This document shows positions 1 to 64,000 of a stretch of 64,000 nt of DNA, piece after piece. The DNA is from Portibacter lacus. GTDB lineage: Bacteria; Bacteroidota; Bacteroidia; Chitinophagales; Saprospiraceae. The notes below the pieces were generated by a model. The model ran no database searches and was not told where the DNA came from. It saw only the letters and a list, made by a program, of their open reading frames with translations. Made by a program: the position numbers and the translations under genes. Location: positions 620,001-684,000 of the forward strand of contig NZ_JAJNKA010000001.1 of NCBI RefSeq assembly GCF_021533215.1. Direction: 5' to 3'. Position 1 is the first letter of the stretch. The number at the start of each line of letters is the position of its first letter.

Positions 1-3000
1 GCGCCCATTTCATCTGCTTCTTTTTCCAAACCTGGATCATCATTGACATCCATTCCTTTATGCTGAACAGTAGGTTTTACTCTTCCTTCTCGTTGTTGCA
101 CAACATGTGTTAACTCATGCCCGATTAGTTCTTGGCCACTCTGGGTATTAGGCTTAAATTGGCCTGGAGCAAAATGAACATCATTGCCTTGAGCGTAGGC
201 TAGTGCTCCTGCTTCTGTGGCTTTTGAGGAGTTTTCATGAATATTGACGTTAGAAAAGCTGGTCCCAAATGAATCCTCCATTTTCTGCATAACATTGGAA
301 CCGTCAATGTGAAAGGCATTGTCAGGACTATTGTCAGGTTTGCTAAATTTGTATTGAACTGAGTCAGGATCATCATCACTTTTGTCGACAGTTACCTCAT
401 AGGGGCGTTGAACATCTGTTATTGTTATATGACTGCCATGATTAGTGTGATATTTAGTATGTTCTTCTTCTGCTGTTGTTTCAATATGATTTAGAACACT
501 ATCAATATCAGCTACGGTCTTTCCTATCAATCCTTTGTGGGAGTCTTTATATTGTACAAGGTCAATAGCTTTGTGGCCTTCTTCATGAACGTCTAATTCA
601 GAATAGAAATCTGTCCAAGATTTTACAATTTTTTTATAATAAGCTTGATCAGGTTCATTTTTATCGTTGGCCAATGCTTTTACATTTGGGAGATCAGTCC
701 AAATGGGCATGCGTTTTGTTATTATTACAATTAAATCTACCCTTGCTGTATCTTTTAAATGTGGGCTAGTAGAAATGCTAAAAACAGTAGTAATGCTTCC
801 AGATTCTTTTTGTCTTGAAGTTTTAACTTCCTGAGTTATCTGTTTAATGACATCTCTGAGTTTTCCTGAAACATTATAATTGTTGTTATCAAATGCAAAT
901 TTTGAAGTAGCTTGTTTTATAATGGATGTAGAAGGAACCTCTTTTACTTCATTTTCTTCTTCCTGATCAGATAACTGAATTGTTTGATTATTTAATTTAA
1001 ATTGTTGCGGTGCATTAATAGTATTGTTAGCTGATTTCTCATTGGTATTTTCTGGAATTATACTTTGAGAATTTGAAACTTCTACTAAGTTTAGATTTTG
1101 TTCTATTAATTTATATTGACCTGTATTGCCACCACTTCCAGCATTGCCATTATTTTGATCTCCACCCTGCCCATGCATTTCATCATAGCTATAACCTGGA
1201 GAGCCTGAGCCGCCACTTCTAGATCCACCCATTGTTTTTTCCCATTCTTCTCGAGTAATTGTCCCAGTTTTAGTAAATGGTGGAAGACTTAAATTAATAC
1301 CTTCTGTTTTAATCTCGGCAGACCCAACTTGTTGGCCTGAAATTAAATCTACCCCTGCTTTTATTGGAATTTCTATAGTGCCTAGGGGGGCTTTTGTTAG
1401 CTCAAATTTAGCAAAAGTACCATCGGATATGGGTGTGTAATAGGTCAATTTTATTCCACCACTTGCTTCTACTCCAACCTTCATACTTACATCTAGGCTT
1501 ATCACACCTTCAATCATGTCTCCATCCGGATTCCAACTAGCAGATCCAGAAAGTCCAAACGAAGTACCAATGGATCCTGTAATGTTGAGGTATCCTAAAG
1601 CAGCAATATGTGCAATTGAAGCACCTGCATAAATTCCAAGACCTACTTCTCCTTCAGCTTTGGCCGTGAGATCAGCAGATCCAGATAAACTCGCTTGTCT
1701 TCCTTCCTCTCTAAAAGGTGGAATTACAAATTTCCCCACACTAAATGAGCCCTTTACACCAGCAGACAGCTCAGCACCAACTTCAGCAGTTGCGATCATA
1801 CCACCAGGTCCATAAGGGATTGTAATAGGTGGCATTTTCTTTGACCAGCCTCCCTCGCTTGGCTTGTTCATCATGTTAGGTCCTTTTCCTGGTGGAAATT
1901 TGGCTGCAGTGTAGGAAAATTCAGCTCCAGCCATCGGATTAAGAGAAATTTTTATTTTTTGGTCATTGTCCATTGGCAATGGAATCTCGACTTCATTTAT
2001 TGGAAAATCATCTGCATCATCATTTTCTTCAGGATCTTTTTTCTGAACTATTACCCTGTTTGTGTTGAATTTTCCTTGTGCAGTTTCATCTGATTGCGTT
2101 CCTGTGGGATTTTGACTTGATAGATTATTTTGGATAAAAGTGTACCTCGCTGGGGATCGTTGTCTTAGGGCTACAGTATTGTGCGTAAATGCTCTAATAC
2201 TTTCAGCCATATCTTCAGCTGGGTTTGAAATTGAATAGAGTGAAATTGGTTGCTCTCTTATACTAGAACTGTTCCAATTTTGTCTGGTAATTTTTGCATT
2301 TTCAGGTGGGGCAGTGCTATTCTGAATTGCGGCAGCAACCTCTGCATTTTGTATATCATAAAGCTGGCCATTAATCCATCCAACCGCTCTATTAAAATTA
2401 TTTCCAAATTCATGATCACTGGCAAAACTTTGTTCTACTAGACCATGGCCTAATTCATGTGTGATAATCGATTCCACATAATCATTTCGCTGTTCATCAT
2501 TCTGAACTTCTTGAAGGCTTGAATCGCCACCTTCCACAGATCTAGAAGTAGCTTGTCTGAGATTTGAAGAAGCTGTAGAAAAGTCTTCATGAATTAATAA
2601 ATGACCTGCAGAATATGAGGCTCCAGTTCTAACTGGTACAACTGTTCCTTCACTTAAATTATAATCAACTTTAAAAAAAACAATTTCTGATATAGGAGGT
2701 AAACTATTAAAATTAGATGAAAAATTTTGCAAGGAATTTGCAATTGCTTGCCATTTCGGGTCATTATCTGGTAATATCCAAGGTTCCCAATTAGCCTCTC
2801 TAAGCATCTCTAATATTCGATCCTGAGTTAGATCTCTATTACTTCCTCTGTATCTATAAATTTTAGCAGCTTGATCTTCGATTGTTCCTTGTCTAACTGA
2901 GCCCACAGAAAAATGGGTGCTGAAATAGGATTGAGCCTCATGTAAGGTCTGAATTGGGCTCTCAGTGTCAACACTTCGCTGGATTAGAGAAGAATCATAA

Positions 3001-3836
3001 TTAGTATTATTTGGGGATGTTTTTCTTTGTATTGGAGCTGTTGAATGAGCAGCTTTTGTACCTAATTTATCAGCTTCTTGTTCTAGTCCGGCATCATCAT
3101 TTATTGACATTCCATTTACTGACTTATTAGGTTTTACGCGGCCCTCCCTCTGTTGTACAACATGTGTAAGTTCATGACCTATTAATTCTTGGCCATCATT
3201 GGAATTTGGATTGAATTGTCCTGGTGCAAAATCAATAGAATCTCCCTGTGTGTATGCCAGTGCGCCAACTTCAGTAGCTTTTGAAGAATTTGTATTTATT
3301 TTGACATTGGAAAAGTTCGCATTCAAGGTAGTCTCCATTTTCGCCATAACCTGATTGGGAATCGTATTCTCTGTTGCTCCATTTTCAATGGAGGATGCTT
3401 CAGATGATTTTTTTTGAACAGGATTTTCATCATCTCCGACTCCACTTGTACCTCCTCCTGCAGCTCCATTTTCGCCTGATTCTTCATCGGAAGGTGGTTC
3501 TAATGGTGCATCTGCAAAAATTATTTCTGTAGAAATTGAATCCTTAATTTCTTCTTCATCATCTTCTTTCTTTTTTTTAGGAGCAGGTGTTAGGTCTGTA
3601 TTACTTAGCGGTGCTACTTTCTCTTGTACTGGTTCAGGTGTAATTTCATTTTGAGGTTTTTCCTCGATAACTTCTTCGGTTTTTCTGGAGTCGATAGTGT
3701 GTGTAGGATCCGAGCTTTCGAATAGAATCGGAGGTTTAGCATATGCAGTCGCATATATAACTTCTGATTGTTCAAGTTCATGGGCAACTGATCTAGTTAC
3801 CGAACTATCGGGTGACTTATCTTGGTTTTTTTCCAT
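1..3836 (-). CDS. Giant protein with two DUF4157 (eCIS core) domains and two extra HExxH sites; C-terminus beyond window
   Basis: The frame is open from an ATG at 3836 to the left edge, at least 1278 residues, with no stop. An acidic, disordered N-terminus (about residues 1-140) leads to a DUF4157 domain whose HELTH motif is residues 221-225. A second zinc-peptidase-like HELGH lies at 460-464. A Gly/Ala-rich beta region (about 640-860) and a Gly/Ser/Asn linker follow, then HEEGH at 1084-1088, resembling DUF922-type zinc proteases. A second DUF4157 copy has HELTH at 1240-1244; the stretch [17 protein letters not shown] is identical in both copies. DUF4157 is the core domain of proteins linked to extracellular contractile injection systems, where many carry toxin or protease ends. 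A role as effector or as loader of an injection system is inferred. It lies 212 bp downstream of a PAAR gene on the same strand, and probably shares its transcript. Confidence 0.85.
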
Positions 3837-4048
3837 TTGGTATGGTTAACTCCAAATTGGATTTGCAGGTCAGCGATTATTTTGGGGTTAAAATAAACGT
3901 CAAAGCTGAAAAAGGGGCAAATCAAAATTATATCATTAAAATTGTATTATTGATTGATAATCAAGTTAAAGGATTTATTTAATGATGTCAAGCGACTGCT
4001 TTATTTTAACTAAAAAACAAAATGAGCTTTTATGGATTGGTCAGTATC

Positions 4049-4603
4049 TTAATCTGTCCAATCTGTAAAATCGTCATTATTCATTCCAGTATCGTCTATG
4101 GCTTGATTATAGCCATCTTGTAATTCGTTAAGTCTGTTTTGTTCAGACTCTGAAAGGTTGTCCTGCTCTAATAAGGCATTAATCTCGTCATTGGCTTCAG
4201 CAATCTCATCCATTACTGCGGCCGCTTCTGAAATAACTTCGGAAGCTGCAGCCTGAGCATCTGAGATCATGCCAGCAATAGCGGATGGGTTCATAGCCCC
4301 TGCTCCGATCATAACTGTAAAACAGCCCATAACTATACTGCCACCATGTATTGTCATATCACCAACTTTGGCTAGGGGAGTTCCATTAACCATCACTTTA
4401 TTCGTTGCACAAGCAGGTGAAATAGAATCTGGCGGGCCTACGCAAGTACACATAGATCCAGAACCTGCTGCTGGTAAGCCACCTATGAGACAAGGTTTAC
4501 CCATGATAGGCATAATAATAGGGCCTCCCACATGCGGAATTGGTGGAACTCCAGGCGTTACCATGGGACATACATGCATATCAGTTAATCGAGCTGCGAA
4601 CAT
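4049..4603 (-). CDS. PAAR-domain spike-tip protein
   Basis: This 184-residue protein begins with a PAAR-type fold rich in Pro, Gly, His and Cys: DMHVCPM near residue 10, then PHVGGPI, CLIGG, MCTC, ATNKVMVNG and GDMTIHGGSIVMG, ending near residue 105. PAAR proteins form the zinc-stabilised sharp tip of type VI secretion and eCIS spikes and often carry or recruit cargo. The C-terminal 75 residues are an acidic, helical tail without a recognisable toxin domain, and could be an adaptor for cargo. It is transcribed leftward ahead of the double-DUF4157 gene and divergently from the ubiquitin-like operon, with 142 bp between the two start codons. No sheath, tube or baseplate gene is inside the window, so the apparatus, if present, must lie further left or elsewhere. 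Confidence 0.85.
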   Translation of the reverse strand: MFAARLTDMHVCPMVTPGVPPIPHVGGPIIMPIMGKPCLIGGLPAAGSGSMCTCVGPPDSISPACATNKVMVNGTPLAKVGDMTIHGGSIVMGCFTVMIGAGAMNPSAIAGMISDAQAAASEVISEAAAVMDEIAEANDEINALLEQDNLSESEQNRLNELQDGYNQAIDDTGMNNDDFTDWTD

Positions 4604-4745
4604 TTCTTTAAATTTTCTTTAAATATATGGCATATTTTACCGAAGATGCAACACTTCATTTGTATTTGATTAATAATTAGTATAAATTTATCGGGTCATA
4701 GCAATTTTAACCCAATTGCCTTGATTGTTTATAGACCCGAAAAAT

Positions 4746-6500
4746 ATGTTGAAAATAAAAAACCCTTATCCGGGTTTTCATGACGGAATTCATAGAGCTT
4801 ATGATGTAGACGAATCTTCCCTGTTTTATGGACGAGATCAGGATATTTCTAATATTAAACTTAGATTAAGACAAAACAGATTAGTCGCATTGCTTTCTGC
4901 TAGTAAGGCTGGAAAAACCAGTTTTCTAAGGGCTGGAGTAATGGCTAATTTCGACAAGAACCTATTTAATGGTATCAATGGTCCGCGATGGAAAAGTGTA
5001 TATTTCACACCAGAGCATGATCCTGTTCTGAGTATGGCAAGAGCCATCGTAAATCCAAAATCATTTCTAAGTGAAAAAATTAAACCAAGTATGGAAGAGG
5101 AAGTCCTCCGAAAACTTGAAAAGAACGATTACGGATTAGTTAGAGTTGCAGAAGATATTATAGGAGATCAAGCTTATAATTTACTGATGGTAGTTGATGA
5201 TTTTGCAGATTTATTTACACGAAAAGTAAATAGCAAAAGATGCGATCAATTTGTAAACCTGATTTCGAAGGCTATTAAAACTCCGAATTTAGGTTTCTAT
5301 TGTATTATCTCTATGAATCTAGAAGACCTCTCTCTTAAAAGTTTAAAGGAATACGAGGATTTATATAAGAGCATTATGAAGGGGAATTATCAACTTCGAT
5401 TGCTAGATCAGATGGGCCTCAAAGACGCTATAGAAATTCCAGCAAAAATTGAGAAATCGGAAGTTGATGAGCAGTTAAGCCTGCAACTTATCGAAGAGTT
5501 AATATCAGATGCGGATCAACTTAGGAAGCTTCAGATTTATATGTCTAAAACATGGTTTGAATGGAAAAAAAATCATAAGAACAAAATCATAGATGTTAAT
5601 CATTTTCTTAAAGCCACTGGACAAAGACAGAAAGTCGGATTGCAGAAAAATAGGAAAGGAAGTTCATCTGGGATTAAAATTAAAGGAGAAGGGGATTCAA
5701 CATTTAACCCTCAGACTTCAGGAAACTTAATGACAGGATCGATCGCTGACGATTATGAATCTTTAGATGGAAATCAACAAGGTGTCGTCGCTAGAATTCT
5801 CCAAGTATTACTAAAGCGAGGAGAGTATAATAATGTAGAATCTATTTCTAAAGATTTAGATCTAATGGCTAAAATTGTTAATATTTCTAGCAATGAACTT
5901 ATAAAAATAACGAATGATGTTCCTTCGATATTGAGCATAGAAAGAAAGCAAGTTGTCGTTACGAATACAGAGGCTGTAGGTGAATGGGATAAGAGTATAA
6001 CATTTATAGAAAATGAAGAGGATGCTGTAGAAAACTATAAATCTATTGCTGATGCTTCGATTCTACATTATATAGATGGAATAGATATTGATTCTGTTTA
6101 TAGCAAGGAGCAATACGAAAAAGTGAAAATATGGTATGATGAATATTTGCCTTCTGAAGAATGGGCACTTTTATATCATAAGCAATATGAATTAGCAGTA
6201 GATTTTATAGGAAAACTTGAAACCATGTATGGCCCGGTTTCGGCACCTAAGAAAAAATTGAAACCTTCAGGTCGTAAAGCGCCAATCAAGGTCGGCAAGC
6301 CTGCTATGAAATTGACCATTAAAAAAAATGAAGAAGTTCCAGTAGAAGATTCGGCTCCGGAATTAGATGAAGTGGTAGAAGTTCTTGAAGAAAAAAATAT
6401 AGAACCAAGTCCTGTTACATCTAAAAAAATTATTTTTAAAGGTAAAGGAGGTGAAGAAAATGAGACTGTAAAAAAGAAAATTGTTATAAAGAAAAAATAG
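4746..6500 (+). CDS. nSTAND1-type P-loop ATPase, first gene of the ubiquitin-like operon
   Basis: The 584-residue protein starts with the layout of novel STAND NTPases: NPYPGF, then LFYGRDQDI, then RLVALLSASKAGKTSFLRAG, in which ASKAGKTS (residues 52-59, Lys57) is the Walker A loop. MVVDDFADLF (Asp151, Asp152) is the Walker B strand. STAND ATPases are signalling switches that sense a trigger and oligomerise. The usual C-terminal TPR or WD repeats are missing; instead there is a helical region and a charged tail with GKPAMKLTIKK (6294-6326) and KKKIVIKKK (6471-6497), which resemble tails of the E2 and JAB proteins downstream. An in-frame TTG at 4725 would add seven residues; the ATG at 4746 is preferred because it sits just before the conserved NPYPGF. 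The gene is 76 bp ahead of the E1 gene. A role as sensor or scaffold is inferred. Confidence 0.8.
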   Translation: MLKIKNPYPGFHDGIHRAYDVDESSLFYGRDQDISNIKLRLRQNRLVALLSASKAGKTSFLRAGVMANFDKNLFNGINGPRWKSVYFTPEHDPVLSMARAIVNPKSFLSEKIKPSMEEEVLRKLEKNDYGLVRVAEDIIGDQAYNLLMVVDDFADLFTRKVNSKRCDQFVNLISKAIKTPNLGFYCIISMNLEDLSLKSLKEYEDLYKSIMKGNYQLRLLDQMGLKDAIEIPAKIEKSEVDEQLSLQLIEELISDADQLRKLQIYMSKTWFEWKKNHKNKIIDVNHFLKATGQRQKVGLQKNRKGSSSGIKIKGEGDSTFNPQTSGNLMTGSIADDYESLDGNQQGVVARILQVLLKRGEYNNVESISKDLDLMAKIVNISSNELIKITNDVPSILSIERKQVVVTNTEAVGEWDKSITFIENEEDAVENYKSIADASILHYIDGIDIDSVYSKEQYEKVKIWYDEYLPSEEWALLYHKQYELAVDFIGKLETMYGPVSAPKKKLKPSGRKAPIKVGKPAMKLTIKKNEEVPVEDSAPELDEVVEVLEEKNIEPSPVTSKKIIFKGKGGEENETVKKKIVIKKK

Positions 6501-6576
6501 AATTCTAAATAAATTACTAGTTTAGGGTTCTTCAAATGCACATTTGTGATTCATTTTAAAAAACCAAAAAATAAAG

Positions 6577-7803
6577 ATGGGAGACAAACCTAAAAAGTCC
6601 CAAAAATTAAAGTTAGAAAATACTGGTGGGCAAAAAGAACACTGGGATGATACTTTTAGACTTATGTCATGGTGGGATGCAGATAGAGTAAAGGATGCCA
6701 AAGTGATGGTGGTAGGTGCAGGTGCGCTTGGGAATGAGGTATTGAAAAACTTAGCTTTAATGAATGTCGGGTCTATCTTTATTGTAGATTTTGATACGAT
6801 AGAATATGCTAATCTTTGTAGATCTGTTCTGTTTCGGACGGAAGATATCAACAAGAATAGATTCAAATGTGAAATTGCTGGAGATCGAATTAAAGATATT
6901 AATCCAAATGTTAAAGTCCAAACTATTAACGGTGATATAATGATCGATGTAGGGCTTGGAGTTATGCGAAGAATGGATGTGATTATCGGTTGCCTGGATA
7001 ATAGAATTGCTAGGTTGTTTATTAATCGATACGCCTATAAAGTTGGGAAAGTATGGATAGATGGAGCAATTGAGAATTTATCAGGACAGCTGAATGTGTA
7101 TAAAAATGGGAAGAGTTGCTACGAATGTGCATTAACGAATGTAGACTGGGAGAATATTAGATTCAAGATGGGATGTGCAGATATTGCACAAAGAAATTCT
7201 ACGCAAGGTAGAGTGCCTACTACACCTATTTCCTCTTCTATTATTGCTGCCATGCAAGTTCAGGAAGCTATCAAGGTTATTCATGGGAATGAGAAACAGT
7301 CGATGGCAGGAGAACAGTTCAAATATGACGGAATGAATAACTGGATTATTCAATTTCAATCAGAACCAGTAAGAGAAGAATGTGATAGTCATTATGAGAT
7401 AAAAGAAGAGGAGTTAACGCATGCGAAAGAGCTTCGGAGTGATATGAAAATCGGTGATTGTCTTACTTGGCTGGAGAAACACTTTGACGATAAAGAAATA
7501 AGTATTCAATTAAATTATAAGATCATTCTGGAAATTGCATCGATGAATTCTGAAATTTCACATGACATTGTGATTCCAGAACCACATTTTTCAGATCACA
7601 TGCAGACGCCTTATCAGAAGGAGCCAGGCGAGCCGATAGGAATTACGAAATATGTGGATATGATCGATAAGGATTTTCCAAACTTAGAAATGACATTAAA
7701 AGAGGTAGGAATTCCGCCTCTTCATATTCTAACAGTGGAAACAAGCGAGGATACTTATTTTGTAGAATTAACAGGAGATGAATCGTTTTTAAATTTTAAA
7801 TAA
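6577..7803 (+). CDS. E1-like ubiquitin-activating enzyme (ThiF/MoeB/UBA fold)
   Basis: This is a 408-residue adenylating enzyme. Its Rossmann loop is VVGAGALG (residues 45-52); the ATP-binding acidic pair lies in DFD (71-73), followed by Arg82, Asn94/Arg95 and Lys97, and Asp141 in GCLDNR. The family adenylates the C-terminal glycine of a ubiquitin-like protein and may pass it to a cysteine. Cys200 (KMGCAD), 13 residues before the PTTPISSS-AAMQVQEAIK helix, matches the position of the ThiF catalytic cysteine. The zinc site appears to be Cys181/Cys184 (CYEC) with Cys279/His282 (CDSH), so one usual cysteine is replaced by histidine. About 125 further residues at the C-terminus could bind the E2 or the Ubl. 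It sits directly before the Ubl and E2 genes (48 and 53 bp gaps), which makes them its likely partners. Confidence 0.93.
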   Translation: MGDKPKKSQKLKLENTGGQKEHWDDTFRLMSWWDADRVKDAKVMVVGAGALGNEVLKNLALMNVGSIFIVDFDTIEYANLCRSVLFRTEDINKNRFKCEIAGDRIKDINPNVKVQTINGDIMIDVGLGVMRRMDVIIGCLDNRIARLFINRYAYKVGKVWIDGAIENLSGQLNVYKNGKSCYECALTNVDWENIRFKMGCADIAQRNSTQGRVPTTPISSSIIAAMQVQEAIKVIHGNEKQSMAGEQFKYDGMNNWIIQFQSEPVREECDSHYEIKEEELTHAKELRSDMKIGDCLTWLEKHFDDKEISIQLNYKIILEIASMNSEISHDIVIPEPHFSDHMQTPYQKEPGEPIGITKYVDMIDKDFPNLEMTLKEVGIPPLHILTVETSEDTYFVELTGDESFLNFK

Positions 7804-7851
7804 ATATATTTATCAAAAAACCTTATTTAAGCATACAAAACCAATCAAATT

Positions 7852-8136
7852 ATGTCTAACTCGGAAGTAATGGGAATAGTCGTTAGGGTAATGCCTAGCG
7901 GAGATGAATTAGAAGTAGAATTGCCCATCTATTCTACTGGAAAAGAGATTAAAGAGGAGCTTCTAGCAGCTGAAGTAGCTCCAAGAGTGGATCCAGAAGG
8001 AAACCCTTATGTTTATGATCTAATATTTAAAAGGAAGAATGTATCTATAGGCGATAGCAAAACCTTATTTGACCTACAAATTCAAGAAGGGGATACACTA
8101 TATCTAGCACCTCGTTTAGTACCAGGAGGTAAGTAG
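7852..8136 (+). CDS. Ubiquitin-like beta-grasp protein ending in Gly-Gly-Lys
   Basis: The 94-residue product has the alternation expected of a beta-grasp fold: a hairpin (GIVVRVMPSGDELEVELP), a helix (TGKEIKEELLAAE), a strand (VYDLIFKRKN) and a final strand (DTLYLAPRLVP). Its C-terminus is Gly92-Gly93-Lys94. Ubiquitin-like modifiers are activated at a terminal diglycine, so the single extra lysine probably has to be removed first, most likely by the JAB peptidase encoded two genes downstream. The start ATG follows the E1 stop by 48 bp and the E2 gene begins 53 bp later. YukD/EsaB-like proteins share the fold, but the diglycine end and the E1-E2-JAB neighbours make a conjugated modifier much more likely. 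Confidence 0.88.
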   Translation: MSNSEVMGIVVRVMPSGDELEVELPIYSTGKEIKEELLAAEVAPRVDPEGNPYVYDLIFKRKNVSIGDSKTLFDLQIQEGDTLYLAPRLVPGGK

Positions 8137-8189
8137 TTATTTATATTCGGCTATTGCGTTGAATCATTTTTTACTTTAAATTAAGGATC

Positions 8190-8996
8190 ATGTCCAGCAA
8201 ACCAACATATGATTTTAAATCGGATTTTTTTAAGAAGAATCCCTTTTATAAAAGATTAGCGAAAGATCACCTTTCACTTTTTGAAATAGAAAGTGACGTC
8301 GTCAAATGGGAGGTTGTTAATACTAGAGGTGCCTTAAAAATTCCTTGTGAGTACCATTTTCATTTCTATATCAAAAGTATAGTAGGTACAAATCCGGATT
8401 TGTCGCCAGTTTTTGGAAAACATCACATTGCGAAGGTCACCTTCCCTCCAAAGTACCCTATAGAACCGCCAGAACTTTATATGCAGACTGATTTATGGCA
8501 TCCGAACATAAAATCAGAAGGTAAGTATAAAGGCAGAATATGCGGAAATACGAAAGGATTTGGGTTAGGGTATGATCTATACTTATTAGTCATTAGAATT
8601 GGTGAAATATTACAATTTAAGCAATACCATTCAGAGAATACACCTCCATTTCCAGAGGATATCAAGGCTGCAAGATGGGTCTTAGAATATGCTGAACCTA
8701 ATGGAATAGTAAACAAGTATAAAGATATAGCAATCGATGATACGCCACTGGTTAATATAGACTATTCGAAAGATAGAAAACCAGCAGACAATGAACCTAT
8801 TAAGGAAGAACCGCCGAGAATAAAATCTGTCGATGTTGCTCCAAGAAAAGTGGAAACTAAAATAATCGAGGAACCAGTCATAAGTGAAAAAGAGAACAAA
8901 AAGCCAGATGCTATTCCAGGCAAAATGAAAATAAATATTGTAGCGAAAAAAGCTGCAGGAAAAAAGAAAATTGTGATCCAGAAAAAGAACAAGTAG
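8190..8996 (+). CDS. E2-like ubiquitin-conjugating enzyme (UBC fold) with Lys-rich tail
   Basis: Residues about 15-165 form a UBC fold. The Pro-rich turn FPPKYPIEPPEL (86-95 region) is followed by HPN (104-106), the motif whose Asn supports catalysis in E2 enzymes, and by GRICGN with the likely thioester cysteine Cys118. A helix with hydrophobic periodicity (LYLLVIRIGEIL) and a TPPFPEDIKAARW segment follow as in eukaryotic E2s. The spacing from HPN to Cys is a few residues longer than in typical E2s because of a KSEGKYKG insertion. Residues 167-268 are a disordered, charged tail ending in GKMKINIVAKKAAGKKKI (8919-8969) and VIQKK; similar segments occur in the nSTAND and JAB proteins. It would take the Ubl from the upstream E1 and hand it to targets, either alone or with the RING-like protein encoded two genes downstream. 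Confidence 0.92.
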   Translation: MSSKPTYDFKSDFFKKNPFYKRLAKDHLSLFEIESDVVKWEVVNTRGALKIPCEYHFHFYIKSIVGTNPDLSPVFGKHHIAKVTFPPKYPIEPPELYMQTDLWHPNIKSEGKYKGRICGNTKGFGLGYDLYLLVIRIGEILQFKQYHSENTPPFPEDIKAARWVLEYAEPNGIVNKYKDIAIDDTPLVNIDYSKDRKPADNEPIKEEPPRIKSVDVAPRKVETKIIEEPVISEKENKKPDAIPGKMKINIVAKKAAGKKKIVIQKKNK

Positions 8997-9027
8997 TGCT
9001 TATTCCCAAAGTCCAAATTATCAATTG

Positions 9028-11307
9028 ATGAACATCAAAAAGTCTATTACTTTATTAGCATGTATGCTATTCTCGCAGATTTTGGTATATAGCCAGGATC
9101 AAGTAAGAATCATGGATGCTGCAGATGAATCGGCAGGAAGATTTAAGACTCAGCTCTATTTATTAGAAGATGGTCGCTTAGTTAAATTAAAAGGAAATGC
9201 TCCTCAAATAATTGCAAAAGGTGACCAAGCAGAATTAGTTCTCCGCATTAAAGATTTAAGATGGTTCGAAGACAAGGAGATTTCAAATGCTGTGGAAATA
9301 GATCGCTCAGATATAGAGCTAAGTGATACCAGAGGAATGCAAATTGCATCATCGCCCACCAGTTATGTTTTAGAACCTAAACCGGATTCTGAAGCAGATA
9401 TCAAATTTCGAGTCTTAAAAAATGGTCAGTTTTCATTAATAATTCCATTTACAGCAGGAAAATTAGAAGGCCAATATGTGCAGATCTTCGAAATGGAAGG
9501 TGTGTCGGGGGCTAGTAGTAATAACGCTCCGATAGGTGCTATAGCAGACCTAAAAAAAGAATGGAAGGAAATCGATAAAAAAGATGAAGATGCAGTTCAG
9601 AGTTTTATTAATAAATATGAAAACAATGAAATAGCAATAGAGGAAAGACTTATTGCTGTTGCGGAAAGAACCTTAATGCGAATCCAGAAGAGGGAAGTTA
9701 TAGATGAAGAGAAAGAGGAAGCGTTATGGGAAGCAATAGGAGATAGTAAAGATCCCGATTTATTAAACGATTTTTTAGAGCAATTTCCTGATTCTAAATA
9801 TGCTGAAGCTGCTAAGGCTAAGTTAGGACTTGATGCTGATGTGTTAATAACATCCGGTAATGAAAGTCGTAGAATGAATAATACCTTAACCAAAGCTGAT
9901 GATAATATCTTTCACTTGGATTTATCTCACTTAGGTGAAGTTGAAATTAAGGTTTCTCACCCTGATGAAATAGAAATCTTTAAAAACGGGGGAAACTTAT
10001 TTGACCTAAAGGTTAAAGGAAGCAAGAAATATGAGATTAATGTATTAGAAGTTAAAACTGGAGACAAGTTTGATTTTGACCTTGATAATAGATTTGAAGC
10101 AAAATTAGACCGTAACGGAAAAGATTTTATTCTGACAGTTCAAGGTGGTGTTTCTCCTTATACTATTGAGTTTTATAAAGATGATGAAGAAACGTCATTG
10201 TTAGAGGCAAGATTCGAAGGGCTTAATCCGAATGCAGTTGGAGAAATATCTGTAGATAATCAAATGTTAAGTGCTTCAGGAATGGATGGTACATATACGA
10301 AACTAACTATTCGTGACTTTACGACACAAGCAGTCTCTACGTTTCCTATCGATGTTACAGTGACTCCGAAAAGATTTTCTAGTAATTTAATTATCGGCTT
10401 ACTGCTTGGTGGATTAATTATAGGAGGGGTAGTTATGTATCTTTATAATAAAAGGAAAAAGAGTACCCAAAAGGCATATCGGGAAAAGGCGAAAGTATTT
10501 CAGCAAACTCAAAAATTCCAACAAATCGCTACACCTGAGCCAGTTGCGAAAGAACCGAAAGTAGTTAAAGCTGCACAGAAAATGCCTAAAAAAATAACGA
10601 TTACAAAACCTGTGAAAAAATTTGTTCCCGCTAATGGTGGAAGCAACACATTTGTATCTTCAGGAAAAATGAAGATAACAAAACGGGAAGCTAAAGGCGG
10701 TAGACTTTCTGGTGAGGAATTTAGAGAGGTGCTTAAGAATGGGAAGTATGCGTTTTTGGATCTAAATGAACTGTGGCCTGATTCTGCAATAAAAGAGTTA
10801 TACCTAAGTAATGAATGTATCAAAGCTTTAGGTAAATTTCTAAAAGAAGAAAATCTAGATAAGGTCGTTACGGAGATGGAAGGAGCAATTCCTGAAGTAG
10901 GTGGTTTTCTAATGGGATATCATCAGTTAAATGAATCTGGACATATTCGAGTGACAATGGATGAGTTCGTTCCATTTGTACCGGAATATCATGATGTATT
11001 TAAAATTGAAATAGGTACTGCTACTCTTGTGCAAGAGTTAGGAGATGCACAAGATACACACCCTGATAAAGATGTAATAGGTTGGTTTCACACACACCCA
11101 GGTCATGGATTATTTCTTTCTAATTCTGATTTATCTGTACAGCGTCATTTTCCATTAAAATATCAGATTGCGATGGAGATTGATAGTTTGACAGAAACAT
11201 TAGACACTGCGTTTTTTACGAGAAAAGAGGATGGGACTATAAATAATGTAGAACATAGAAAGAAAGGAGCTAACTGGTTTAGTTGGAAAAAAATCGAAAA
11301 TATTTAG
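9028..11307 (+). CDS. Membrane-anchored JAB/JAMM deubiquitinase-like peptidase
   Basis: This 759-residue protein has an N-terminal signal peptide (ITLLACMLFSQILVYSQ), a large predicted periplasmic region of beta and helical character (about 25-450), one transmembrane segment (IIGLLLGGLIIGGVVMYLY, about 456-474), a basic linker, and a C-terminal JAB/MPN domain (about 570-759). The JAMM zinc motif is complete: Glu623 (PEVGGFLMG), then HTHP with His688 and His690, Ser698 and Asp701. JAB enzymes cleave after diglycine, so it could both trim the Ubl's terminal lysine and remove conjugated Ubl. Given the signal peptide and single later segment, the JAB domain faces the cytoplasm. The linker carries KKITITKPVKK (10588-10620) and GKMKITKREAK (10663-10695), related to tails in the nSTAND and E2 proteins. 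A TTG at 9025 directly abuts the chosen ATG. Confidence 0.9.
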   Translation: MNIKKSITLLACMLFSQILVYSQDQVRIMDAADESAGRFKTQLYLLEDGRLVKLKGNAPQIIAKGDQAELVLRIKDLRWFEDKEISNAVEIDRSDIELSDTRGMQIASSPTSYVLEPKPDSEADIKFRVLKNGQFSLIIPFTAGKLEGQYVQIFEMEGVSGASSNNAPIGAIADLKKEWKEIDKKDEDAVQSFINKYENNEIAIEERLIAVAERTLMRIQKREVIDEEKEEALWEAIGDSKDPDLLNDFLEQFPDSKYAEAAKAKLGLDADVLITSGNESRRMNNTLTKADDNIFHLDLSHLGEVEIKVSHPDEIEIFKNGGNLFDLKVKGSKKYEINVLEVKTGDKFDFDLDNRFEAKLDRNGKDFILTVQGGVSPYTIEFYKDDEETSLLEARFEGLNPNAVGEISVDNQMLSASGMDGTYTKLTIRDFTTQAVSTFPIDVTVTPKRFSSNLIIGLLLGGLIIGGVVMYLYNKRKKSTQKAYREKAKVFQQTQKFQQIATPEPVAKEPKVVKAAQKMPKKITITKPVKKFVPANGGSNTFVSSGKMKITKREAKGGRLSGEEFREVLKNGKYAFLDLNELWPDSAIKELYLSNECIKALGKFLKEENLDKVVTEMEGAIPEVGGFLMGYHQLNESGHIRVTMDEFVPFVPEYHDVFKIEIGTATLVQELGDAQDTHPDKDVIGWFHTHPGHGLFLSNSDLSVQRHFPLKYQIAMEIDSLTETLDTAFFTRKEDGTINNVEHRKKGANWFSWKKIENI

Positions 11308-11323
11308 GCATTTCAGAAAGCAT

Positions 11324-13672
11324 ATGAAAATAAGAAACATCTTTCCAACACTTTTTTTGCTGATCTTAATAAGTTTAAGTTCTTATGCACAAGAAGAGGA
11401 ACAAAGTGTAGAGCGTGCACAAATACTATCAGTTAATATTAATCAAGAAACAAATACGGTAGATGCCACGGTTCTAGCACCTAAAATTAACAATGCCGTA
11501 TTCAATAGTACTACAGCTAAGTTTTCCGAACTAATCGATGGAAAGCGATATCCGATGAAATTTTTTCGTTTCGAAGAAATAGGAGGTCAAAATCAAGAAG
11601 TATATTCCATTTTGTTTGTCCTTGACTGGAGTGGAAGTATGAGAGAAGAGCAAAGATTGGTAAAGGCTAAGAAAGCTATTTTTAATACGATTCAGAGTAT
11701 TTCACTACCTCCAGGATCAAAGTTTTATTTAACTGCGTTTCATGATGATATCTTTGAAAATGTAGAAGTTAATAAAAGTAATATTGAAGCGGAGCTTGAA
11801 AAGTATTATGTTCCACTACCGAGACAAGGAAAAGGAACTGATTTATATCGAGCGACTATAGTAAAGACCCAGGAAATGCAGAATTTCGAGGGGAATAAAA
11901 TTATCCTCTTACTTTCTGATGGGGAGAATGATTTAATGATGAACCAGCATTACAAGAATACTGGAACAACTCCTCCTACACCCGCTGATGTATTCAATGT
12001 TGTTAGTGAGGAGGATGCAAAAAGTAATCTGGCATTTTACCCTATCGGATTAGGTAGTCGCGCGGATACCACATTTCTAAAAAGACTTCCGGAATTAACT
12101 CAGAACTCAAAAGATAGATACATCTATTCAGAAAGTCCTGATGATTTATTAAATATCTTTTTAACAGTAATAGCGCAGTATTCTGTGACTTACAGGGTTA
12201 AGTTGATTCCATCTAGGGAAAAAGAAGTTTTCAAAGGAGAGAGTAGAGAATTACAACTTGATTGGCAAGCTAAAGGTTTACCTACAGCCATGTTAGCATT
12301 TTACGATTATGCTGGTGGATCATTTATAGAACCCATTAACTTGGGAATTAGTCAAAGTACTTATACCACTACGTTTTGGTTGATATATATGTTGATCGGA
12401 GCAGGGATAGTAGGCGCACTATTAGCATTGTTAATGTACATGGTTCCATGGTTAAAGAAAAGGGAATTTAAGACTAAATATGTAATTCCTTATGTTCCTG
12501 AAAAAAATAAAATAAGAAGAGATCCTATTACGCAGGATGCTTTCGAAGAAGGAGATGATGTTGTTGTTAAATGTAAGCAAATGACGTCTTTAGAGACTTG
12601 GAATGCACTTGGACATTGTCCGAATTATCCTAACTGTATGGAATTTGCAGATCCATGTAATGGTTCTGGTGGGGAAGATATTCAAAGCAATTTCTTTTCT
12701 CAGCAAGGTGTATTTAGGGTGCTGAACTGGCTTTGGTTTGGAGCAACAGGAGGATTTGCTGCGTGGGTGCTATATGCTATAGTCCAAATAGTTAATGTGA
12801 ATTGGCTATACAATTGGACTTCGTCCTATTTCAATTCTGAAGAAATGACTGCTCGGCTTCTCGAATTAAGAGGAGGAGAATCATTCTTAAAGAATATTCC
12901 AGAAATGGTAGACCAAACATTGATCGGTTTATTCATAGGTGTGTGTTTAATAATAGCCATAGCTGTAGTGGAAGAAAGAGGACACTCTAGAAAATTTTCA
13001 TTTTGGAGAATATTTATAAGAGGAACGGTAGGTGTCTTTGTTTCCTTTTTAGTATTCTTTTCAGGATATATTTTTCAATATTTAGTATTGCCACAACCAT
13101 TTTTAGCAGGGATAATAATCTGGGCTATTTTTGGAGTAGCTTTCGGAGCAATATTGTCCCTAAATTCAACTGTAGAAGCGAAAAAAGGTATAATAGGTGG
13201 TGTGATTTCATCCTTAGCTTCTTACTTAATTTATTATGGAATAAGCTACATTACTCCGGACGACGTGTTAGCAAAACTATTAAGTTTTATAGCGCTAGGT
13301 GGAGTACTAGGTGCACTGATAGTAACTGTACTTTCGAATCTAGAAGATTTCGAATTAATATATCTTTCTCCTCAGGAGTATACTGGAATGAAGAAGCCAA
13401 TTAGTAAGTGGTTAAAAAAGGGAATGGAAATTTATATTGGTAGATCTTCTAAGTGCTATGTTTTTGTCAAATGGGAAGACGAGTATGTTGATGATCGGCA
13501 TGCTAAATTAATATACCAAGGTGGAAGTGTTCATATTATACCTTTGTTTGAAACAATGGTTAATGGAGTTATAGTCCCCGAAAATCAGAAAACTGCATTG
13601 CAAGGCGATGATATTATCCAACTAGGACGGTATAGTATTTCTAGAATGCAGTATAAAGAAAAAAGAAGTTAG
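11324..13672 (+). CDS. VWA - RING-like - FHA membrane protein (candidate E3)
   Basis: The 782-residue protein has a signal peptide (FLLILISLSSYAQ) and a periplasmic VWA domain with a good metal site (DWSGS at 101-105, GTDLY, LLLSDGEND). After a transmembrane segment (about 352-377), residues 400-446 read RDPITQDAFEEGDDVVV then Cys417, His431-Cys432, Cys438 and Cys445: the spacing of a RING or treble-clef zinc domain whose first cysteine pair is replaced. About six more membrane segments (roughly 466-680) precede a C-terminal FHA domain (IGRSSK at 705-710, DDRHAK with Arg725-His726, VNG), which binds phosphothreonine peptides. RING-like domains bring E2 enzymes to substrates, so an E3 role responding to a periplasmic ligand and phosphorylated targets is a reasonable inference. 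It lies 16 bp after the JAB gene and 2 bp before the channel gene. Confidence 0.85.
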   Translation: MKIRNIFPTLFLLILISLSSYAQEEEQSVERAQILSVNINQETNTVDATVLAPKINNAVFNSTTAKFSELIDGKRYPMKFFRFEEIGGQNQEVYSILFVLDWSGSMREEQRLVKAKKAIFNTIQSISLPPGSKFYLTAFHDDIFENVEVNKSNIEAELEKYYVPLPRQGKGTDLYRATIVKTQEMQNFEGNKIILLLSDGENDLMMNQHYKNTGTTPPTPADVFNVVSEEDAKSNLAFYPIGLGSRADTTFLKRLPELTQNSKDRYIYSESPDDLLNIFLTVIAQYSVTYRVKLIPSREKEVFKGESRELQLDWQAKGLPTAMLAFYDYAGGSFIEPINLGISQSTYTTTFWLIYMLIGAGIVGALLALLMYMVPWLKKREFKTKYVIPYVPEKNKIRRDPITQDAFEEGDDVVVKCKQMTSLETWNALGHCPNYPNCMEFADPCNGSGGEDIQSNFFSQQGVFRVLNWLWFGATGGFAAWVLYAIVQIVNVNWLYNWTSSYFNSEEMTARLLELRGGESFLKNIPEMVDQTLIGLFIGVCLIIAIAVVEERGHSRKFSFWRIFIRGTVGVFVSFLVFFSGYIFQYLVLPQPFLAGIIIWAIFGVAFGAILSLNSTVEAKKGIIGGVISSLASYLIYYGISYITPDDVLAKLLSFIALGGVLGALIVTVLSNLEDFELIYLSPQEYTGMKKPISKWLKKGMEIYIGRSSKCYVFVKWEDEYVDDRHAKLIYQGGSVHIIPLFETMVNGVIVPENQKTALQGDDIIQLGRYSISRMQYKEKRS

Positions 13673-13674
13673 CA

Positions 13675-14580
13675 ATGGGATTCAAACAACAAGTCTTCAG
13701 ACTTATAGATGAAGACAACCAGGCAGGATTAAAAATAAATGATAGGATCGGTTCAGTCATCATGTTGCTGATCGTGTTAAGTATTGTGGCTGTTGTTGTA
13801 CAATCGGAAGAATCTATTAATGAACAGTATTTTGATGTCTTTTTTTGGTTCGAAGTAATAGCTGTCGGTATTTTTACTATAGAGTACTTGGCTAGAGTAT
13901 ATACAGCTAGTTTAGCTTATCCTGAGTTAAGCAGAGGTAGAGCGATACTTAAGTATATCTTTTCTCCGATGGCTATAGTTGATTTTTTAGCCATCATGCC
14001 TTTTTATGTAGAGTTGGCAGCAAGCCATTTTGGATTAATAGGTGTATTAGATTTAAGATTCATAAGGGTTCTGAGGTTGATGAGATTATTGAGAATCTTT
14101 AAGTTGAATAGATATAATAGCTCCATGAAATTGATTGGAGATGTGATGAAAGAAGAGAAAGAGAAACTATTTATAACAGTCTTTATGACTGCTATTCTAT
14201 TAGTCCTAGCAGCGGCATTAGTTTTCACAGTGGAGCATGAAGCTCAGCCGGAAAGTTTTCCCAATATATATGCTTCTATGTGGTGGGCCATAGCGACACT
14301 TACGACGGTTGGTTATGGAGATGTCTACCCGTCTACTGCTATGGGGAAAATCCTTGCAGGTGTTATTGCATTATTAGGTATAGGACTTGTAGCATTACCT
14401 ACTGGTATTTTGTCAGGATCGTTTGTACAGGCAATCAATGAAGAAAAAGAGAAAAGAATAGAAGAAAGATCTGCTGAAATTGCTGCGGAAGTTGCTGAGG
14501 AAGCTATTCAAAACCATGAAGAAGAATTCGAACACATCACAATATGTCCTCATTGTGGTAAAGATATTCAAGAACATTAA
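13675..14580 (+). CDS. Voltage-gated potassium channel subunit with C-terminal CPHC knuckle
   Basis: The 301-residue protein has the six-helix Kv layout: S1 near 25-45, S2 and S3 to about 110, an S4 with periodic arginines (RFIRVLRLMRLLRIFKL), S5, a pore helix and the selectivity filter TTVGYGD (210-216), then S6. The C-terminal cytoplasmic end is a charged coiled coil (about 250-285) finished by ICPHCGKDI, half of a zinc ribbon that could pair in a tetramer or bind another protein. It would pass K+ and change membrane potential. The start codon follows the VWA-FHA stop by 2 bp and the stop overlaps the next start (TAATG), so it is firmly within the ubiquitin-like operon. Conjugation of Ubl to the Lys/Glu-rich tail would be an obvious control, but that is speculation. 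Confidence 0.93.
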   Translation: MGFKQQVFRLIDEDNQAGLKINDRIGSVIMLLIVLSIVAVVVQSEESINEQYFDVFFWFEVIAVGIFTIEYLARVYTASLAYPELSRGRAILKYIFSPMAIVDFLAIMPFYVELAASHFGLIGVLDLRFIRVLRLMRLLRIFKLNRYNSSMKLIGDVMKEEKEKLFITVFMTAILLVLAAALVFTVEHEAQPESFPNIYASMWWAIATLTTVGYGDVYPSTAMGKILAGVIALLGIGLVALPTGILSGSFVQAINEEKEKRIEERSAEIAAEVAEEAIQNHEEEFEHITICPHCGKDIQEH

Positions 14581-16070
14581 TGGAAGAAGAGTCTCAGGAA
14601 AGGAAAAATATTTTCAAGACTTGGCTAGAAACTTTACAACAGGAAAGTTGGCAACTAGAGCTTCTTATTTCAGGTCTAGCACTTTTTGGAATTTTTGAAG
14701 CAAAAGTTCTTTTAGATTCTTTAGAGTCTTATATCAGCATTCAATTTTTAAGAGGATCAGCACTTTTAGCTGTGAATATTTTTGTATTCCTGTTAAAGGG
14801 TAGTTGGTATATCTTCCTTATCAATCTGTTAATTCATATTGTATTAAGAGGTCTCTGGATCGGAGCTATTGGATTGCGATATGTTTCCCAAGATATTAAT
14901 TATGATGAATTAAGGTTCTCGGCCTATTTCAAAAAATTATACACTAGAAGATACGAATCTTTTGATGATTATATAGAAGACCTTGAAAAGCTTTGTAGTG
15001 TTATATTTGCTTATACTTTTCTTCTATTTTTTATATTGATTTCGGCTTGTTTGTTTGTTGTTTGGCCGGTTGTGTTTTTGTCTTTTTTAGGAGAGCAAAT
15101 TGGGGCATTGTTGGCATTGATCTACGTTCTCTTAGGAATGATTGTTTTTATTGATTTTATCTTCCTTAATCCATTCAAAAGAATGGAAGATAAATGGTTT
15201 TCCATAGTATATGGATTTATTTTTCGGGTATTCAGTACGATTACGCTCTCCTTTATCTTTAGACCATTACTACTTAACTTCCTAGATAATAAATTTACAA
15301 GAAAATTATTCTTGTTTTCTATTCCTTATGGCATTATCATAATTATCATATTGCCACAGTTGAGTGGAGAGACTATTTCCTATATTCCTAGTTTTAAAAA
15401 TGAAAGTTTGAAATCACTAGCTTATAGTGAACATTCTATTAACCCCTACCTTTATGACGATCTTAGACCAGAGGGTAATGAAACGATTAATAGTTTTAGC
15501 ATGAAGTCATTTCATGTTGATGGATCTATATTGGAGTTTTTTGTAAGACATATAAAAAAAGATGAAAACTACTTTAATGAGATAATGAATTATTCAAAAT
15601 TAAATAGGACAGGGATTAATTCAATATTCAGGAAACGAAATAGTGAAGATTCAGTCTACATGGAAATGATGGATACCATGAAATCGCAAATTCATAATTT
15701 TATTATCGCAAAGAAGAAAAATGAAAATAATAAATCTGAGCAGTACTGGGATAATGAGAATAATTCTTTAACGATGTCCCAAGACTCTATGCGTAGAGAA
15801 TACTATGCTGATAGGATTCGAGAGATAAATCAAGCTTTCGAAAAAATGAACAAGTATTTTATAGATGAACAGGAGGTAACAGAAGAAGTTTCTTGTCTTT
15901 TATCCTCACACTCTAATCTGGGAGAAAAGGGTTGGAATTGTTTCGTGAATATTGATTCATTACAAAATGGTGTCCATAAATTTAGGCTAGAAAGAGGATT
16001 GTATAATAGAACAAATAAGACCATAAGTAAGATGGTATTAGAAATTCCTTTTATATTAGATAAAAATTAA
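14580..16070 (+). CDS. Orphan polytopic membrane protein in the ubiquitin-like operon
   Basis: I do not recognise this 496-residue protein. The first 265 residues hold about six to seven hydrophobic segments, among them ELLISGLALFGIFEAKVLL, FLINLLIHIVLRGLWIGAIG, LALIYVLLGMIVFIDFIFL and YGIIIIIILP. The remaining 230 residues are hydrophilic, helical and end in a beta-like segment with two cysteines (EEVSCLLSS and NCFVNIDS) that could form a disulfide if periplasmic. Its ATG overlaps the TAA of the K+ channel gene by one base, a sign of translational coupling, so it probably works with the channel or the other membrane parts of the operon. The region between residues 95 and 135 is soluble and charged. 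Confidence 0.75.
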   Translation: MEEESQERKNIFKTWLETLQQESWQLELLISGLALFGIFEAKVLLDSLESYISIQFLRGSALLAVNIFVFLLKGSWYIFLINLLIHIVLRGLWIGAIGLRYVSQDINYDELRFSAYFKKLYTRRYESFDDYIEDLEKLCSVIFAYTFLLFFILISACLFVVWPVVFLSFLGEQIGALLALIYVLLGMIVFIDFIFLNPFKRMEDKWFSIVYGFIFRVFSTITLSFIFRPLLLNFLDNKFTRKLFLFSIPYGIIIIIILPQLSGETISYIPSFKNESLKSLAYSEHSINPYLYDDLRPEGNETINSFSMKSFHVDGSILEFFVRHIKKDENYFNEIMNYSKLNRTGINSIFRKRNSEDSVYMEMMDTMKSQIHNFIIAKKKNENNKSEQYWDNENNSLTMSQDSMRREYYADRIREINQAFEKMNKYFIDEQEVTEEVSCLLSSHSNLGEKGWNCFVNIDSLQNGVHKFRLERGLYNRTNKTISKMVLEIPFILDKN

Positions 16071-16085
16071 CTTAAATAAATTATT

Positions 16086-16610
16086 ATGACGCCTCCTGTA
16101 AAGTATGGATTGTTCTTCTTCTTGGTATCTTCAGGTATCACTTTAGTCCAATTTTTAGTAGCCAAAGAATCAATGTTTAGCCCAGTTCTGGGAATGGTCT
16201 TAAGTATTGGGCTTTCTATTTTGTTTATTGTTCTATCCATTAGAGCAGATAGAGATAATGAGCCTGGTTATACAATGGCAGAAGGAATTAAGGCAGGAAT
16301 GATAACTTATGGTATTGGGACATTGCTATCAATGGCATTTATGTATGTGTTAGCGAATTTTATTGATCCATCTTTAGGAGATACAGCTATAGAGTTAAGT
16401 AAGGAGATTGCAGCTAAAACAGCAGAAACGGTAGCTAATTTTGGTGGATTAGATGAAGCCCAAAAAGCTGAAATGCTTTCAGAAATGGAAAACCAAGAAA
16501 TCCCGAATCCTTTTTCTATTGTCCAGCTAGGTATTGGATGGGTTGTTAGTCTTATTTTTCCAGGCTTAATCATCTCATTGATAGCAGCAGCTATTATGAA
16601 AAAGAACTAA
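16086..16610 (+). CDS. DUF4199 family membrane protein
   Basis: The 174-residue protein has four predicted membrane helices: two at the start (GLFFFLVSSGITLVQFLVA and GMVLSIGLSILFIVLSI), one after the conserved-looking YTMAEGIKAGMITYGIGT, and one near the C-terminus (LIFPGLIISLIAAAIMKK). A charged helix (about 95-140) separates helices three and four. This layout and the short motif after helix two fit DUF4199, a Bacteroidota family of unknown function. It follows the orphan membrane gene by 15 bp and is the last gene before a strong terminator, so it is probably co-transcribed with the ubiquitin-like operon, although DUF4199 genes also occur in unrelated settings. The assignment is from memory of the family pattern. 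Confidence 0.75.
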   Translation: MTPPVKYGLFFFLVSSGITLVQFLVAKESMFSPVLGMVLSIGLSILFIVLSIRADRDNEPGYTMAEGIKAGMITYGIGTLLSMAFMYVLANFIDPSLGDTAIELSKEIAAKTAETVANFGGLDEAQKAEMLSEMENQEIPNPFSIVQLGIGWVVSLIFPGLIISLIAAAIMKKN

Positions 16611-16630
16611 ATATAAAAAAATATAAAAAA

Positions 16631-16660
16631 AAGGCTGCTTTACAGATGTAGAGCAGCCTT
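16631..16660. terminator. Bidirectional intrinsic terminator
   Basis: A perfect 9-bp stem (AAGGCTGCT at 16631-16639 with AGCAGCCTT at 16652-16660) closes a 12-base loop, with an A-run on the left and a T-run on the right. It can stop both the rightward ubiquitin-like operon and the leftward TerB-like gene that ends at 16666. Confidence 0.9.
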
Positions 16661-16665
16661 TTTTA

Positions 16666-17673
16666 TTATTGGTATCTTTTCTTTTTAAAACTAATCATAC
16701 AGCGTTCCGCTTCATCTCGATCTAACTCCATTCCGTCAGCCAATTCGAATAAATCTTCTCTAGAAGTTTCCTCCGTTATTGCTTGCTCTAAACAATATTT
16801 TTTAGCTAATATCTCTAATTTCTCCTTTCGGTGATCAGGTAAACCAAAGATTTCACCATAAGTATTTAAAATTCTAACTTCAGAAGCATCGACATCATAA
16901 TCAGCTAAGGCCATTGCCCAACCTAATAGGTATACGGTCTCTTTAACATTGCTACTTAGTTCTTCAGCTTCGATCCTAGATACCTGATCTTTATTTTGAA
17001 TTTCTTGAATACTTCCAAATCTTGCAGGTATAATTTCAGTAAGCATTTCTCTTTCTTCAGGAGTAATCTTACCATCGGCATCAGCGATTGCAACTAAAAA
17101 ACGCGATAAGATTTCTTGTTCATAACCATTTTCTACAGGATTATTATTTACGATGTTTTCGTATTCAGAATCTGATTCTTCACTTCCTCCTCTACGATCT
17201 CGTCTTCTATCTGAGCCGCGTCCTCTATCTCTGTCACGATCTCTATCTCTGCCTCTTCTTTCCTCTCTTTGCGGACGTTCTCTAACTACTCGGTCCGTTT
17301 TTCTAGTTTCAAAATTTCTGGAAACACGGTTGAAAGCTTTAACGATTGCTTCTTCTTTGTCTGCTGTTGTGAAGTTAGCCTCATTAGACGTTCCGACACT
17401 ACTTAGTGCTGATCTTGCTACTTTAGAACCTATTCGTCCAGCCGTTCCACCTAACATTGACCTAATTAATCTATTTGTTTGCCTACGAGCATTTCTCTTA
17501 ACAACTTTGGTCACTTGTTGTTGAACCGCATTCCCTATGGTTTTAGTTGCAGAAATTAAATTAGAAGCTTCATATATTTCTCCGTTAGGAGTTTGAAAAG
17601 TGCAATGAATTTGTTTTCCATCTATCTGATAGTCAACTAAATATTGCTCTATATCAGGATAAGAATATTTCAT
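16666..17673 (-). CDS. TerB-like protein with Arg/Asp repeat linker
   Basis: The 335-residue protein has an N-terminal basic domain (about 1-110) with RRQTNRLIRSMLGGTAG, a low-complexity linker around residues 128-160 made of alternating RD units plus RGRGSDRRRDRR, and a C-terminal TerB-like helical domain (about 183-320) with the typical acidic start (AIADADGKITPEEREML) and a second half (AMALADYDVDASEVRIL). TerB domains are metal-binding helical modules often joined to membrane stress or signalling proteins. No signal peptide is seen, so it is cytoplasmic. It converges on the ubiquitin-like operon but has its own promoter region to the right. A role in that system is possible but unsupported. 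Confidence 0.75.
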   Translation of the reverse strand: MKYSYPDIEQYLVDYQIDGKQIHCTFQTPNGEIYEASNLISATKTIGNAVQQQVTKVVKRNARRQTNRLIRSMLGGTAGRIGSKVARSALSSVGTSNEANFTTADKEEAIVKAFNRVSRNFETRKTDRVVRERPQREERRGRDRDRDRDRGRGSDRRRDRRGGSEESDSEYENIVNNNPVENGYEQEILSRFLVAIADADGKITPEEREMLTEIIPARFGSIQEIQNKDQVSRIEAEELSSNVKETVYLLGWAMALADYDVDASEVRILNTYGEIFGLPDHRKEKLEILAKKYCLEQAITEETSREDLFELADGMELDRDEAERCMISFKKKRYQ

Positions 17674-18007
17674 ATATTTTTATTAATTAATTATTAACGT
17701 TATAAATGTACAGAGTCCTATATTAAATATAATGTCCATTTTAATATAAAATTGTTGTCATAGAAGTCATAAAATAAAGAAAAATAGAAATAGATCAAAA
17801 AAAATCAGTTTCAATTTGTTAATATTATGAGAAATAGCAACACCAAGTATTTAAGTTGTTGATAATTCTATCCAAAGGTTGAAATATTCTGGATAAAATC
17901 GAATTAATATTTTATTTTTATGCACAACTAAGCAAATCCTGATATATAAATTATTAAATATAAGGGATACGCTGTTTAATTAAATTAAAAAAACCAATCG
18001 TAAAACA
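17674..18007. other. AT-rich divergent intergenic region
   Basis: These 334 bp separate the leftward TerB-like gene from the rightward PKD lipoprotein gene. The stretch is very AT-rich and must hold promoters for both, but I find no clean TTTG-N19-TAnnTTTG pair, no convincing open frame and no strong hairpin. Confidence 0.6.
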
Positions 18008-19753
18008 ATGAGTAAATCTTATTTGTCCTTACTGATATTTTCATTTTTTGTAGTGATATTAATTTCTTCTTGTAAGAGAGATGCTCCGAACAGAGATCAT
18101 GCAATTATAGAAGTGGACTTTCTATTAAATGAAAGAGATCTCGAGAAATTTGGACTTGACTACACAGAGCAAGAATTTGAAAGAGACAATAACGATCCCA
18201 ATAAAGTACTAACTGTTAAAGTTGGTGAGCCTGTTAAATTTAAAGATACCTCCAAAGGTTCAACAAGCACGAGTAAGCGGGTTTGGAAACTGAATGATAA
18301 TGAATGGGAGCAAGCTGAAAATGATAAAAAGATTCAAGTTCCTGAGTTTACACATGTTTTTGATGCTCCAGGGTATCACAGAATTAGCCTATATATAGAA
18401 GACGTAAGTTATGCGACTAAGTTAATTAAGGTTGTTTCTACAGAATTCTCTGCTGAAGATCAAAACATCGCTGCTACTGAATCAAGTGAAACTGAGGTAG
18501 AAGTTGCAGCGGTAGAGCCAGAAAAGGATGATTTATTTGATACCCCAGTTAACTCGAATACGCAAGAACAAGCTAAGCCAATAGCTCAAGTGGAGCAACC
18601 TAAAACAACAACGAAGTCTACGCCACCGGCAAAAACAACGCCACCGCCACCACCACCAGCGAAAATTTCTAATATTGACTTTGCAATCAAAGGAAATTTA
18701 ATGGTAGGAAATACTATAGAGCTAAGAGATATGTCATCTCCATCAAGTTCTATATTTATTCGTCAATGGGATATGGGTGATGGGACTACACAGAAAACAA
18801 AAGGAGGAGTTTATAATCAAATATATTTCTCATCTGGTGAGAAAACGATAACGCTTTGTTTGAATAATTCAAATCAGTGTACGAGTAAGGTTGTGAATAT
18901 TCAGCCGCGTCCACCAAGAAAAGAAGTCGTAGCGGAAAAACCAGTAGAAAAACCAGTAGAACCTAAGAAGCCAGAGATTGCTAAAGTCGAATTTAAACTT
19001 CCAGCAACTTCTATGGTAGGAACTTCAGTGAATCTATCTGACCGTTCACAACCTTCTTCAGCTGTTGTAAAAAGAAAATGGTCTTTCGGGGATGGATCAC
19101 CAGATCTTAATACTGGAAAGAGTGCTGTAAGTCATATTTTTAATAAGGCAGGTACTTTTACCGTAAAACTGTGTTTGAATGATATGTCAGACAAATGCAC
19201 AACTGAAACGATTACGATTACTGAAAAGCCAGCACCTAAACCTGTAGAAGTTGCTGAAACAAAGCCTGCACCTACAAGTTCAACATCTAGCGTTTCTCAA
19301 CCTAACTGGTTAGACACTTATGAAGGAACTACTCCTGGTAGAGTAGGATTGTTATCATCTCAGAAATGTGATGAAACTACTTCTGAATGGCACTCAGGTG
19401 CGGCATTTATAAATATCAGTCCTAAGAAACCGATGGAGCTAGATGTGGCTAAGGTTTATGCTAGTGAAAATGGAACAATTGATATTATTTTAACTACGGG
19501 TGATAAGAAAGAAACTGGTGTAATAAATAATGTACAGGTAAATCCTGGACCTTCTAATATTTATTTAACGGATTTAGCGATTATTTTGGAGCCTGGTGTG
19601 AAATATACATTAATGATTAAGCCATCTGATCCAAATAGTACACTGAAGTTAGAGAATGCTGTTAAGTGCAGTCCTAGACCATTAACAAGTGATATTGTTG
19701 CAGTTAACTATAATGATAAGTTCGTTTTGTATGACTTAAAGTTCTTTTATTAA
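18008..19753 (+). CDS. PKD-domain lipoprotein
   Basis: The 581-residue protein has a lipoprotein signal (LLIFSFFVVILISSC, Cys22). Three PKD-like beta modules follow: one near 60-145 (VKFKDTSKGSTST ... HVFDAPGYHRISL), one near 222-300 (WDMGDGTTQ) and one near 325-400 (WSFGDGSPD ... HIFNKAGTFTVKLC), separated by Pro/Thr/Lys-rich linkers including a run of prolines. The last 150 residues form a beta domain (GRVGLLSSQKCDETTSEWHS onward) like those found at the ends of Bacteroidota surface proteins. It is expected on the outer or inner membrane surface, binding protein or polysaccharide. A strong hairpin follows, so it looks like a single-gene transcript just ahead of the adhesin cluster. Confidence 0.85.
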   Translation: MSKSYLSLLIFSFFVVILISSCKRDAPNRDHAIIEVDFLLNERDLEKFGLDYTEQEFERDNNDPNKVLTVKVGEPVKFKDTSKGSTSTSKRVWKLNDNEWEQAENDKKIQVPEFTHVFDAPGYHRISLYIEDVSYATKLIKVVSTEFSAEDQNIAATESSETEVEVAAVEPEKDDLFDTPVNSNTQEQAKPIAQVEQPKTTTKSTPPAKTTPPPPPPAKISNIDFAIKGNLMVGNTIELRDMSSPSSSIFIRQWDMGDGTTQKTKGGVYNQIYFSSGEKTITLCLNNSNQCTSKVVNIQPRPPRKEVVAEKPVEKPVEPKKPEIAKVEFKLPATSMVGTSVNLSDRSQPSSAVVKRKWSFGDGSPDLNTGKSAVSHIFNKAGTFTVKLCLNDMSDKCTTETITITEKPAPKPVEVAETKPAPTSSTSSVSQPNWLDTYEGTTPGRVGLLSSQKCDETTSEWHSGAAFINISPKKPMELDVAKVYASENGTIDIILTTGDKKETGVINNVQVNPGPSNIYLTDLAIILEPGVKYTLMIKPSDPNSTLKLENAVKCSPRPLTSDIVAVNYNDKFVLYDLKFFY

Positions 19754-19787
19754 GAAAGGATTAAAGGATATTATAAAATGTTGAAAT

Positions 19788-19825
19788 AAATAATGCCTTA
19801 GATTTAACGATCTAGGGCATTATTT
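19788..19825 (+). terminator. Intrinsic terminator after the PKD lipoprotein
   Basis: A 16-bp stem with one T-G wobble (19788-19803 with 19810-19825) around a 6-base loop, rich in GC at its centre and ending in TATTTATTTA. It separates the PKD gene from the adhesin cluster and could work on both strands. Confidence 0.8.
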
Positions 19826-19929
19826 ATTTAGCATTGGACTTAACAGCCTACTGGACTTTGTGGTTAATATTACTTAATTTTAAATCTTGAAAACAATCCG
19901 CCCCATAAAATTCTTAAAATCAATCTTGA

Positions 19930-22900
19930 ATGACAAGTAAACATAGTTCGTTGATATTTTTCGTATTTCTATTTTTTCTAAATTTTAGCGATTTAGATGG
20001 CAAGGAGAATTATAGCAGCGATGGGGTTACAGATCTGGTATCTAAAAACTCTAGTGCAGATGAAGAAGATTTAATCAGGGCTTCTTGCGAAATTAATTTT
20101 GATTATGATATTACATTTCCATCTTGTCCTAAGGAGAAAGATGGAAGCATTACTATATTAATTGTTGAGGCAAAACCACCTTTTCAAATAACATTAGATG
20201 GTCCGATATTAGGCGTATTTGAGACCGAAGAGACTAAATTTACTATCCCCAACTTAGTTGCAGGAGAATATAAAATTATTATAGAAAACAGAGATGGGTG
20301 TGTTGGAACAGCAACAATATTCATCCCAGATCCAGAACCCTTTATTTTCAATTCTACAGAAGCTTCTCCTACTTGTATAGGGGGAGGAACCGGAGAGATT
20401 TTAGTTTCAAGTTATAAATATGGTCCCAGTCCTTATAATATTAGTTGGAATGGCCCGGGTGGAAATGATGGCTCTAAATTTGGGGTTTCTGGAAACTACA
20501 CAATTCAAAACTTAGTTGCTGGAAGTTATTCGATTACAGTTGTGGATGCGAAAGGATGTTCTAATGTTAATATGACAACAGTGACCTCATTAGGATCAGT
20601 TAATGTAAGTATAGTGGGAGACTTAACCTTCTGTAATGAAACAGGTGGAACCATTCTGTCTACAAGTCCTAGCGGATTTGCAAAATACTTATGGTCTAAT
20701 GGTACGACTGGGTCCAGCCTTTCTGTATCGTCCTCAGGTATATATAGTGTAACTGTAACTGATGGAAATGGGTGTCAGGGAACTGCGACAGCGAATGTTG
20801 TCAAACTTCCTAAAATTAATATTGATCTTAATACCAATATCTCCACGTTGGAAGAATCATGCCCAGGTAGCTGTGATGGGGAAGTATTTATTAAAGTTAC
20901 TGGTGGATTAGAATCCAAGGGATACATCTATAATTGGGAAGGGCCTGATGGGTTTACGAGTAATTTGGAAGATATCAAAGAGCTGTGTAATGGTGAATAT
21001 AAACTTACCGTCACCGATATGGAAGGTTGCAAGAGAACATTTACAACTAGTATAGGAAAAGCAGATGGACTTCAGTTATCACTTTCTGCACAGAATCCAT
21101 CTTGTAGCGATACGAATGATGGTAAAGTTATTGTTAATTTTTCTGGTGGCATTGGGCCTTACATGATTTCATGGAATGGCGCAGAGTCTGGTTCAGCTTC
21201 TAATGTTTCATCAGGACATAATATCAGTAACTTAAGTCCTGGAAATTATATGGTTACGATTACTGATGATAATGGCTGTTCATTATCAAAGCCAATTAGT
21301 ATTGTTCAACCTTCGCCATTTTCATTCACAGCAGCAGAATTTTCTCCCTCCTGCCAAGGATCAAATACTGGAAGCATACTCGTGAGCAACATTGTCAATG
21401 GGACTGCGCCTTATTCAATTACTTGGGTTGATGCTTTTGGTAACGACGATAATGCTAGTACTGGCAGTAATAGTTATACAATATCTAATTTAATTAGTGG
21501 GACATATGATGTAATAATAAAGGATGACAATGGTTGTGACTTTGTTGTAAAGAATATAGTTGTCAATGAGCAATCTCAAATAAATGTATCCATCATTGGT
21601 GATTTAGTCTTTTGTGCTGGGCAATCTTCGGGTGTACTTGAAACCAATCCAGCTAATTTTAGTTTTAAGTGGTCTACAGGTGGAACAGGAAAAAGTATTA
21701 CCATTAATTCTGCGGGGACATATAGTGTTACTGTTACAGATGCAGGAGGTTGCACAGGAGTGGATGCGGTCACTGTAACTAAAGGTGATGATATTATTGT
21801 GGGAACAAATGTAGGTAGTTCTCAACTATCCATTTCATGTGAAGGAAATTGTGATGGAAAAATTTCTCCAAATGTTTCAGGTGGAGCTGGGGCACCTTAT
21901 TCCTATAAATGGACTGGTCCAGGTGGTTTTTCTTCCACGTCAATGAATATTTCAGACCTATGCATTGGGAATTATAGTTTAACAGTTACCGATGGAAATG
22001 GATGCTCGAATTCATACACACAAGTGATTTCTGGATCAAGCTCTTTTCAAGTAGATTTAAATCCAACGAGTGCAAGTTGTCCAGGTATGGCAGATGGAAG
22101 TATTGAAACCAAAGTGATAGGTGGTAATGGTCCATTCACCTACTTATGGTCTAATGGGGCAACAACTGAGCATCTAAAAGATATAGATGGAGGAACATAC
22201 AGCGTGACGGTAACAGATTCGAAAGGCTGTACAGCTAGTGGGACTAAAGTTGTAGGAGAAGGGAGTGCAATAAATGGTTCGATCTCTCCCGTTAATTCTA
22301 CGATCTGTATTGGAGAAAGTATAACCTTGAAAGCAAGTGGTGGGAGTAATTATTTATGGAGCAATGGCGAAACAACTTCATCTATTGAGGTTACTCCAGT
22401 AGCAAATACTTCATACAAGGTGACGATCAGTGGAGCTGGAAATACATGTGCCGTGGTCAAAACGGCAATGGTGAATGTTAATGATTTTAGTGGTGCAGAT
22501 ATTTTAATTTCGGAAAATTCAGGTCTAGTTAATGATGATGCAGAAATATGCGAAGGGAGTAATATAACATTGACTGCAATAGGAGGTGTTTCTTACACTT
22601 GGACAGGTGGTTTTGCGAATCCGCTTACCGTGAACCCGACAGCGGATAAAACATATACGGTAACGATTACAGATAATGCAGGATGTACTGCTATTCTTAG
22701 CCAAAGTGTTATTGTTAATCAACGTCCAGACGCCAATATTGACTTATCAGATGCAAGCCAAGTTATAGGAGATGCACAAATCATTAAAAATACCTCCATT
22801 TCGAATTGTGGTGCCTTATCAAGCTGCAGTTGGGAAATTGACGGAGCTCCTAAGTCAGGAAGTTGCAATGATATTACACACACTTTTAATTCAGCAGGTA

Positions 22901-24984
22901 GCTATGAAGTGGAATTAGAAGTGGAAAATGATTGTGGTTGTACAGATACCGCGAAGAAAACAATTGATATATTTTCTGGAGATGCTTGTAAGATAAAGCT
23001 ATTTTCGATCAATAATGACTTAGGCGAAGCATGCGTAAATGCGGCGGTTCCTATTGATATTGTGGTTGAGGCTTCAGAGGGTTGTAATGTAGCAGTTAAT
23101 AAAATTTATGCTACCATCGATGGTGTTCCTGTTACCAGCTTTAATTTTGACGGAGAAACGATTACGTTTTTTGAAGAAGGTCTTTATAATTTGGAGTATG
23201 TTTTTGAAGATGATTGCTCTTGCAGGAGATCCACGATAAGAGAGATAAATGTGGTAGAAGCACCAGATGTTAAGTTTTCGGATGTAAACTTTACGCTCGG
23301 ATGTTTAGGAGAGGTGATTTCAATCAGGTTTGAAGATTTCGATTTTGGAGAGAAAGTAACCATTCAGTTTGGAGATGAAATAAAAACTTATGAGACTGAT
23401 ATTATCAATTTGTTTTTGAGTGAAATTGGCACAATTCCTTTAAGAATAATCAGAGTAAGTAATTCTATCTGTGAAAAAGTTGTTACTGATCAATTGATAA
23501 ATATCAATGTTATAGAACCCTTGAAAATAGAGTCAAGATCTTTTAAATGTGATGATAATGGTCTCTATACTTTAACATTAGAAACTTCAGGTGGAAGTTC
23601 TTCAGCATCTATACTCTCTACTATTCCCGGAGTTCAAAACGGAGATAATTATGTGATCAGTGGATTGAATCCTAATATGGATTTTTCATTTACCATGTCT
23701 CGAGGGGAGTTTTGTAATCCACTAGATGTATACCAACCCTTAGTTTCATGCAATTGTATATTCGAGCCCGGAACGATGAAGCAAACATTCTTTCTAGGGT
23801 GTGCAGGAGAGTATTATGATATTACAGATGTTTATTCTGGATCGGATGTAGTTAATAGTTTGTTGGATACGGCGGTTTACATCTTGCATGATGGTTTACT
23901 TGAAAAAACACTAGGAAAGGTCTATGAAGTGTATCCTATCACTCAGACATTTATAACTAATAACTTCGAGGACTATATTCCGAATAAAAATTATATTTTA
24001 TCAGTAGTCGGGATTAGGAAATTTGACTTTTTCAACTTAGATATTAATGATAAGGGTAGTTTAAGTTTTAAAGGTGTGGAGGATTGCTTTTCTGTTAGTA
24101 ATGGAATTCCAGTCATCTGGCACGGTTCAGAAATAAGTATTTCAGGTCCTGATGAGGTTTGTGGAAATGCATATAATGAAATATTCGTAAGTGCCGGCAT
24201 CGGGGACGGAGCAGAATTGTCAATAACTATTCCAGGATTAACTCAAGAGAATTATACATTTAGTGAAACAGACGGAAAATTATACGTGCATTTTGTCAAT
24301 GGTAATGAATTACAAGTTCCAATAGATATTGTGGCTACGACCTACCATAGTGATGTCATTTATGATGATTTATATGAGACAACATGTGTAAGTGATGTGA
24401 ATTACCTAGTCAATATTAATCAAGAGAATATATCACCAGATACTAGTAAAGTAATTTTATGGCCAGGAGGTATTTTTGCCAGCACGGATACTTTGGATAA
24501 TATTTGCTATAGATGGGGGAAAACAACCAGAGTAACGAATAGTATTGTAGAAGATACCTTGTTCGAAGGTGCTAATGAAAGATTTTATTTTGCAGATATG
24601 AACGATGTAGAGGGACTTAATGAGCGACGACAAATTTGGGTGGAGACTTATTATTGTGATGATCCGACTTGCGTTACGCGTAATATATTTAATGGTGAAT
24701 TTCCAATTAGTTTTCAAGGTGGACGATCAGAGAGTGGAATGACTATTTTCCCCAATCCAGGAAGGGGTTTGTTTAATTTGAAAATGAATAATGATTATAT
24801 AGGAGAAGTTGGAATTGTTGTGTATGATATTCGAGGAAGACAAATTCATAAGTCTAGTTTTATGAAAAATGGACTAATTGTAAATAAGGGATTAGATTTG
24901 CTCGAAATACCTAGAGGAGTGTATATCGTGAGTACGATTTTTGGAGATGGTTCGACATTTAATGATAAATTGATAAAACATTAA
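19930..24984 (+). CDS. T9SS-secreted SprB-repeat adhesin, paralogue 1
   Basis: The 1684-residue protein starts with a hydrophobic signal (SLIFFVFLFFLNFSDL). Residues about 50-760 are successive SprB-type repeats of roughly 75-90 residues, each with a Cys, a DG(S/K)I core, a GPY...W(N/S)G strand and a closing YSVTVTD.NGC. Ig/PKD-like Cys-rich modules follow to about 1150, then a module shared with the two following genes (TAVYILHDG, VVGIRKF, ILWPGGIFASTDT). The end is a type A T9SS sorting domain (FPNPGRGLFNL ... VYDIRGRQI ... GVYIVSTIFGDG). Such proteins are exported through the T9SS and anchored on the surface; SprB of Flavobacterium serves gliding and attachment. Adhesion is inferred; no enzymatic domain is visible. 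Confidence 0.88.
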   Translation: MTSKHSSLIFFVFLFFLNFSDLDGKENYSSDGVTDLVSKNSSADEEDLIRASCEINFDYDITFPSCPKEKDGSITILIVEAKPPFQITLDGPILGVFETEETKFTIPNLVAGEYKIIIENRDGCVGTATIFIPDPEPFIFNSTEASPTCIGGGTGEILVSSYKYGPSPYNISWNGPGGNDGSKFGVSGNYTIQNLVAGSYSITVVDAKGCSNVNMTTVTSLGSVNVSIVGDLTFCNETGGTILSTSPSGFAKYLWSNGTTGSSLSVSSSGIYSVTVTDGNGCQGTATANVVKLPKINIDLNTNISTLEESCPGSCDGEVFIKVTGGLESKGYIYNWEGPDGFTSNLEDIKELCNGEYKLTVTDMEGCKRTFTTSIGKADGLQLSLSAQNPSCSDTNDGKVIVNFSGGIGPYMISWNGAESGSASNVSSGHNISNLSPGNYMVTITDDNGCSLSKPISIVQPSPFSFTAAEFSPSCQGSNTGSILVSNIVNGTAPYSITWVDAFGNDDNASTGSNSYTISNLISGTYDVIIKDDNGCDFVVKNIVVNEQSQINVSIIGDLVFCAGQSSGVLETNPANFSFKWSTGGTGKSITINSAGTYSVTVTDAGGCTGVDAVTVTKGDDIIVGTNVGSSQLSISCEGNCDGKISPNVSGGAGAPYSYKWTGPGGFSSTSMNISDLCIGNYSLTVTDGNGCSNSYTQVISGSSSFQVDLNPTSASCPGMADGSIETKVIGGNGPFTYLWSNGATTEHLKDIDGGTYSVTVTDSKGCTASGTKVVGEGSAINGSISPVNSTICIGESITLKASGGSNYLWSNGETTSSIEVTPVANTSYKVTISGAGNTCAVVKTAMVNVNDFSGADILISENSGLVNDDAEICEGSNITLTAIGGVSYTWTGGFANPLTVNPTADKTYTVTITDNAGCTAILSQSVIVNQRPDANIDLSDASQVIGDAQIIKNTSISNCGALSSCSWEIDGAPKSGSCNDITHTFNSAGSYEVELEVENDCGCTDTAKKTIDIFSGDACKIKLFSINNDLGEACVNAAVPIDIVVEASEGCNVAVNKIYATIDGVPVTSFNFDGETITFFEEGLYNLEYVFEDDCSCRRSTIREINVVEAPDVKFSDVNFTLGCLGEVISIRFEDFDFGEKVTIQFGDEIKTYETDIINLFLSEIGTIPLRIIRVSNSICEKVVTDQLININVIEPLKIESRSFKCDDNGLYTLTLETSGGSSSASILSTIPGVQNGDNYVISGLNPNMDFSFTMSRGEFCNPLDVYQPLVSCNCIFEPGTMKQTFFLGCAGEYYDITDVYSGSDVVNSLLDTAVYILHDGLLEKTLGKVYEVYPITQTFITNNFEDYIPNKNYILSVVGIRKFDFFNLDINDKGSLSFKGVEDCFSVSNGIPVIWHGSEISISGPDEVCGNAYNEIFVSAGIGDGAELSITIPGLTQENYTFSETDGKLYVHFVNGNELQVPIDIVATTYHSDVIYDDLYETTCVSDVNYLVNINQENISPDTSKVILWPGGIFASTDTLDNICYRWGKTTRVTNSIVEDTLFEGANERFYFADMNDVEGLNERRQIWVETYYCDDPTCVTRNIFNGEFPISFQGGRSESGMTIFPNPGRGLFNLKMNNDYIGEVGIVVYDIRGRQIHKSSFMKNGLIVNKGLDLLEIPRGVYIVSTIFGDGSTFNDKLIKH

Positions 24985-25190
24985 AAAAAAATCAGTTTTG
25001 TGTTAATATTTTTGTTAAAAGAAATATAAACTTATCAAAATTGAGTTATAAAAATTCAAAGTTATATTGTAGATTTACTAATCATTTTTTAGATATCTTG
25101 CGAAACTTTGAACCAATACATATTAGAATCTTTAAAAATGGAGGATTAAAGTAGACAAACCCCTACTTAATTCTATTAAAGCTAAACCAA

Positions 25191-28100
25191 ATGAAAATAT
25201 CTTTACCCGCAAGAGATACGTTTAAATTAATTTGTCTATTATTTGTATTTTCTTTTCCAAATATAGTTAATGCGCAATGTGACGATTGCCCAACTACAAC
25301 GGACCAAACTTTAACTAAATGTGATGGTGTTGCTTTTACTATTGCCGATATTACTGTAGGTGATGAGGAGGAGCAGAAATATTATGAAAGCTGCGATGGT
25401 TCAGGAAGTCTAGATGATGAAATATTATCATCTACCTATTCTGGTTCAGCTGATTTCATTTACGTTGAAGATATAAATACAGAAGCAGACCCTGATACCT
25501 GTGTTACTATTTTTAGAGTTGCTTTAGTTAGGCAAGTTGAGACAGCTACAATTAATGCACCAGGTATTTTATGCGGCGAAGATGACGTTACACTTTCTGC
25601 AACGTTATCAGGTGCGGGATCAAGCTATTCATGGACAGCACCTGAGGGGTCGACAGGGCCCTATAATATGTCAACATATGAAGCCTCTAAACCAGGGGCA
25701 CATGGTTTAACAGTTGACGTAGATGGTTGCACAGTTGTTGCAGACGATGTAACTGTTTCTGAATCAGACCTTGCCGTTAGTATATCAATGGATCCTGCAA
25801 GTGGCGAGTTTTGTGATGGTGAAAGTGTGACGCTAACAGCACTAGCTACAGGAGGTGGTATAGGTTCACTTACTTATTTGTGGTCCACAGCATCGGGGTC
25901 TATGCCCACAGATGTTACTATAGCGGGCGCAACTAATGGCGCATATTCGGTAACGGCAACAAGAAATAGCTGTTCAGTAGGCTCTTCAGCAGTAACAATT
26001 ACAAAATCAAATTTAGCGGTAAGCTTAGTGAAAACTCAGGATGTTTCCTGTTTTGGTGGAGATGATGGAGAAATACAAGCAACGGTTACTGGAGGATCTG
26101 GATCCTATAGTTTTGAATTGAATGGTGGAACCGCATCAAGTGGTAGTGCAGTAAAAACTTTTTCTGGATTAGAAGCGGGGAATTATTCTGTATCTGTCAC
26201 AGATACTGGTGGGTCTATGTGCTCAGTAAATTCTACGATGGTAAATGTTCCACAACCAGCTTCTGCCATGTCTATTGCCCTATCACCTACTTCTCCGACT
26301 ACAATAGGAGGTAACAATGGTAGTATAAATGTAAATGTATCTAATGGAATGTCAGGTTATACATGGAAACAGCAAAGAACACTACTACCAGGGCCGGTTG
26401 TATCAGGCTCCTCTGGTTCTGAGCCATTTGATATCCCAATGTTAACGTCTGGGACATATAATGTCACGGTTACGGATTCCAAATCTTGTGTTGCAACAGG
26501 TTCTACGGTAATAGTTCCTTTGGCATGTAGTCTAAATATTAATTCAGCAACTCCAACGGCTTCTTCCTGTGCAGGTGAATCGGATGGTGAAATTCTCGTT
26601 AACACTACTGGATGGACTACTAGTTATACAATTAGTTGGTCTGGAGCTAGTTCCGGAACATCATCTACTCAAACGAGCAATAATTACACGATAACAGGAT
26701 TAGCTCCTGGAAATTATAATGTATCCGCAAAGGATCTTATTAATTGTGAGAAGAATTTTAATATGACTGTCGTTATTGATCCTGCGACACCTATAAATGC
26801 CAGTGCTAGTGCTACGCATGGAGCTTGTATAGGTGATAATAATGGAGCAATTCAAGTGACAGGTATATCTGGTGGAACTGGACCTTACGTTGTCAGCTGG
26901 AATAGTCCGAATAATATGGTAGCAACTTCAGGTCCTACAGCAACGATACCTGGTTTAGTTTCAGGTCCTTATAGTATTTCGGTTACTGATTCAAAAGGTT
27001 GTGTAAAACCACTACCTACCGTAAACGTTGCTCCATTATCTCCTACAGCTGTAACAATAAGTGGAGATGATGAGTTTTGTTTTGATCAAACAAGTGGAAC
27101 CTTGACAACAAGCCCTTCAGGGTTTAAAACTTATGCATGGTCATCAGGAGGTGGAGGCGCCTCCATTTCAATCACAAACCCAGGGGCATCACCTAAAAAC
27201 TATACTGTTACAGTAACAGACAATAATGACTGTGAGGATACAGATATTATTTCAGTTAGCAGGCTTAACGCAATTACTATAACGTTAAATGTTAGTGCTT
27301 CGAAAACATCAGTTACATGTGATAGTGATACAGATGGAAGAATTGACATTAATAAGACAGGAGGAACTGGTAATTATAACTATTCATGGTCAGGTCCTAA
27401 TGGATTTAGTCGCACGACTGAAGATATTGATAATCTAGGGCCGGGAGTATATACGCTTAATATTACGGACTCGAATGGATGTTTAGGTACTTTTATGCAA
27501 GAAATAACAACACCGTTGCCGATTTCAGTGTCAGTCAGCCCTTCAGATGCTATTTGTAACGGAGAAAGTAATGGAGCAGTAAGCGTTTCAGCGACAGGTG
27601 GTACTTTGCCATATACTTATAAATGGGCACCTGGTGGAGCGACATCATCATCTATTTCCAACCTTTCAGCAGGGACTTATACTGTTACTGTGACAGATAA
27701 AAACGGTTGTTTTAAAGTTGAGAGCGCTCAGGTAAAACAACCAGATGCTGTGGTAGGTTTAATAGATCCTTCAAGCGTGCAAATTTGTAACGGTGAAAGC
27801 ATTTCTTTAACAGTAGATGGCGGAACTTCTTATGCATGGAATAATGGCCTAGGAACTAATCCTACGGTAACAGTCTCACCAACAACAACAACTACATATT
27901 CAGTAATAGTTACAGATGCTGCCACTAATAATTGTACGGATGATGCTTCAGTTACCGTAACTGTTAATCCTTTACCAGTAGCTAAAATAACAGTTAGTGA
28001 AACTTCAGGTCTTGCCAATAATGACAGCAAACTATGTGAAGGTGACCCCATTACTTTAACGGCTTCAGGAGGAAGTACATATAATTGGTCAGGAGGATTA

Positions 28101-30485
28101 TCGAATCCTGTAACATTAAGTCCAAATGCTGGAAATGAAACTTACGTTGTTACTGTAACGGATTCTAAAGGTTGTAAGGATACGGAATCCATTGATGTGG
28201 AAATTAATCAGAATCCAACACCTCTAATAGATTTTAGTGGCGCTTCTCAAACTTCAGGTGATTTCCAAACCATTAAAAATGTTTCGATTGCAAATTGTGG
28301 AACATTGACAGATTGCAGTTGGACAGTTGAAGGAAGTCCAGCTGATGGAGATTGTGTAGACACGAAACCTACATTTACATCAGACGGATCTAAAAATATT
28401 AAATTAAGCGTGACGAATTCATGCGGGTGTTCAGCTGAGAAAACGGAAATTCTTGAAATATTTAAGTCGGATCTATGCGCAATTCGAGAATTTACAGTCA
28501 ATAACAGTTTAGGAATAGCATGTGTCGGAAAAATGTTAAACATAACAACATTGGCAACTGCAACTCCAGGATGTAATATACAATCAAGAAATTTTGATGT
28601 TTTCCAGAATGGAACTTTGGTACCAGCGAGTAAATACGATTATACGGTTGATGATGTTGTTTTTCATGAAGCCGGAACTTATGAAATGAGATTTGCCATT
28701 GAAGATGATTGTAGTTGTAATAGATCATCTACCAGGACGATAACGGTTGTTCCAGCTCCTAGTATTGGATTTGCAAGTAATAATATAACAAGCGGATGTG
28801 AAGGAGAATCAATAACAGTTAATTTTAGTGATTTTGATGCAGGAGAGAAAGTCGTTGTAGAATATTCAGATGGTTCAACATTTACCTATGAAAGTAGTAG
28901 TTTTGAATTCCAGCTGGGATCTAACTTAAAAGAAACATTAACTATCGTTTCCGTTCAGAATGCAAGTTGTAAAGTGGATGTTGTTGGAAAGAAAATAGAA
29001 ATTGATGTAACGCCAAAATTCAAAATTGAATCTAAAACAAGTGATTGTAAAGATGATGGGCTGTCATATACCTATACTATTCGAACTTCAGGTGGTGATC
29101 CTAATGAAAGTATTATAGCTGACGGGATAGCTGGTACACAGTCTGGGAATAATTACATTATTCCAAACTTGGATCCAACACAGACTTATGAATTCACACT
29201 TATAAGAGGAGATATTTGCGAATCAATATTAGTAGAAATCCCAATGATTACATGTAATTGTACTTTTGCAGTTGGAGAAAATATTGCTACTGGATTTTCA
29301 GGATGTGAAAATGATGTGTTTGATATTACGAATATTTTTAAAGTTAATGAAGAGGAGTTTGATCCATCTACAGACACTTTAATATATGTATTGCATAATC
29401 AAAATACTGGATTAAATCTTGGTCCTGTAGTTTATAAGGTTTATCCTTATTCTACAACAACTATCAATAATGATTTTGATGGATTTATACCCAATTTAAC
29501 AACCTATAGACTTTCAGTTGTGGGTATTAGAAAAGCACAATTGGGTGATTTTGATTTTGAGAATCCATCTAGTATTGCTGGAGATGGTGCGAATAGATGT
29601 ATGTCTGTCGTAAGTGGTGTACCTATTACATGGTACGCAGAGCCTAACTTAGAATTAGGTACAGTAAATAACGAGTTTGAAATCTGTCGAAATGCATATG
29701 ATTTTATGATATTTCCTAAGAATAACGCGGAGAACTTTACAATTTCTTATGCTATAGAAGGAGTCCCTGATGAATTTATAAGAGATTACGGATTTAGAGA
29801 TACTGCTTTTGTCTATTTTAAAGATAATGGCCAAGATTCCTTTAATGTTACTTTATTCGCGACGAAAGAATATTTTGATGGAGAAACTACATTCTCTTGT
29901 GAAGGAGAATCTACTTTCACTTTATATGTTAAAGATGGTAAAGGGTCGCCTCCACTAAGCGAAATTATTTTATGGCCCGGTAATATATTGGCAAGTACAG
30001 CAGATTCGTCAACAACATGTTTTGAATGGGGATTTGAGAGTTTTGGCCAAAATTCTGGCGTAATAGGTACCGATAAATATCTTTATGCAGCAAGTGATAT
30101 AGATTTTTCTACGACCTCTAGAATATATTATGTAGACACCTACTTCTGTGATAATCCTGATTGTGTAACGAGGGTTTATTATAATGCTGAAGGTCCTAAA
30201 CCAAGAGCTGGATTCAAAGTAGAGAAAACATTTAGCTATCAGGTTAAACCAAATCCGAATAGAGGAGATTTTGAATTGGATTTATTTAGTGATTTTGATG
30301 GGAACTTTGATTATAATATAATCGATATTACAGGAAAGAGAGTTCTAAATAAAAAAGCATCTGTTGCGCAAGGCAGAAACATAGAGCGTTTTAATTTGAA
30401 TGGAATTGAGAAAGGAATTTACTTTATTCAGATTATTAATAAAGATTTAAATGAATATTCTATTGACAAACTAGTTATAAATTAA
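25191..30485 (+). CDS. T9SS-secreted SprB-repeat adhesin, paralogue 2
   Basis: The 1764-residue protein has a clear signal peptide (LICLLFVFSFPNIVNAQ). A Cys-rich start is followed by Ig-like and SprB-type repeats up to about residue 900, with recurring GPYVVSW, YTVTVTD and DGRI/GAI cores. From about residue 1000 it follows paralogue 1 segment for segment: IDFSGASQTSGDFQTIKN against IDLSDASQVIGDAQIIKN, both followed by a CSW module, a DDCSCNRSS module, an IYVLHN segment and ILWPGNILASTADS. A type A sorting domain closes it (VKPNPNRGDFELDL ... YNIIDITGKRV ... GIYFIQII). Export by the T9SS and surface display are well supported; the ligand is unknown. The next gene starts 2 bp after the stop, so the two are co-transcribed. 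Confidence 0.88.
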   Translation: MKISLPARDTFKLICLLFVFSFPNIVNAQCDDCPTTTDQTLTKCDGVAFTIADITVGDEEEQKYYESCDGSGSLDDEILSSTYSGSADFIYVEDINTEADPDTCVTIFRVALVRQVETATINAPGILCGEDDVTLSATLSGAGSSYSWTAPEGSTGPYNMSTYEASKPGAHGLTVDVDGCTVVADDVTVSESDLAVSISMDPASGEFCDGESVTLTALATGGGIGSLTYLWSTASGSMPTDVTIAGATNGAYSVTATRNSCSVGSSAVTITKSNLAVSLVKTQDVSCFGGDDGEIQATVTGGSGSYSFELNGGTASSGSAVKTFSGLEAGNYSVSVTDTGGSMCSVNSTMVNVPQPASAMSIALSPTSPTTIGGNNGSINVNVSNGMSGYTWKQQRTLLPGPVVSGSSGSEPFDIPMLTSGTYNVTVTDSKSCVATGSTVIVPLACSLNINSATPTASSCAGESDGEILVNTTGWTTSYTISWSGASSGTSSTQTSNNYTITGLAPGNYNVSAKDLINCEKNFNMTVVIDPATPINASASATHGACIGDNNGAIQVTGISGGTGPYVVSWNSPNNMVATSGPTATIPGLVSGPYSISVTDSKGCVKPLPTVNVAPLSPTAVTISGDDEFCFDQTSGTLTTSPSGFKTYAWSSGGGGASISITNPGASPKNYTVTVTDNNDCEDTDIISVSRLNAITITLNVSASKTSVTCDSDTDGRIDINKTGGTGNYNYSWSGPNGFSRTTEDIDNLGPGVYTLNITDSNGCLGTFMQEITTPLPISVSVSPSDAICNGESNGAVSVSATGGTLPYTYKWAPGGATSSSISNLSAGTYTVTVTDKNGCFKVESAQVKQPDAVVGLIDPSSVQICNGESISLTVDGGTSYAWNNGLGTNPTVTVSPTTTTTYSVIVTDAATNNCTDDASVTVTVNPLPVAKITVSETSGLANNDSKLCEGDPITLTASGGSTYNWSGGLSNPVTLSPNAGNETYVVTVTDSKGCKDTESIDVEINQNPTPLIDFSGASQTSGDFQTIKNVSIANCGTLTDCSWTVEGSPADGDCVDTKPTFTSDGSKNIKLSVTNSCGCSAEKTEILEIFKSDLCAIREFTVNNSLGIACVGKMLNITTLATATPGCNIQSRNFDVFQNGTLVPASKYDYTVDDVVFHEAGTYEMRFAIEDDCSCNRSSTRTITVVPAPSIGFASNNITSGCEGESITVNFSDFDAGEKVVVEYSDGSTFTYESSSFEFQLGSNLKETLTIVSVQNASCKVDVVGKKIEIDVTPKFKIESKTSDCKDDGLSYTYTIRTSGGDPNESIIADGIAGTQSGNNYIIPNLDPTQTYEFTLIRGDICESILVEIPMITCNCTFAVGENIATGFSGCENDVFDITNIFKVNEEEFDPSTDTLIYVLHNQNTGLNLGPVVYKVYPYSTTTINNDFDGFIPNLTTYRLSVVGIRKAQLGDFDFENPSSIAGDGANRCMSVVSGVPITWYAEPNLELGTVNNEFEICRNAYDFMIFPKNNAENFTISYAIEGVPDEFIRDYGFRDTAFVYFKDNGQDSFNVTLFATKEYFDGETTFSCEGESTFTLYVKDGKGSPPLSEIILWPGNILASTADSSTTCFEWGFESFGQNSGVIGTDKYLYAASDIDFSTTSRIYYVDTYFCDNPDCVTRVYYNAEGPKPRAGFKVEKTFSYQVKPNPNRGDFELDLFSDFDGNFDYNIIDITGKRVLNKKASVAQGRNIERFNLNGIEKGIYFIQIINKDLNEYSIDKLVIN

Positions 30486-30486
30486 T

Positions 30487-32550
30487 ATGAGATTTTTGTT
30501 GCCTAAATTACTATTAGTCCTAGTTATTATTTGTTTAAGTACTCTTAGTAGCATTGCTTGTTCGAATCCAACATTGTCAGGTCCAGAAAGATTATGTCTT
30601 GATAAAAATGGCTTTTACCTTGGTTCTGCAGATAAAGAAGGTGGATGCCTTAACAATATTTCTCAGATGATTGAAATAATATCGAGTCCTTCTGGTGCTA
30701 ACCCTGAAATTACTCAGCAGAATAGTGATGGAAATGATGTGAAGATAAGATTTGATAAAGTTGGATTTTATACAATTAGATATACTTATCTTGATGATCC
30801 CACATGTGAGAATGTTTCACCTTGTGTAAAAGAGGTCGTTACAGAAGTCATATTACCAGAAGCTTCTTTTGCTGTCGATAGCATTCTTGTTTGTAAAAAT
30901 GAGAAATTAATTGTTGATATTAATTTTCTTAATACATCTAATGCTAATGCTACTGTAACTAGTTCTAATATCTTGAGGAATGTTTCGGCAGAAAGTAATG
31001 GAGTGGGAACATTTATAAGTGACTTTGCAGTTTCTGAAAGTTTTACATTGTTCATTACAAAAGTAGAAGACAATGATTTAAACTGTATTCAGATTGCAGA
31101 TTTTGATTCTCTGAAAGTTATTGTGTTTGATGAACCAAGTGCCAAATTTATATCTAAAGAATGTAATGCTAAAGAAGAATATTCAATGGTATTTGAATTA
31201 CAAGGTGGTGATGGAACCTATGAATTGTTAACTCCTGAAATAGGTACCTTATCGGGAAACATCCTAACAACTAATTTTAGACCTTCTGGAGAACTATTTA
31301 CGTTTTCTTTTAATTCTGGTCCGACTTGTGGGATCAAAGAGATTCAAGAACAAGATGTTTGCGATTGCATCAATAATGCCGGAGAAATGGAAAATAAATC
31401 GCTTGCAGCATGCGCATCTGATGAGATTACTGTATCTCATGATAAAACTAATTTAGAAAAGAGACCATTTGATTCTATTATTTATGTGTTGCACAATAGT
31501 GATCAGAAAGATATTGGTGCAGTCTTTGATAAGAGTTATATTCCCGTCTTTAACCTTCCAAGTGAAGAATTAGCTGATTCTCAACTTTATGTTTCAGCTG
31601 TTGTAGGTCCATTAACAATAGAAGATTTTGATTTAGATAAACCTGGAATTTGTTTGGATATATCATTTGGGGCTAAGGTTAAATGGTTCAGTAAGGATGA
31701 TTTTAGTATTAGCGGTAAGTTGGAAGTTTGTGCGAATGAGATGAATAGAATGTACACTGTTGACATTGCTGAACCTCTTAAAAGACCGAGTACCCAATTT
31801 TGGGAGACTAGTGAAGGAAGCGGCGCAGTATTAGGAAGTCAGAACAGTGAACGTATATTTTTAAGTTTCCCAAGTGCAACTTCGAATAGTACGCTCTATT
31901 ATCATTCTGATTTTAGGCCTACGAATTCGGATACCTTAATTTGCAGAACAACAGATAGTATAGATATTTCAGTAGATGGATTAGTATCCGCACCAGAAGA
32001 AAGTAACATTATTCTTTGGCCAGGAAATATTTTTGCAAGTACTTCGGATGGCCCTTGTTATCAATGGGGCTTTGTAAATAAGTTTGGAAACTTTGCTGTA
32101 AATTCTATTCCAGGAGCTAATGAAAAGTATTTCTTCTCTGATGAGAATATAACACAGAGTATTTTAGAGGAAAGAGGTTACTTCGTAGCTATTTACGATA
32201 CACCTAATTGTGAGTTTTCATTGAATAATTGTAATAGTATTGTTTTCTATAATAAGAATTTGTTACCAAGTCTAAATCAAGGAGATAGAGATGATTTTTC
32301 ATTGAATATAGCACCGAACCCTAACGATGGAACCTTTAGGCTTGAATTGAAAGGTAGTTATAGAGGTGAATATCGAATAGATGTGATTTCAGATATTGGC
32401 CAGAGAGTAGCAGATTATAAAGTAGAAAAGCTATATGATAGATCGATTAGAGATATAGAATTAAGTCATCTGCCAGATGGAATGTACATTATTGTGATAA
32501 GTAATGAATTTGGCAAAAAAGAGATTATAAAAACGATTATAACAAAATAG
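30487..32550 (+). CDS. T9SS-secreted surface protein, short paralogue 3 without SprB repeats
   Basis: The 687-residue protein begins with a signal peptide (LLLVLVIICLSTLSSIAC). It lacks the SprB repeats but keeps the C-terminal half found in the two upstream giants: a Cys-rich Ig-like region, SIIYVLHNSDQKD, a conserved W-containing segment (KVKWFSKDDF), ILWPGNIFASTSDGPCYQWG and a type A sorting domain (IAPNPNDGTFRLEL ... IDVISDIGQRV ... GMYIIVISNEFG). The shared half is therefore a functional unit that can stand alone, perhaps the part that meets the cell surface or a partner protein. It starts 2 bp after paralogue 2 and is followed one base later by a TTG-initiated lipoprotein gene. Confidence 0.85.
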   Translation: MRFLLPKLLLVLVIICLSTLSSIACSNPTLSGPERLCLDKNGFYLGSADKEGGCLNNISQMIEIISSPSGANPEITQQNSDGNDVKIRFDKVGFYTIRYTYLDDPTCENVSPCVKEVVTEVILPEASFAVDSILVCKNEKLIVDINFLNTSNANATVTSSNILRNVSAESNGVGTFISDFAVSESFTLFITKVEDNDLNCIQIADFDSLKVIVFDEPSAKFISKECNAKEEYSMVFELQGGDGTYELLTPEIGTLSGNILTTNFRPSGELFTFSFNSGPTCGIKEIQEQDVCDCINNAGEMENKSLAACASDEITVSHDKTNLEKRPFDSIIYVLHNSDQKDIGAVFDKSYIPVFNLPSEELADSQLYVSAVVGPLTIEDFDLDKPGICLDISFGAKVKWFSKDDFSISGKLEVCANEMNRMYTVDIAEPLKRPSTQFWETSEGSGAVLGSQNSERIFLSFPSATSNSTLYYHSDFRPTNSDTLICRTTDSIDISVDGLVSAPEESNIILWPGNIFASTSDGPCYQWGFVNKFGNFAVNSIPGANEKYFFSDENITQSILEERGYFVAIYDTPNCEFSLNNCNSIVFYNKNLLPSLNQGDRDDFSLNIAPNPNDGTFRLELKGSYRGEYRIDVISDIGQRVADYKVEKLYDRSIRDIELSHLPDGMYIIVISNEFGKKEIIKTIITK

Positions 32551-32551
32551 T

Positions 32552-33163
32552 TTGCATAAAATTGGATATTGGAGTATAGTGCTTTTGAGTGTTTTATTGA
32601 TTTCATGTAGTCCAAAAATTGAGTCAAATTTAGACTTGACAGGAAGCGAAAAGGAAGATTTTGAAAAAGCATTTTTACACCATAAACGATGGATGTATGA
32701 TTGTTTGAAAAAATATATTGATTATTCCAGCTTTGTAGATTCATCTTCAAGACCATCTATCGAGATTGTTGAAGAGTTTAAAAATCTATTTATAAGTAAT
32801 GCAAAAGTGTGGAATGATTATCTATGGGAACCGAAATATGAATATGCTGGTGCCTACGCAGATCAAGTATATATTTACCATAGAATCAAAGGCTTAAAAG
32901 TAAGCTATGAAGATGATGTACTGGATAAGTTTTATACATTAGAATATGAGGATTTAAATCCTAGATTAAATGAATCAGATCCAGATAATACGATATATAA
33001 ATACACCTACAGGATTAAAAAAGGTGTTTATTATATTTTAAATAAAGAATTAAAGGTGATTTATTTTGACGAACCTATAGAACACGAACTCGATTTCGTA
33101 TTTTATGTTTCAGAAAAAGAAAAGAAAGCATATATATTAGATATACTACCTGCAAAAAATTAA
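32552..33163 (+). CDS. Small lipoprotein sharing a domain with the next gene
   Basis: The 203-residue product needs a TTG start at 32552, because no ATG or GTG lies before the lipoprotein signal WSIVLLSVLLISC. The mature part is helical then beta (FKNLFISNAKVWNDYL ... YAGAYADQVYIYHRI ... YTYRIKKGVYYILNKE ... AYILDILPAKN). The same order of features appears in the N-terminal 170 residues of the next protein (FIGLFSGSARVYDDI ... YSTYANNVFQYMQEE), so the two share a domain of unknown function, with an NTF2-like layout as one possibility. Being anchored by lipid, it may pair with its neighbour in the envelope. Confidence 0.7.
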   Translation: MHKIGYWSIVLLSVLLISCSPKIESNLDLTGSEKEDFEKAFLHHKRWMYDCLKKYIDYSSFVDSSSRPSIEIVEEFKNLFISNAKVWNDYLWEPKYEYAGAYADQVYIYHRIKGLKVSYEDDVLDKFYTLEYEDLNPRLNESDPDNTIYKYTYRIKKGVYYILNKELKVIYFDEPIEHELDFVFYVSEKEKKAYILDILPAKN

Positions 33164-33230
33164 AGAAAAATTTACAGATGATTAAAGGATATAAATATTA
33201 TTCTTCGGTTATTTGAAAAACCATTAACGT

Positions 33231-34751
33231 ATGAAAACATTTTTAAAAATTTATCTGTCCTTACTTGTATTGCTACTATTAAGTATAAACACTGTAAATG
33301 GTCAGAAAACGGTTAATTTAATTACAGACGGAACAGCTGTTTCTGCTGAAATTGATGAGCAATTAAAAGGACAAATTTTTGAGTCGATCAGAAATGTTTT
33401 GAATAGGTATTATGAAATTGCTAGTTTTTGGGATGAAAACGCTGAGGCTTTTGATGAAGAAAAGTATTCTCAGTTTATTGGTTTATTCTCCGGATCTGCA
33501 AGAGTATATGATGATATCGCTGATAAACCTACTAATATTGAATATTCTACTTATGCGAATAATGTATTTCAATACATGCAGGAAGAAGGAGTTCAGTTTT
33601 TACTTGAGAATGTATATTTGAATAGTGTAGAAAGAGACGAAAGTGGATTTTATGTGGCAAATTTAGATATGGATAAAATTGTATTTGTTGGACTTGATAA
33701 GGAAAATTTTCCAGTAAAGTTCGGAGATGGAAAACGATACACATTGAATGTTCAGATTGATATGCCAGATTATGATATCAATGATCCTAAAATTCAGTCT
33801 ATTACAGGAGAGGAAGCTGCTAAACGGGTAAAGACACCTGCGTACTTGACCGGTAATTTTCATTATGGCATCGGTTCATTCATAGAAGGAACACCGAATA
33901 CAGTAGGTGAAAGTTTTGGAACGTTAACTAGTAAATCAGCTAGTACTTTAGGTTTTCAACTTTTAATGCGGAAAGCATTGAACCCTGCTGAAAAATTTTG
34001 GTTCCACCTTGGAGTAGGAGCTCAACAACATTCTCTTAAAACAGGTTATAATGATTTTAACAATTCTGGATTACCAGGGGAAGAAACTTCTAGATCAGAA
34101 TTTATTGGCGCAAACGTGAATGGAATGACCCCTCAGCCTTATACCACAGAAAATGGACAAACGTTACTTGGTAATGTTACGATTAATAAAATTGATGAAT
34201 CTCAAGAATTATTAAATGTTATCACCATTGATGTGCCTCTTGGTATTACATTCAGACCATCTAAAACTTATAAATCTAGATATTTTATCGACTTAAGTAT
34301 TGTTCCAAGTTATAGTCTTTCATCTTCTGGAAGTACTATAGGAAAACCTGAGGGAGTAATTATTCCTGATTCTGACCACTTTCCAAGTGTTGCGAGTATT
34401 CTGGAGCAACCTGATGGTGCAGAAAGGTTAGAAAACTATACTTTCGGAAACGAAGATTTTGAATATACAGACAATGATGTATCTGTTGGAAATAATTTCG
34501 GACTAGGAGTTCAACTGTCACCAACCTATATGTATGATATTAGTTTTAACTATGGTATCGAAATAGGTGTAAACCTTTGGTATAATGCACTTTCGTTACT
34601 AGGAAATAACAATTCGACAAATGGATATCTAAAGTCGCAATACGCAAATAAATCTTTTGGTACTAAATCTAGTATATTAGAGGATTATTATAGCGGAGTA
34701 AATCCATTTTATGCTAGCCTTAAAATAGGTTTTCATTACAAAATAAACTAA
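33231..34751 (+). CDS. Probable outer-membrane beta-barrel protein with N-terminal soluble domain
   Basis: The 506-residue protein has a signal peptide (SLLVLLLLSINTVNGQ). Residues about 25-170 form the soluble domain also seen in the preceding lipoprotein. From about 200 on, alternating strands with aromatic girdles (FHYGIGSFIEG, FGTLTSKSASTLGFQLLM, FWFHLGVGAQQHS, LGVQLSPTYMYDISFNYGI, YASLKIGFHYKIN) and a final aromatic-rich strand suggest an outer-membrane barrel. I cannot name the family. It stands 6 bp before the TssR-like gene and so is likely part of the same transcript, which would put a periplasmic or outer-membrane complex together with the ABC/FtsX genes further on. Confidence 0.7.
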   Translation: MKTFLKIYLSLLVLLLLSINTVNGQKTVNLITDGTAVSAEIDEQLKGQIFESIRNVLNRYYEIASFWDENAEAFDEEKYSQFIGLFSGSARVYDDIADKPTNIEYSTYANNVFQYMQEEGVQFLLENVYLNSVERDESGFYVANLDMDKIVFVGLDKENFPVKFGDGKRYTLNVQIDMPDYDINDPKIQSITGEEAAKRVKTPAYLTGNFHYGIGSFIEGTPNTVGESFGTLTSKSASTLGFQLLMRKALNPAEKFWFHLGVGAQQHSLKTGYNDFNNSGLPGEETSRSEFIGANVNGMTPQPYTTENGQTLLGNVTINKIDESQELLNVITIDVPLGITFRPSKTYKSRYFIDLSIVPSYSLSSSGSTIGKPEGVIIPDSDHFPSVASILEQPDGAERLENYTFGNEDFEYTDNDVSVGNNFGLGVQLSPTYMYDISFNYGIEIGVNLWYNALSLLGNNNSTNGYLKSQYANKSFGTKSSILEDYYSGVNPFYASLKIGFHYKIN

Positions 34752-34757
34752 GTTCTT

Positions 34758-37280
34758 ATGAATTCTATTAAAGTAACCGCCCTAATTCTGTTCTTTGCTA
34801 TATCAATAAGCAGCACTTATGCTCAGAAATATAGTAGAATCATGGGTAAACCTGTCAAGTTTGATCGACCTATTGATTATGCTGCCGAAGCTGATCAATT
34901 GAGATTTCAAAATGCCAGAGATAAATATGACAAAGATGCTCCTTGGATCGTAGTATCTGACAGAGATAATAATCCTACCTATAAGAAACCAGATGAATCG
35001 AGTGAGCAAATGGAAACCATCGGTTTCAAAAGTTACTTTTACGTGGTTGATGAGAAAGATGAATGGATCCATATAATCCAAGCAAGAACGAGTGGGTTAA
35101 AAGTGTCCAAACTTAATAAAGACTACGGTTGGGTTCCGAAAAGCAAGATGCTTTTATGGACTTCAGGGCTCGTGGATGATATAACAAGAATTCACAAGAA
35201 AGCCTTCTTGTTGAATAAAGTACAAGATATAGAACGAATATTAAGAGAGGACTCAAAAGACTTTGCAAAGATTTATTCGGGCCCATTAACGAATAAAATT
35301 GCAGACAAAAAAACAATTTATGAGTTCTACTTTGTATATAAAAAGGAAAATGATAGGTACCTTCTTGGAAAGGAATCTCTTGTAAGTTCTTCAAGAGTAG
35401 AAAATGTTATCGTCGGATGGGTAGATCGTAAAAAAGCAGCAGACTGGAATACTCGAATTGCTTTAGAACCTAACTTTGATCAATTGGCTTTCGAAGAAAG
35501 ACAAAATAATCCAGATCTAAGGGTTATAGGTTTTACGGATCTTGGAGGTGTAAATGGAAATGCAACTACAGGTGCTATCATTGATGAAAAAAAGGCATGG
35601 GATAATGATCCAATAAATATTAGTTCTAATAAATTAGCAAGTTCGAATCCACGAAGATTTAAAGGATCGGTTGTTAGATTTCCTATGTTGAAAAGTTATC
35701 CAGATGCATTCCAGTCTGGAGCTATCGGAGAGATTCAGACTAAATCAATGAAGGATGTAGTTAACAGTGTAAGTGAAGTTGATTACTCAGGAATAGTAGA
35801 AGGTGTTAAAGAAAGTAGTACTTCTAGAGATAATTATAATGTGTTTTTCTTAATTGAAGGAACTCGACAATTAGCTAAGTACAAGCAATCTGTTCTAAAT
35901 ACCATAGAGAATTTAGAAAGAAACTTCGGTGATGAAGTTAAAATTAGATATGGAGCGGCAGTTTATAGAGATACACCAGAGGAGCAAATAGGGAAATTGT
36001 TTGAAATTCAACCACTGGTAAATGATAAAGCAAAAGTGATTAATTTCATTAATCAAGCGGAGTTTGATCAGTGGCATGATAATGATGAATATACTGCTCT
36101 TTATTATGCGATGAATGAAATGTTATTAAAAGGTAGCTTTTCAGATAATCATACGAACATAATATTCCTAATAGGAAATAACGCAGATTACAAGTTTGAT
36201 AGAGCAAGAAAGCAATTGGCTCAAGAATCTAATGATAAAACATTGTTAGAAGCAGATGGAATTTTAGATAATTTAGCTAAAATCAATGCTCACTTGATTG
36301 CTGTACAATGTATGAATCAAGGAAATAGATCTTGTGCAAAATACCCTTCAATGGGAGCATCATTTATTGTAGAAGCTTCGAAAAGGCAACACAGAGAATA
36401 TTCATCTATAACGGAATATTTCCCAGGAGCTAAAATAGTGAATCCTTCCATGCCAGATATGGATGAAGGAAAGATGCTTGAAATGACTGGAGGACCGAAT
36501 GTAGGTAAAGTATTGAAACCAGAAAGGAATGCTGAAATTTCACAGAAGGAACTGCAGGATTATATGGAGGAAACCATTGTTGATATCCAAGAATTTGTTG
36601 AAGATCACTGGGAGAAAATGGCGAACATAACGTTTGATGGAGATGCAATGGATCTAGAGCAAAGTTCAGGAGTTTGGGAACCTGCTATTGCTAGAGAAGT
36701 ATACAGATTGATTCAGAAAAGAAAAGAAAATAAAAGTTTTAGTGAAGATGATTTGAAAAAAATCATTGATCAGAAATATCACTTGTATAGAGAAATTTTC
36801 TTGGTGAAAAGGGTGAAAGGAGCTAAACATGATGCCATGTCATATGTGATGTTCATGCCTAAAGAAGATCTTAAAGATTATATTCGTACATTGAAGAAAT
36901 TAGCAGGTGCAAGTGATGGTTCACCTGATCAGCAAAGAGAGGCATTGTTTCTAACATTTACCGAATTGTTAAAACAGTTCACTGGTAACTCAGGACTGTC
37001 CAGAAAAGATATAGAGAAAACCTCTGTAGATGAACTTCGGGCTATAATGCAAGGAATAGAGGGAGAAGGATTGCAGATCGGGGAAGGTATGGAATTCAAA
37101 ATAGGAAGCATTTTATCTCCTCGAAAAATGGGAGAGGCAGAATTAGAAAAGTTAATAGTTGATATACTTGATAAACTTGATGGTTTAGAGAGTATATATC
37201 GATTAGGGGATCGATATGAATTTTCATATTCAACAGCTGATAATACTTATTTTTGGATTCCGGTTCAATATACCTTATAA
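34758..37280 (+). CDS. TssR-like periplasmic protein with degenerate VWA fold
   Basis: The 840-residue protein has a signal peptide (ALILFFAISISSTYAQ), an SH3-like N-terminal part (about 45-125, with WIVVSDRDNNPTYK and YGWVPKSKMLLW), a repeated SH3-like segment to about 230, and a VWA-like alpha/beta domain (about 360-590). The first VWA strand reads NVFFLIEGT where a metal site would have DxSxS, and the later strand is NIIFLIGNNAD, so the metal site is lost. A helical C-terminal region follows. This combination recalls TssR of the Bacteroidota type VI system (T6SS-iii), but no other T6SS gene is nearby and I rely on memory of the family. It lies between a barrel protein and ABC/FtsX genes. 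Confidence 0.6.
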   Translation: MNSIKVTALILFFAISISSTYAQKYSRIMGKPVKFDRPIDYAAEADQLRFQNARDKYDKDAPWIVVSDRDNNPTYKKPDESSEQMETIGFKSYFYVVDEKDEWIHIIQARTSGLKVSKLNKDYGWVPKSKMLLWTSGLVDDITRIHKKAFLLNKVQDIERILREDSKDFAKIYSGPLTNKIADKKTIYEFYFVYKKENDRYLLGKESLVSSSRVENVIVGWVDRKKAADWNTRIALEPNFDQLAFEERQNNPDLRVIGFTDLGGVNGNATTGAIIDEKKAWDNDPINISSNKLASSNPRRFKGSVVRFPMLKSYPDAFQSGAIGEIQTKSMKDVVNSVSEVDYSGIVEGVKESSTSRDNYNVFFLIEGTRQLAKYKQSVLNTIENLERNFGDEVKIRYGAAVYRDTPEEQIGKLFEIQPLVNDKAKVINFINQAEFDQWHDNDEYTALYYAMNEMLLKGSFSDNHTNIIFLIGNNADYKFDRARKQLAQESNDKTLLEADGILDNLAKINAHLIAVQCMNQGNRSCAKYPSMGASFIVEASKRQHREYSSITEYFPGAKIVNPSMPDMDEGKMLEMTGGPNVGKVLKPERNAEISQKELQDYMEETIVDIQEFVEDHWEKMANITFDGDAMDLEQSSGVWEPAIAREVYRLIQKRKENKSFSEDDLKKIIDQKYHLYREIFLVKRVKGAKHDAMSYVMFMPKEDLKDYIRTLKKLAGASDGSPDQQREALFLTFTELLKQFTGNSGLSRKDIEKTSVDELRAIMQGIEGEGLQIGEGMEFKIGSILSPRKMGEAELEKLIVDILDKLDGLESIYRLGDRYEFSYSTADNTYFWIPVQYTL

Positions 37281-37327
37281 ATAAACTTTACTAATGCGCC
37301 CGAACAATAAAAACCAACTGACACTTA

Positions 37328-38158
37328 ATGCAACAAGATTTAATCTATGATATTAGTAACCTGGAATGCCAATACATTCCAGGTACTACTGTTTTAAGAA
37401 TACCTGAATTACAAATTCCTAAAGGCAAACTAGTATTTGTCTTGGGTGTATCTGGGATAGGAAAAAGTACTTTTATTGAGACGCTTGGGTTAATGAATAA
37501 AACAATTCATGTAACACCAGAAACTTCTATCAAATTTAACAACGGAAACGAGCTTGAAGAAATAAAGAATATCTGGTCAAGGGACAATAAAGCATTGTCT
37601 AAATTTAGAAATGATCACTTTAGCTTTATCTTTCAAAACACTAATCTTATGCCTAATTTTAGTGCAGGAGAGAATATGTGTATTTCCATGCTTATTGAAG
37701 GGAAAGAACTTGCAGAAGTAAAGGAGAAAGTTCTGGAAGTGATGGAGAAATTGAATTTAGATCCGGATCTATATGACAGAAAAATACAAGAATTATCAGG
37801 AGGGCAAAGACAAAGACTCGCTTTTGTAAGAGCGATCATCGCAGGATTCAATGTTTTATTCGGTGATGAACCTACTGGAAATCTAGATAGAGATACTGGT
37901 CACAAGTTAATGAGGACCTTAAAAGAAAATCTCGCAGAATTTAATAGAACGGGAATTATCGTTTCCCATGATATAGATCTTGCATTATCCTTTGCGGATA
38001 TTATTCTATTACTATCGAAGAAAGGAGAGGGTGATAATGTGCACGGTACATTTGATTCTCAGTACTACCTGATTAAAGAAGATGGAGAATGGAAAAGAAA
38101 AGATGGAAAGCCTCTTGCTGATCCTTTGAGTTTAGTTAGTGAAATATTGACAAGATGA
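37328..38158 (+). CDS. ABC transporter ATP-binding protein (LolD/MacB-like)
   Basis: The 276-residue protein holds all ABC motifs: Walker A GVSGIGKST (40-48), the Q-loop region FIFQNTNLMPNFSAGENM, the signature LSGGQ (156-160) followed by RQRLAFVRAI, Walker B VLFGDEPTGNLD (Asp180, Glu181) and the H-loop IVSHDIDL. The EPTGNLD form is typical of the LolD/MacB/FtsE group, which drive mechanotransmission to periplasmic partners rather than classical transport. Its stop overlaps the start of the FtsX-type permease gene by 4 bp (ATGA), so the two form one complex. It follows the TssR-like gene by 47 bp. Confidence 0.92.
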   Translation: MQQDLIYDISNLECQYIPGTTVLRIPELQIPKGKLVFVLGVSGIGKSTFIETLGLMNKTIHVTPETSIKFNNGNELEEIKNIWSRDNKALSKFRNDHFSFIFQNTNLMPNFSAGENMCISMLIEGKELAEVKEKVLEVMEKLNLDPDLYDRKIQELSGGQRQRLAFVRAIIAGFNVLFGDEPTGNLDRDTGHKLMRTLKENLAEFNRTGIIVSHDIDLALSFADIILLLSKKGEGDNVHGTFDSQYYLIKEDGEWKRKDGKPLADPLSLVSEILTR

Positions 38159-39678
38159 TGAAGAAGATTGTTTCCATATTGCTCAATATTAAAGGTGATT
38201 TTCAAAACCTTTTTATTTTTAATGAATACGAAGAATTAACAGGAAAATCTAAAAGTGGCATCATTACACTATCTGTTATTCTTGGAATTACCTTCCTTGC
38301 TCTAGGATATGCAATAGGAGGTATTAATTATCTGAAAGAAAAGATGGATGACCCGTTTACAAATTGGGTGAATCTTGAAATCAAACAAAGTTATAGAGAT
38401 AAAGTAACCAACGTTCAGCTTGAGATGGAGAGGGACAGTATGAAGTCTAAGTTCATGCTTAACAATATTGGTCAATATAATATTGAGTTTCTGCCATTTG
38501 TTAATTATATGAATGGGGAAGAGTACAACATTAGACTAAGAACTTTAGATCTCGAAGACAATCTACTAGGTGAAATTTTGAGCAGCTCAAAAGGAAATGT
38601 GGTTTCTGGATACTCCTACAATGGAGATGGACCGATTGATATCGAGCAGTGTGGAATAATAATTAAAGAATCAAGTCTGCGTTCTCTAGGATATGAAGAT
38701 GTAGAAAGCGTGAGACGAATTCCGATCAAAGTAGAAAATTTTGTTGTTTATCCGGAAATAACAGCAGTTGTAAAAGAGTTGCCTAATTTGGTTGACTTTG
38801 TCATAACTCCTCACTTTTATACTTTATTAATCGAGTCATTTGAAACTACTAATTTTATCAATATCTCTTCTTCCAATAAGATCGAAGTAATTTCCCCAGA
38901 AACAGATAAAAAGAAATTAGAAGATGATGTGAGGAAAAGTTTGAAAAACTTTAGTGTGGCTTCTACTGACACGAGGGAAATCGAATTAGTAGATGGAGAG
39001 ATTAGCACGATCGTTACGCTGTATTTTAATGATTATTTTAGATATAGTGTGAAGGACACCATCGTTTCCGAGTTAAAGCAAAATTCATCATACGTATATA
39101 ATAGATTCTCACCTTGGGAATGTAATGTTGGTACGCTTTATAATATTGATGATCCGTATTATCTTTCTTTTAACTTCGATCAGTTAGATAAGGTAAGAGA
39201 TTTTAAAAATCACATGTGGGATAGATATGAAGTTGAGATTAGTATGGATCAGGTGGAACAGAAAGAGAACTTTGCTTTAGTGTCGAACCTGACTAATTTT
39301 ATCTCTCTAATCTTATTCGGATTTAGTATCTTGAGTATAGTTTTTTATGTGAATAGTCTTTTGCGTACACACTTAGAGAAGATTAAAATGAATCTAGGTA
39401 CATTAAAAGCATTTGGATTGAATAATAATTTTTTAATCAGTTCTTACTTGAAGATTATTTTGACATTTATCGGAATTTCGATAGCTATAGCATATGTAAT
39501 ATGTGGAATCTGGGACCTTTTAGAATCAAGATTGTTTAGTACTAGTTATTTTGATGTATTTAATTATAAAATTTTAATCGCTATAATTGTTATCATTATT
39601 ACAGCATTAATTACTTCACAAAGAACAATCTCTAAGACATTGCTAAAAACACCAGGTGATTTAATTTACAATAGATAA
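38155..39678 (+). CDS. FtsX-like ABC permease
   Basis: The 507-residue protein has one N-terminal membrane helix (GIITLSVILGITFLALGYAIGG, about 36-57), a large periplasmic domain of about 310 residues, and three C-terminal helices (FISLILFGFSILSIVFYVN, ILTFIGISIAIAYVICG, ILIAIIVIIITALIT). This 1+3 layout, and the LGTLKAFGLNN segment after helix two, fit the FtsX/MacB permease class. With the upstream ATPase it should form a mechanotransmission ABC complex, moving lipoproteins or acting on periplasmic partners such as the TssR-like protein or the lipoproteins on each side. The substrate cannot be deduced from sequence alone. Confidence 0.85.
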   Translation: MMKKIVSILLNIKGDFQNLFIFNEYEELTGKSKSGIITLSVILGITFLALGYAIGGINYLKEKMDDPFTNWVNLEIKQSYRDKVTNVQLEMERDSMKSKFMLNNIGQYNIEFLPFVNYMNGEEYNIRLRTLDLEDNLLGEILSSSKGNVVSGYSYNGDGPIDIEQCGIIIKESSLRSLGYEDVESVRRIPIKVENFVVYPEITAVVKELPNLVDFVITPHFYTLLIESFETTNFINISSSNKIEVISPETDKKKLEDDVRKSLKNFSVASTDTREIELVDGEISTIVTLYFNDYFRYSVKDTIVSELKQNSSYVYNRFSPWECNVGTLYNIDDPYYLSFNFDQLDKVRDFKNHMWDRYEVEISMDQVEQKENFALVSNLTNFISLILFGFSILSIVFYVNSLLRTHLEKIKMNLGTLKAFGLNNNFLISSYLKIILTFIGISIAIAYVICGIWDLLESRLFSTSYFDVFNYKILIAIIVIIITALITSQRTISKTLLKTPGDLIYNR

Positions 39679-39688
39679 ATACTAAGAG

Positions 39689-40189
39689 ATGAAAAAAATA
39701 ATACTCTACTTTCTTGTAATATCAATGGGAACCTTTATTTCTTGTAAAAGTGACAAGGCTGGTGTTACAGAAATAAGCGAAGAAAACGTAGAAGACTTAG
39801 CTGAAGATTTCTTGGAGGAAGAATTGTCCATGGATGAAGAGCTCTTAGAAGTTGCTGATGAAGCAGGGACTGTCACTAATGAAGTAGAAGTGGAACTAGA
39901 TGAAGTTGTAGTGGATAAAGAGAAGGAATTAGCAGAAAAAAAAGCTATATTAAAAGAACAGCTTAAAGAGAGTCCTAATCTGGGAAAAGACTGTGAAAGT
40001 ATCATAAAAGAATACGGAACATTAGTAGATAAATACCTTTCTGGTGAAGATAAAGAAAGTGTAATAAAAAAATTAGCAGCTTGGGCTAATGACCCAATAT
40101 TTAATAAGTGCAAGAAAAGTGCTGAATATAAGGATCGTTTTTTCGATTTAGAAGAGAAGATGTATGCTGATGAAGACGAAGATTTATAG
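39689..40189 (+). CDS. Acidic lipoprotein, function unknown
   Basis: The 166-residue protein has a lipoprotein signal with Cys at about residue 20 (YFLVISMGTFISC). The mature part starts with an acidic, Glu/Asp-rich helix or coiled coil (about 30-90) and then a small helical domain with two cysteines (NLGKDCESIIKEYG and FNKCKKSAEYK) that could be disulfide bonded. No known domain is recognised. It follows the FtsX-type permease by 10 bp and precedes the next gene by 3 bp; a link with the ABC complex is inferred from position only. Confidence 0.65.
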   Translation: MKKIILYFLVISMGTFISCKSDKAGVTEISEENVEDLAEDFLEEELSMDEELLEVADEAGTVTNEVEVELDEVVVDKEKELAEKKAILKEQLKESPNLGKDCESIIKEYGTLVDKYLSGEDKESVIKKLAAWANDPIFNKCKKSAEYKDRFFDLEEKMYADEDEDL

Positions 40190-40192
40190 CCT

Positions 40193-40678
40193 ATGCGACA
40201 TGTTTTTGGTGTAACAATCAAGCACTTTAATTACGAAGATAAAATTGAAGATTCTTTAAAAATAGATTATAGAATATTAGCAAATACTTGCAATGATATT
40301 CAACGATCTGGTGATGTAGCTGTTTTTTATGTTGCCATAATGAATAACAACTTTGCCTTAAAACTCAGTAAACTTGCCAAGCAATTTGAATACCTTGCTG
40401 ATGTGGAAATGTACTTTGTAAATCCAGATTATGCAGATTTTAAATATTACATGAAAACAATCGGAGCGAAAGTGACAGATATGGGAAGTCGCTTTGTGAT
40501 TCCGCCCGTCAGAGATGAAACGCAAAGAAGGCAGATGATAAAATTTGCAGAAAAAGTCGGAAAGAGATGTCTCTACAGAAATATTACCATTCGAGAAAAT
40601 AAAGTCCAAGAGGTTAAGAATAAATATGCACATCCGTCTGGGCTAGATTGGGCTTACTATGGAATTATTCCTGATTAG
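40193..40678 (+). CDS. Conserved-looking cytoplasmic protein, function unknown
   Basis: The 161-residue protein has no signal peptide and no family I recognise. It mixes strands and helices (RHVFGVTIKHFNYEDKI, DVAVFYVAIMNNNFALKL, KLAKQFEYLADVEMYFVNP, GSRFVIPPVRDETQRRQM) and ends with GLDWAYYGIIPD. It starts 3 bp after the lipoprotein gene and ends 27 bp before ruvX, so it may be the last gene of the envelope operon or the first of the housekeeping one. Confidence 0.65.
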   Translation: MRHVFGVTIKHFNYEDKIEDSLKIDYRILANTCNDIQRSGDVAVFYVAIMNNNFALKLSKLAKQFEYLADVEMYFVNPDYADFKYYMKTIGAKVTDMGSRFVIPPVRDETQRRQMIKFAEKVGKRCLYRNITIRENKVQEVKNKYAHPSGLDWAYYGIIPD

Positions 40679-40705
40679 ATCTGGTTGATATAAATAAATT
40701 AAATA

Positions 40706-41116
40706 TTGGGAAGAGTTATCGGAATAGATTATGGGGCAAAACGTTGTGGAATTGCAGCTACTGATATCCTTAAAATTTCTATAAATCCGATTACCGTAAT
40801 ACCACCTGATGAACTCATCCCTTTTCTTTCGAAATATTTAAGTGTAGAACAAGTTGATTGTCTCGCAATTGGCTGGCCGACACACTCAGATGGAAAGGAA
40901 ACCTACCTAACAGAAAAAATAAAAACTTTTTTAATTAAGTTTGCAAAACTTTTTCCAGAAATTGAAATTAGTAAAGTCGATGAGTCTTTTAGTTCGTCTG
41001 AAGCTAAGTCAATAATTTTTGAAAGTGGGACGAAAAAGAAAAAGCGACGTAGTAAGGAGCTTGTAGATCAAGTTAGTGCAGTATTAATAATAAAGAGATA
41101 TTTAGATCAATTATGA
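40706..41116 (+). CDS. ruvX: Putative pre-16S rRNA nuclease / Holliday junction resolvase RuvX (YqgF)
   Basis: The 136-residue protein matches YqgF/RuvX in length and motifs: GRVIGIDYGAKRCGIAATD at the N-terminus with the first catalytic Asp, the VDESFSSSEAKS segment with the catalytic Glu, and the closing DQVSAVLIIKRYL with the last Asp. The family trims the 16S rRNA 5' end and has an RNase H fold. The start is a TTG at 40706, needed to include the GRVIGIDYG strand. The stop overlaps the def start by 4 bp (ATGA), a common arrangement that implies coupled translation. Confidence 0.92.
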   Translation: MGRVIGIDYGAKRCGIAATDILKISINPITVIPPDELIPFLSKYLSVEQVDCLAIGWPTHSDGKETYLTEKIKTFLIKFAKLFPEIEISKVDESFSSSEAKSIIFESGTKKKKRRSKELVDQVSAVLIIKRYLDQL

Positions 41117-41673
41117 TTTTACCAATTTACGGATATGGATTTTCGGTTTTAAAAAAAGAATGCGAAGATATAGACAAGGAGTTTGAAAACTTGAGTGACC
41201 TCATCGAGAATATGTGGGAAACGATGTATAATGCTAGTGGTGTAGGTTTAGCAGCTCCTCAGATTGGCGAAGATATTCGCTTGTTTATAGTGGACACCAT
41301 TCAGATTTTAGAGGATGAAGAGAAAGATAAAGGAATCAAGAAGGTTTATATAAATGCTCAGATCGTAGAAGAAACCGGTGAACCATGGGCATATGAAGAA
41401 GGATGTCTAAGTATACCGTTTATTAGAGCTGATGTAATGCGCCAGCCTGAGATTACGATAAAATATGTAGATGAGGATTTTAAACCTCAGGTAGATAAAT
41501 TATCAGGAATCAATGCACGAGTGGTCCAGCATGAGTATGACCATATAAATGGGGTGTTATTCGTCGATCATCTGAAACCGCTTAAGAAGAAATTGCTCAA
41601 GCGTAAATTAGAAGCGATTAAGAAAGGTAATATCGATCCCGATTATAGAATGAAATACGCTAGCCCGAAGTAG
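41113..41673 (+). CDS. def: Peptide deformylase
   Basis: The 186-residue protein contains the three deformylase motifs: GVGLAAPQIG, EGCLSIP (with the metal-binding Cys) and QHEYDHINGVLFVDHL, in which the HExxH pair binds iron or zinc. It removes the formyl group from new N-terminal methionines. The length is normal for the family. It overlaps ruvX by 4 bp and converges tail to tail on the RNase H gene with one base between the stop codons. Confidence 0.97.
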   Translation: MILPIYGYGFSVLKKECEDIDKEFENLSDLIENMWETMYNASGVGLAAPQIGEDIRLFIVDTIQILEDEEKDKGIKKVYINAQIVEETGEPWAYEEGCLSIPFIRADVMRQPEITIKYVDEDFKPQVDKLSGINARVVQHEYDHINGVLFVDHLKPLKKKLLKRKLEAIKKGNIDPDYRMKYASPK

Positions 41674-41674
41674 A

Positions 41675-42301
41675 TTATTTTCTACCAAAATCTGCAGGTA
41701 TTTCGCCCCATTCTTTGGTCTCCCATTTTACGATTTTATTTTGGTACTTATTGTTTTTAAGCCAGTTTACAGCTCTGTCAATCAAGTCAAATAAGATTTC
41801 GTTCACGGGTTCCCTTTTTAACATGGTTTTTACTTTTTTATTTCTCACCCAAGCCATTGCCGTTCGTGAATCGGTATAGATTATTCTATTGTGGTCGCCT
41901 GTCTTCTGCAATAATGCTAGGGCATGAACGATGGCAAGAAATTCACCAATATTGTTCGTTCCCTTTTTAAATGGTCCTTGATGGAAAAGTTGTATACCTG
42001 TATCTGTTTCCACTCCACGATATTCCATTAATCCAGGATTACCGCTACAAGCTGCATCAACTGACCAAGTATTTTTAAGAATTGCATCTCTAGAACCAAA
42101 TGATGGACTTTTTTTCTTTGCCTTTGTAATATGATCATGATAATTGCCATGAAAAGCATTTTTTGCTTCTGATTCAGTTGAGAAACTTTTATACTTTGCA
42201 GCTGGATATCCCTTGATTTGTTGCTGACACGCATTCCATGATTCATAAATTCCGGGTTCGTGGCCTTGCCAGACAACATAGTATTTCTTTTTTTTAGCCA
42301 T
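41675..42301 (-). CDS. Ribonuclease H with N-terminal viroplasmin domain
   Basis: The 208-residue protein (ATG at 42301, giving MAKKKKYYVVWQG) begins with a viroplasmin-type RNA:DNA hybrid-binding module (about 4-50, WQGHEPGIYESWNACQQQIKG and YKSFSTESEAKNAF). The RNase H domain follows with its acidic catalytic residues in SVDAACSGNPG, NIGEFLAI, YTDSRTAMAW and PADFGRK. It degrades RNA in RNA-DNA hybrids. A longer frame opens at 42370, but its extra 23 residues overlap the upstream divergent region and do not resemble a domain. The gene converges with def and diverges from tatD. Confidence 0.93.
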   Translation of the reverse strand: MAKKKKYYVVWQGHEPGIYESWNACQQQIKGYPAAKYKSFSTESEAKNAFHGNYHDHITKAKKKSPSFGSRDAILKNTWSVDAACSGNPGLMEYRGVETDTGIQLFHQGPFKKGTNNIGEFLAIVHALALLQKTGDHNRIIYTDSRTAMAWVRNKKVKTMLKREPVNEILFDLIDRAVNWLKNNKYQNKIVKWETKEWGEIPADFGRK

Positions 42302-42332
42302 TAGAATTTTAAAATTTGCCTCAATATAATTG

Positions 42333-42340
42333 TAATTTTG
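42333..42340 (+). promoter_or_regulatory. Possible -7 element before tatD
   Basis: TAATTTTG matches the Bacteroidota -7 consensus TAnnTTTG. A TTTG lies at 42315-42318, but the 14-base gap is shorter than the usual 19-21, so the pair is weak. If it is used, transcription would start almost at the tatD ATG (42347), giving a leaderless message, and the in-frame TTG at 42338 could not be the start. Confidence 0.35.
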
Positions 42341-42346
42341 CAGGTT

Positions 42347-43126
42347 ATGTACATAGACACGCACGCACATTTATACCTAGAGCAATTTGAAGAAGATATA
42401 GATTTGCTCATAGAACTAATCTTAGAAGCAGAAGTAAATCATGTATACTTACCGAATGTCGATTCATCAACTTATGAAAGTATGATGGAATTGGCAGGGG
42501 AGTATCCAGAAATGTTACACCCGATGATTGGTGTACATCCTTGTTCGATAAAAGAAAATTATAAGGATGAGCTGAAATTCGCAAGAGAGAAACTGGAAAG
42601 TGAAAAATTTGTGGGAATAGGTGAAATAGGAATTGACTTGCACTGGGATAAGACCTTTCATAAGGAACAGAAAGAAGCATTCGAAACACAAATAGAGTGG
42701 TCCAGAGAGATGGGGTTGCCATTTGTGATTCATTCACGAGAGGCGTTGGATGAAACGATAGAAACGGTAACAAGAATGCAAGATGGAAACTTAAAAGGCA
42801 TCTTTCATTGCTTTAATGGGACAGAAGAGCAAGCTAATAAAATTAAGGATGTAGGTTTTTTAATTGGGATCGGGGGCGTTATTACGTACAAAAATGCTGG
42901 AGTTAAAGAAGAATTGATTAATTTACCGTTAGATATGATGGTTTTAGAAACAGATTCTCCATATTTGAGCCCAACGCCATTCAGGGGTAAAAGAAACCAA
43001 AGTAATTACATACCAATAATAGCTGAGCAATTAGCTGTTACACTTGATGAAAAGTTAGAAAAAGTGAAGGAAGTAACTACAAAAAATGCATTAGATTTAT
43101 TTAACACACCAATATTTAAGAAATAG
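42347..43126 (+). CDS. tatD: TatD family metal-dependent DNase
   Basis: The 259-residue protein has the TatD TIM-barrel metal sites: DTHAHLY (His6, His8), GVHPCSIKE, GEIGIDLHWD, FVIHSREA, GIFHCFNGT and ETDSPYLSP, in order. TatD proteins are Mg-dependent 3'-5' exonucleases or esterases used in DNA repair and quality control. ATG at 42347 is chosen over the in-frame TTG at 42338. A short divergent space of 45 bp separates it from the RNase H start. Confidence 0.95.
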   Translation: MYIDTHAHLYLEQFEEDIDLLIELILEAEVNHVYLPNVDSSTYESMMELAGEYPEMLHPMIGVHPCSIKENYKDELKFAREKLESEKFVGIGEIGIDLHWDKTFHKEQKEAFETQIEWSREMGLPFVIHSREALDETIETVTRMQDGNLKGIFHCFNGTEEQANKIKDVGFLIGIGGVITYKNAGVKEELINLPLDMMVLETDSPYLSPTPFRGKRNQSNYIPIIAEQLAVTLDEKLEKVKEVTTKNALDLFNTPIFKK

Positions 43127-43154
43127 GAATCTAATTTAAAAGACAACTAATCAT

Positions 43155-43202
43155 AAATTTTTCAAATAGTGGGTCAAGTGTAAATTAAATTTTGAAAAAT
43201 TT
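43155..43202. repeat. Perfect 12-bp inverted repeat downstream of tatD
   Basis: AAATTTTTCAAA (43155-43166) is repeated in reverse complement at 43191-43202 around a 24-base loop. It is AT-rich and lacks a following T-run, so it may be a weak terminator or mRNA end structure for tatD. The rest of the 248 bp between tatD and the tRNA shows no coding frame. Confidence 0.4.
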
Positions 43203-43374
43203 GAATTATTTGTAATATTGTGGAGTATACAGAAAACCATGTTATAGTAAAGACTATAATTGAAAGAGAATAGAAAATGGCATTATGATTTATTGTAATT
43301 TGTAATAAATACATTGTCAGGGAATTTACTTACTTTTTTAGGAGAAAGTGTGTTGACTTTAGGTCAAAATATTA

Positions 43375-43462
43375 GGAGAGTTGGCCGAGTGGTCGAAGGC
43401 GCACGCCTGGAAAGTGTGTATGCTCCAAAAGGGCATCGAGGGTTCGAATCCCTCACTCTCCG
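43375..43462 (+). tRNA. tRNA-Ser (anticodon GGA)
   Basis: An 88-base type II tRNA. The acceptor arms GGAGAGT and ACTCTCC pair perfectly; the anticodon stem CACGC/GTGTG holds the loop CTGGAAA with anticodon GGA, which reads UCC and UCU. There is a long variable arm (TATGCTCCAAAAGGGCATC) and a TPsiC arm GAGGG-TTCGAAT-CCCTC. CCA is not encoded (the genome reads G then CAA). Confidence 0.96.
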
Positions 43463-43548
43463 CAAAAAAAATTAGGCTATTCCTTTTTATTTTCTAATTT
43501 TAGAGTCTATTTAATTAAGTTACGTTAAACCAATAAAAGATTAAGATT

Positions 43549-44274
43549 ATGCGCAAATTATTTGTTCTATTAGCAGTTTTCATGTTTGCTTCTTATTTTG
43601 GAGCAATCGAGGTTGTTGCCCAAGATGCTGCTGATGAAGGAGGTGCTTTACAAACGTTGAAGCAATATTTCATCGAAGGGGACTGGAAGTTTATGACTCT
43701 GGTACTTGTATGTTTGATTTTAGGATTAGCTTTCTGTATAGAAAGAATTATCACGTTGAACTTAGCAACGACTAATACTGATAAATTATTAGCTAACATC
43801 GATGAGAGATTAGCTGATAATGATGTAGAAGGTGCTAAAGAGTTATGTAGATCTACACCTGGCCCAACAGCTAGTGTACTACATGAAGGGTTAAAGAATA
43901 TTGGCGATGGACCAGTTGCAGTTGAAAAAGCAATTGTTTCTTATGGAGCTGTTCAGATGGGACTTTTGGAAAAAGGTTTAGTATGGATATCACTATTTAT
44001 CGCAATTGCACCGATGTTAGGGTTCATGGGAACTGTAATCGGTATGATTCAAGCATTCGATAGGATTGCAGAAGTGGGTGATTTATCTCCAGCAGTAGTT
44101 GCAGGTGGTATTAAGGTTGCCTTATTGACTACTGTATTCGGACTTGTTGTGGCTATTATTCTTCAGATTTTTTATAATTACATCGTTTCTAAAATTGACA
44201 GTATTACTGGAAAAATGGAAGCTGCATCATTAGCAATTGTTGATGTTATGGCTAAGAACAATGTTTTTAAATAA
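43549..44274 (+). CDS. exbB: ExbB/TolQ/MotA family proton-channel protein
   Basis: The 241-residue protein has an N-terminal hydrophobic segment, a helix at about 43-65 (FMTLVLVCLILGLAFCIERI), a cytoplasmic loop, and two close C-terminal helices (LVWISLFIAIAPMLGFMGTVIGMI and ALLTTVFGLVVAIILQIFYNYI) with the family's GxxGTVxGMIxAF pattern. It forms the proton channel that powers TonB-dependent or Tol-like envelope processes. Two ExbD genes follow in the same operon, with a small four-helix protein in between. Confidence 0.92.
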   Translation: MRKLFVLLAVFMFASYFGAIEVVAQDAADEGGALQTLKQYFIEGDWKFMTLVLVCLILGLAFCIERIITLNLATTNTDKLLANIDERLADNDVEGAKELCRSTPGPTASVLHEGLKNIGDGPVAVEKAIVSYGAVQMGLLEKGLVWISLFIAIAPMLGFMGTVIGMIQAFDRIAEVGDLSPAVVAGGIKVALLTTVFGLVVAIILQIFYNYIVSKIDSITGKMEAASLAIVDVMAKNNVFK

Positions 44275-44293
44275 TCTAAAGAAATAATTTATT

Positions 44294-44773
44294 ATGTATA
44301 AATTTTTAATAAACAAAGGTCAAACATTGGCATTTATACTGGGTGCCGGGTTGTCTATTATTTTTGCACTATTTATTTACATAGGCATAAAAGATAGAGA
44401 CTTAGCTCAGATGTCCAATGAAGCGCTAATCGAAACAGATATTTTCAATTTTGGAATATATGCTGCGATCGCGCTGATTGCTCTTGCTGCAGTTCTTGTT
44501 TTTGTGATTTTCGCAATAGCTGGATTGTTACGAGATTTTAAGAGTTCATTAAAAGTTTTAATCGGAATTGGATTAATACTTGTTCTCTTTTTCATCTTTT
44601 ATACTGTAGCAACTCCAGACGAAACAGGTATTTTAGCAAGACTTGCTGGTGAATTCGATATTTCTGATAATATAAGTAAGTTTATTTCTGCGGGAATTAA
44701 TACGACACTTTCATTATTAGGACTTGCACTAGTAATCTGGTTATTTTCTGAATTAAGAAACGCTCTTAAATAA
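44294..44773 (+). CDS. Four-helix membrane protein within the ExbB/ExbD operon
   Basis: The 159-residue protein has four predicted helices (AFILGAGLSIIFALFIYIGI, FGIYAAIALIALAAVLVFVI, VLIGIGLILVLFFIFYTVA, TLSLLGLALVIWLFSEL) and no domain I can name. It sits 19 bp after exbB and 7 bp before the first exbD, so it is very likely co-translated with them and may be an accessory part of the proton channel. Confidence 0.75.
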   Translation: MYKFLINKGQTLAFILGAGLSIIFALFIYIGIKDRDLAQMSNEALIETDIFNFGIYAAIALIALAAVLVFVIFAIAGLLRDFKSSLKVLIGIGLILVLFFIFYTVATPDETGILARLAGEFDISDNISKFISAGINTTLSLLGLALVIWLFSELRNALK

Positions 44774-44780
44774 AACTATT

Positions 44781-45320
44781 ATGGGTAGAAGAAAACCACC
44801 TGAGATTAATGCTAGTTCGATGGCCGATATTGCCTTCTTACTATTAATCTTTTTCTTAGTAACGACTACTATTGTAGAAGATAAAGGAGTTTTAGTTAAG
44901 CTTCCACCTTGGTCTGAAGAGCCTCCGGAAATTCAAAAAATGAATACCAGAAATGTATATTCAGTGTTAGTAAATGCTGAAAATCAACTACTGGTTAGAG
45001 GAGAGCCTACTTCTATCGAAACTTTGAGAGAAAATACTAAAGTATTTATCTCTAATCCTCAAAAATTGGAAAACATGGCTGAGGATCCTAGAAAGGCAAT
45101 TGTTTCTTTAAGAAATGATAGAGGGACTAATTATGAAACTTATCTCACCGTTTATAATGAGCTTAAAGCTGCTTATAATGAACTTAGAGATGAATTAGCT
45201 AATCGAAGACATGGTAAAGATTTTGAATTTCTGAATAGAGATCAGAGAGATAAAATTAGATCAGAATTGCCTCTGGTAATTTCTGAAGCGGAACCAACTA
45301 ACTTCGGAGAGGAGAATTAA
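44781..45320 (+). CDS. exbD: ExbD-like biopolymer transport protein, first copy
   Basis: The 179-residue protein has the ExbD start: a short basic N-terminus, INASSMADIAFLLLIFFLVTT as the single membrane helix with its conserved Asp (MADIAF) that carries protons, and a periplasmic alpha/beta domain. About 40 extra residues near the end (LANRRHGKDFEFLNRDQRD) lengthen it beyond the usual 130-150. It works with the ExbB-like protein. The second copy begins 21 bp later. Confidence 0.9.
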   Translation: MGRRKPPEINASSMADIAFLLLIFFLVTTTIVEDKGVLVKLPPWSEEPPEIQKMNTRNVYSVLVNAENQLLVRGEPTSIETLRENTKVFISNPQKLENMAEDPRKAIVSLRNDRGTNYETYLTVYNELKAAYNELRDELANRRHGKDFEFLNRDQRDKIRSELPLVISEAEPTNFGEEN

Positions 45321-45341
45321 TTAACTTAAAAAACTCATATT

Positions 45342-45809
45342 ATGGGAATGTTTAGTAGCAAAAAGGGAAAGGAAATGCCAGCAATATCAACGGCATCTCT
45401 TCCTGATATTATTTTCATGCTTCTATTCTTCTTTATGGTTGTAACTGTGCTTAGAGATGCAGAACTTAAGGTGAATGTGAATACACCTGCTGCTTCTGAG
45501 TTAACTAAATTAGAGAAAAAGTCTTTAGTCAATTATATTTATGTCGGTCGTCCAATGAAAAAATGGCAAGCTACCTATGGTACTAGTCCACAAATTCAAC
45601 TTGGCGATAAGTTTTCATCAGTGGAAGAAATTCCACTCTTTTTAGAGAATCACAAGATTACTGTTCCAGAAGTTCAAAGACCTGGAATTACATCTTCTCT
45701 TAAAGTTGATGGATCTGTGACGATGGGAATTGTATCTGATGTTAAGACTGCTTTGAGAAAAGCAAATCAACTAAAAGTTAACTATTCAGCGAAACCACAA
45801 AGCAATTAG
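45342..45809 (+). CDS. exbD: ExbD-like biopolymer transport protein, second copy
   Basis: The 155-residue protein starts with a basic stretch, then ISTASLPDIIFMLLFFFMVVT, the membrane helix with the conserved Asp (LPDIIF), and a periplasmic domain. It differs enough from the first copy to suggest a heteromeric ExbD pair rather than a recent duplication. A strong terminator follows 21 bp after the stop. Confidence 0.9.
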   Translation: MGMFSSKKGKEMPAISTASLPDIIFMLLFFFMVVTVLRDAELKVNVNTPAASELTKLEKKSLVNYIYVGRPMKKWQATYGTSPQIQLGDKFSSVEEIPLFLENHKITVPEVQRPGITSSLKVDGSVTMGIVSDVKTALRKANQLKVNYSAKPQSN

Positions 45810-45830
45810 AAATTGTGATCAAATAAAAAA

Positions 45831-45856
45831 AAGCCTGATGATTTTTCATCAGGCTT
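45831..45856. terminator. Bidirectional intrinsic terminator after the ExbB/ExbD operon
   Basis: An 11-bp perfect stem (AAGCCTGATGA at 45831-45841 with TCATCAGGCTT at 45846-45856), a TTTT loop, an A-run before and a T-run after. It serves the rightward exbD genes and the leftward DUF4293 gene ending at 45862. Confidence 0.92.
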
Positions 45857-45861
45857 TTTTT

Positions 45862-46296
45862 TTATCTCAATCGATCCATTGATTTTACTAATTTGTCATC
45901 CTTCCCAATATATCTATTCGCAAAGATTCCGAAAAGTATCGCTAAGATCGGTAAGCCTATTCCAAATTGCTCATTGATATTCGCTGTTAAGTCAGACTGG
46001 TTATCTTGGAAAACCAATAACAAAGCAACAATGATAAATATTATGCCCATGGTCATTACACCATAAACTAGTTTTTTCTGCAATGGCCTATTTTTAAATA
46101 GGAAAATAGTTATTAGTGCAAGCAATCCTCCAACAATCGTGATGCCAAGTAAAACTGGATTATCAAAAATATTGTAAATCTTATCTGCAAAAATACCCGC
46201 CATGGTATCATTACTTGTTGCCAAGGGAACTCCGAAAAGTCCAAAAAAACTGGCTGAAGCAAGAAATAGGAATATCGTTTGTATTCGTTGTATCAT
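45862..46296 (-). CDS. DUF4293 family membrane protein
   Basis: The 144-residue protein starts MIQRIQTIFLFLA, the usual opening of DUF4293, and has four membrane helices: residues 6-25, about 48-66 (LLGITIVGGLLALITIFLF), about 75-95 (VYGVMTMGIIFIIVALLLV) and about 112-128 (IGLPILAILFGIFANRYI). The family is Bacteroidota-specific with no known function. It ends against the shared terminator and diverges from the FAD oxidoreductase gene. Confidence 0.88.
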   Translation of the reverse strand: MIQRIQTIFLFLASASFFGLFGVPLATSNDTMAGIFADKIYNIFDNPVLLGITIVGGLLALITIFLFKNRPLQKKLVYGVMTMGIIFIIVALLLVFQDNQSDLTANINEQFGIGLPILAILFGIFANRYIGKDDKLVKSMDRLR

Positions 46297-46319
46297 AATT
46301 TAATTAATTTTCAGTTTGG

Positions 46320-46327
46320 CAAAAATA
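46320..46327 (-). promoter_or_regulatory. Possible -7 element of the DUF4293 promoter
   Basis: Read on the minus strand the sequence is TATTTTTG, matching TAnnTTTG, 24-31 bp before the DUF4293 start codon. No TTTG stands at the proper -33 distance, so it is a partial match. Confidence 0.4.
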
Positions 46328-46383
46328 ATTAAAACTATATATACCTATAATATTAGATAGTTCTAATCTTTAAAAATTACACA

Positions 46384-47523
46384 ATGTGTGCTAAAGTTAG
46401 TTATTGGGAGGCAGTTACCTTGCTTCGAGATCCAGATATCGTAATCATCGGTGGTGGATTAGTAGGTATTAACGCCGCAATCTCTCTTAAAGAATCCCAG
46501 CCAGATTTGGATGTGCTAATCTTAGAGAGAGAAAGCTTCCCTTTAGGAGCAAGTACAAGGAATGCTGGTTTTGCATGTTTTGGGAGTGTGACAGAGCTTC
46601 TAGATGATTTAGAACAAGATAGTGAAGAGAATGTTCTATCGCTTTTAAAGAGTAGAGTAAAAGGGCTAGGTTTTCTACGTAATAGAGTAGGAGATGAGCA
46701 TTTGCACTACAGCCCCACTGGAGGTTATGAAGTTTTTGATAGAGATGATCCGTTATTAAGTGATATTATTGAAAAAGTACCTTCTTTAAATGATCACATC
46801 TTGGAAGCAACTGGTCTTGAAAATACCTTTTCTGTCAGTAAGCTGGGTGGCCAATTTAATAGTTTTAATACCCTTGGTATTTTTAATCAACATGAAGGGG
46901 CGCTGCATCCAGGCAAAATGATGGAAACTCTTTTAAATACAGCTCAACGCTTAGGTGTAAGGATCCTTTACGGAATGGAAGTGCATGCTACTGAAGAACG
47001 TGATGATAGGGTCTATGTTAAAACAAGAAATCATGAATTTGTATGTGATCAAATGCTAGTATGTACGAATGGTTTTTCTAAAAAATTATTTCCTGAGCTT
47101 GAACTACAACCTAGTAGAAATCAAGTTCTAGTAACAGATCCGATACCAAATTTGAAAATTAATTCTTGCTATCATTATGATAAAGGTTATGTTTATTTCA
47201 GGAATATTGACGGTCGATTACTAATTGGTGGGGGAAGAAATATGGCTTTCGAAGAGGAAACGACTGCTGATTTTGGGAGTACAGCAAAAATCAAAAACTA
47301 TTTATTGAATATATTACATGAGAAAATTGGAGTTTCTAGAGACATTCAAGTTGCCTATGAATGGAGTGGAATCATGGGAACTGGTACTATAAAAACGCCA
47401 ATATTGAGAAAACATTCAGAACGTATTATATTTGCACTTCGTTTAGGAGGAATGGGAGTTGCACTTGGTGCACTTCTAGGTAATAAAGCTGCTAATATTT
47501 TGTTAAATAATACTACAAAATGA
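46384..47523 (+). CDS. FAD-dependent oxidoreductase (DAO family)
   Basis: The 379-residue protein has the FAD-binding Rossmann motif DIVIIGGGLVGINAAISL, the acidic end of strand two (ILERE), STRNAGFACFG, and a C-terminal GTGTIKTPILRK ... RLGGMGVALGA segment closing the FAD site. The DAO family oxidises amines or amino acids; the substrate here is unknown. Four bases before the start show no special signal. It is followed 22 bp later by the OstA-like gene, which is unrelated in function. Confidence 0.88.
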   Translation: MCAKVSYWEAVTLLRDPDIVIIGGGLVGINAAISLKESQPDLDVLILERESFPLGASTRNAGFACFGSVTELLDDLEQDSEENVLSLLKSRVKGLGFLRNRVGDEHLHYSPTGGYEVFDRDDPLLSDIIEKVPSLNDHILEATGLENTFSVSKLGGQFNSFNTLGIFNQHEGALHPGKMMETLLNTAQRLGVRILYGMEVHATEERDDRVYVKTRNHEFVCDQMLVCTNGFSKKLFPELELQPSRNQVLVTDPIPNLKINSCYHYDKGYVYFRNIDGRLLIGGGRNMAFEEETTADFGSTAKIKNYLLNILHEKIGVSRDIQVAYEWSGIMGTGTIKTPILRKHSERIIFALRLGGMGVALGALLGNKAANILLNNTTK

Positions 47524-47545
47524 ATTGTAAAGCGTTGAAGATACA

Positions 47546-49321
47546 ATGAGATTAATTATATCCCTACTTTTCAGTATGTTGTCATTTTGTGCTATTTCAC
47601 AGACTGTTCAAGATACAAGTACCAGTTCGCGAATTATCGTTGAGCTTGCTGATAATTTCAAGTACGCGACTGAGAATGGGGTAGGAGTGAAGTACCTTAA
47701 TGGAAATGTAAGAATGTACCAGGATAGTACATTTATGTATTGCGATACTGCCGTTCTAAGAGGTAACGAATTAACGGCCTATGGCAACGTTGTTATCATT
47801 CAAAGTGATACTGTTAATGTGTTCGCGGATTCCCTGCTGTATAATGGTGATCTAAAGCTTGCTACGCTTTATAATAATGTAATTCTAGAAAGTAAGACAA
47901 GAAAACTATTTTCAGATTATCTAATCTATAATCTAGATACTCGAGTGGGTTCTTATACGGAAGGAGCATTGCTTCAGAATAAGGGAACAGAAATAAAAAG
48001 TTTAATAGGGAAATATTATGTGAACGAAGAGAAGGTTCGTTTCTATAAGAACGTTTCTGTTGTAGATGAGGACTTCCAGCTCTGGGCAGACTCATTAGCA
48101 TATGATAGTGAGGAAAATATCACTTACTTTCTTGGGCCGACTCGGATTAACCAGGATAGTTCGAAAATATACTGTGAAGATGGATTCTATGATATAAACA
48201 ATGAATTAGCCGAGTTTAGAAAGAATGCTGAATATATACAAGGGCAGAAAGTAGCCAATGGGGATTTAATAAAGTATGATGCAAGATTAAAAATGGTTTT
48301 GCTCGCAGGTAATGCGGAGTATAGAGAGGAGGAAACTTATGCTAAAGGAGACACTATTCAATATTTCGAAGAGACAGAGGACACTCGATTGATTGGAAAT
48401 GCCTATTTCAAAGATGCTGAACGGAATATGAATGGAGAGCGAATATTCTATAACGCAAAGAGTGAATCATTCAAAAGCGAAGGTCGTTCTACGATCATCG
48501 ATTCTTCTACAGTCTTAACAGCGGATCACATTGACTTTTCCCAGCAAGATGATTTTGGTGTGGCGACAGGAATGGTGGAATTGATAGATACATCATCGAA
48601 AACGACCATCTTTAGTGATACCATAGAATATCGAAAGACGGAGAATTATTCTAAGGCCTATAGCAACAAAGATAATCGCCCCATGTTGCAATCCATCCTG
48701 GAAGGTGACAGCTTGTTTATGAAATCAGATACGTTAGTCAGTTATGAACTCGGAGACTCCACTGCAAAGAAAACAATACTGAATGCATATCATGATGTAA
48801 GACTTTATAAATCTAACTTGCAAGCGATATGTGATTCTATGATTTTTAATACCACAGATAGCGTTTTATCTATGTATGATAATCCAATGATCTGGTCTGA
48901 CTCTTCACAGTTTACTGCAGATACGATTGACATCTTTTTAAAAGATGAGCAATTATATAAAGTGGTGTTAAAGAATAAAGCCTTTATTATTAATACAGAG
49001 GATTCTATTTATTTTAATCAAATTAAGGGAAAGCTGGTGGAAGTCTTTTTTGTAGAGGGGGCAATAGATTCCATGAGTGTAACTGGGAATGCGGAAGCTG
49101 TTTACTTTATGATGGATGAGCAAAAGGCTTACATCGGTATGAATAAGTCTATTAGTTCTAAAATGAGTTTCAAATTTGAGGACAGTGATCTAAAAGATAT
49201 TTATTTTTATGTCAATGTTAATTCTAATTTAATACCCATGAAAGATGTGAATCCCGAAGATACACTCGATGGGTTTAATTGGCAACCAAGAATAAGACCA
49301 AAAGATAAAAAAGCGTTATGA
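47546..49321 (+). CDS. OstA-like (LptA/LptD N-terminal type) periplasmic protein
   Basis: The 591-residue protein has a signal peptide (SLLFSMLSFCAISQ) and then repeated beta-jellyroll strands of the OstA type: GVKYLNGNVRMYQDSTFMYCD, TAYGNVVIIQSD.VNVFADSL and VRFYKNVSVVDEDFQLWADS are the clearest units. The fold binds and passes LPS from the inner to the outer membrane in LptA and LptD. Here it is longer than LptA, and there is no LptD barrel, so a variant bridging protein of Bacteroidota is likely. It overlaps the next gene by 4 bp (ATGA). Confidence 0.82.
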   Translation: MRLIISLLFSMLSFCAISQTVQDTSTSSRIIVELADNFKYATENGVGVKYLNGNVRMYQDSTFMYCDTAVLRGNELTAYGNVVIIQSDTVNVFADSLLYNGDLKLATLYNNVILESKTRKLFSDYLIYNLDTRVGSYTEGALLQNKGTEIKSLIGKYYVNEEKVRFYKNVSVVDEDFQLWADSLAYDSEENITYFLGPTRINQDSSKIYCEDGFYDINNELAEFRKNAEYIQGQKVANGDLIKYDARLKMVLLAGNAEYREEETYAKGDTIQYFEETEDTRLIGNAYFKDAERNMNGERIFYNAKSESFKSEGRSTIIDSSTVLTADHIDFSQQDDFGVATGMVELIDTSSKTTIFSDTIEYRKTENYSKAYSNKDNRPMLQSILEGDSLFMKSDTLVSYELGDSTAKKTILNAYHDVRLYKSNLQAICDSMIFNTTDSVLSMYDNPMIWSDSSQFTADTIDIFLKDEQLYKVVLKNKAFIINTEDSIYFNQIKGKLVEVFFVEGAIDSMSVTGNAEAVYFMMDEQKAYIGMNKSISSKMSFKFEDSDLKDIYFYVNVNSNLIPMKDVNPEDTLDGFNWQPRIRPKDKKAL

Positions 49322-50085
49322 GAGCTCTGAGTATTATATTCCTATTATTCTTTTCTTTCCACTTTCTATCTGGATCAGATATAAAGGATGCTAAAGCTGT
49401 TTTAAATGAAGCCAATCAAGCATTTGAAGCAAAGAAATATGACGAAGCGATAAATTTATACACGAGCTTAGTTCATGACTACGAATCCGCTCCATTATAC
49501 CATAACCTGTCTCTATCTCATTATTATCAAGGGAACTTAGCGGAATCTATTCTGTACATGGAGAAAGCGAATAAAATTGCACCTCTGAATCGAGACATCA
49601 ATAAAAACCTGAAACTCTTAGAGGAGAATGTAGATAGCGAAATAAGCAGATTACCGGATTTCTTCTTAAAGGCTTGGTTAGATTCAGTTTCTAAAATTGC
49701 AAGTATTTCCACTTGGTTGTGGTTACACATCATTACGTTGATCATCGCTATCGTATTGCTCTATTTTTATTTGATTAAGGGGAATGATTTCAATCTCCAT
49801 TTCTATTATATCAGAGGAGTTATCATAGGCTTATTTATTCTTTCATTAATATTGGGCGGCATATCTTTTAATAGGAGCCAATTGAAAAATGATACTAGGT
49901 CAGCGATTATTATGCAAGACAGTGTTCCATTAAGAATGGGAGCGGAGGCAAATAGCCAAGAGGTGATGAAAGCGAATCAAGGAGTAAAGGTGAAAATAGA
50001 GGATGAGATAGGCGACTTCTATAAAGTAAAGCTTCAAGACTATACAGAAGCGTGGCTTAAGAAAGAGTTTGTAGAGATTATCTAG
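49318..50085 (+). CDS. TPR and SH3 domain membrane protein (BatE-like)
   Basis: The 255-residue protein has a signal peptide (FLLFFSFHFLSG), TPR repeats at about 23-100 (ANQAFEAKKYDEAINLYTSL and APLYHNLSLSHYYQGNLAES), two membrane helices (WLWLHIITLIIAIVLLYFYL and GVIIGLFILSLILGGISF), and a C-terminal bacterial SH3 domain (SVPLRMGAEANSQEVM ... VKLQDYTEAWLKKEFVEI). This is the layout of BatE in the Bacteroidota Bat (aerotolerance) operons, but no BatA-D genes are next to it. It is translationally coupled to the OstA-like gene. Confidence 0.8.
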   Translation: MRALSIIFLLFFSFHFLSGSDIKDAKAVLNEANQAFEAKKYDEAINLYTSLVHDYESAPLYHNLSLSHYYQGNLAESILYMEKANKIAPLNRDINKNLKLLEENVDSEISRLPDFFLKAWLDSVSKIASISTWLWLHIITLIIAIVLLYFYLIKGNDFNLHFYYIRGVIIGLFILSLILGGISFNRSQLKNDTRSAIIMQDSVPLRMGAEANSQEVMKANQGVKVKIEDEIGDFYKVKLQDYTEAWLKKEFVEII

Positions 50086-50439
50086 AGCACCACGTTACTC
50101 CCATATCCAAGGTAAGCTAACTATATAATTAGGCAGCGGAACAGGATATACACATCGTTATGGAGTATTTTCATTACCTTCTAAGTTTCCTGATCCTAGA
50201 GCGTATCTAGAATTTTACGAGAATATGATCAACAGAAGAAAGAATCTTTAATTGTATATCATGTATATCTATGGCAATGATCGTTCATTGTACAACCAGT
50301 TCTGAATGTCAAGGCAGAAAATTCCTTCACTGCCATCCTAAGTCCTTGATCAAAGCAGTTTTTATTATTTTCAAAAGGGCATAAAAAAAGACCGCTTTTA
50401 AAAAAGCAGTCTTTTATATATTTTGTAGGAAAGAAAGAT
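50086..50439. other. Intergenic region with a possible gene remnant
   Basis: These 354 bp lie between the BatE-like stop and the L27 stop. From 50129 to 50251 a frame of about 40 codons, without its own start codon, reads with a natural composition (GYTHRYGVFSLPSKFPD and on to YLEFYENMINRRKNL) and could be the tail of a decayed gene; I cannot identify the family. The remainder holds the terminator at 50386-50415 and otherwise no visible structure. Confidence 0.35.
50386..50415 (-). terminator. Intrinsic terminator for the rplU-rpmA operon
   Basis: A long stem (AAAAGACCGCTTTT with AAAAGCAGTCTTTT, one C-A mismatch) sits 24 bp past the L27 stop, with an A/T-rich end on both strands, so it may act in both directions. 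Confidence 0.8.
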
Positions 50440-51072
50440 TTACTCTTCCTCTACGCCTCCGTCTAATTTATCTTGCCATTCTTTTAATTCATCCCATTTT
50501 CCAGCAGCTGCTAATTCAGCTTGCTTAGGCCATGTTGTTGGATTGTGGCTTTTGTATCTATTTCCAGCTGCAGCTAAGATTTCGCTTAGTTTATCAGCAT
50601 CAGTAGCTGCTAAGTCCGCAAAAGTTAAGATTCCAGCTTCGTTAAAAATCTCAGCGATTTTAGGACCGATTCCTTCTACTTTCTTTAAATCATCTCCTTT
50701 AGCATCTGCTGCTTTAGCCTTAGGCTTAGCTTCTGCTTTAGGAGCTGCTTTTTTCTCAGCAGCAGGCTTTGCAGCCTTTTTTGGTGCTGGTACATCAGAA
50801 ACCTCATCTACTACTGCATCTGCAGGAAGTATGCTGATGAATGTTCTGTTATTTCTTTTTTTAGTAAAAGTTACATAGCCATCTACTTTAGCATGTAAAG
50901 AAAAATCTTTTCCTAAATATGTATTTTCACCTGCGTGAAATCTTGTTCCTCTTTGTCTAACGATAATGTTACCTGCTCTTGCAAGTTCACCTCCGAAAAG
51001 CTTTACTCCTAGTCTTTTACTTTTACTATCCCTTCCATTATCCGTACTACCTACACCTTTTTTATGTGCCAT
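50440..51072 (-). CDS. rpmA: Ribosomal protein L27 fused to a helix-hairpin-helix extension
   Basis: Residues 1-85 of 210 are a normal L27 ([20 protein letters not shown] ... [17 protein letters not shown]). An Ala/Lys/Pro-rich linker (about 95-125) leads to an HhH-type domain (about 127-205: [54 protein letters not shown]). In many Bacteroidota the same extension is attached to L21; here the adjacent L21 is a bare 103 residues and L27 carries it. L27 sits at the peptidyl transferase centre of the 50S subunit, and the extension would project from the surface. The frame is continuous, so it is a true fusion and not a run-on. Confidence 0.93.
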
Positions 51073-51091
51073 GATATTAAATTTTTAATTT

Positions 51092-51403
51092 TTAAGCTGA
51101 AATAGAATCGATCTTAATTTTTGTGAAATACTGTCTGTGACCGTTTTTCACTTTGTAACCTTTTCTTCTCTTCTTTTTGAATACAATCACTTTGTCACCT
51201 TTTGCATGTTCTACAACAGTAGCGGCTACTGATGCTGATCCTAACAATGGTGTTCCTACAGAAGTATTATCTCCGTCTGTGATTAAGTGAACTTCGTCAA
51301 ATTTAACGGAATCACCTTCTTTCGCGTCTAATTGGTGAACAAAGATCTCTTGATCTTGCTCTACCTTAAACTGCTGTCCTGCTATTGTAACTATTGCAAA
51401 CAT
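51092..51403 (-). CDS. rplU: 50S ribosomal protein L21
   Basis: The 103-residue protein has the L21 pattern (FAIVTIAGQQFKVEQDQEIF, VGTPLLGSASVAATVVEHAK, FKKKRRKGYKVKNGHRQ). It binds 23S rRNA in the large subunit. It is followed 19 bp later by the L27 gene, the standard rplU-rpmA order. Unlike many Bacteroidota L21 proteins it has no HhH extension. A consensus promoter lies at 51438-51468. Confidence 0.97.
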   Translation of the reverse strand: MFAIVTIAGQQFKVEQDQEIFVHQLDAKEGDSVKFDEVHLITDGDNTSVGTPLLGSASVAATVVEHAKGDKVIVFKKKRRKGYKVKNGHRQYFTKIKIDSISA

Positions 51404-51437
51404 TGTGCTCTTTTACTATTTTTCGAAAATTGGACTG

Positions 51438-51468
51438 CAAAGATAGCTTTAATCTTTTGTTTTTCAAA
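51438..51468 (-). promoter_or_regulatory. Consensus Bacteroidota promoter of rplU-rpmA
   Basis: On the minus strand TTTG (51468-51465) is followed by 19 bases and then TATCTTTG (51445-51438), an exact fit to the TTTG-N19-TAnnTTTG consensus of Bacteroidota housekeeping sigma. Transcription should start near 51431, leaving a leader of about 28 bases. Confidence 0.85.
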
Positions 51469-51482
51469 GACTAATATCTATA

Positions 51483-52727
51483 TCATTTAATATTTTTTTC
51501 TAAGAAGTCCTCTAAACGGAAAGTTATCCTATGTTTTTCGCTGCCTCGAGCCACTAGTAGCTTAATTTTTTTACCCGGTTTTTTTGACAAATTCTTTGTA
51601 ATTGATTCTAACGTCAAAAACCTAGAATGTATACCATTAAAGGATAAGATGAAATCCCCAGGCTTTAATCCTGCTCTTGAAGCTGGAGTTTCTGCAATAA
51701 CACTTTTGATATAAAACTTATCAAAATTTCGTCCGATTGCAAAAATAACCATACCACTCTTATCATACACAAATGGCTTGTTGAAAATTAATTTTCTTGG
51801 CTTTAGGTGGATTTTTTGCTTTGGATAGTCGATTACAACCGTGAACCGCTCCAGTATTTTATTACCCACGATCCCATTCCGAATGTATACGGAATTATCA
51901 ATAATGGAACTATCTAGATTCTGAAAACTGGTTGTTAGTCCATCAAATTGGTAACTGCCTATCTTTAAGAAATTCACCTTGCCCATATATCCTTGCAAGC
52001 TACCACTGATGCCAGTACCGATCTGACCAGGTATAATATATTCTGGTAATTCGATGTCCTCATGAGTATTTTCATGTAAGAGGTAGTTTAGACTAGCACC
52101 TGTATCTATTAATAGATTTATATCTATACTGTCATTGTCTCCTATGCCTGTTGTACACTGGATATAAGGTTTGTTCTTAAGCACTTGTAAGTCGAAAGAT
52201 TCGAAACCATGCTTTGGCCCTTTGTATTTATCCGGGTCGTGGAAGATGATTCGACTTCTTTTATAGTCTAATTCTACCACTAAATTTTTAAATATACTTG
52301 CCCCGATGATACCATCTATATTCACTCCTGTGATATTATCCAAGTTATTTAAGTCATCTTCTAAAACCAGTATATCCTGGTTAACCCGTCCTGAATTGTC
52401 TAGTTTCAAATTCACATTCCTAGTAATATAAGCGAATACTAAGTTGGTCAAGTCAGATCCGATCAAACTGATTTTCTTAGAATAAGTCATCCCTAGGAGG
52501 TCAGTTATTTCTTTTTTCAGAATTAACGTATTCTCTGCTCCTGTATCAAAAATGAATTTTAGCTGTAAGTAGCGATTGAAGTCAACATTTAGAATAATGA
52601 AACCTTGGATATATTCGAATGGAACTTCGACATGACTTCGCCCTCTTAATAGATCCCTACCTGGAAATTGTGCTTGACATATTCCATAAGTCAGAAAAAT
52701 AACCAATGTTATTATTAAGGATCTCAA
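51483..52727 (-). CDS. Aspartyl (retropepsin-like) protease with two DTGA sites and a PDZ domain
   Basis: The 414-residue protein has a signal peptide (ITLVIFLTYGICQA). Two retropepsin-like lobes follow: FIFDTGAENTLIL near residue 60 and LLIDTGASLNYLL near 208, giving a single-chain, pepsin-like pair of catalytic aspartates. The C-terminal part is a PDZ domain (about 325-405, VIAETPASRAGLKPGDFILS). It is a periplasmic or surface protease with a peptide-binding module. The start codon is a TTG at 52727, since a stop codon lies two codons upstream. It follows the cytochrome gene by 25 bp. Confidence 0.85.
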   Translation of the reverse strand: MRSLIITLVIFLTYGICQAQFPGRDLLRGRSHVEVPFEYIQGFIILNVDFNRYLQLKFIFDTGAENTLILKKEITDLLGMTYSKKISLIGSDLTNLVFAYITRNVNLKLDNSGRVNQDILVLEDDLNNLDNITGVNIDGIIGASIFKNLVVELDYKRSRIIFHDPDKYKGPKHGFESFDLQVLKNKPYIQCTTGIGDNDSIDINLLIDTGASLNYLLHENTHEDIELPEYIIPGQIGTGISGSLQGYMGKVNFLKIGSYQFDGLTTSFQNLDSSIIDNSVYIRNGIVGNKILERFTVVIDYPKQKIHLKPRKLIFNKPFVYDKSGMVIFAIGRNFDKFYIKSVIAETPASRAGLKPGDFILSFNGIHSRFLTLESITKNLSKKPGKKIKLLVARGSEKHRITFRLEDFLEKNIK

Positions 52728-52752
52728 TATTTAAATGGGTTTTCTATATCAT

Positions 52753-54924
52753 TTAACGTTTAGTTTCGAAATCAGTTCTTAATAACTCTTCTTCTGTCCA
52801 CATTTTTTTTCGATCTGAAAATTTGTCTTGCAATAATTTTATTTTATTGCGGTTCACGGATCTTACTTCGTTACTAAATGCATTGTAAATATAATTACTA
52901 ATCTTCTCTATTTCAGCAGCATTAATGTTAAATGATGGCATTACAGATGGGAAGTTTTCTTCCTTTCCATTGATAGTAACTGGCCCTGTTAATCCATGCT
53001 GAATAATTAACGGGATTATTTCTGGTTGATTATTTATTAGTGTAGAACCGACTAATGAAGGAGCCTGACCTTCCATCCCTTCACCGCCGAAACCATGACA
53101 TGGAGAACAGTAATTATTAAACAAAGAATATCCATCCTGACTTGCTTTTCTTTTACTCTGTTTTTTAAAGATATAAAAGGAGTCTCGCTTGCTTACTCTT
53201 TCATTATATATGGTCGCCCTTTCGCTTGGATTTTCTATTAGAGTTCCCGAAGGATATGCAGCTATTTTTGCATCCTCCATGCCTTCTTCTAGCGCTTTTA
53301 GGAATCTTTGATGTTGCTCAGGATAGTCATTATAAAGTATATCAAGACTTGTTAGCATATGATTTACGACTACTTCTTCTGGAAGGGAAATATAGTTTTC
53401 ATACAATTGAACGATCGCTTCTTTTTTTAGGTCAATGTTTTTTTGCCCTACTATTTTGAAGAGGTTCGCTATAACCCACGGATCTGAGAATTTTATTTTA
53501 TTTATTTTTTCTAGGTCAATGTTTTTTCTAGCATCTAATATCCATAAAGCATGCAATTTGGATAGCTTACTTCCTGTTTGTAGTAATTCATATAGTTTAT
53601 GGTCAATGGTATTCGAAGCCAGAAATCTTAATTTTTCTTGAGCTTTTGTTCTCAGCCAACCATTATCCATGCTGAGGTATTGGAGCAAACTGTCTTCGTT
53701 AGAGAAATCAAATGTTGGCATTTTTTGACTGCTGCCTTTTTTTGAGATTTTTAGGATTCGTCCATAATCTACGATCTCATCGAGCTTCTTCTGCTGAATT
53801 TCTTCTTTCAAGTAGTTCGTCATGTAGATTTTGTGCTGGATAATTCCTCTATGCATATCTACGATATACAAGTTACCATCAGGTCCTGTATTAATATTGA
53901 CAGGTCGAAAAGCTTCATCGTCAGATACTAGGAACTCCTTCTGCGGGTAAGCAAAAGTTGCTTTTGGAAAGAAAGCATTTTGTTGGATTTTTAACCTCTT
54001 AATCAAGTTTCCTTCCGGGACGCAGATGAAAGCATCTCCGTCGTATGATTCACCGAGGCCAATAGATTGGAAAATGAGTGGACCGCAAGCAGAAGTTGCA
54101 GCAAGCACTTTCCCTTCAGCATCTAGTGTTCCTTCATTATATCCTCTATTGATAGAAGTTGCGTGTATAGGGAATATAGACCGATCTCGAACGACATCTT
54201 TATTTAAACCCTGAGGTTTATGAATGTATTTATTTGAGATTAATGTATTGGGAAGAAATTGATCCCCATACAGAAAATTAGAATTGTCATTCGCGTATAG
54301 GCGCCCATTTTCATCATTGGTGATTCCCCATTGACCTCTAAAATTAGTAGATTCTTTCGTCCAGTTTTCGCCATCGTAACAATATCGGTAATGGCTTTTA
54401 GCATTATAAAAACAGTTGTCAATATTCAATAAAAGCCCATTCGGTTTGTGTTCTACATTTCCACCGACTGCATAGAATGAGTCAATGATGGTCGTTGCGC
54501 CTTCTTGATCATTAATAATGTCACTATAATATAAATTAGGGTCATCTGCATACAGAATGCCACCATTGTAGAGTCTAATAGCTCTTAGATGATGGATTTT
54601 ATCTTTGAACACGGTTGATTTATCCATGATACCATCTTCGTCTGAATCTTCAAGAATTAGAATTCGACCATTTGGGATATTTTCTTTCTCGCCATTGATG
54701 TCAGGCATGTAATCAGGCATTTCTGCAACCCATAATCGACCTTTAGAATCGAAGTCAATAGCTACAGGTGCATAGATCATGGGCTCACTTGCGATTGCCG
54801 TTAGCTGTAGACTGGTATCGATCAACTGGTAAGAAGATAGATCTACATCTTTTGGAAGGTCTTGTTGGACGCAAGAAGCCATTGTAATTATGGAACATAA
54901 TAAGAAGAAAGCGCGCTGGATCAT
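52753..54924 (-). CDS. Lipoprotein with PVC-type beta-propeller and C-terminal cytochrome c
   Basis: The 723-residue protein has a lipoprotein signal (FFLLCSIITMASC). Residues about 40-370 are a glucose-dehydrogenase-like propeller of the membrane-bound dehydrogenase class (FDSKGRLWVAEMPDYMPD, GRILILEDSDEDGIMD, GITNDENGRLYANDNSNF). A HEAT-like helical region follows (about 400-580). A c-type cytochrome domain with CSPCH (YCSPCHGFGGEG) and the distal Met in SVMPSFN closes it. It probably passes electrons from a sugar or alcohol to the respiratory chain; the substrate is unknown. It is co-transcribed with the aspartyl protease. Confidence 0.87.
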   Translation of the reverse strand: MIQRAFFLLCSIITMASCVQQDLPKDVDLSSYQLIDTSLQLTAIASEPMIYAPVAIDFDSKGRLWVAEMPDYMPDINGEKENIPNGRILILEDSDEDGIMDKSTVFKDKIHHLRAIRLYNGGILYADDPNLYYSDIINDQEGATTIIDSFYAVGGNVEHKPNGLLLNIDNCFYNAKSHYRYCYDGENWTKESTNFRGQWGITNDENGRLYANDNSNFLYGDQFLPNTLISNKYIHKPQGLNKDVVRDRSIFPIHATSINRGYNEGTLDAEGKVLAATSACGPLIFQSIGLGESYDGDAFICVPEGNLIKRLKIQQNAFFPKATFAYPQKEFLVSDDEAFRPVNINTGPDGNLYIVDMHRGIIQHKIYMTNYLKEEIQQKKLDEIVDYGRILKISKKGSSQKMPTFDFSNEDSLLQYLSMDNGWLRTKAQEKLRFLASNTIDHKLYELLQTGSKLSKLHALWILDARKNIDLEKINKIKFSDPWVIANLFKIVGQKNIDLKKEAIVQLYENYISLPEEVVVNHMLTSLDILYNDYPEQHQRFLKALEEGMEDAKIAAYPSGTLIENPSERATIYNERVSKRDSFYIFKKQSKRKASQDGYSLFNNYCSPCHGFGGEGMEGQAPSLVGSTLINNQPEIIPLIIQHGLTGPVTINGKEENFPSVMPSFNINAAEIEKISNYIYNAFSNEVRSVNRNKIKLLQDKFSDRKKMWTEEELLRTDFETKR

Positions 54925-55136
54925 TAATAGATTCTATGATTTACCTATAAGTAACGAAAATAGAAGCTTTTGGTTTTAATAGAAACTTAAGAAGGAATTA
55001 AATAAAAGTTTTTTCTGAATTTTTTATACACCCCAAGCTGGATAGCAATTTACAAGTTATTCGGTTAGAAGAAATAAGGCAGTAAATTGATTGTAAGTCG
55101 TTTTCGAATGGAGATTTCACTTCGGAACATAAAAAA

Positions 55137-55163
55137 AGCCAGTCCTGTTAACAAGGACTGGCT
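55137..55163 (-). terminator. Intrinsic terminator after the DUF937-OmpA gene
   Basis: Read on the minus strand, a 10-bp stem (AGCCAGTCCT with AGGACTGGCT) with a 7-base loop is followed by a run of seven T. It lies 22 bp beyond the stop codon. Confidence 0.9.
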
Positions 55164-55184
55164 GTATTCAATATAAATAGAATA

Positions 55185-56507
55185 TTATTTCATTAATTTA
55201 ACTTCTACTCTTCTGTTCTGCTCTCTTCCTTCTGCAGTATCATTACTAGCAACTGGCTCAGCATCACCATATCCTGTAGCAGTTAATCTACTTGCATCAA
55301 TTCCACTTCCTACTAATCTAGCTTTAACAGCTTCTGCTCTTGCTTGAGATAACATTTTGTTCTTTGCAGGATCTCCAGTATTATCTGTGTGACCTTGAAC
55401 TTCAGCTTTAATTCCTGGGTAAGCTTTTAAGATAGCAGCTAAGTTATCAGCTTCTACACCTGAATCTCCGAAAATTGCAGCTGAACCTGTTTCGAAAGTT
55501 AAGTTTTGGAAACGGAAAGTTCCATCACCATCTGCAGCTCCACCTTCAATAAATGCTTTCATATTTGCTCCTGCTGAATTTGCAGCAAAAGTAATACCGT
55601 CTAATGCTTTTTTCGCACCTTCATCAACTACTGCAAATGCAGAACTTAATGCACCACCTACTTTATCTACTCCAGTCTTAGCCATTTCACCAGCACCTTT
55701 TACTGCATCACCTGTTACTTCACCTACTTTATCTAGTGCATCGATTCCAGTTCCTTTAGAACAAGCATCAGTTGTACTTAAGTAGTATCCAAGAGCTGCT
55801 AATACCAAAAGAGGAATTAACCATTTCATGAAGCCACTTGATTTTGCAGTTGAAATGGTATCACTTGCAGTTCCTTTTACAGCTGTTCCAGCACTTCCTA
55901 CTACACCTGCTGCTGCTACAGCCGCTTTAGTTGAAGAATCTTTAAGGCCTGCAGCCATATTTTTAGCACCTCCTAATAAGCTACCTAAGCCTAATAAAGA
56001 TCCCATACCTGAAGGCATTGCTGCTGCTACATTATCTTTCTGACCTTTAAGTAGGTCCATTAATCCTCCTATTCCTTTTCCAGCAACTTGCTTGCCGATC
56101 ATACTCATTAAAAATGGTGTAGCTAATTTCAATAATGATCCAGCTGAACCTTTTTTAATTCCACCTAAATTAGAAACGATGTCGATAACACCTCCTAATT
56201 TGTCTCCTAATAACATATCAAGGACTCCACTTCCTTTTCCCATAAGTTGATCTGCAGCTGCAGTATCACTACCTCCGAACATTCCTCCGATGTTATCCAT
56301 AAGGCCACCGTCAAAATTGGTAAGAGATTTTAGAAGTGTTCCAGCTCCTTCAGTCGATGATCCTTTGCTGATCATTGATCCTAAAATTGCAGGAAATCCT
56401 CCCCCTAATGCTTTAGTGATTCCTTCTTCAGATTCACCTAGCATTCCGCTCGCTTGTTTTGCTAAAGAACCAGTTACCTGATCTTTTAACATATCTAATA
56501 AATTCAT
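55185..56507 (-). CDS. DUF937 and OmpA domain protein
   Basis: The 440-residue protein has an N-terminal DUF937 region (about 1-190) with many Gly/Ala/Leu-rich helices (GITKALGGGFPAILGSMI, LKLATPFLMSMIGKQVAGKG), one membrane segment near 230 (FMKWLIPLLVLAALGYYLST), a linker, and a C-terminal OmpA peptidoglycan-binding domain (about 325-440, with VQGHTDNTGDPAKNKMLSQA and ATGYGDAEPVASND ... NRRVEVKLMK). The OmpA end ties the cell envelope to peptidoglycan. The combination recurs in Bacteroidota; the role of DUF937 is unknown. Confidence 0.9.
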   Translation of the reverse strand: MNLLDMLKDQVTGSLAKQASGMLGESEEGITKALGGGFPAILGSMISKGSSTEGAGTLLKSLTNFDGGLMDNIGGMFGGSDTAAADQLMGKGSGVLDMLLGDKLGGVIDIVSNLGGIKKGSAGSLLKLATPFLMSMIGKQVAGKGIGGLMDLLKGQKDNVAAAMPSGMGSLLGLGSLLGGAKNMAAGLKDSSTKAAVAAAGVVGSAGTAVKGTASDTISTAKSSGFMKWLIPLLVLAALGYYLSTTDACSKGTGIDALDKVGEVTGDAVKGAGEMAKTGVDKVGGALSSAFAVVDEGAKKALDGITFAANSAGANMKAFIEGGAADGDGTFRFQNLTFETGSAAIFGDSGVEADNLAAILKAYPGIKAEVQGHTDNTGDPAKNKMLSQARAEAVKARLVGSGIDASRLTATGYGDAEPVASNDTAEGREQNRRVEVKLMK

Positions 56508-56635
56508 AAATTAGTTGTTATTGATTAATAAATTTTGTTAAAGAAAATTCTTCGTTGTAAATTGGAGCAGGGGTTGCTCTAAAGTTCTAAAGTGCGGTTC
56601 AAGCTGCAAGATATTCATTTTCAGTAAACTATCAT

Positions 56636-56643
56636 TATATTTG
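56636..56643 (+). promoter_or_regulatory. -7 element before the glycerate kinase gene
   Basis: TATATTTG fits TAnnTTTG. It overlaps the in-frame TTG at 56641, so that codon would lie at or before the start of transcription, and the GTG at 56662 is the better initiation codon. No TTTG is seen at the -33 spacing. Confidence 0.5.
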
Positions 56644-56661
56644 TTGCCTAATCTAAGAAAA

Positions 56662-57798
56662 GTGGGAAAATTTAACACAATTTTGCTTGTTCCTGATAGT
56701 TTTAAGAACAGTTTATCAGCCGAAGAAGTAACAGAAGAGCTGGCGGAAGGGCTAGATTATTATAAAGAGGGACTGGATATACAGCAATTCCCATTTGCGG
56801 ATGGAGGAGAGGGTAGTCTGAAAGTAGTAGAACGCTTTGTGAAATGCGAAACGAGGACGATTTACACCTTTGATGCTTTGATGAAGCCGATTCGTGCTGA
56901 CTATCTTGTAGATCCTGTTCGCAACATCGCATATGTAGAAGCGGCACTCGTAGTAGGACTAGAAGTGCTAGATAAAGATCCTGATTGTTATAATGCAAGT
57001 ACTTATGGGTTAGGATTAGTGATAGCTGATGCCTTGGATTTTGGCGTAGATGAAGTGTACTTGTTTCTCGGGGGCACCGCGACTTGTGATGGTGGTGTAG
57101 GAATGGCAGCCGCACTTGGATATCATTTTATGATGGAGAAAAGGGTGCTGGAGAGACCTTTAGCTAGAGATGTTAAATATATAAGTAACGTTAGGACTGA
57201 AAATGTACATTCTAGAATTAGTGATGTGAAGTTTCATGTAGCTTGTGATGTAGATAATGTCTTATTAGGTGAAAATGGAGCGGTATTTACTTATGCGAAA
57301 CAGAAAGGTGCAACAGAAGAGCAGCTAGAATTGCTAGAGCTTGGTATGGAGAACATTCGAAAAATGCTGCTGGATAAAAAGAATATTGATGTTCAAGATG
57401 TACCCGGTACTGGTGCTGCGGGTGGATTAGGTGCCGGATCTATTTTGTTCTTGGACGGCCAACTCAAATCTGCTTTTGATATTTTGTCTGAAATAGCTGG
57501 ACTTAGAGATAAAATTAAAAATGCTGATTTAGTGATTACCGGAGAAGGTCATATAGATATGCAAAGCTTTAATGGAAAGCTTATTTCTAAGATCAAGGAA
57601 ATTGCTGATGAGTTCGAAAAGCCCGTATGGTTAGTTTGCGCCATCCGTTCTATCAGCGAAAAAGAAGCGCTTAAAATTGGGTTCGAAAGAATTCATTCTC
57701 TTTATAAAAGTATGCCTAAGAAAATTAACATTCCGGAATCAAAGCGGAAATTATTTAAAGTAGGCAAGAAATGGGCTGAAGAATGGATAGAAGTCTAG
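56662..57798 (+). CDS. Glycerate kinase (type II)
   Basis: The 378-residue protein begins at a GTG with GKFNTILLVPDSFKNSLSA, the conserved start of this kinase class. Further signatures are FADGGEGSLKVV, EAALVVGLE, YLFLGGTATCDGGVGMAAAL, GTGAAGGLGAG and the C-terminal VITGEGHIDMQSFNGKLI. The enzyme phosphorylates D-glycerate with ATP, feeding glycolysis. A longer frame from a TTG at 56641 would add seven residues. The stop overlaps the next gene by 16 bases, an unusual length but clearly in a different frame, which may couple the two genes for translation. Confidence 0.93.
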   Translation: MGKFNTILLVPDSFKNSLSAEEVTEELAEGLDYYKEGLDIQQFPFADGGEGSLKVVERFVKCETRTIYTFDALMKPIRADYLVDPVRNIAYVEAALVVGLEVLDKDPDCYNASTYGLGLVIADALDFGVDEVYLFLGGTATCDGGVGMAAALGYHFMMEKRVLERPLARDVKYISNVRTENVHSRISDVKFHVACDVDNVLLGENGAVFTYAKQKGATEEQLELLELGMENIRKMLLDKKNIDVQDVPGTGAAGGLGAGSILFLDGQLKSAFDILSEIAGLRDKIKNADLVITGEGHIDMQSFNGKLISKIKEIADEFEKPVWLVCAIRSISEKEALKIGFERIHSLYKSMPKKINIPESKRKLFKVGKKWAEEWIEV

Positions 57799-60700
57799 TC
57801 GACGAAATATTACACAAGTTGCATAATCTACTAGAAAGTGAGGTCTCACTTTATAGCAGATTAAGAGGTGTGCATCTAATGATTGATCTTTATATAGAAG
57901 ATAAGTTAAAAGATGAACAGATTCACTTCACCACTTTCTTTACCAAAATCGCATATGTTACATTAAAGTTTAAGCTTTCGAAAAGATTGAGTTACTTCCT
58001 TCATAAGCACAGGAAAAACATTGAACTGACTAGTGAGGAGAATGCAAGCCTTATTCAATTAGATGTAGCAGTTTTTTGCCTTACTCAGATGCTTTATGAA
58101 ATTGACCAAGAAAAAATTGACCTAGAATATTATACTTATCCTAATCTTCCGAAATATACTTTCTCTTCTCCATCTAGATCCGTTTCGTATCTAAAATCGG
58201 CACGTGTTCATATTTTTGATTACCATAAAGAAGAAGCTATACTTAAGGGATTTAATGAAGATCTACCTGAAGCAGAAATTAGTATTTTATTAAATGTAAC
58301 TGGGGTCAATGATGATTACAATTCCGTGTTGCGATTTCTTGATCGGCGAAAAAAGTTTCCAGTTATTCTGAAATTAGAGCAGATAGAAATAGATGAAAAA
58401 GGAAATTATACCCCTGCGATCATCGTTTTCGAACCTGACTATCTCGTTGATATTACCACTGTTGCAGAATGTTTCAAGCCTAATGAATCAAACCCGCTCT
58501 TCTATTTTATTAAGAAATTCATCCCGGTTCTGCAGAATAAGTACTTGATCATTGGAAATATTGCCAATTATTTCTTGGATGAACTGTTCGATAATCCTGA
58601 AGTGTCCTTTTCTGAATTGTTAAAAGATACCTTTAAGATTAGCCCGTTAGGATTTTCTATGATGAATGATCACGAACTCCAAGAAGTGGTTAATACACTG
58701 AAAATTCACTATCATACGATAAGAGATGTGGTGACGAACCAATTAAGCATTCATTCTATTGATTTAAAAAATACCTACTTAGAACCCTCTTTTTACTCTC
58801 CCGATTATGGCTTTCAAGGTCGTCTGGATTTGTTTTCTTATATGGAAAAGACGAAGGAGGCGAAGATCATAGAATTAAAAAGTGGAAAGCCGTATCGTTC
58901 GAATAGTTATGGACTGAATATTAACCACTATGTGCAGACATTGCTTTATGATTTAATGGTTAATGCAGTTACCAACGGGAAATTAAAGATTTCAAGTTTT
59001 ATACTTTACAGTAGCCAGGCTTCAGATTCGTTAAGATTTGCACCGCCGCTGAAATTGCAGCAGAAGGAAGCGATAAAATTGAGAAATCAGCTGGTAGAAA
59101 TTGATTATTTATTGGCTGATGTCGAGCTAGATAATGACCATCTCTTTTCTTACATCCAAGCTAATTATATTAAGTCTGATGGATTCGCCAAGCGAGATAT
59201 TGAGTTGTTTCAGAAAGCATATGAGCAGTCTTCGAAGTTGGTCAGAAAGTATTTTAATGCTTATACTGCATTTATTGCACGAGAACAGATTCTTGCAAAG
59301 ACGGGAGAATTTGGATTGGATAAATCAAGCGGCCTAGCTGGATTGTGGTTAGATGACATGCAGGAGAAAATAGATAATTTTCAAGTTTTAAATGCTTTGA
59401 AAATTGACCAGCTGAAAGTAGAAAAAGATCACACGGTGATAACTTTCATAAGGACACCGCATACCGCCGTGAATGCGAATTTCAGACAAGGTGACTTAGG
59501 AGTGGTCTATCCGTATAATGCTGGAAACGAATCTACTCTTAGAAATCAAATATTCAAGGGTTCGATAATCAGCATAGATCCAGCGTTTGTTAAAGTTCGA
59601 TTAAGAAATAAGCAAAATAATACCTACATCTTTGATAGCGAAGAGATCTGGCACATAGAACATGACCACTTAGATCATGGATTTAATTCGATGTATCAAG
59701 ATTTATTTAGGTTTATCAATACAACTAAGGAATATCAAAATCGAATATTAGGGAAAGTACCTCCACGTGATCCTAGCGAAATCACGACCATTAATAGTGA
59801 TTATATGACTTCAGAGCAGATAGATATTCTATCATATATGGTTGCGGCGAAAGATTATTACTTGCTTTGGGGGCCTCCAGGAACAGGGAAGACGAGTGTA
59901 ATGCTCTACGAATACTTGAAGCATATTTATTTCGAGACGAAGGAAACAGTCTTGGTTTTAGCCTATACGAATAGAGCAGTAGATGAGATTTGTGAATCGA
60001 TCTCACGAATAGGCGGCGAAATAAAAAATGAATATTTTAGAATTGGATCTCGGTATTCGTCCAATGAGAAGTTTGTCGATGATTTATTAGTAACGAAGTT
60101 AGAAGATATAACTAATCGATTCGACTTACTTACGATGTTGAAAAAATCTAGAATCATCGTATCCACACTGGCATCGATTCATGGTAAGAAGGAATTGTTT
60201 TCTTTAATGAAAATAGATACGATAATTGTCGATGAAGCGTCGCAAATTTTAGAACCGCAGCTTATCGGATTTTTGTCCTTAGCGAAGAAATTTATCCTGA
60301 TAGGTGATCATTATCAGTTACCAGCTATCGTAAGACAAAGTGAAATAGAAAGTGCGGTAAAAGATGAAGAGCTGAATGAAATTGGGTTAAGTGATCTAAG
60401 TAATTCTCTTTTCGAACGAATTTATAAGAAATGTGAGCGGGAAAATTGGACTTGGGCGCTAGGGAAACTAGGACAGCAGGGTAGGATGCACTCAGATATC
60501 ATGTCTTTCGCTAATCGGTATTTTTATAAAGGTGGATTGTCGATTATTCCTTCTCGTCTAGATCTGAATGATGTGAAAACGAATGATATAATTTTTGGTG
60601 AAAGACTGGTATATATACCTACTGAAATCGATTCGGATGCGATCACATATAAGACGAATAAAGATGAAGCTGAGAAAACGAGCACTATTCTAAAGCAAAT

Positions 60701-61088
60701 TTTAAATCACTACCAAAAGTTAGGTGTTCCAGTTAGCGAAGATGCGATCGGTGTGATAACGCCTTATCGTGCTCAGATTTCAGCCATAAAATCACAATTG
60801 CTTGCTGATGGAATTACTCAAGATATCAATATTGATACCGTAGAAAGATACCAAGGAGGCGCAAGAGATATCATAGTGATTTCTTTATGCTTGAATGCAG
60901 AAAGTCAGTTAAGGCAATTAGTGAATCTATCTGATGATGGAATCGATAGAAAATTGAATGTCGCAATTACTCGAGCGAGAAAACAAATTATCATTTTGGG
61001 TAATGAAGAAATCATGCGCAAGAATATACTTTACTCTGCCTTGATTGACGCATGTTCGCTCAGAGTTTTCGAGGAAAATGTGGTCTAA
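57783..61088 (+). CDS. Dna2-like PD-(D/E)XK nuclease and superfamily 1 helicase
   Basis: The 1101-residue protein carries a nuclease domain with GRLDL (Asp349) and IIELKSGK (Glu364, Lys366), fitting the PD-(D/E)XK site of Dna2/RecB-type nucleases, and a superfamily 1B helicase in its second half: Walker A GPPGTGKTS (697-705), DEAS (817-820), GDHYQLPAI, then RYQGGARDIIVIS and LNVAITRARKQIIIL as later motifs. It should cut and unwind DNA in repair or replication, or act against foreign DNA; the long N-terminal 330 residues have no clear match. Its start overlaps the end of the glycerate kinase gene. Codon usage is like its neighbours, so recent transfer is not indicated. Confidence 0.9.
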   Translation: MDRSLVDEILHKLHNLLESEVSLYSRLRGVHLMIDLYIEDKLKDEQIHFTTFFTKIAYVTLKFKLSKRLSYFLHKHRKNIELTSEENASLIQLDVAVFCLTQMLYEIDQEKIDLEYYTYPNLPKYTFSSPSRSVSYLKSARVHIFDYHKEEAILKGFNEDLPEAEISILLNVTGVNDDYNSVLRFLDRRKKFPVILKLEQIEIDEKGNYTPAIIVFEPDYLVDITTVAECFKPNESNPLFYFIKKFIPVLQNKYLIIGNIANYFLDELFDNPEVSFSELLKDTFKISPLGFSMMNDHELQEVVNTLKIHYHTIRDVVTNQLSIHSIDLKNTYLEPSFYSPDYGFQGRLDLFSYMEKTKEAKIIELKSGKPYRSNSYGLNINHYVQTLLYDLMVNAVTNGKLKISSFILYSSQASDSLRFAPPLKLQQKEAIKLRNQLVEIDYLLADVELDNDHLFSYIQANYIKSDGFAKRDIELFQKAYEQSSKLVRKYFNAYTAFIAREQILAKTGEFGLDKSSGLAGLWLDDMQEKIDNFQVLNALKIDQLKVEKDHTVITFIRTPHTAVNANFRQGDLGVVYPYNAGNESTLRNQIFKGSIISIDPAFVKVRLRNKQNNTYIFDSEEIWHIEHDHLDHGFNSMYQDLFRFINTTKEYQNRILGKVPPRDPSEITTINSDYMTSEQIDILSYMVAAKDYYLLWGPPGTGKTSVMLYEYLKHIYFETKETVLVLAYTNRAVDEICESISRIGGEIKNEYFRIGSRYSSNEKFVDDLLVTKLEDITNRFDLLTMLKKSRIIVSTLASIHGKKELFSLMKIDTIIVDEASQILEPQLIGFLSLAKKFILIGDHYQLPAIVRQSEIESAVKDEELNEIGLSDLSNSLFERIYKKCERENWTWALGKLGQQGRMHSDIMSFANRYFYKGGLSIIPSRLDLNDVKTNDIIFGERLVYIPTEIDSDAITYKTNKDEAEKTSTILKQILNHYQKLGVPVSEDAIGVITPYRAQISAIKSQLLADGITQDINIDTVERYQGGARDIIVISLCLNAESQLRQLVNLSDDGIDRKLNVAITRARKQIIILGNEEIMRKNILYSALIDACSLRVFEENVV

Positions 61089-61150
61089 GATAAGGGCTCA
61101 CAATGTTCAGGCTGTTGAATTTAGATCTTCGGATTGTATTCGCCTTTGTG

Positions 61151-62713
61151 CTACCGAATGAGGGTGATACTTCCCGTTTTTAATTCAGTTTTTCCATTCC
61201 CAATTTTTAATCGAAGGAAGTAAGTATAAACTCCTTCTGCTATGGGACTTCCCTTCCAGGTACCGTCCCATTCATATCCTGAAAAGACCATGTTTCCTAG
61301 GCGATCATATATTTTAAATTCCTGAACTTGAAACTGATCTGCTTCGCCGATAATGGTAAAAGTATCGTTAAAACCATCTTGATTGGGTGAGAAAATATTA
61401 GGTATAAATACACCGAAGACGTCCAGCATCAATAAAACATCTATTTCACAACCTTGAGAGGAAACTACAGAAACAATGTATTCCCCTTTCTTATCGAATT
61501 TTTTATTCCCAAGGTTAAAAGTCTCTCCCAGAAATATTTCTCCGCGAATGGTATCAAGCACTTCTCCTGAAATACCTAAAGTTAGACTAACGATACTGTC
61601 ACAATTAAATCTGGTCTTTAGTGTATCTTGATAGATGCCAGATTCGGTAAGTTTTTTATTGCCAAATTGATAAAAGTCACCTTGGCAAATGGTTCTTGCT
61701 ACTTCTGACCATTCTGTTGGTTTAATATAATTATACGCTTGTGATAAATTACAAATCCCATTCTCAAGAACAGTGACTTGGTATATTCCTTCACCATAAA
61801 TCTTAGATAACTTCGCTTTTGTTTCATTAGTTAAAGCAATCCCGTCTTTATACCATTGGTAGAATCGATTTGCTTTTTCTACTATTGCGAGTGTAAAATC
61901 GTCTGCGCATGGTTGAGAGATTTCTATAATTTCAGAACCAAATTCTTCTATTCCTGAAAGGATTAGATTATCGAAGAAATAGTAGTCGTTATAGGTCGTG
62001 TCATTTCTCGAGCAAGCAGGACCTATGGCTATGGCTGCAATGCTCTTTTTGTCAGTAAATGTGATGTTGCTTTTCACCCATTTATCACCATTCCCACTGG
62101 ACACCTCTACGGCTCCTAGGGTATGCCATCCGAGATCAACATCTGGGCAACTTCGATTTCCGTCATAGTTTTTTAGAAGCTCATCACATGAATAAGCACC
62201 GTAAATTTCAATAACTATTTTCGGAGAAAACAAATCCACACCGAATCCAAGTTCAAATTGAATTTGGTATATGCTATCTGCTAAGAGTGGTTGTGTTAAA
62301 CAAATGGCAGCATACTCTTTCCACGTTGTAATTGTTCCGTCTGGACCTGGGTAGGAAAAGTCTTGCAAGCCAATAATTCCATCACCATTTGGAAATGGCT
62401 CAGGCGGCGGAACCACATCAAAGCCAAGGAAACCGCAGTGATGTAAGTAATCTCCAGTGGTTTCAGTAGGGGTTTCCCAATTTTGAATACATCCCAATTC
62501 ACCGAAACCATTTGGGCAACAGGTCATTTCTTCAAATGATGGATTAGGAATCAATGAAACAGGCTTTATGGTTTCGCATTCACAATCACCGTCATTAAGG
62601 TCTATTAATCCATCATTGTCATCGTCTAATGCATTATCACATATTTCTGTTTGAGCATTAGCAAAAGCCAATAGGGAAAAGAGAAAGCAGGTCATATAAT
62701 GTCGGATGGTCAT
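61151..62713 (-). CDS. CHU_C (T9SS type B) surface protein, first copy
   Basis: The 520-residue protein has a signal peptide (CFLFSLLAFANAQ), a Cys/Asp-rich calcium-type start (ICDNALDDDNDGLIDLND), a carbohydrate-binding-like beta region (about 50-240), Ig-like modules and a C-terminal CHU_C gliding-motility domain (VFIPNIFSPNQDGFNDTFT ... FKIYDRLGNMVF ... GVYTYFLRLKIGNG). It is exported by the T9SS. It shares its layout with the gene to its right, which is cut by the window end. Confidence 0.88.
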   Translation of the reverse strand: MTIRHYMTCFLFSLLAFANAQTEICDNALDDDNDGLIDLNDGDCECETIKPVSLIPNPSFEEMTCCPNGFGELGCIQNWETPTETTGDYLHHCGFLGFDVVPPPEPFPNGDGIIGLQDFSYPGPDGTITTWKEYAAICLTQPLLADSIYQIQFELGFGVDLFSPKIVIEIYGAYSCDELLKNYDGNRSCPDVDLGWHTLGAVEVSSGNGDKWVKSNITFTDKKSIAAIAIGPACSRNDTTYNDYYFFDNLILSGIEEFGSEIIEISQPCADDFTLAIVEKANRFYQWYKDGIALTNETKAKLSKIYGEGIYQVTVLENGICNLSQAYNYIKPTEWSEVARTICQGDFYQFGNKKLTESGIYQDTLKTRFNCDSIVSLTLGISGEVLDTIRGEIFLGETFNLGNKKFDKKGEYIVSVVSSQGCEIDVLLMLDVFGVFIPNIFSPNQDGFNDTFTIIGEADQFQVQEFKIYDRLGNMVFSGYEWDGTWKGSPIAEGVYTYFLRLKIGNGKTELKTGSITLIR

Positions 62714-62805
62714 GGTGTTATTAAAAAGGATTTAGGTGTGTTTTTGATTCGTATTTTTATTTAATAAGAATGACATTTTAGATTAGTTTGCGATCGTTGC
62801 ATTGC

Positions 62806-64000
62806 TTAACGTATCAAAGTTACCGTACCTAACATTGCTTCTTCACTACCATCGGTGAAGCCGACTATTATTTCATAAAGATATACATCTTCCTTTACAG
62901 GACTACCTAGATAGGTGCCATCCCATTCTGCATTTGCTCCCTCGTACATCTTAGAGCCCCATCTATCGAAAATTGACATCCTTTTAATACGAAAGAGTCC
63001 TGATTCACCTAATGAACCGAATGTATCATTGATCCCATCTTCATTTGGTGAAAAGATATTTGGAATAAAAACAGTGAATAGTTCTAATTGTAATAAGACT
63101 AGGCTATCGCAACCTAATGAAGAATTAAGAATGATAGGGTATTCCCCGGCATCTTTAAAAACATACTTATCCAAACGGTATTTAGAACCTTTGAAAATCT
63201 TTGCAGAGACGGTATCTATTATTTCTCCTAGAACACGAAGATTTAGTGTAACTATACTATCACAATTATCCACAGAGGTAAAAGTATCCACGTAGGTGCC
63301 TGATTCTGTTAAATTTAGTTCTCCGAATTCATAAATATCGTCTTCGCAAATGGTTACAGTAGGTTCTGTGAAAATTTCAGGCTTAATGTATTCAAACCTT
63401 GTAGAAAGTCTGCATGTAGAGCCGTCTTGGATTCTTACTTGATAGTTGCCTTCTCCATAATTCTGGCTGAGATTAGAAGAAGTTTCTCCTACAAGCGCGA
63501 TTCCCTCTTTATACCACTGATATTCAAAGGCATTATTGTGCCTAACTTTTAATGTGAAATCCGTTGCACAGTAATGATTAACGGTTATGATATCTAGATC
63601 GAAAAATTTAATGTTAGCTAGAATAAGATTGTCGAAAAAATAATATAGACTTTCTGTAGCAGTTGGGGCTTGGCATGATGGACCGATAGCTATGGCATAG
63701 ATATCCTCTGCTGGAGTTACATCGATCAAGGTGTTAACCCATTTATGTCCAGAGCCTCCAGAAATGTTGCGCTGACCTAAATGAACCCAACCGGGGCTAT
63801 TCGACGGGCATCCCGTATCTGGGTTGCCTTCACCAAAAGGTAAGTTGACACAATCATTGGTTCCGAATATGGTGATATTTATAGGTGGAGAACTACTAGG
63901 AGATGCAAAACCTAAGTCAAATTGAAAGCGGTACGTCGAATCTTTTAATAAAGGGTTTAACAAGCATGATCCTGCATACTCTTTCCAACCCGCGATCTGT
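62806..64000 (-). CDS. CHU_C (T9SS type B) surface protein, second copy; N-terminus outside window
   Basis: About 398 residues are visible. The frame stays open through position 64000 and reads GWKEYAGSCLLNPLLKDS where the first copy has TTWKEYAAICLTQPLLADS, so the apparent TTG start at 63963 is an artefact of the window edge and the real start lies to the right. The visible part holds the beta domain, the same WYKEGIALVGETSSNLSQNY module as the first copy (WYKDGIALTNETKAKLSKIY), and a CHU_C ending (VFIPNIFSPNEDGINDTF ... MSIFDRWGSKMYE). The pair is a tandem duplication. Confidence 0.87.
   Translation of the reverse strand, partial: QIAGWKEYAGSCLLNPLLKDSTYRFQFDLGFASPSSSPPINITIFGTNDCVNLPFGEGNPDTGCPSNSPGWVHLGQRNISGGSGHKWVNTLIDVTPAEDIYAIAIGPSCQAPTATESLYYFFDNLILANIKFFDLDIITVNHYCATDFTLKVRHNNAFEYQWYKEGIALVGETSSNLSQNYGEGNYQVRIQDGSTCRLSTRFEYIKPEIFTEPTVTICEDDIYEFGELNLTESGTYVDTFTSVDNCDSIVTLNLRVLGEIIDTVSAKIFKGSKYRLDKYVFKDAGEYPIILNSSLGCDSLVLLQLELFTVFIPNIFSPNEDGINDTFGSLGESGLFRIKRMSIFDRWGSKMYEGANAEWDGTYLGSPVKEDVYLYEIIVGFTDGSEEAMLGTVTLIR

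What the first reader, a model, noticed from the sequence alone, without database searches (positions are those of the whole stretch)
4746..16610. A complete ubiquitin-like conjugation operon placed at the membrane, with an nSTAND ATPase, a RING-like/VWA/FHA protein and a K+ channel
The sequence shows E1 (GAGALG, Cys200), Ubl (ends GGK), E2 (HPN...Cys118) and JAB (E...HxHP...S..D) in consecutive genes, followed without a terminator by a VWA/RING-like/FHA membrane protein, a Kv channel, an orphan membrane protein and DUF4199. Known bacterial systems of this kind (the Bil defence operons and the E1-E2-JAB clusters described by Aravind and colleagues) hold the enzyme parts, but I know of none that also encode an ion channel, an nSTAND ATPase and an FHA/VWA membrane protein. 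A working model: the nSTAND protein or VWA domain senses a trigger, Ubl is conjugated near the membrane, and the channel changes membrane potential. Defence, injection-system control and envelope signalling are all possible.
Basis: partly seen in the sequence, partly recalled or inferred. Interest (0 to 1): 0.95.

Follow-up and report, generated by a model that had tools for sequence, protein, structure and literature searches.

The report
Ubiquitin-like system serving an injection machine
A marine bacterium carries a complete ubiquitin-like tagging system in its inner membrane, and the tail fibre of its own phage-tail-like injection machine ends in the same short tail as the tagging enzymes, which suggests that tagging docks or controls the machine.

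Summary
In detail: 4746-16610 is one operon (nSTAND, E1, Ubl, E2, membrane JAB, VWA/RING-like/FHA membrane protein, Kv channel, two membrane proteins). E1, Ubl and E2 are in 14 of 14 loci compared; the RING-like/FHA protein in all 11 that reach far enough, its VWA part recognised in 6. nSTAND, Kv and TerB are lineage-specific, the last two genes genus-specific. Among 194 genomes of the family, this E2 and one CIS type co-occur (10 of 16 E2+ genomes, 14 of 178 others); in 7 of the 10 they share a contig within 60 kb. E2, nSTAND, most large JABs and some RING-like/FHA proteins share a basic strand-like motif (IxIxKK) with that CIS's tail fibre. The fibre ends in it in 8 of 10 E2+ genomes and 0 of 14 others (one clade, so one origin). 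The fibre's start resembles Cis13, which anchors a cyanobacterial CIS in a membrane by its C-terminus. Best reading: Ubl conjugation at the inner membrane docks or arms this CIS. Binding and function are untested, and the operon also occurs without this CIS.

The parts
4746..6500 (+). nSTAND ATPase; C-terminal tail KIVIKKK at 6477-6497
   Evidence: PF20703 1.4e-34; tail motif in 6 of 6 nSTAND homologues of the 14 loci; coordinates
6577..7803 (+). E1 (single adenylation domain plus C-terminal domain aa ~275-408); catalytic Cys200
   Evidence: PF00899; profile nearer to eukaryotic UBA1/UBA7 (1e-29) than MoeB (9e-22); model's best hits UBA3
7852..8136 (+). YukD-like ubiquitin-like protein, acidic (net -6), ends LVPGGK
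   Evidence: PF08817 1.4e-5, below its cut-off; 14-row alignment; charge
8190..8996 (+). E2, HPN...Cys118; low-conservation tail ending KIVIQKKNK at 8967-8993
   Evidence: PF00179; tail motif 13 of 13
9028..11307 (+). Membrane JAB/JAMM isopeptidase: signal-like start, TM aa 454-472, basic linker with KKITITK (10588-10608) and GKMKITKR (10663-10686), C-terminal JAB
   Evidence: PF01398; TM by hydropathy; JAMM 18 of 18; motifs
11324..13672 (+). Signal-like start, VWA, TM, RING-like loop, further TMs (about seven hydrophobic segments in all), C-terminal FHA: candidate membrane E3
   Evidence: PF13519, PF00498; hydropathy only
12458..12709 (+). RING/U-box-like segment (aa 379-462)
   Evidence: Foldseek ranks 1-16 all RING E3 domains or RING fusions/complexes, best E 0.027, none <= 0.001
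13675..14580 (+). Voltage-gated K+ channel (TVGYGD), lineage-specific accessory
   Evidence: PF00520 6.9e-35; 6 of 13 neighbourhoods
14580..16070 (+). 496-aa membrane protein, found only in the genus
   Evidence: no significant Pfam family; 2 of 14 loci
16086..16610 (+). DUF4199 membrane protein, found here only in the genus
   Evidence: PF13858; 2 of 14 loci
16627..16664 (+). Terminator-like stem after the operon
   Evidence: 17 pairs, T-rich tail
16666..17673 (-). TerB-domain protein; lies inside the operon between nSTAND and E1 in L018 and L019
   Evidence: PF05099 6.3e-8
4049..4603 (-). PAAR protein, divergent from nSTAND
   Evidence: PF05488 1.5e-10
3..3836 (-). eCIS_core (DUF4157) protein, probable CIS cargo, cut by the window edge
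   Evidence: PF13699 1.6e-48

Best explanation
The operon encodes a complete ubiquitin-like conjugation cascade held at the inner membrane, which in this lineage serves a phage-tail-like contractile injection system (CIS) encoded next to it. JAB trims the Ubl to its terminal glycine; E1 (Cys200) activates it and passes it to E2 (Cys118); the RING-like domain of the FHA membrane protein acts as E3 and, where the exported VWA domain is present, receives an envelope signal through it; membrane JAB reverses the mark. E2, nSTAND, most large JABs, sometimes the E3, and a CIS tail fibre (a Cis13-like protein, here called F6) carry the same basic strand-like motif (I-x-[IVF]-x-[KR]-[KR]), at the C-terminus except in JAB. 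It most likely binds one shared partner, best guess the acidic Ubl, as a SUMO-interacting motif binds SUMO. The fibre tails would then dock the CIS baseplate on Ubl-marked membrane sites, tethering, arming or releasing the machine. Shown by sequence: the gene set, catalytic residues, membrane segments, the link with this CIS type, the shared tail. Inferred: enzyme activity, E3 role, what the motif binds, docking, and the signal.
For: Complete CIS upstream in the same genome: AAA, CIS_TMP, spike, four tubes, sheath, gp25-like. Family sample of 194 genomes: fibre F6 in 10 of 16 genomes with canonical E2 against 14 of 178 others (p 6e-7, phylogeny ignored); 7 of the 10 on one contig. G768: PAAR, then the E1 ORF 4 bp later, Ubl, E2, a TM protein, then the CIS AAA gene, one strand. 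G707: operon, all CIS genes of the window's genome, PAAR and nSTAND on a 75.9-kb contig with Rep3 and ParA. L021: a CIS_TMP ORF 38 bp after the FHA-protein gene. Fibre tail motif 8 of 10 E2+ against 0 of 14 E2- genomes, 0 of 8 if only intact full-length frames count; background 3 of 182 ORFs. F6 aa 1-37 match Anabaena Cis13 (All3316, 2e-5), its middle a fibre protein (bd2133, 7.7e-12); Cis13's C-terminal TM helix anchors that CIS, and without it 9 of 14 CISs were free-floating (PMC8894136 passages). In G435 the fibre motif (IRINPR) has no lysine, which favours a binding motif over an acceptor site. Ubls net -3 to -9, E2 tails +2 to +10.
Against: Tail-bearing fibres form one clade in a 17-row tree (G707, G768, G659 not in it): one origin, so p-values overstate, and G000-G002 are one genus. 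The canonical E2 also occurs without this CIS type (6 of 16 in the family sample) and in genomes with no CIS_TMP hit (3 of 14; 4 of 8 in the order sample); association with CIS_TMP in general is weak (4 of 8 against 46 of 240, p 0.055). Three operon-bearing genomes (G441, G442, G444) have another CIS type; no ORF in the CIS stretches read there carries the motif, G441's contig being only 10 kb. G578 has operon and CIS 7 kb apart but no fibre tail. Tails are degenerate in G440 and G768, absent in G659. The motif was found in none of 6 small JABs and 9 of 12 large ones, and in 6 of 15 complete RING-like/FHA proteins. VWA recognised in 6 of 11. RING support is fold-level only. Motif binding was not tested.
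Confidence: 0.5

Rival explanations
1. The CIS fibre or baseplate is itself the conjugation substrate: the shared tail docks E2 or Ubl, and the Ubl is attached to the fibre to block or permit assembly or release of particles, much as Bil is reported to attach its Ubl to a phage tail fibre (recalled, not read here).
For: The tail sits on the fibre; enzymes and deconjugase are encoded beside the CIS.
Against: Fibre motif without lysine in G435; JAB and the E3 candidate are membrane proteins by hydropathy, which a purely particle-modifying system would not need.
Confidence: 0.2
2. An anti-phage defence operon of the Bil/Bub/CBASS kind that merely travels with the CIS in one clade.
For: nSTAND ATPases and E1-E2-JAB sets occur in defence systems (established knowledge); the ThiF part of the E1 matches PADLOC E1-E2 models (best 1.6e-15); the E2 is also found without this CIS.
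Against: Of the ten proteins scanned against PADLOC only the E1 has a clear match; nSTAND, JAB and TerB have one weak hit each (0.008-0.009), the other six none at 0.01. Repeated linkage with the CIS in different arrangements and the shared fibre tail.
Confidence: 0.1
3. One reading: an envelope-signalling or death system whose output is the K+ channel, with the CIS incidental.
For: Kv directly follows the FHA-protein gene in 6 of 13 neighbourhoods.
Against: Absent at that place in the other 7; the core persists without it.
Confidence: 0.1
4. The shared tail is only lysine-rich disorder and the linkage only island co-inheritance.
For: Single clade of tail-bearing fibres; tails are basic; the pattern was set on the E2s.
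Against: The I-x-I register at the very end in 13 of 13 E2s and 6 of 6 nSTANDs against 3 of 182 background ORFs; lysine not needed; the linkers before it are poorly alignable while the end is kept.
Confidence: 0.1

Closest known systems
Prokaryotic Ubl-E1-E2-JAB operons, rows 6a-6e of Iyer, Burroughs and Aravind 2006 (PMC1779556; passages read)
   Same: Separate Ubl, E1, E2, JAB genes in one operon (as row 6d)
   Different: Row 6d E2s lack the classical histidine; here HPN is invariant. No membrane E3 candidate, FHA/VWA or CIS link in the passages read
Prokaryotic RING and YukD-Ubl systems, Burroughs 2011 (not held; content recalled; cited in PMC7159879)
   Same: YukD-like Ubl, E1 with C-terminal domain, classical E2, RING, JAB (recalled)
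   Different: Could not be compared; no CIS link recalled
Bil (BilABCD), from PMC11354881 passages
   Same: Ubl trimmed by JAB, E1 thioester, E2
   Different: BilA has two Ubl domains, BilD two adenylation domains, BilB a CEHH motif; here one Ubl domain, one adenylation domain and HPN...C
Thylakoid-anchored CIS of Anabaena and its fibre Cis13 (PMC8894136; passages)
   Same: CIS fibre with related N-terminal segment; its C-terminus is the link to a membrane
   Different: Cis13 uses its own TM helix; here the tail carries the Ubl-system motif
CisA of Streptomyces CIS (PMC12237407; passages)
   Same: Membrane factor proposed to recruit a cytoplasmic CIS for firing
   Different: Single bitopic protein, no Ubl chemistry
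AlgoCIS (PMC8894135) and T6SSiv with Aasi_0556 (PMC12210884); passages
   Same: Related CISs; cage and fibre sites discussed as places of membrane attachment
   Different: No Ubl operon in the passages read; a term search of PMC12210884 found no 'ubiquitin'

Membership tests
Ubl conjugation system (E1-E2-JAB) | E1 adenylation site and catalytic Cys | tested here: met
   G-x-G-A-L-G and Cys200 invariant in 14 of 14 rows
Ubl conjugation system (E1-E2-JAB) | E2 HPN and Cys | tested here: met
   13 of 13 rows
Ubl conjugation system (E1-E2-JAB) | JAMM metal site | tested here: met
   18 of 18 JAB ORFs
Ubl conjugation system (E1-E2-JAB) | Covalent conjugation of the Ubl | not testable with these tools
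   needs biochemistry
Bil | Tandem two-domain Ubl | tested here: not met
   single 90-97 aa Ubl
Bil | E1 with inactive and active adenylation domains | tested here: not met
   one ThiF domain in 408 aa
Bil | E2 CEHH motif | tested here: not met
   HPN...C instead
Row 6d operons (Iyer 2006) | E2 lacking the classical histidine | tested here: not met
   His104 invariant in 13 of 13
RING E3 | Treble-clef RING fold | tested here: inconclusive
   top 16 Foldseek hits RING E3s, best E 0.027, pLDDT 72; sequence profile found none
RING E3 | Two zinc sites | tested here: not met
   DP[ILVY]T in place of the first CxxC; three invariant Cys
Type VII secretion YukD/EsaB | YukD with EssC/WXG100 partners | tested here: not met
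   none among the 30 window proteins scanned with Pfam; YukD match below cut-off
Contractile injection system (neighbouring locus) | Sheath, tube, spike, TMP, AAA | tested here: met
Kv channel (13675-14580) | Ion_trans domain and TVGYGD filter | tested here: met

The most novel reading that the evidence does not exclude
A bacterial ubiquitin-like system whose job is to place and fire a phage-tail-derived injection machine: a membrane E3, deconjugase and Ubl form docking sites, and SUMO-interaction-like tails on the CIS fibres read the Ubl mark. This would be Ubl signalling used to position a bacterial nanomachine, with its own Ubl-binding motif.
Probability: 0.4. Interest if true: 0.95.

Novelty: new variant of a known kind. 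Interest (0 to 1): 0.85.

Why it matters
The bacterial Ubl systems I know of are read as phage defence or have no known purpose. Here the genome itself names a client: a contractile injection system encoded beside the operon, whose tail fibre ends in the same peptide as the enzymes. If the tails bind the Ubl, this gives a bacterial counterpart of SUMO and its interaction motif, a candidate membrane RING-like E3, and an answer to how a free-floating CIS can be brought to a membrane and fired. The record named Portibacter marinus strain 10MBP4-2-1 (L013, G002) carries both loci on one contig, so the question can be tested.

Tried and rejected
Rejected: the operon as a Bil or row-6d member (defining features not met); the Kv channel, nSTAND and last two genes as core parts; a general link with all CISs (CIS_TMP 4 of 8 against 46 of 240, p 0.055). 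A first tally put the L015 genome's CIS on another contig; (G744) showed both on C253, so I use the family sample. A first reading of All3316 as crown protein Cis19 was corrected to Cis13. Hits of the motif pattern in TerB, one TM protein end and four Ubl ends look accidental (structured ends or TM edges). NCBIfam added mainly ThiF-type matches.

Led nowhere: sequence search of the RING-like segment against the PDB (best E 0.028, unrelated WD40-type proteins); the plasmid collection (two ThiF relatives, 39% and 32%); the VIA-align library was absent. One PDB hit of the fibre profile, a designed repeat protein (8erw, 3.7e-8), I take as chance from repeats. Papers by Gong 2025, Ye 2026 and Burroughs 2011 are not held, so an earlier description there cannot be excluded.
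Full report
OBSERVATION. The nine genes from 4746 to 16610 are real, in one direction, with gaps of -1 to 76 bp. A 17-pair terminator-like stem follows the last (16627-16664), though the number of such stems in the region, 8, is no more than in shuffles, 7.2. Pfam confirms each named domain. The E1 keeps its nucleotide site and Cys200 in 14 of 14 rows; the E2 keeps HPN and Cys118 in 13 of 13; all 18 JAB ORFs keep the JAMM motif. The Ubl is YukD-like; its invariant end is one glycine, followed by 0-5 residues, and 4 of 14 end at it (the L016 row starts without ATG). The E1 profile is nearer to eukaryotic UBA1/UBA7 (1e-29) than to MoeB (9e-22); its predicted structure finds UBA3 first, with alignments that run the whole length but at rmsd 13 and TM-score 0.43, so a UFD-like C-terminal domain is likely, not shown.

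MEMBRANE PLACEMENT. The JAB protein has a signal-like start, one TM (aa 454-472), a basic linker and a C-terminal JAB. The FHA protein has a signal-like start, a TM at 353-371, a loop with the RING-like segment, further TMs and a C-terminal FHA. Six TMs pass the first threshold and seven a lower one; seven put RING-like loop and FHA in the cytosol, six would put the FHA outside, so this topology is tentative. The RING-like segment is conserved in 11 of 11 rows, lacks the first zinc pair, folds at pLDDT 72, and its 16 best Foldseek hits are all RING E3 structures, none significant alone. A RING/U-box-like E3 is likely, not proven.

CONSERVATION. A scan of named genomes gave 15 loci; two (L026, L027) were only distant ThiF and were dropped. 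With the window that makes 14 loci. E1, Ubl and E2 are in 14 of 14. The FHA-protein gene is in 11 of 14; of the other three, L020 and L022 end with their contigs and L019 with the fetched stretch. In three of the 11 (L016, L023, L025) the protein is about 170 aa shorter, and the VWA part is recognised by BLASTP in 6 of 11. Related exported TM proteins, one of them with JAB, lie between E2 and the FHA protein, often with a second small JAB. nSTAND is in 6 of 14, TerB 5, Kv 4, the 496-aa protein and DUF4199 2. Five more neighbourhoods (G563, G516, G578, G640, G707) have the FHA-protein gene; G768 does not show it in the stretch read. The Kv gene is also in G563 and G707.

THE PARTNER OUTSIDE THE WINDOW. 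In the window's genome a complete CIS lies upstream at contig C11:563585-588111 (AAA, CIS_TMP, two large baseplate-like proteins, a 301-aa fibre F6, gp25-like, spike, LysM-like, four tubes, sheath), then an M23 peptidase, large ORFs, PAAR and the operon (Pfam confirmed AAA, CIS_TMP, spike, one tube, sheath and M23; the other names rest on size, order and recall). CIS_TMP is in 11 of 14 operon-bearing genomes, but in a sample of 248 genomes of the order the general link is weak (4 of 8 canonical-E2 genomes against 46 of 240; p 0.055), whereas the link with the F6-type CIS is strong (4 of 8 against 7 of 240; p 1.4e-4). There I counted E2 matches at E <= 6.4e-59 (8; four weaker ones left out) and F6 matches at E <= 1.7e-14 (11 of the 25 genomes with any match; the rest are short). 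Because many loci had been picked by their E1, I repeated it on 194 genomes of the family drawn by the tool: F6 (E <= 1e-10) in 24, canonical E2 (E < 1e-40) in 16, both in 10, F6 in 14 of the other 178 (p 6e-7). One weak E2 match (G745, 1.3e-6) was counted as without. E2 stands in for the operon there; I read the operon itself in only some of these genomes. These p-values ignore phylogeny.

LINKAGE. In 7 of the 10 genomes with both, E2 and F6 are on one contig 21-57 kb apart (G000, G001, G002 of one genus, G707, G719, G744, G768); in G007, G563 and G659 they are on different contigs. The arrangements differ: divergent with about 7 kb between in G578 and G707; a CIS_TMP ORF 38 bp after the FHA-protein gene in L021; in G768 PAAR, then E1 after 4 bp, Ubl, E2, a TM protein and the CIS AAA gene, all on one strand. 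G707's contig of 75.9 kb also has Rep3, ParA and KilA-N genes, so it is probably a plasmid (no terminal repeat seen), and holds operon, CIS, PAAR and nSTAND.

THE SHARED TAIL. Thirteen of 13 E2s end, after a poorly alignable linker, in a motif I-x-[IVF]-x-[KR]-[KR] (pattern [ILVM]x[IVF]x[KRP][KR] in the last 14 residues); L016's E2 fits too. In the family sample some divergent E2s do not fit it (G721, G768, G661, G640). Six of 6 nSTANDs and 4 of 10 complete RING-like/FHA proteins end alike, with 2 more of 5 (G516, G578). A looser pattern is in 9 of 12 large JAB linkers and in none of 6 small JABs. Background: 3 of 182 other ORFs (the pattern was set on the E2s). The CIS fibre F6 ends the same way: in the family sample in 8 of 10 E2+ genomes and 0 of 14 others (p 6e-5). 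Of those 14, six are not clean: a stop in the matched frame in G628, G746, G785 and G759, a part in G537, only the start matched in G709; with the other eight alone it is 8 of 10 against 0 of 8 (p 0.001). In G768 fibre and E2 tails are both degenerate (RSISIKTK and KKISFKNN); G659 has no tail. Three more tailless fibres of the phylum sample (G126, G319, G130; a fourth, G396, matches only at its start) lie in genomes where the E2 profile A1 found nothing. Against this: tail-bearing fibres are one clade in a 17-row tree, so the gain happened once as far as seen; G578 has no tail, G440 a degenerate one. In G435 the fibre tail IRINPR has no lysine.

WHAT THE FIBRE IS. F6 aa 1-37 match the start of Anabaena All3316 (2e-5) and its middle bd2133 of Bdellovibrio (7.7e-12), which I recall as a trimeric fibre. 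All3316 is Cis13: trimers on the baseplate whose C-terminal helix enters the thylakoid membrane; truncation left 9 of 14 CISs free-floating (PMC8894136, passages). So in a related fibre the C-terminus is the membrane link. Here it carries the motif of a membrane-held Ubl system instead. The PHROGs search gave only a weak tail-fibre match (3.7e-5), Pfam none.

MECHANISM. I propose that the tails bind the acidic Ubl (net -3 to -9; E2 tails +2 to +10) by strand addition, like a SUMO-interacting motif with reversed charge, so that Ubl conjugated near the RING-like/FHA protein gathers E2, nSTAND, JAB and the CIS baseplate. VWA, where present, would sense the envelope, FHA a phosphorylated partner, nSTAND would gate by ATP. 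Only the sequence facts are shown. That the partner is the Ubl rather than E1 or another protein is a guess.

LIMITS. The E2 exists without this CIS (6 of 16 in the family sample; G497, G516, G531, G640 in the order sample without CIS_TMP), so the operon must have another or an older use there. In G441, G442 and G444 the CIS is of another type and shows no tail in the stretches read. Fibre and CIS lie outside the 64-kb window.

NOVELTY. Searches for papers joining CIS with Ubl systems listed none (CC-licensed full text only, lists capped at 10-25 papers). The eCIS survey PMC8213781 has one mention of 'ubiquitin' and none of JAB, ThiF or FHA in its main text. Iyer 2006 (passages) describes Ubl-E1-E2-JAB operons, and a Ubl with JAB in phage tail clusters, a suggestive parallel; the eLife 2020 paper PMC7159879 (passages) describes other Ubl-RING operons in conflict systems. 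Burroughs 2011, Gong 2025 and Ye 2026 could not be read.

Noticed in passing
window 34758-37280: TssR-like protein (PF17643, PF20782, PF20780), recalled as a marker of Bacteroidota T6SSiii, followed by an ABC transporter ATPase and an FtsX-like permease; no link to the operon was looked for.
   Followed up: no
G000:C11:599573-623836 (upstream of and into the window start): Very large ORFs (1750, 2940, 2887 aa) between the CIS and the operon; the last carries the eCIS_core domain at the window start: probable CIS cargo.
   Followed up: no
G000:C11:588422-589864; homologues near the operon in L015, G563, G707, G440: M23 peptidase (with Csd3_N2 domain in G000) recurs near the operon or between operon and CIS; may open the wall for release or firing.
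   Followed up: partly
L179:2718-4391 (-) (G768): 557-aa protein beside PAAR-E1 with several copies of the tail motif, possibly an nSTAND remnant; no Pfam match.
   Followed up: partly
L185:8983-12460 (Crinalium epipsammum plasmid pCRI9333.03): Cyanobacterial operon of ThiF, two small ORFs, E2 and Mov34/MPN JAB, next to a conjugative transfer gene; no CIS or VWA gene annotated on the stretch.
   Followed up: no
window about 14540-14577: The Kv channel ends in a CPHCG zinc-ribbon-like tail, also in L013, L015 and G707.
   Followed up: no
window 19930-24984 and 30487-32550: Surface proteins with type IX secretion sorting domain, the first 1684 aa with SprB and PKD repeats; the 1764-aa ORF at 25191-30485 between them was not scanned.
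   Followed up: no
G563:C16:43371-45427: In G563 a PAAR and an M23 peptidase gene, not nSTAND, lie directly beside the E1, while its CIS is on another contig.
   Followed up: partly
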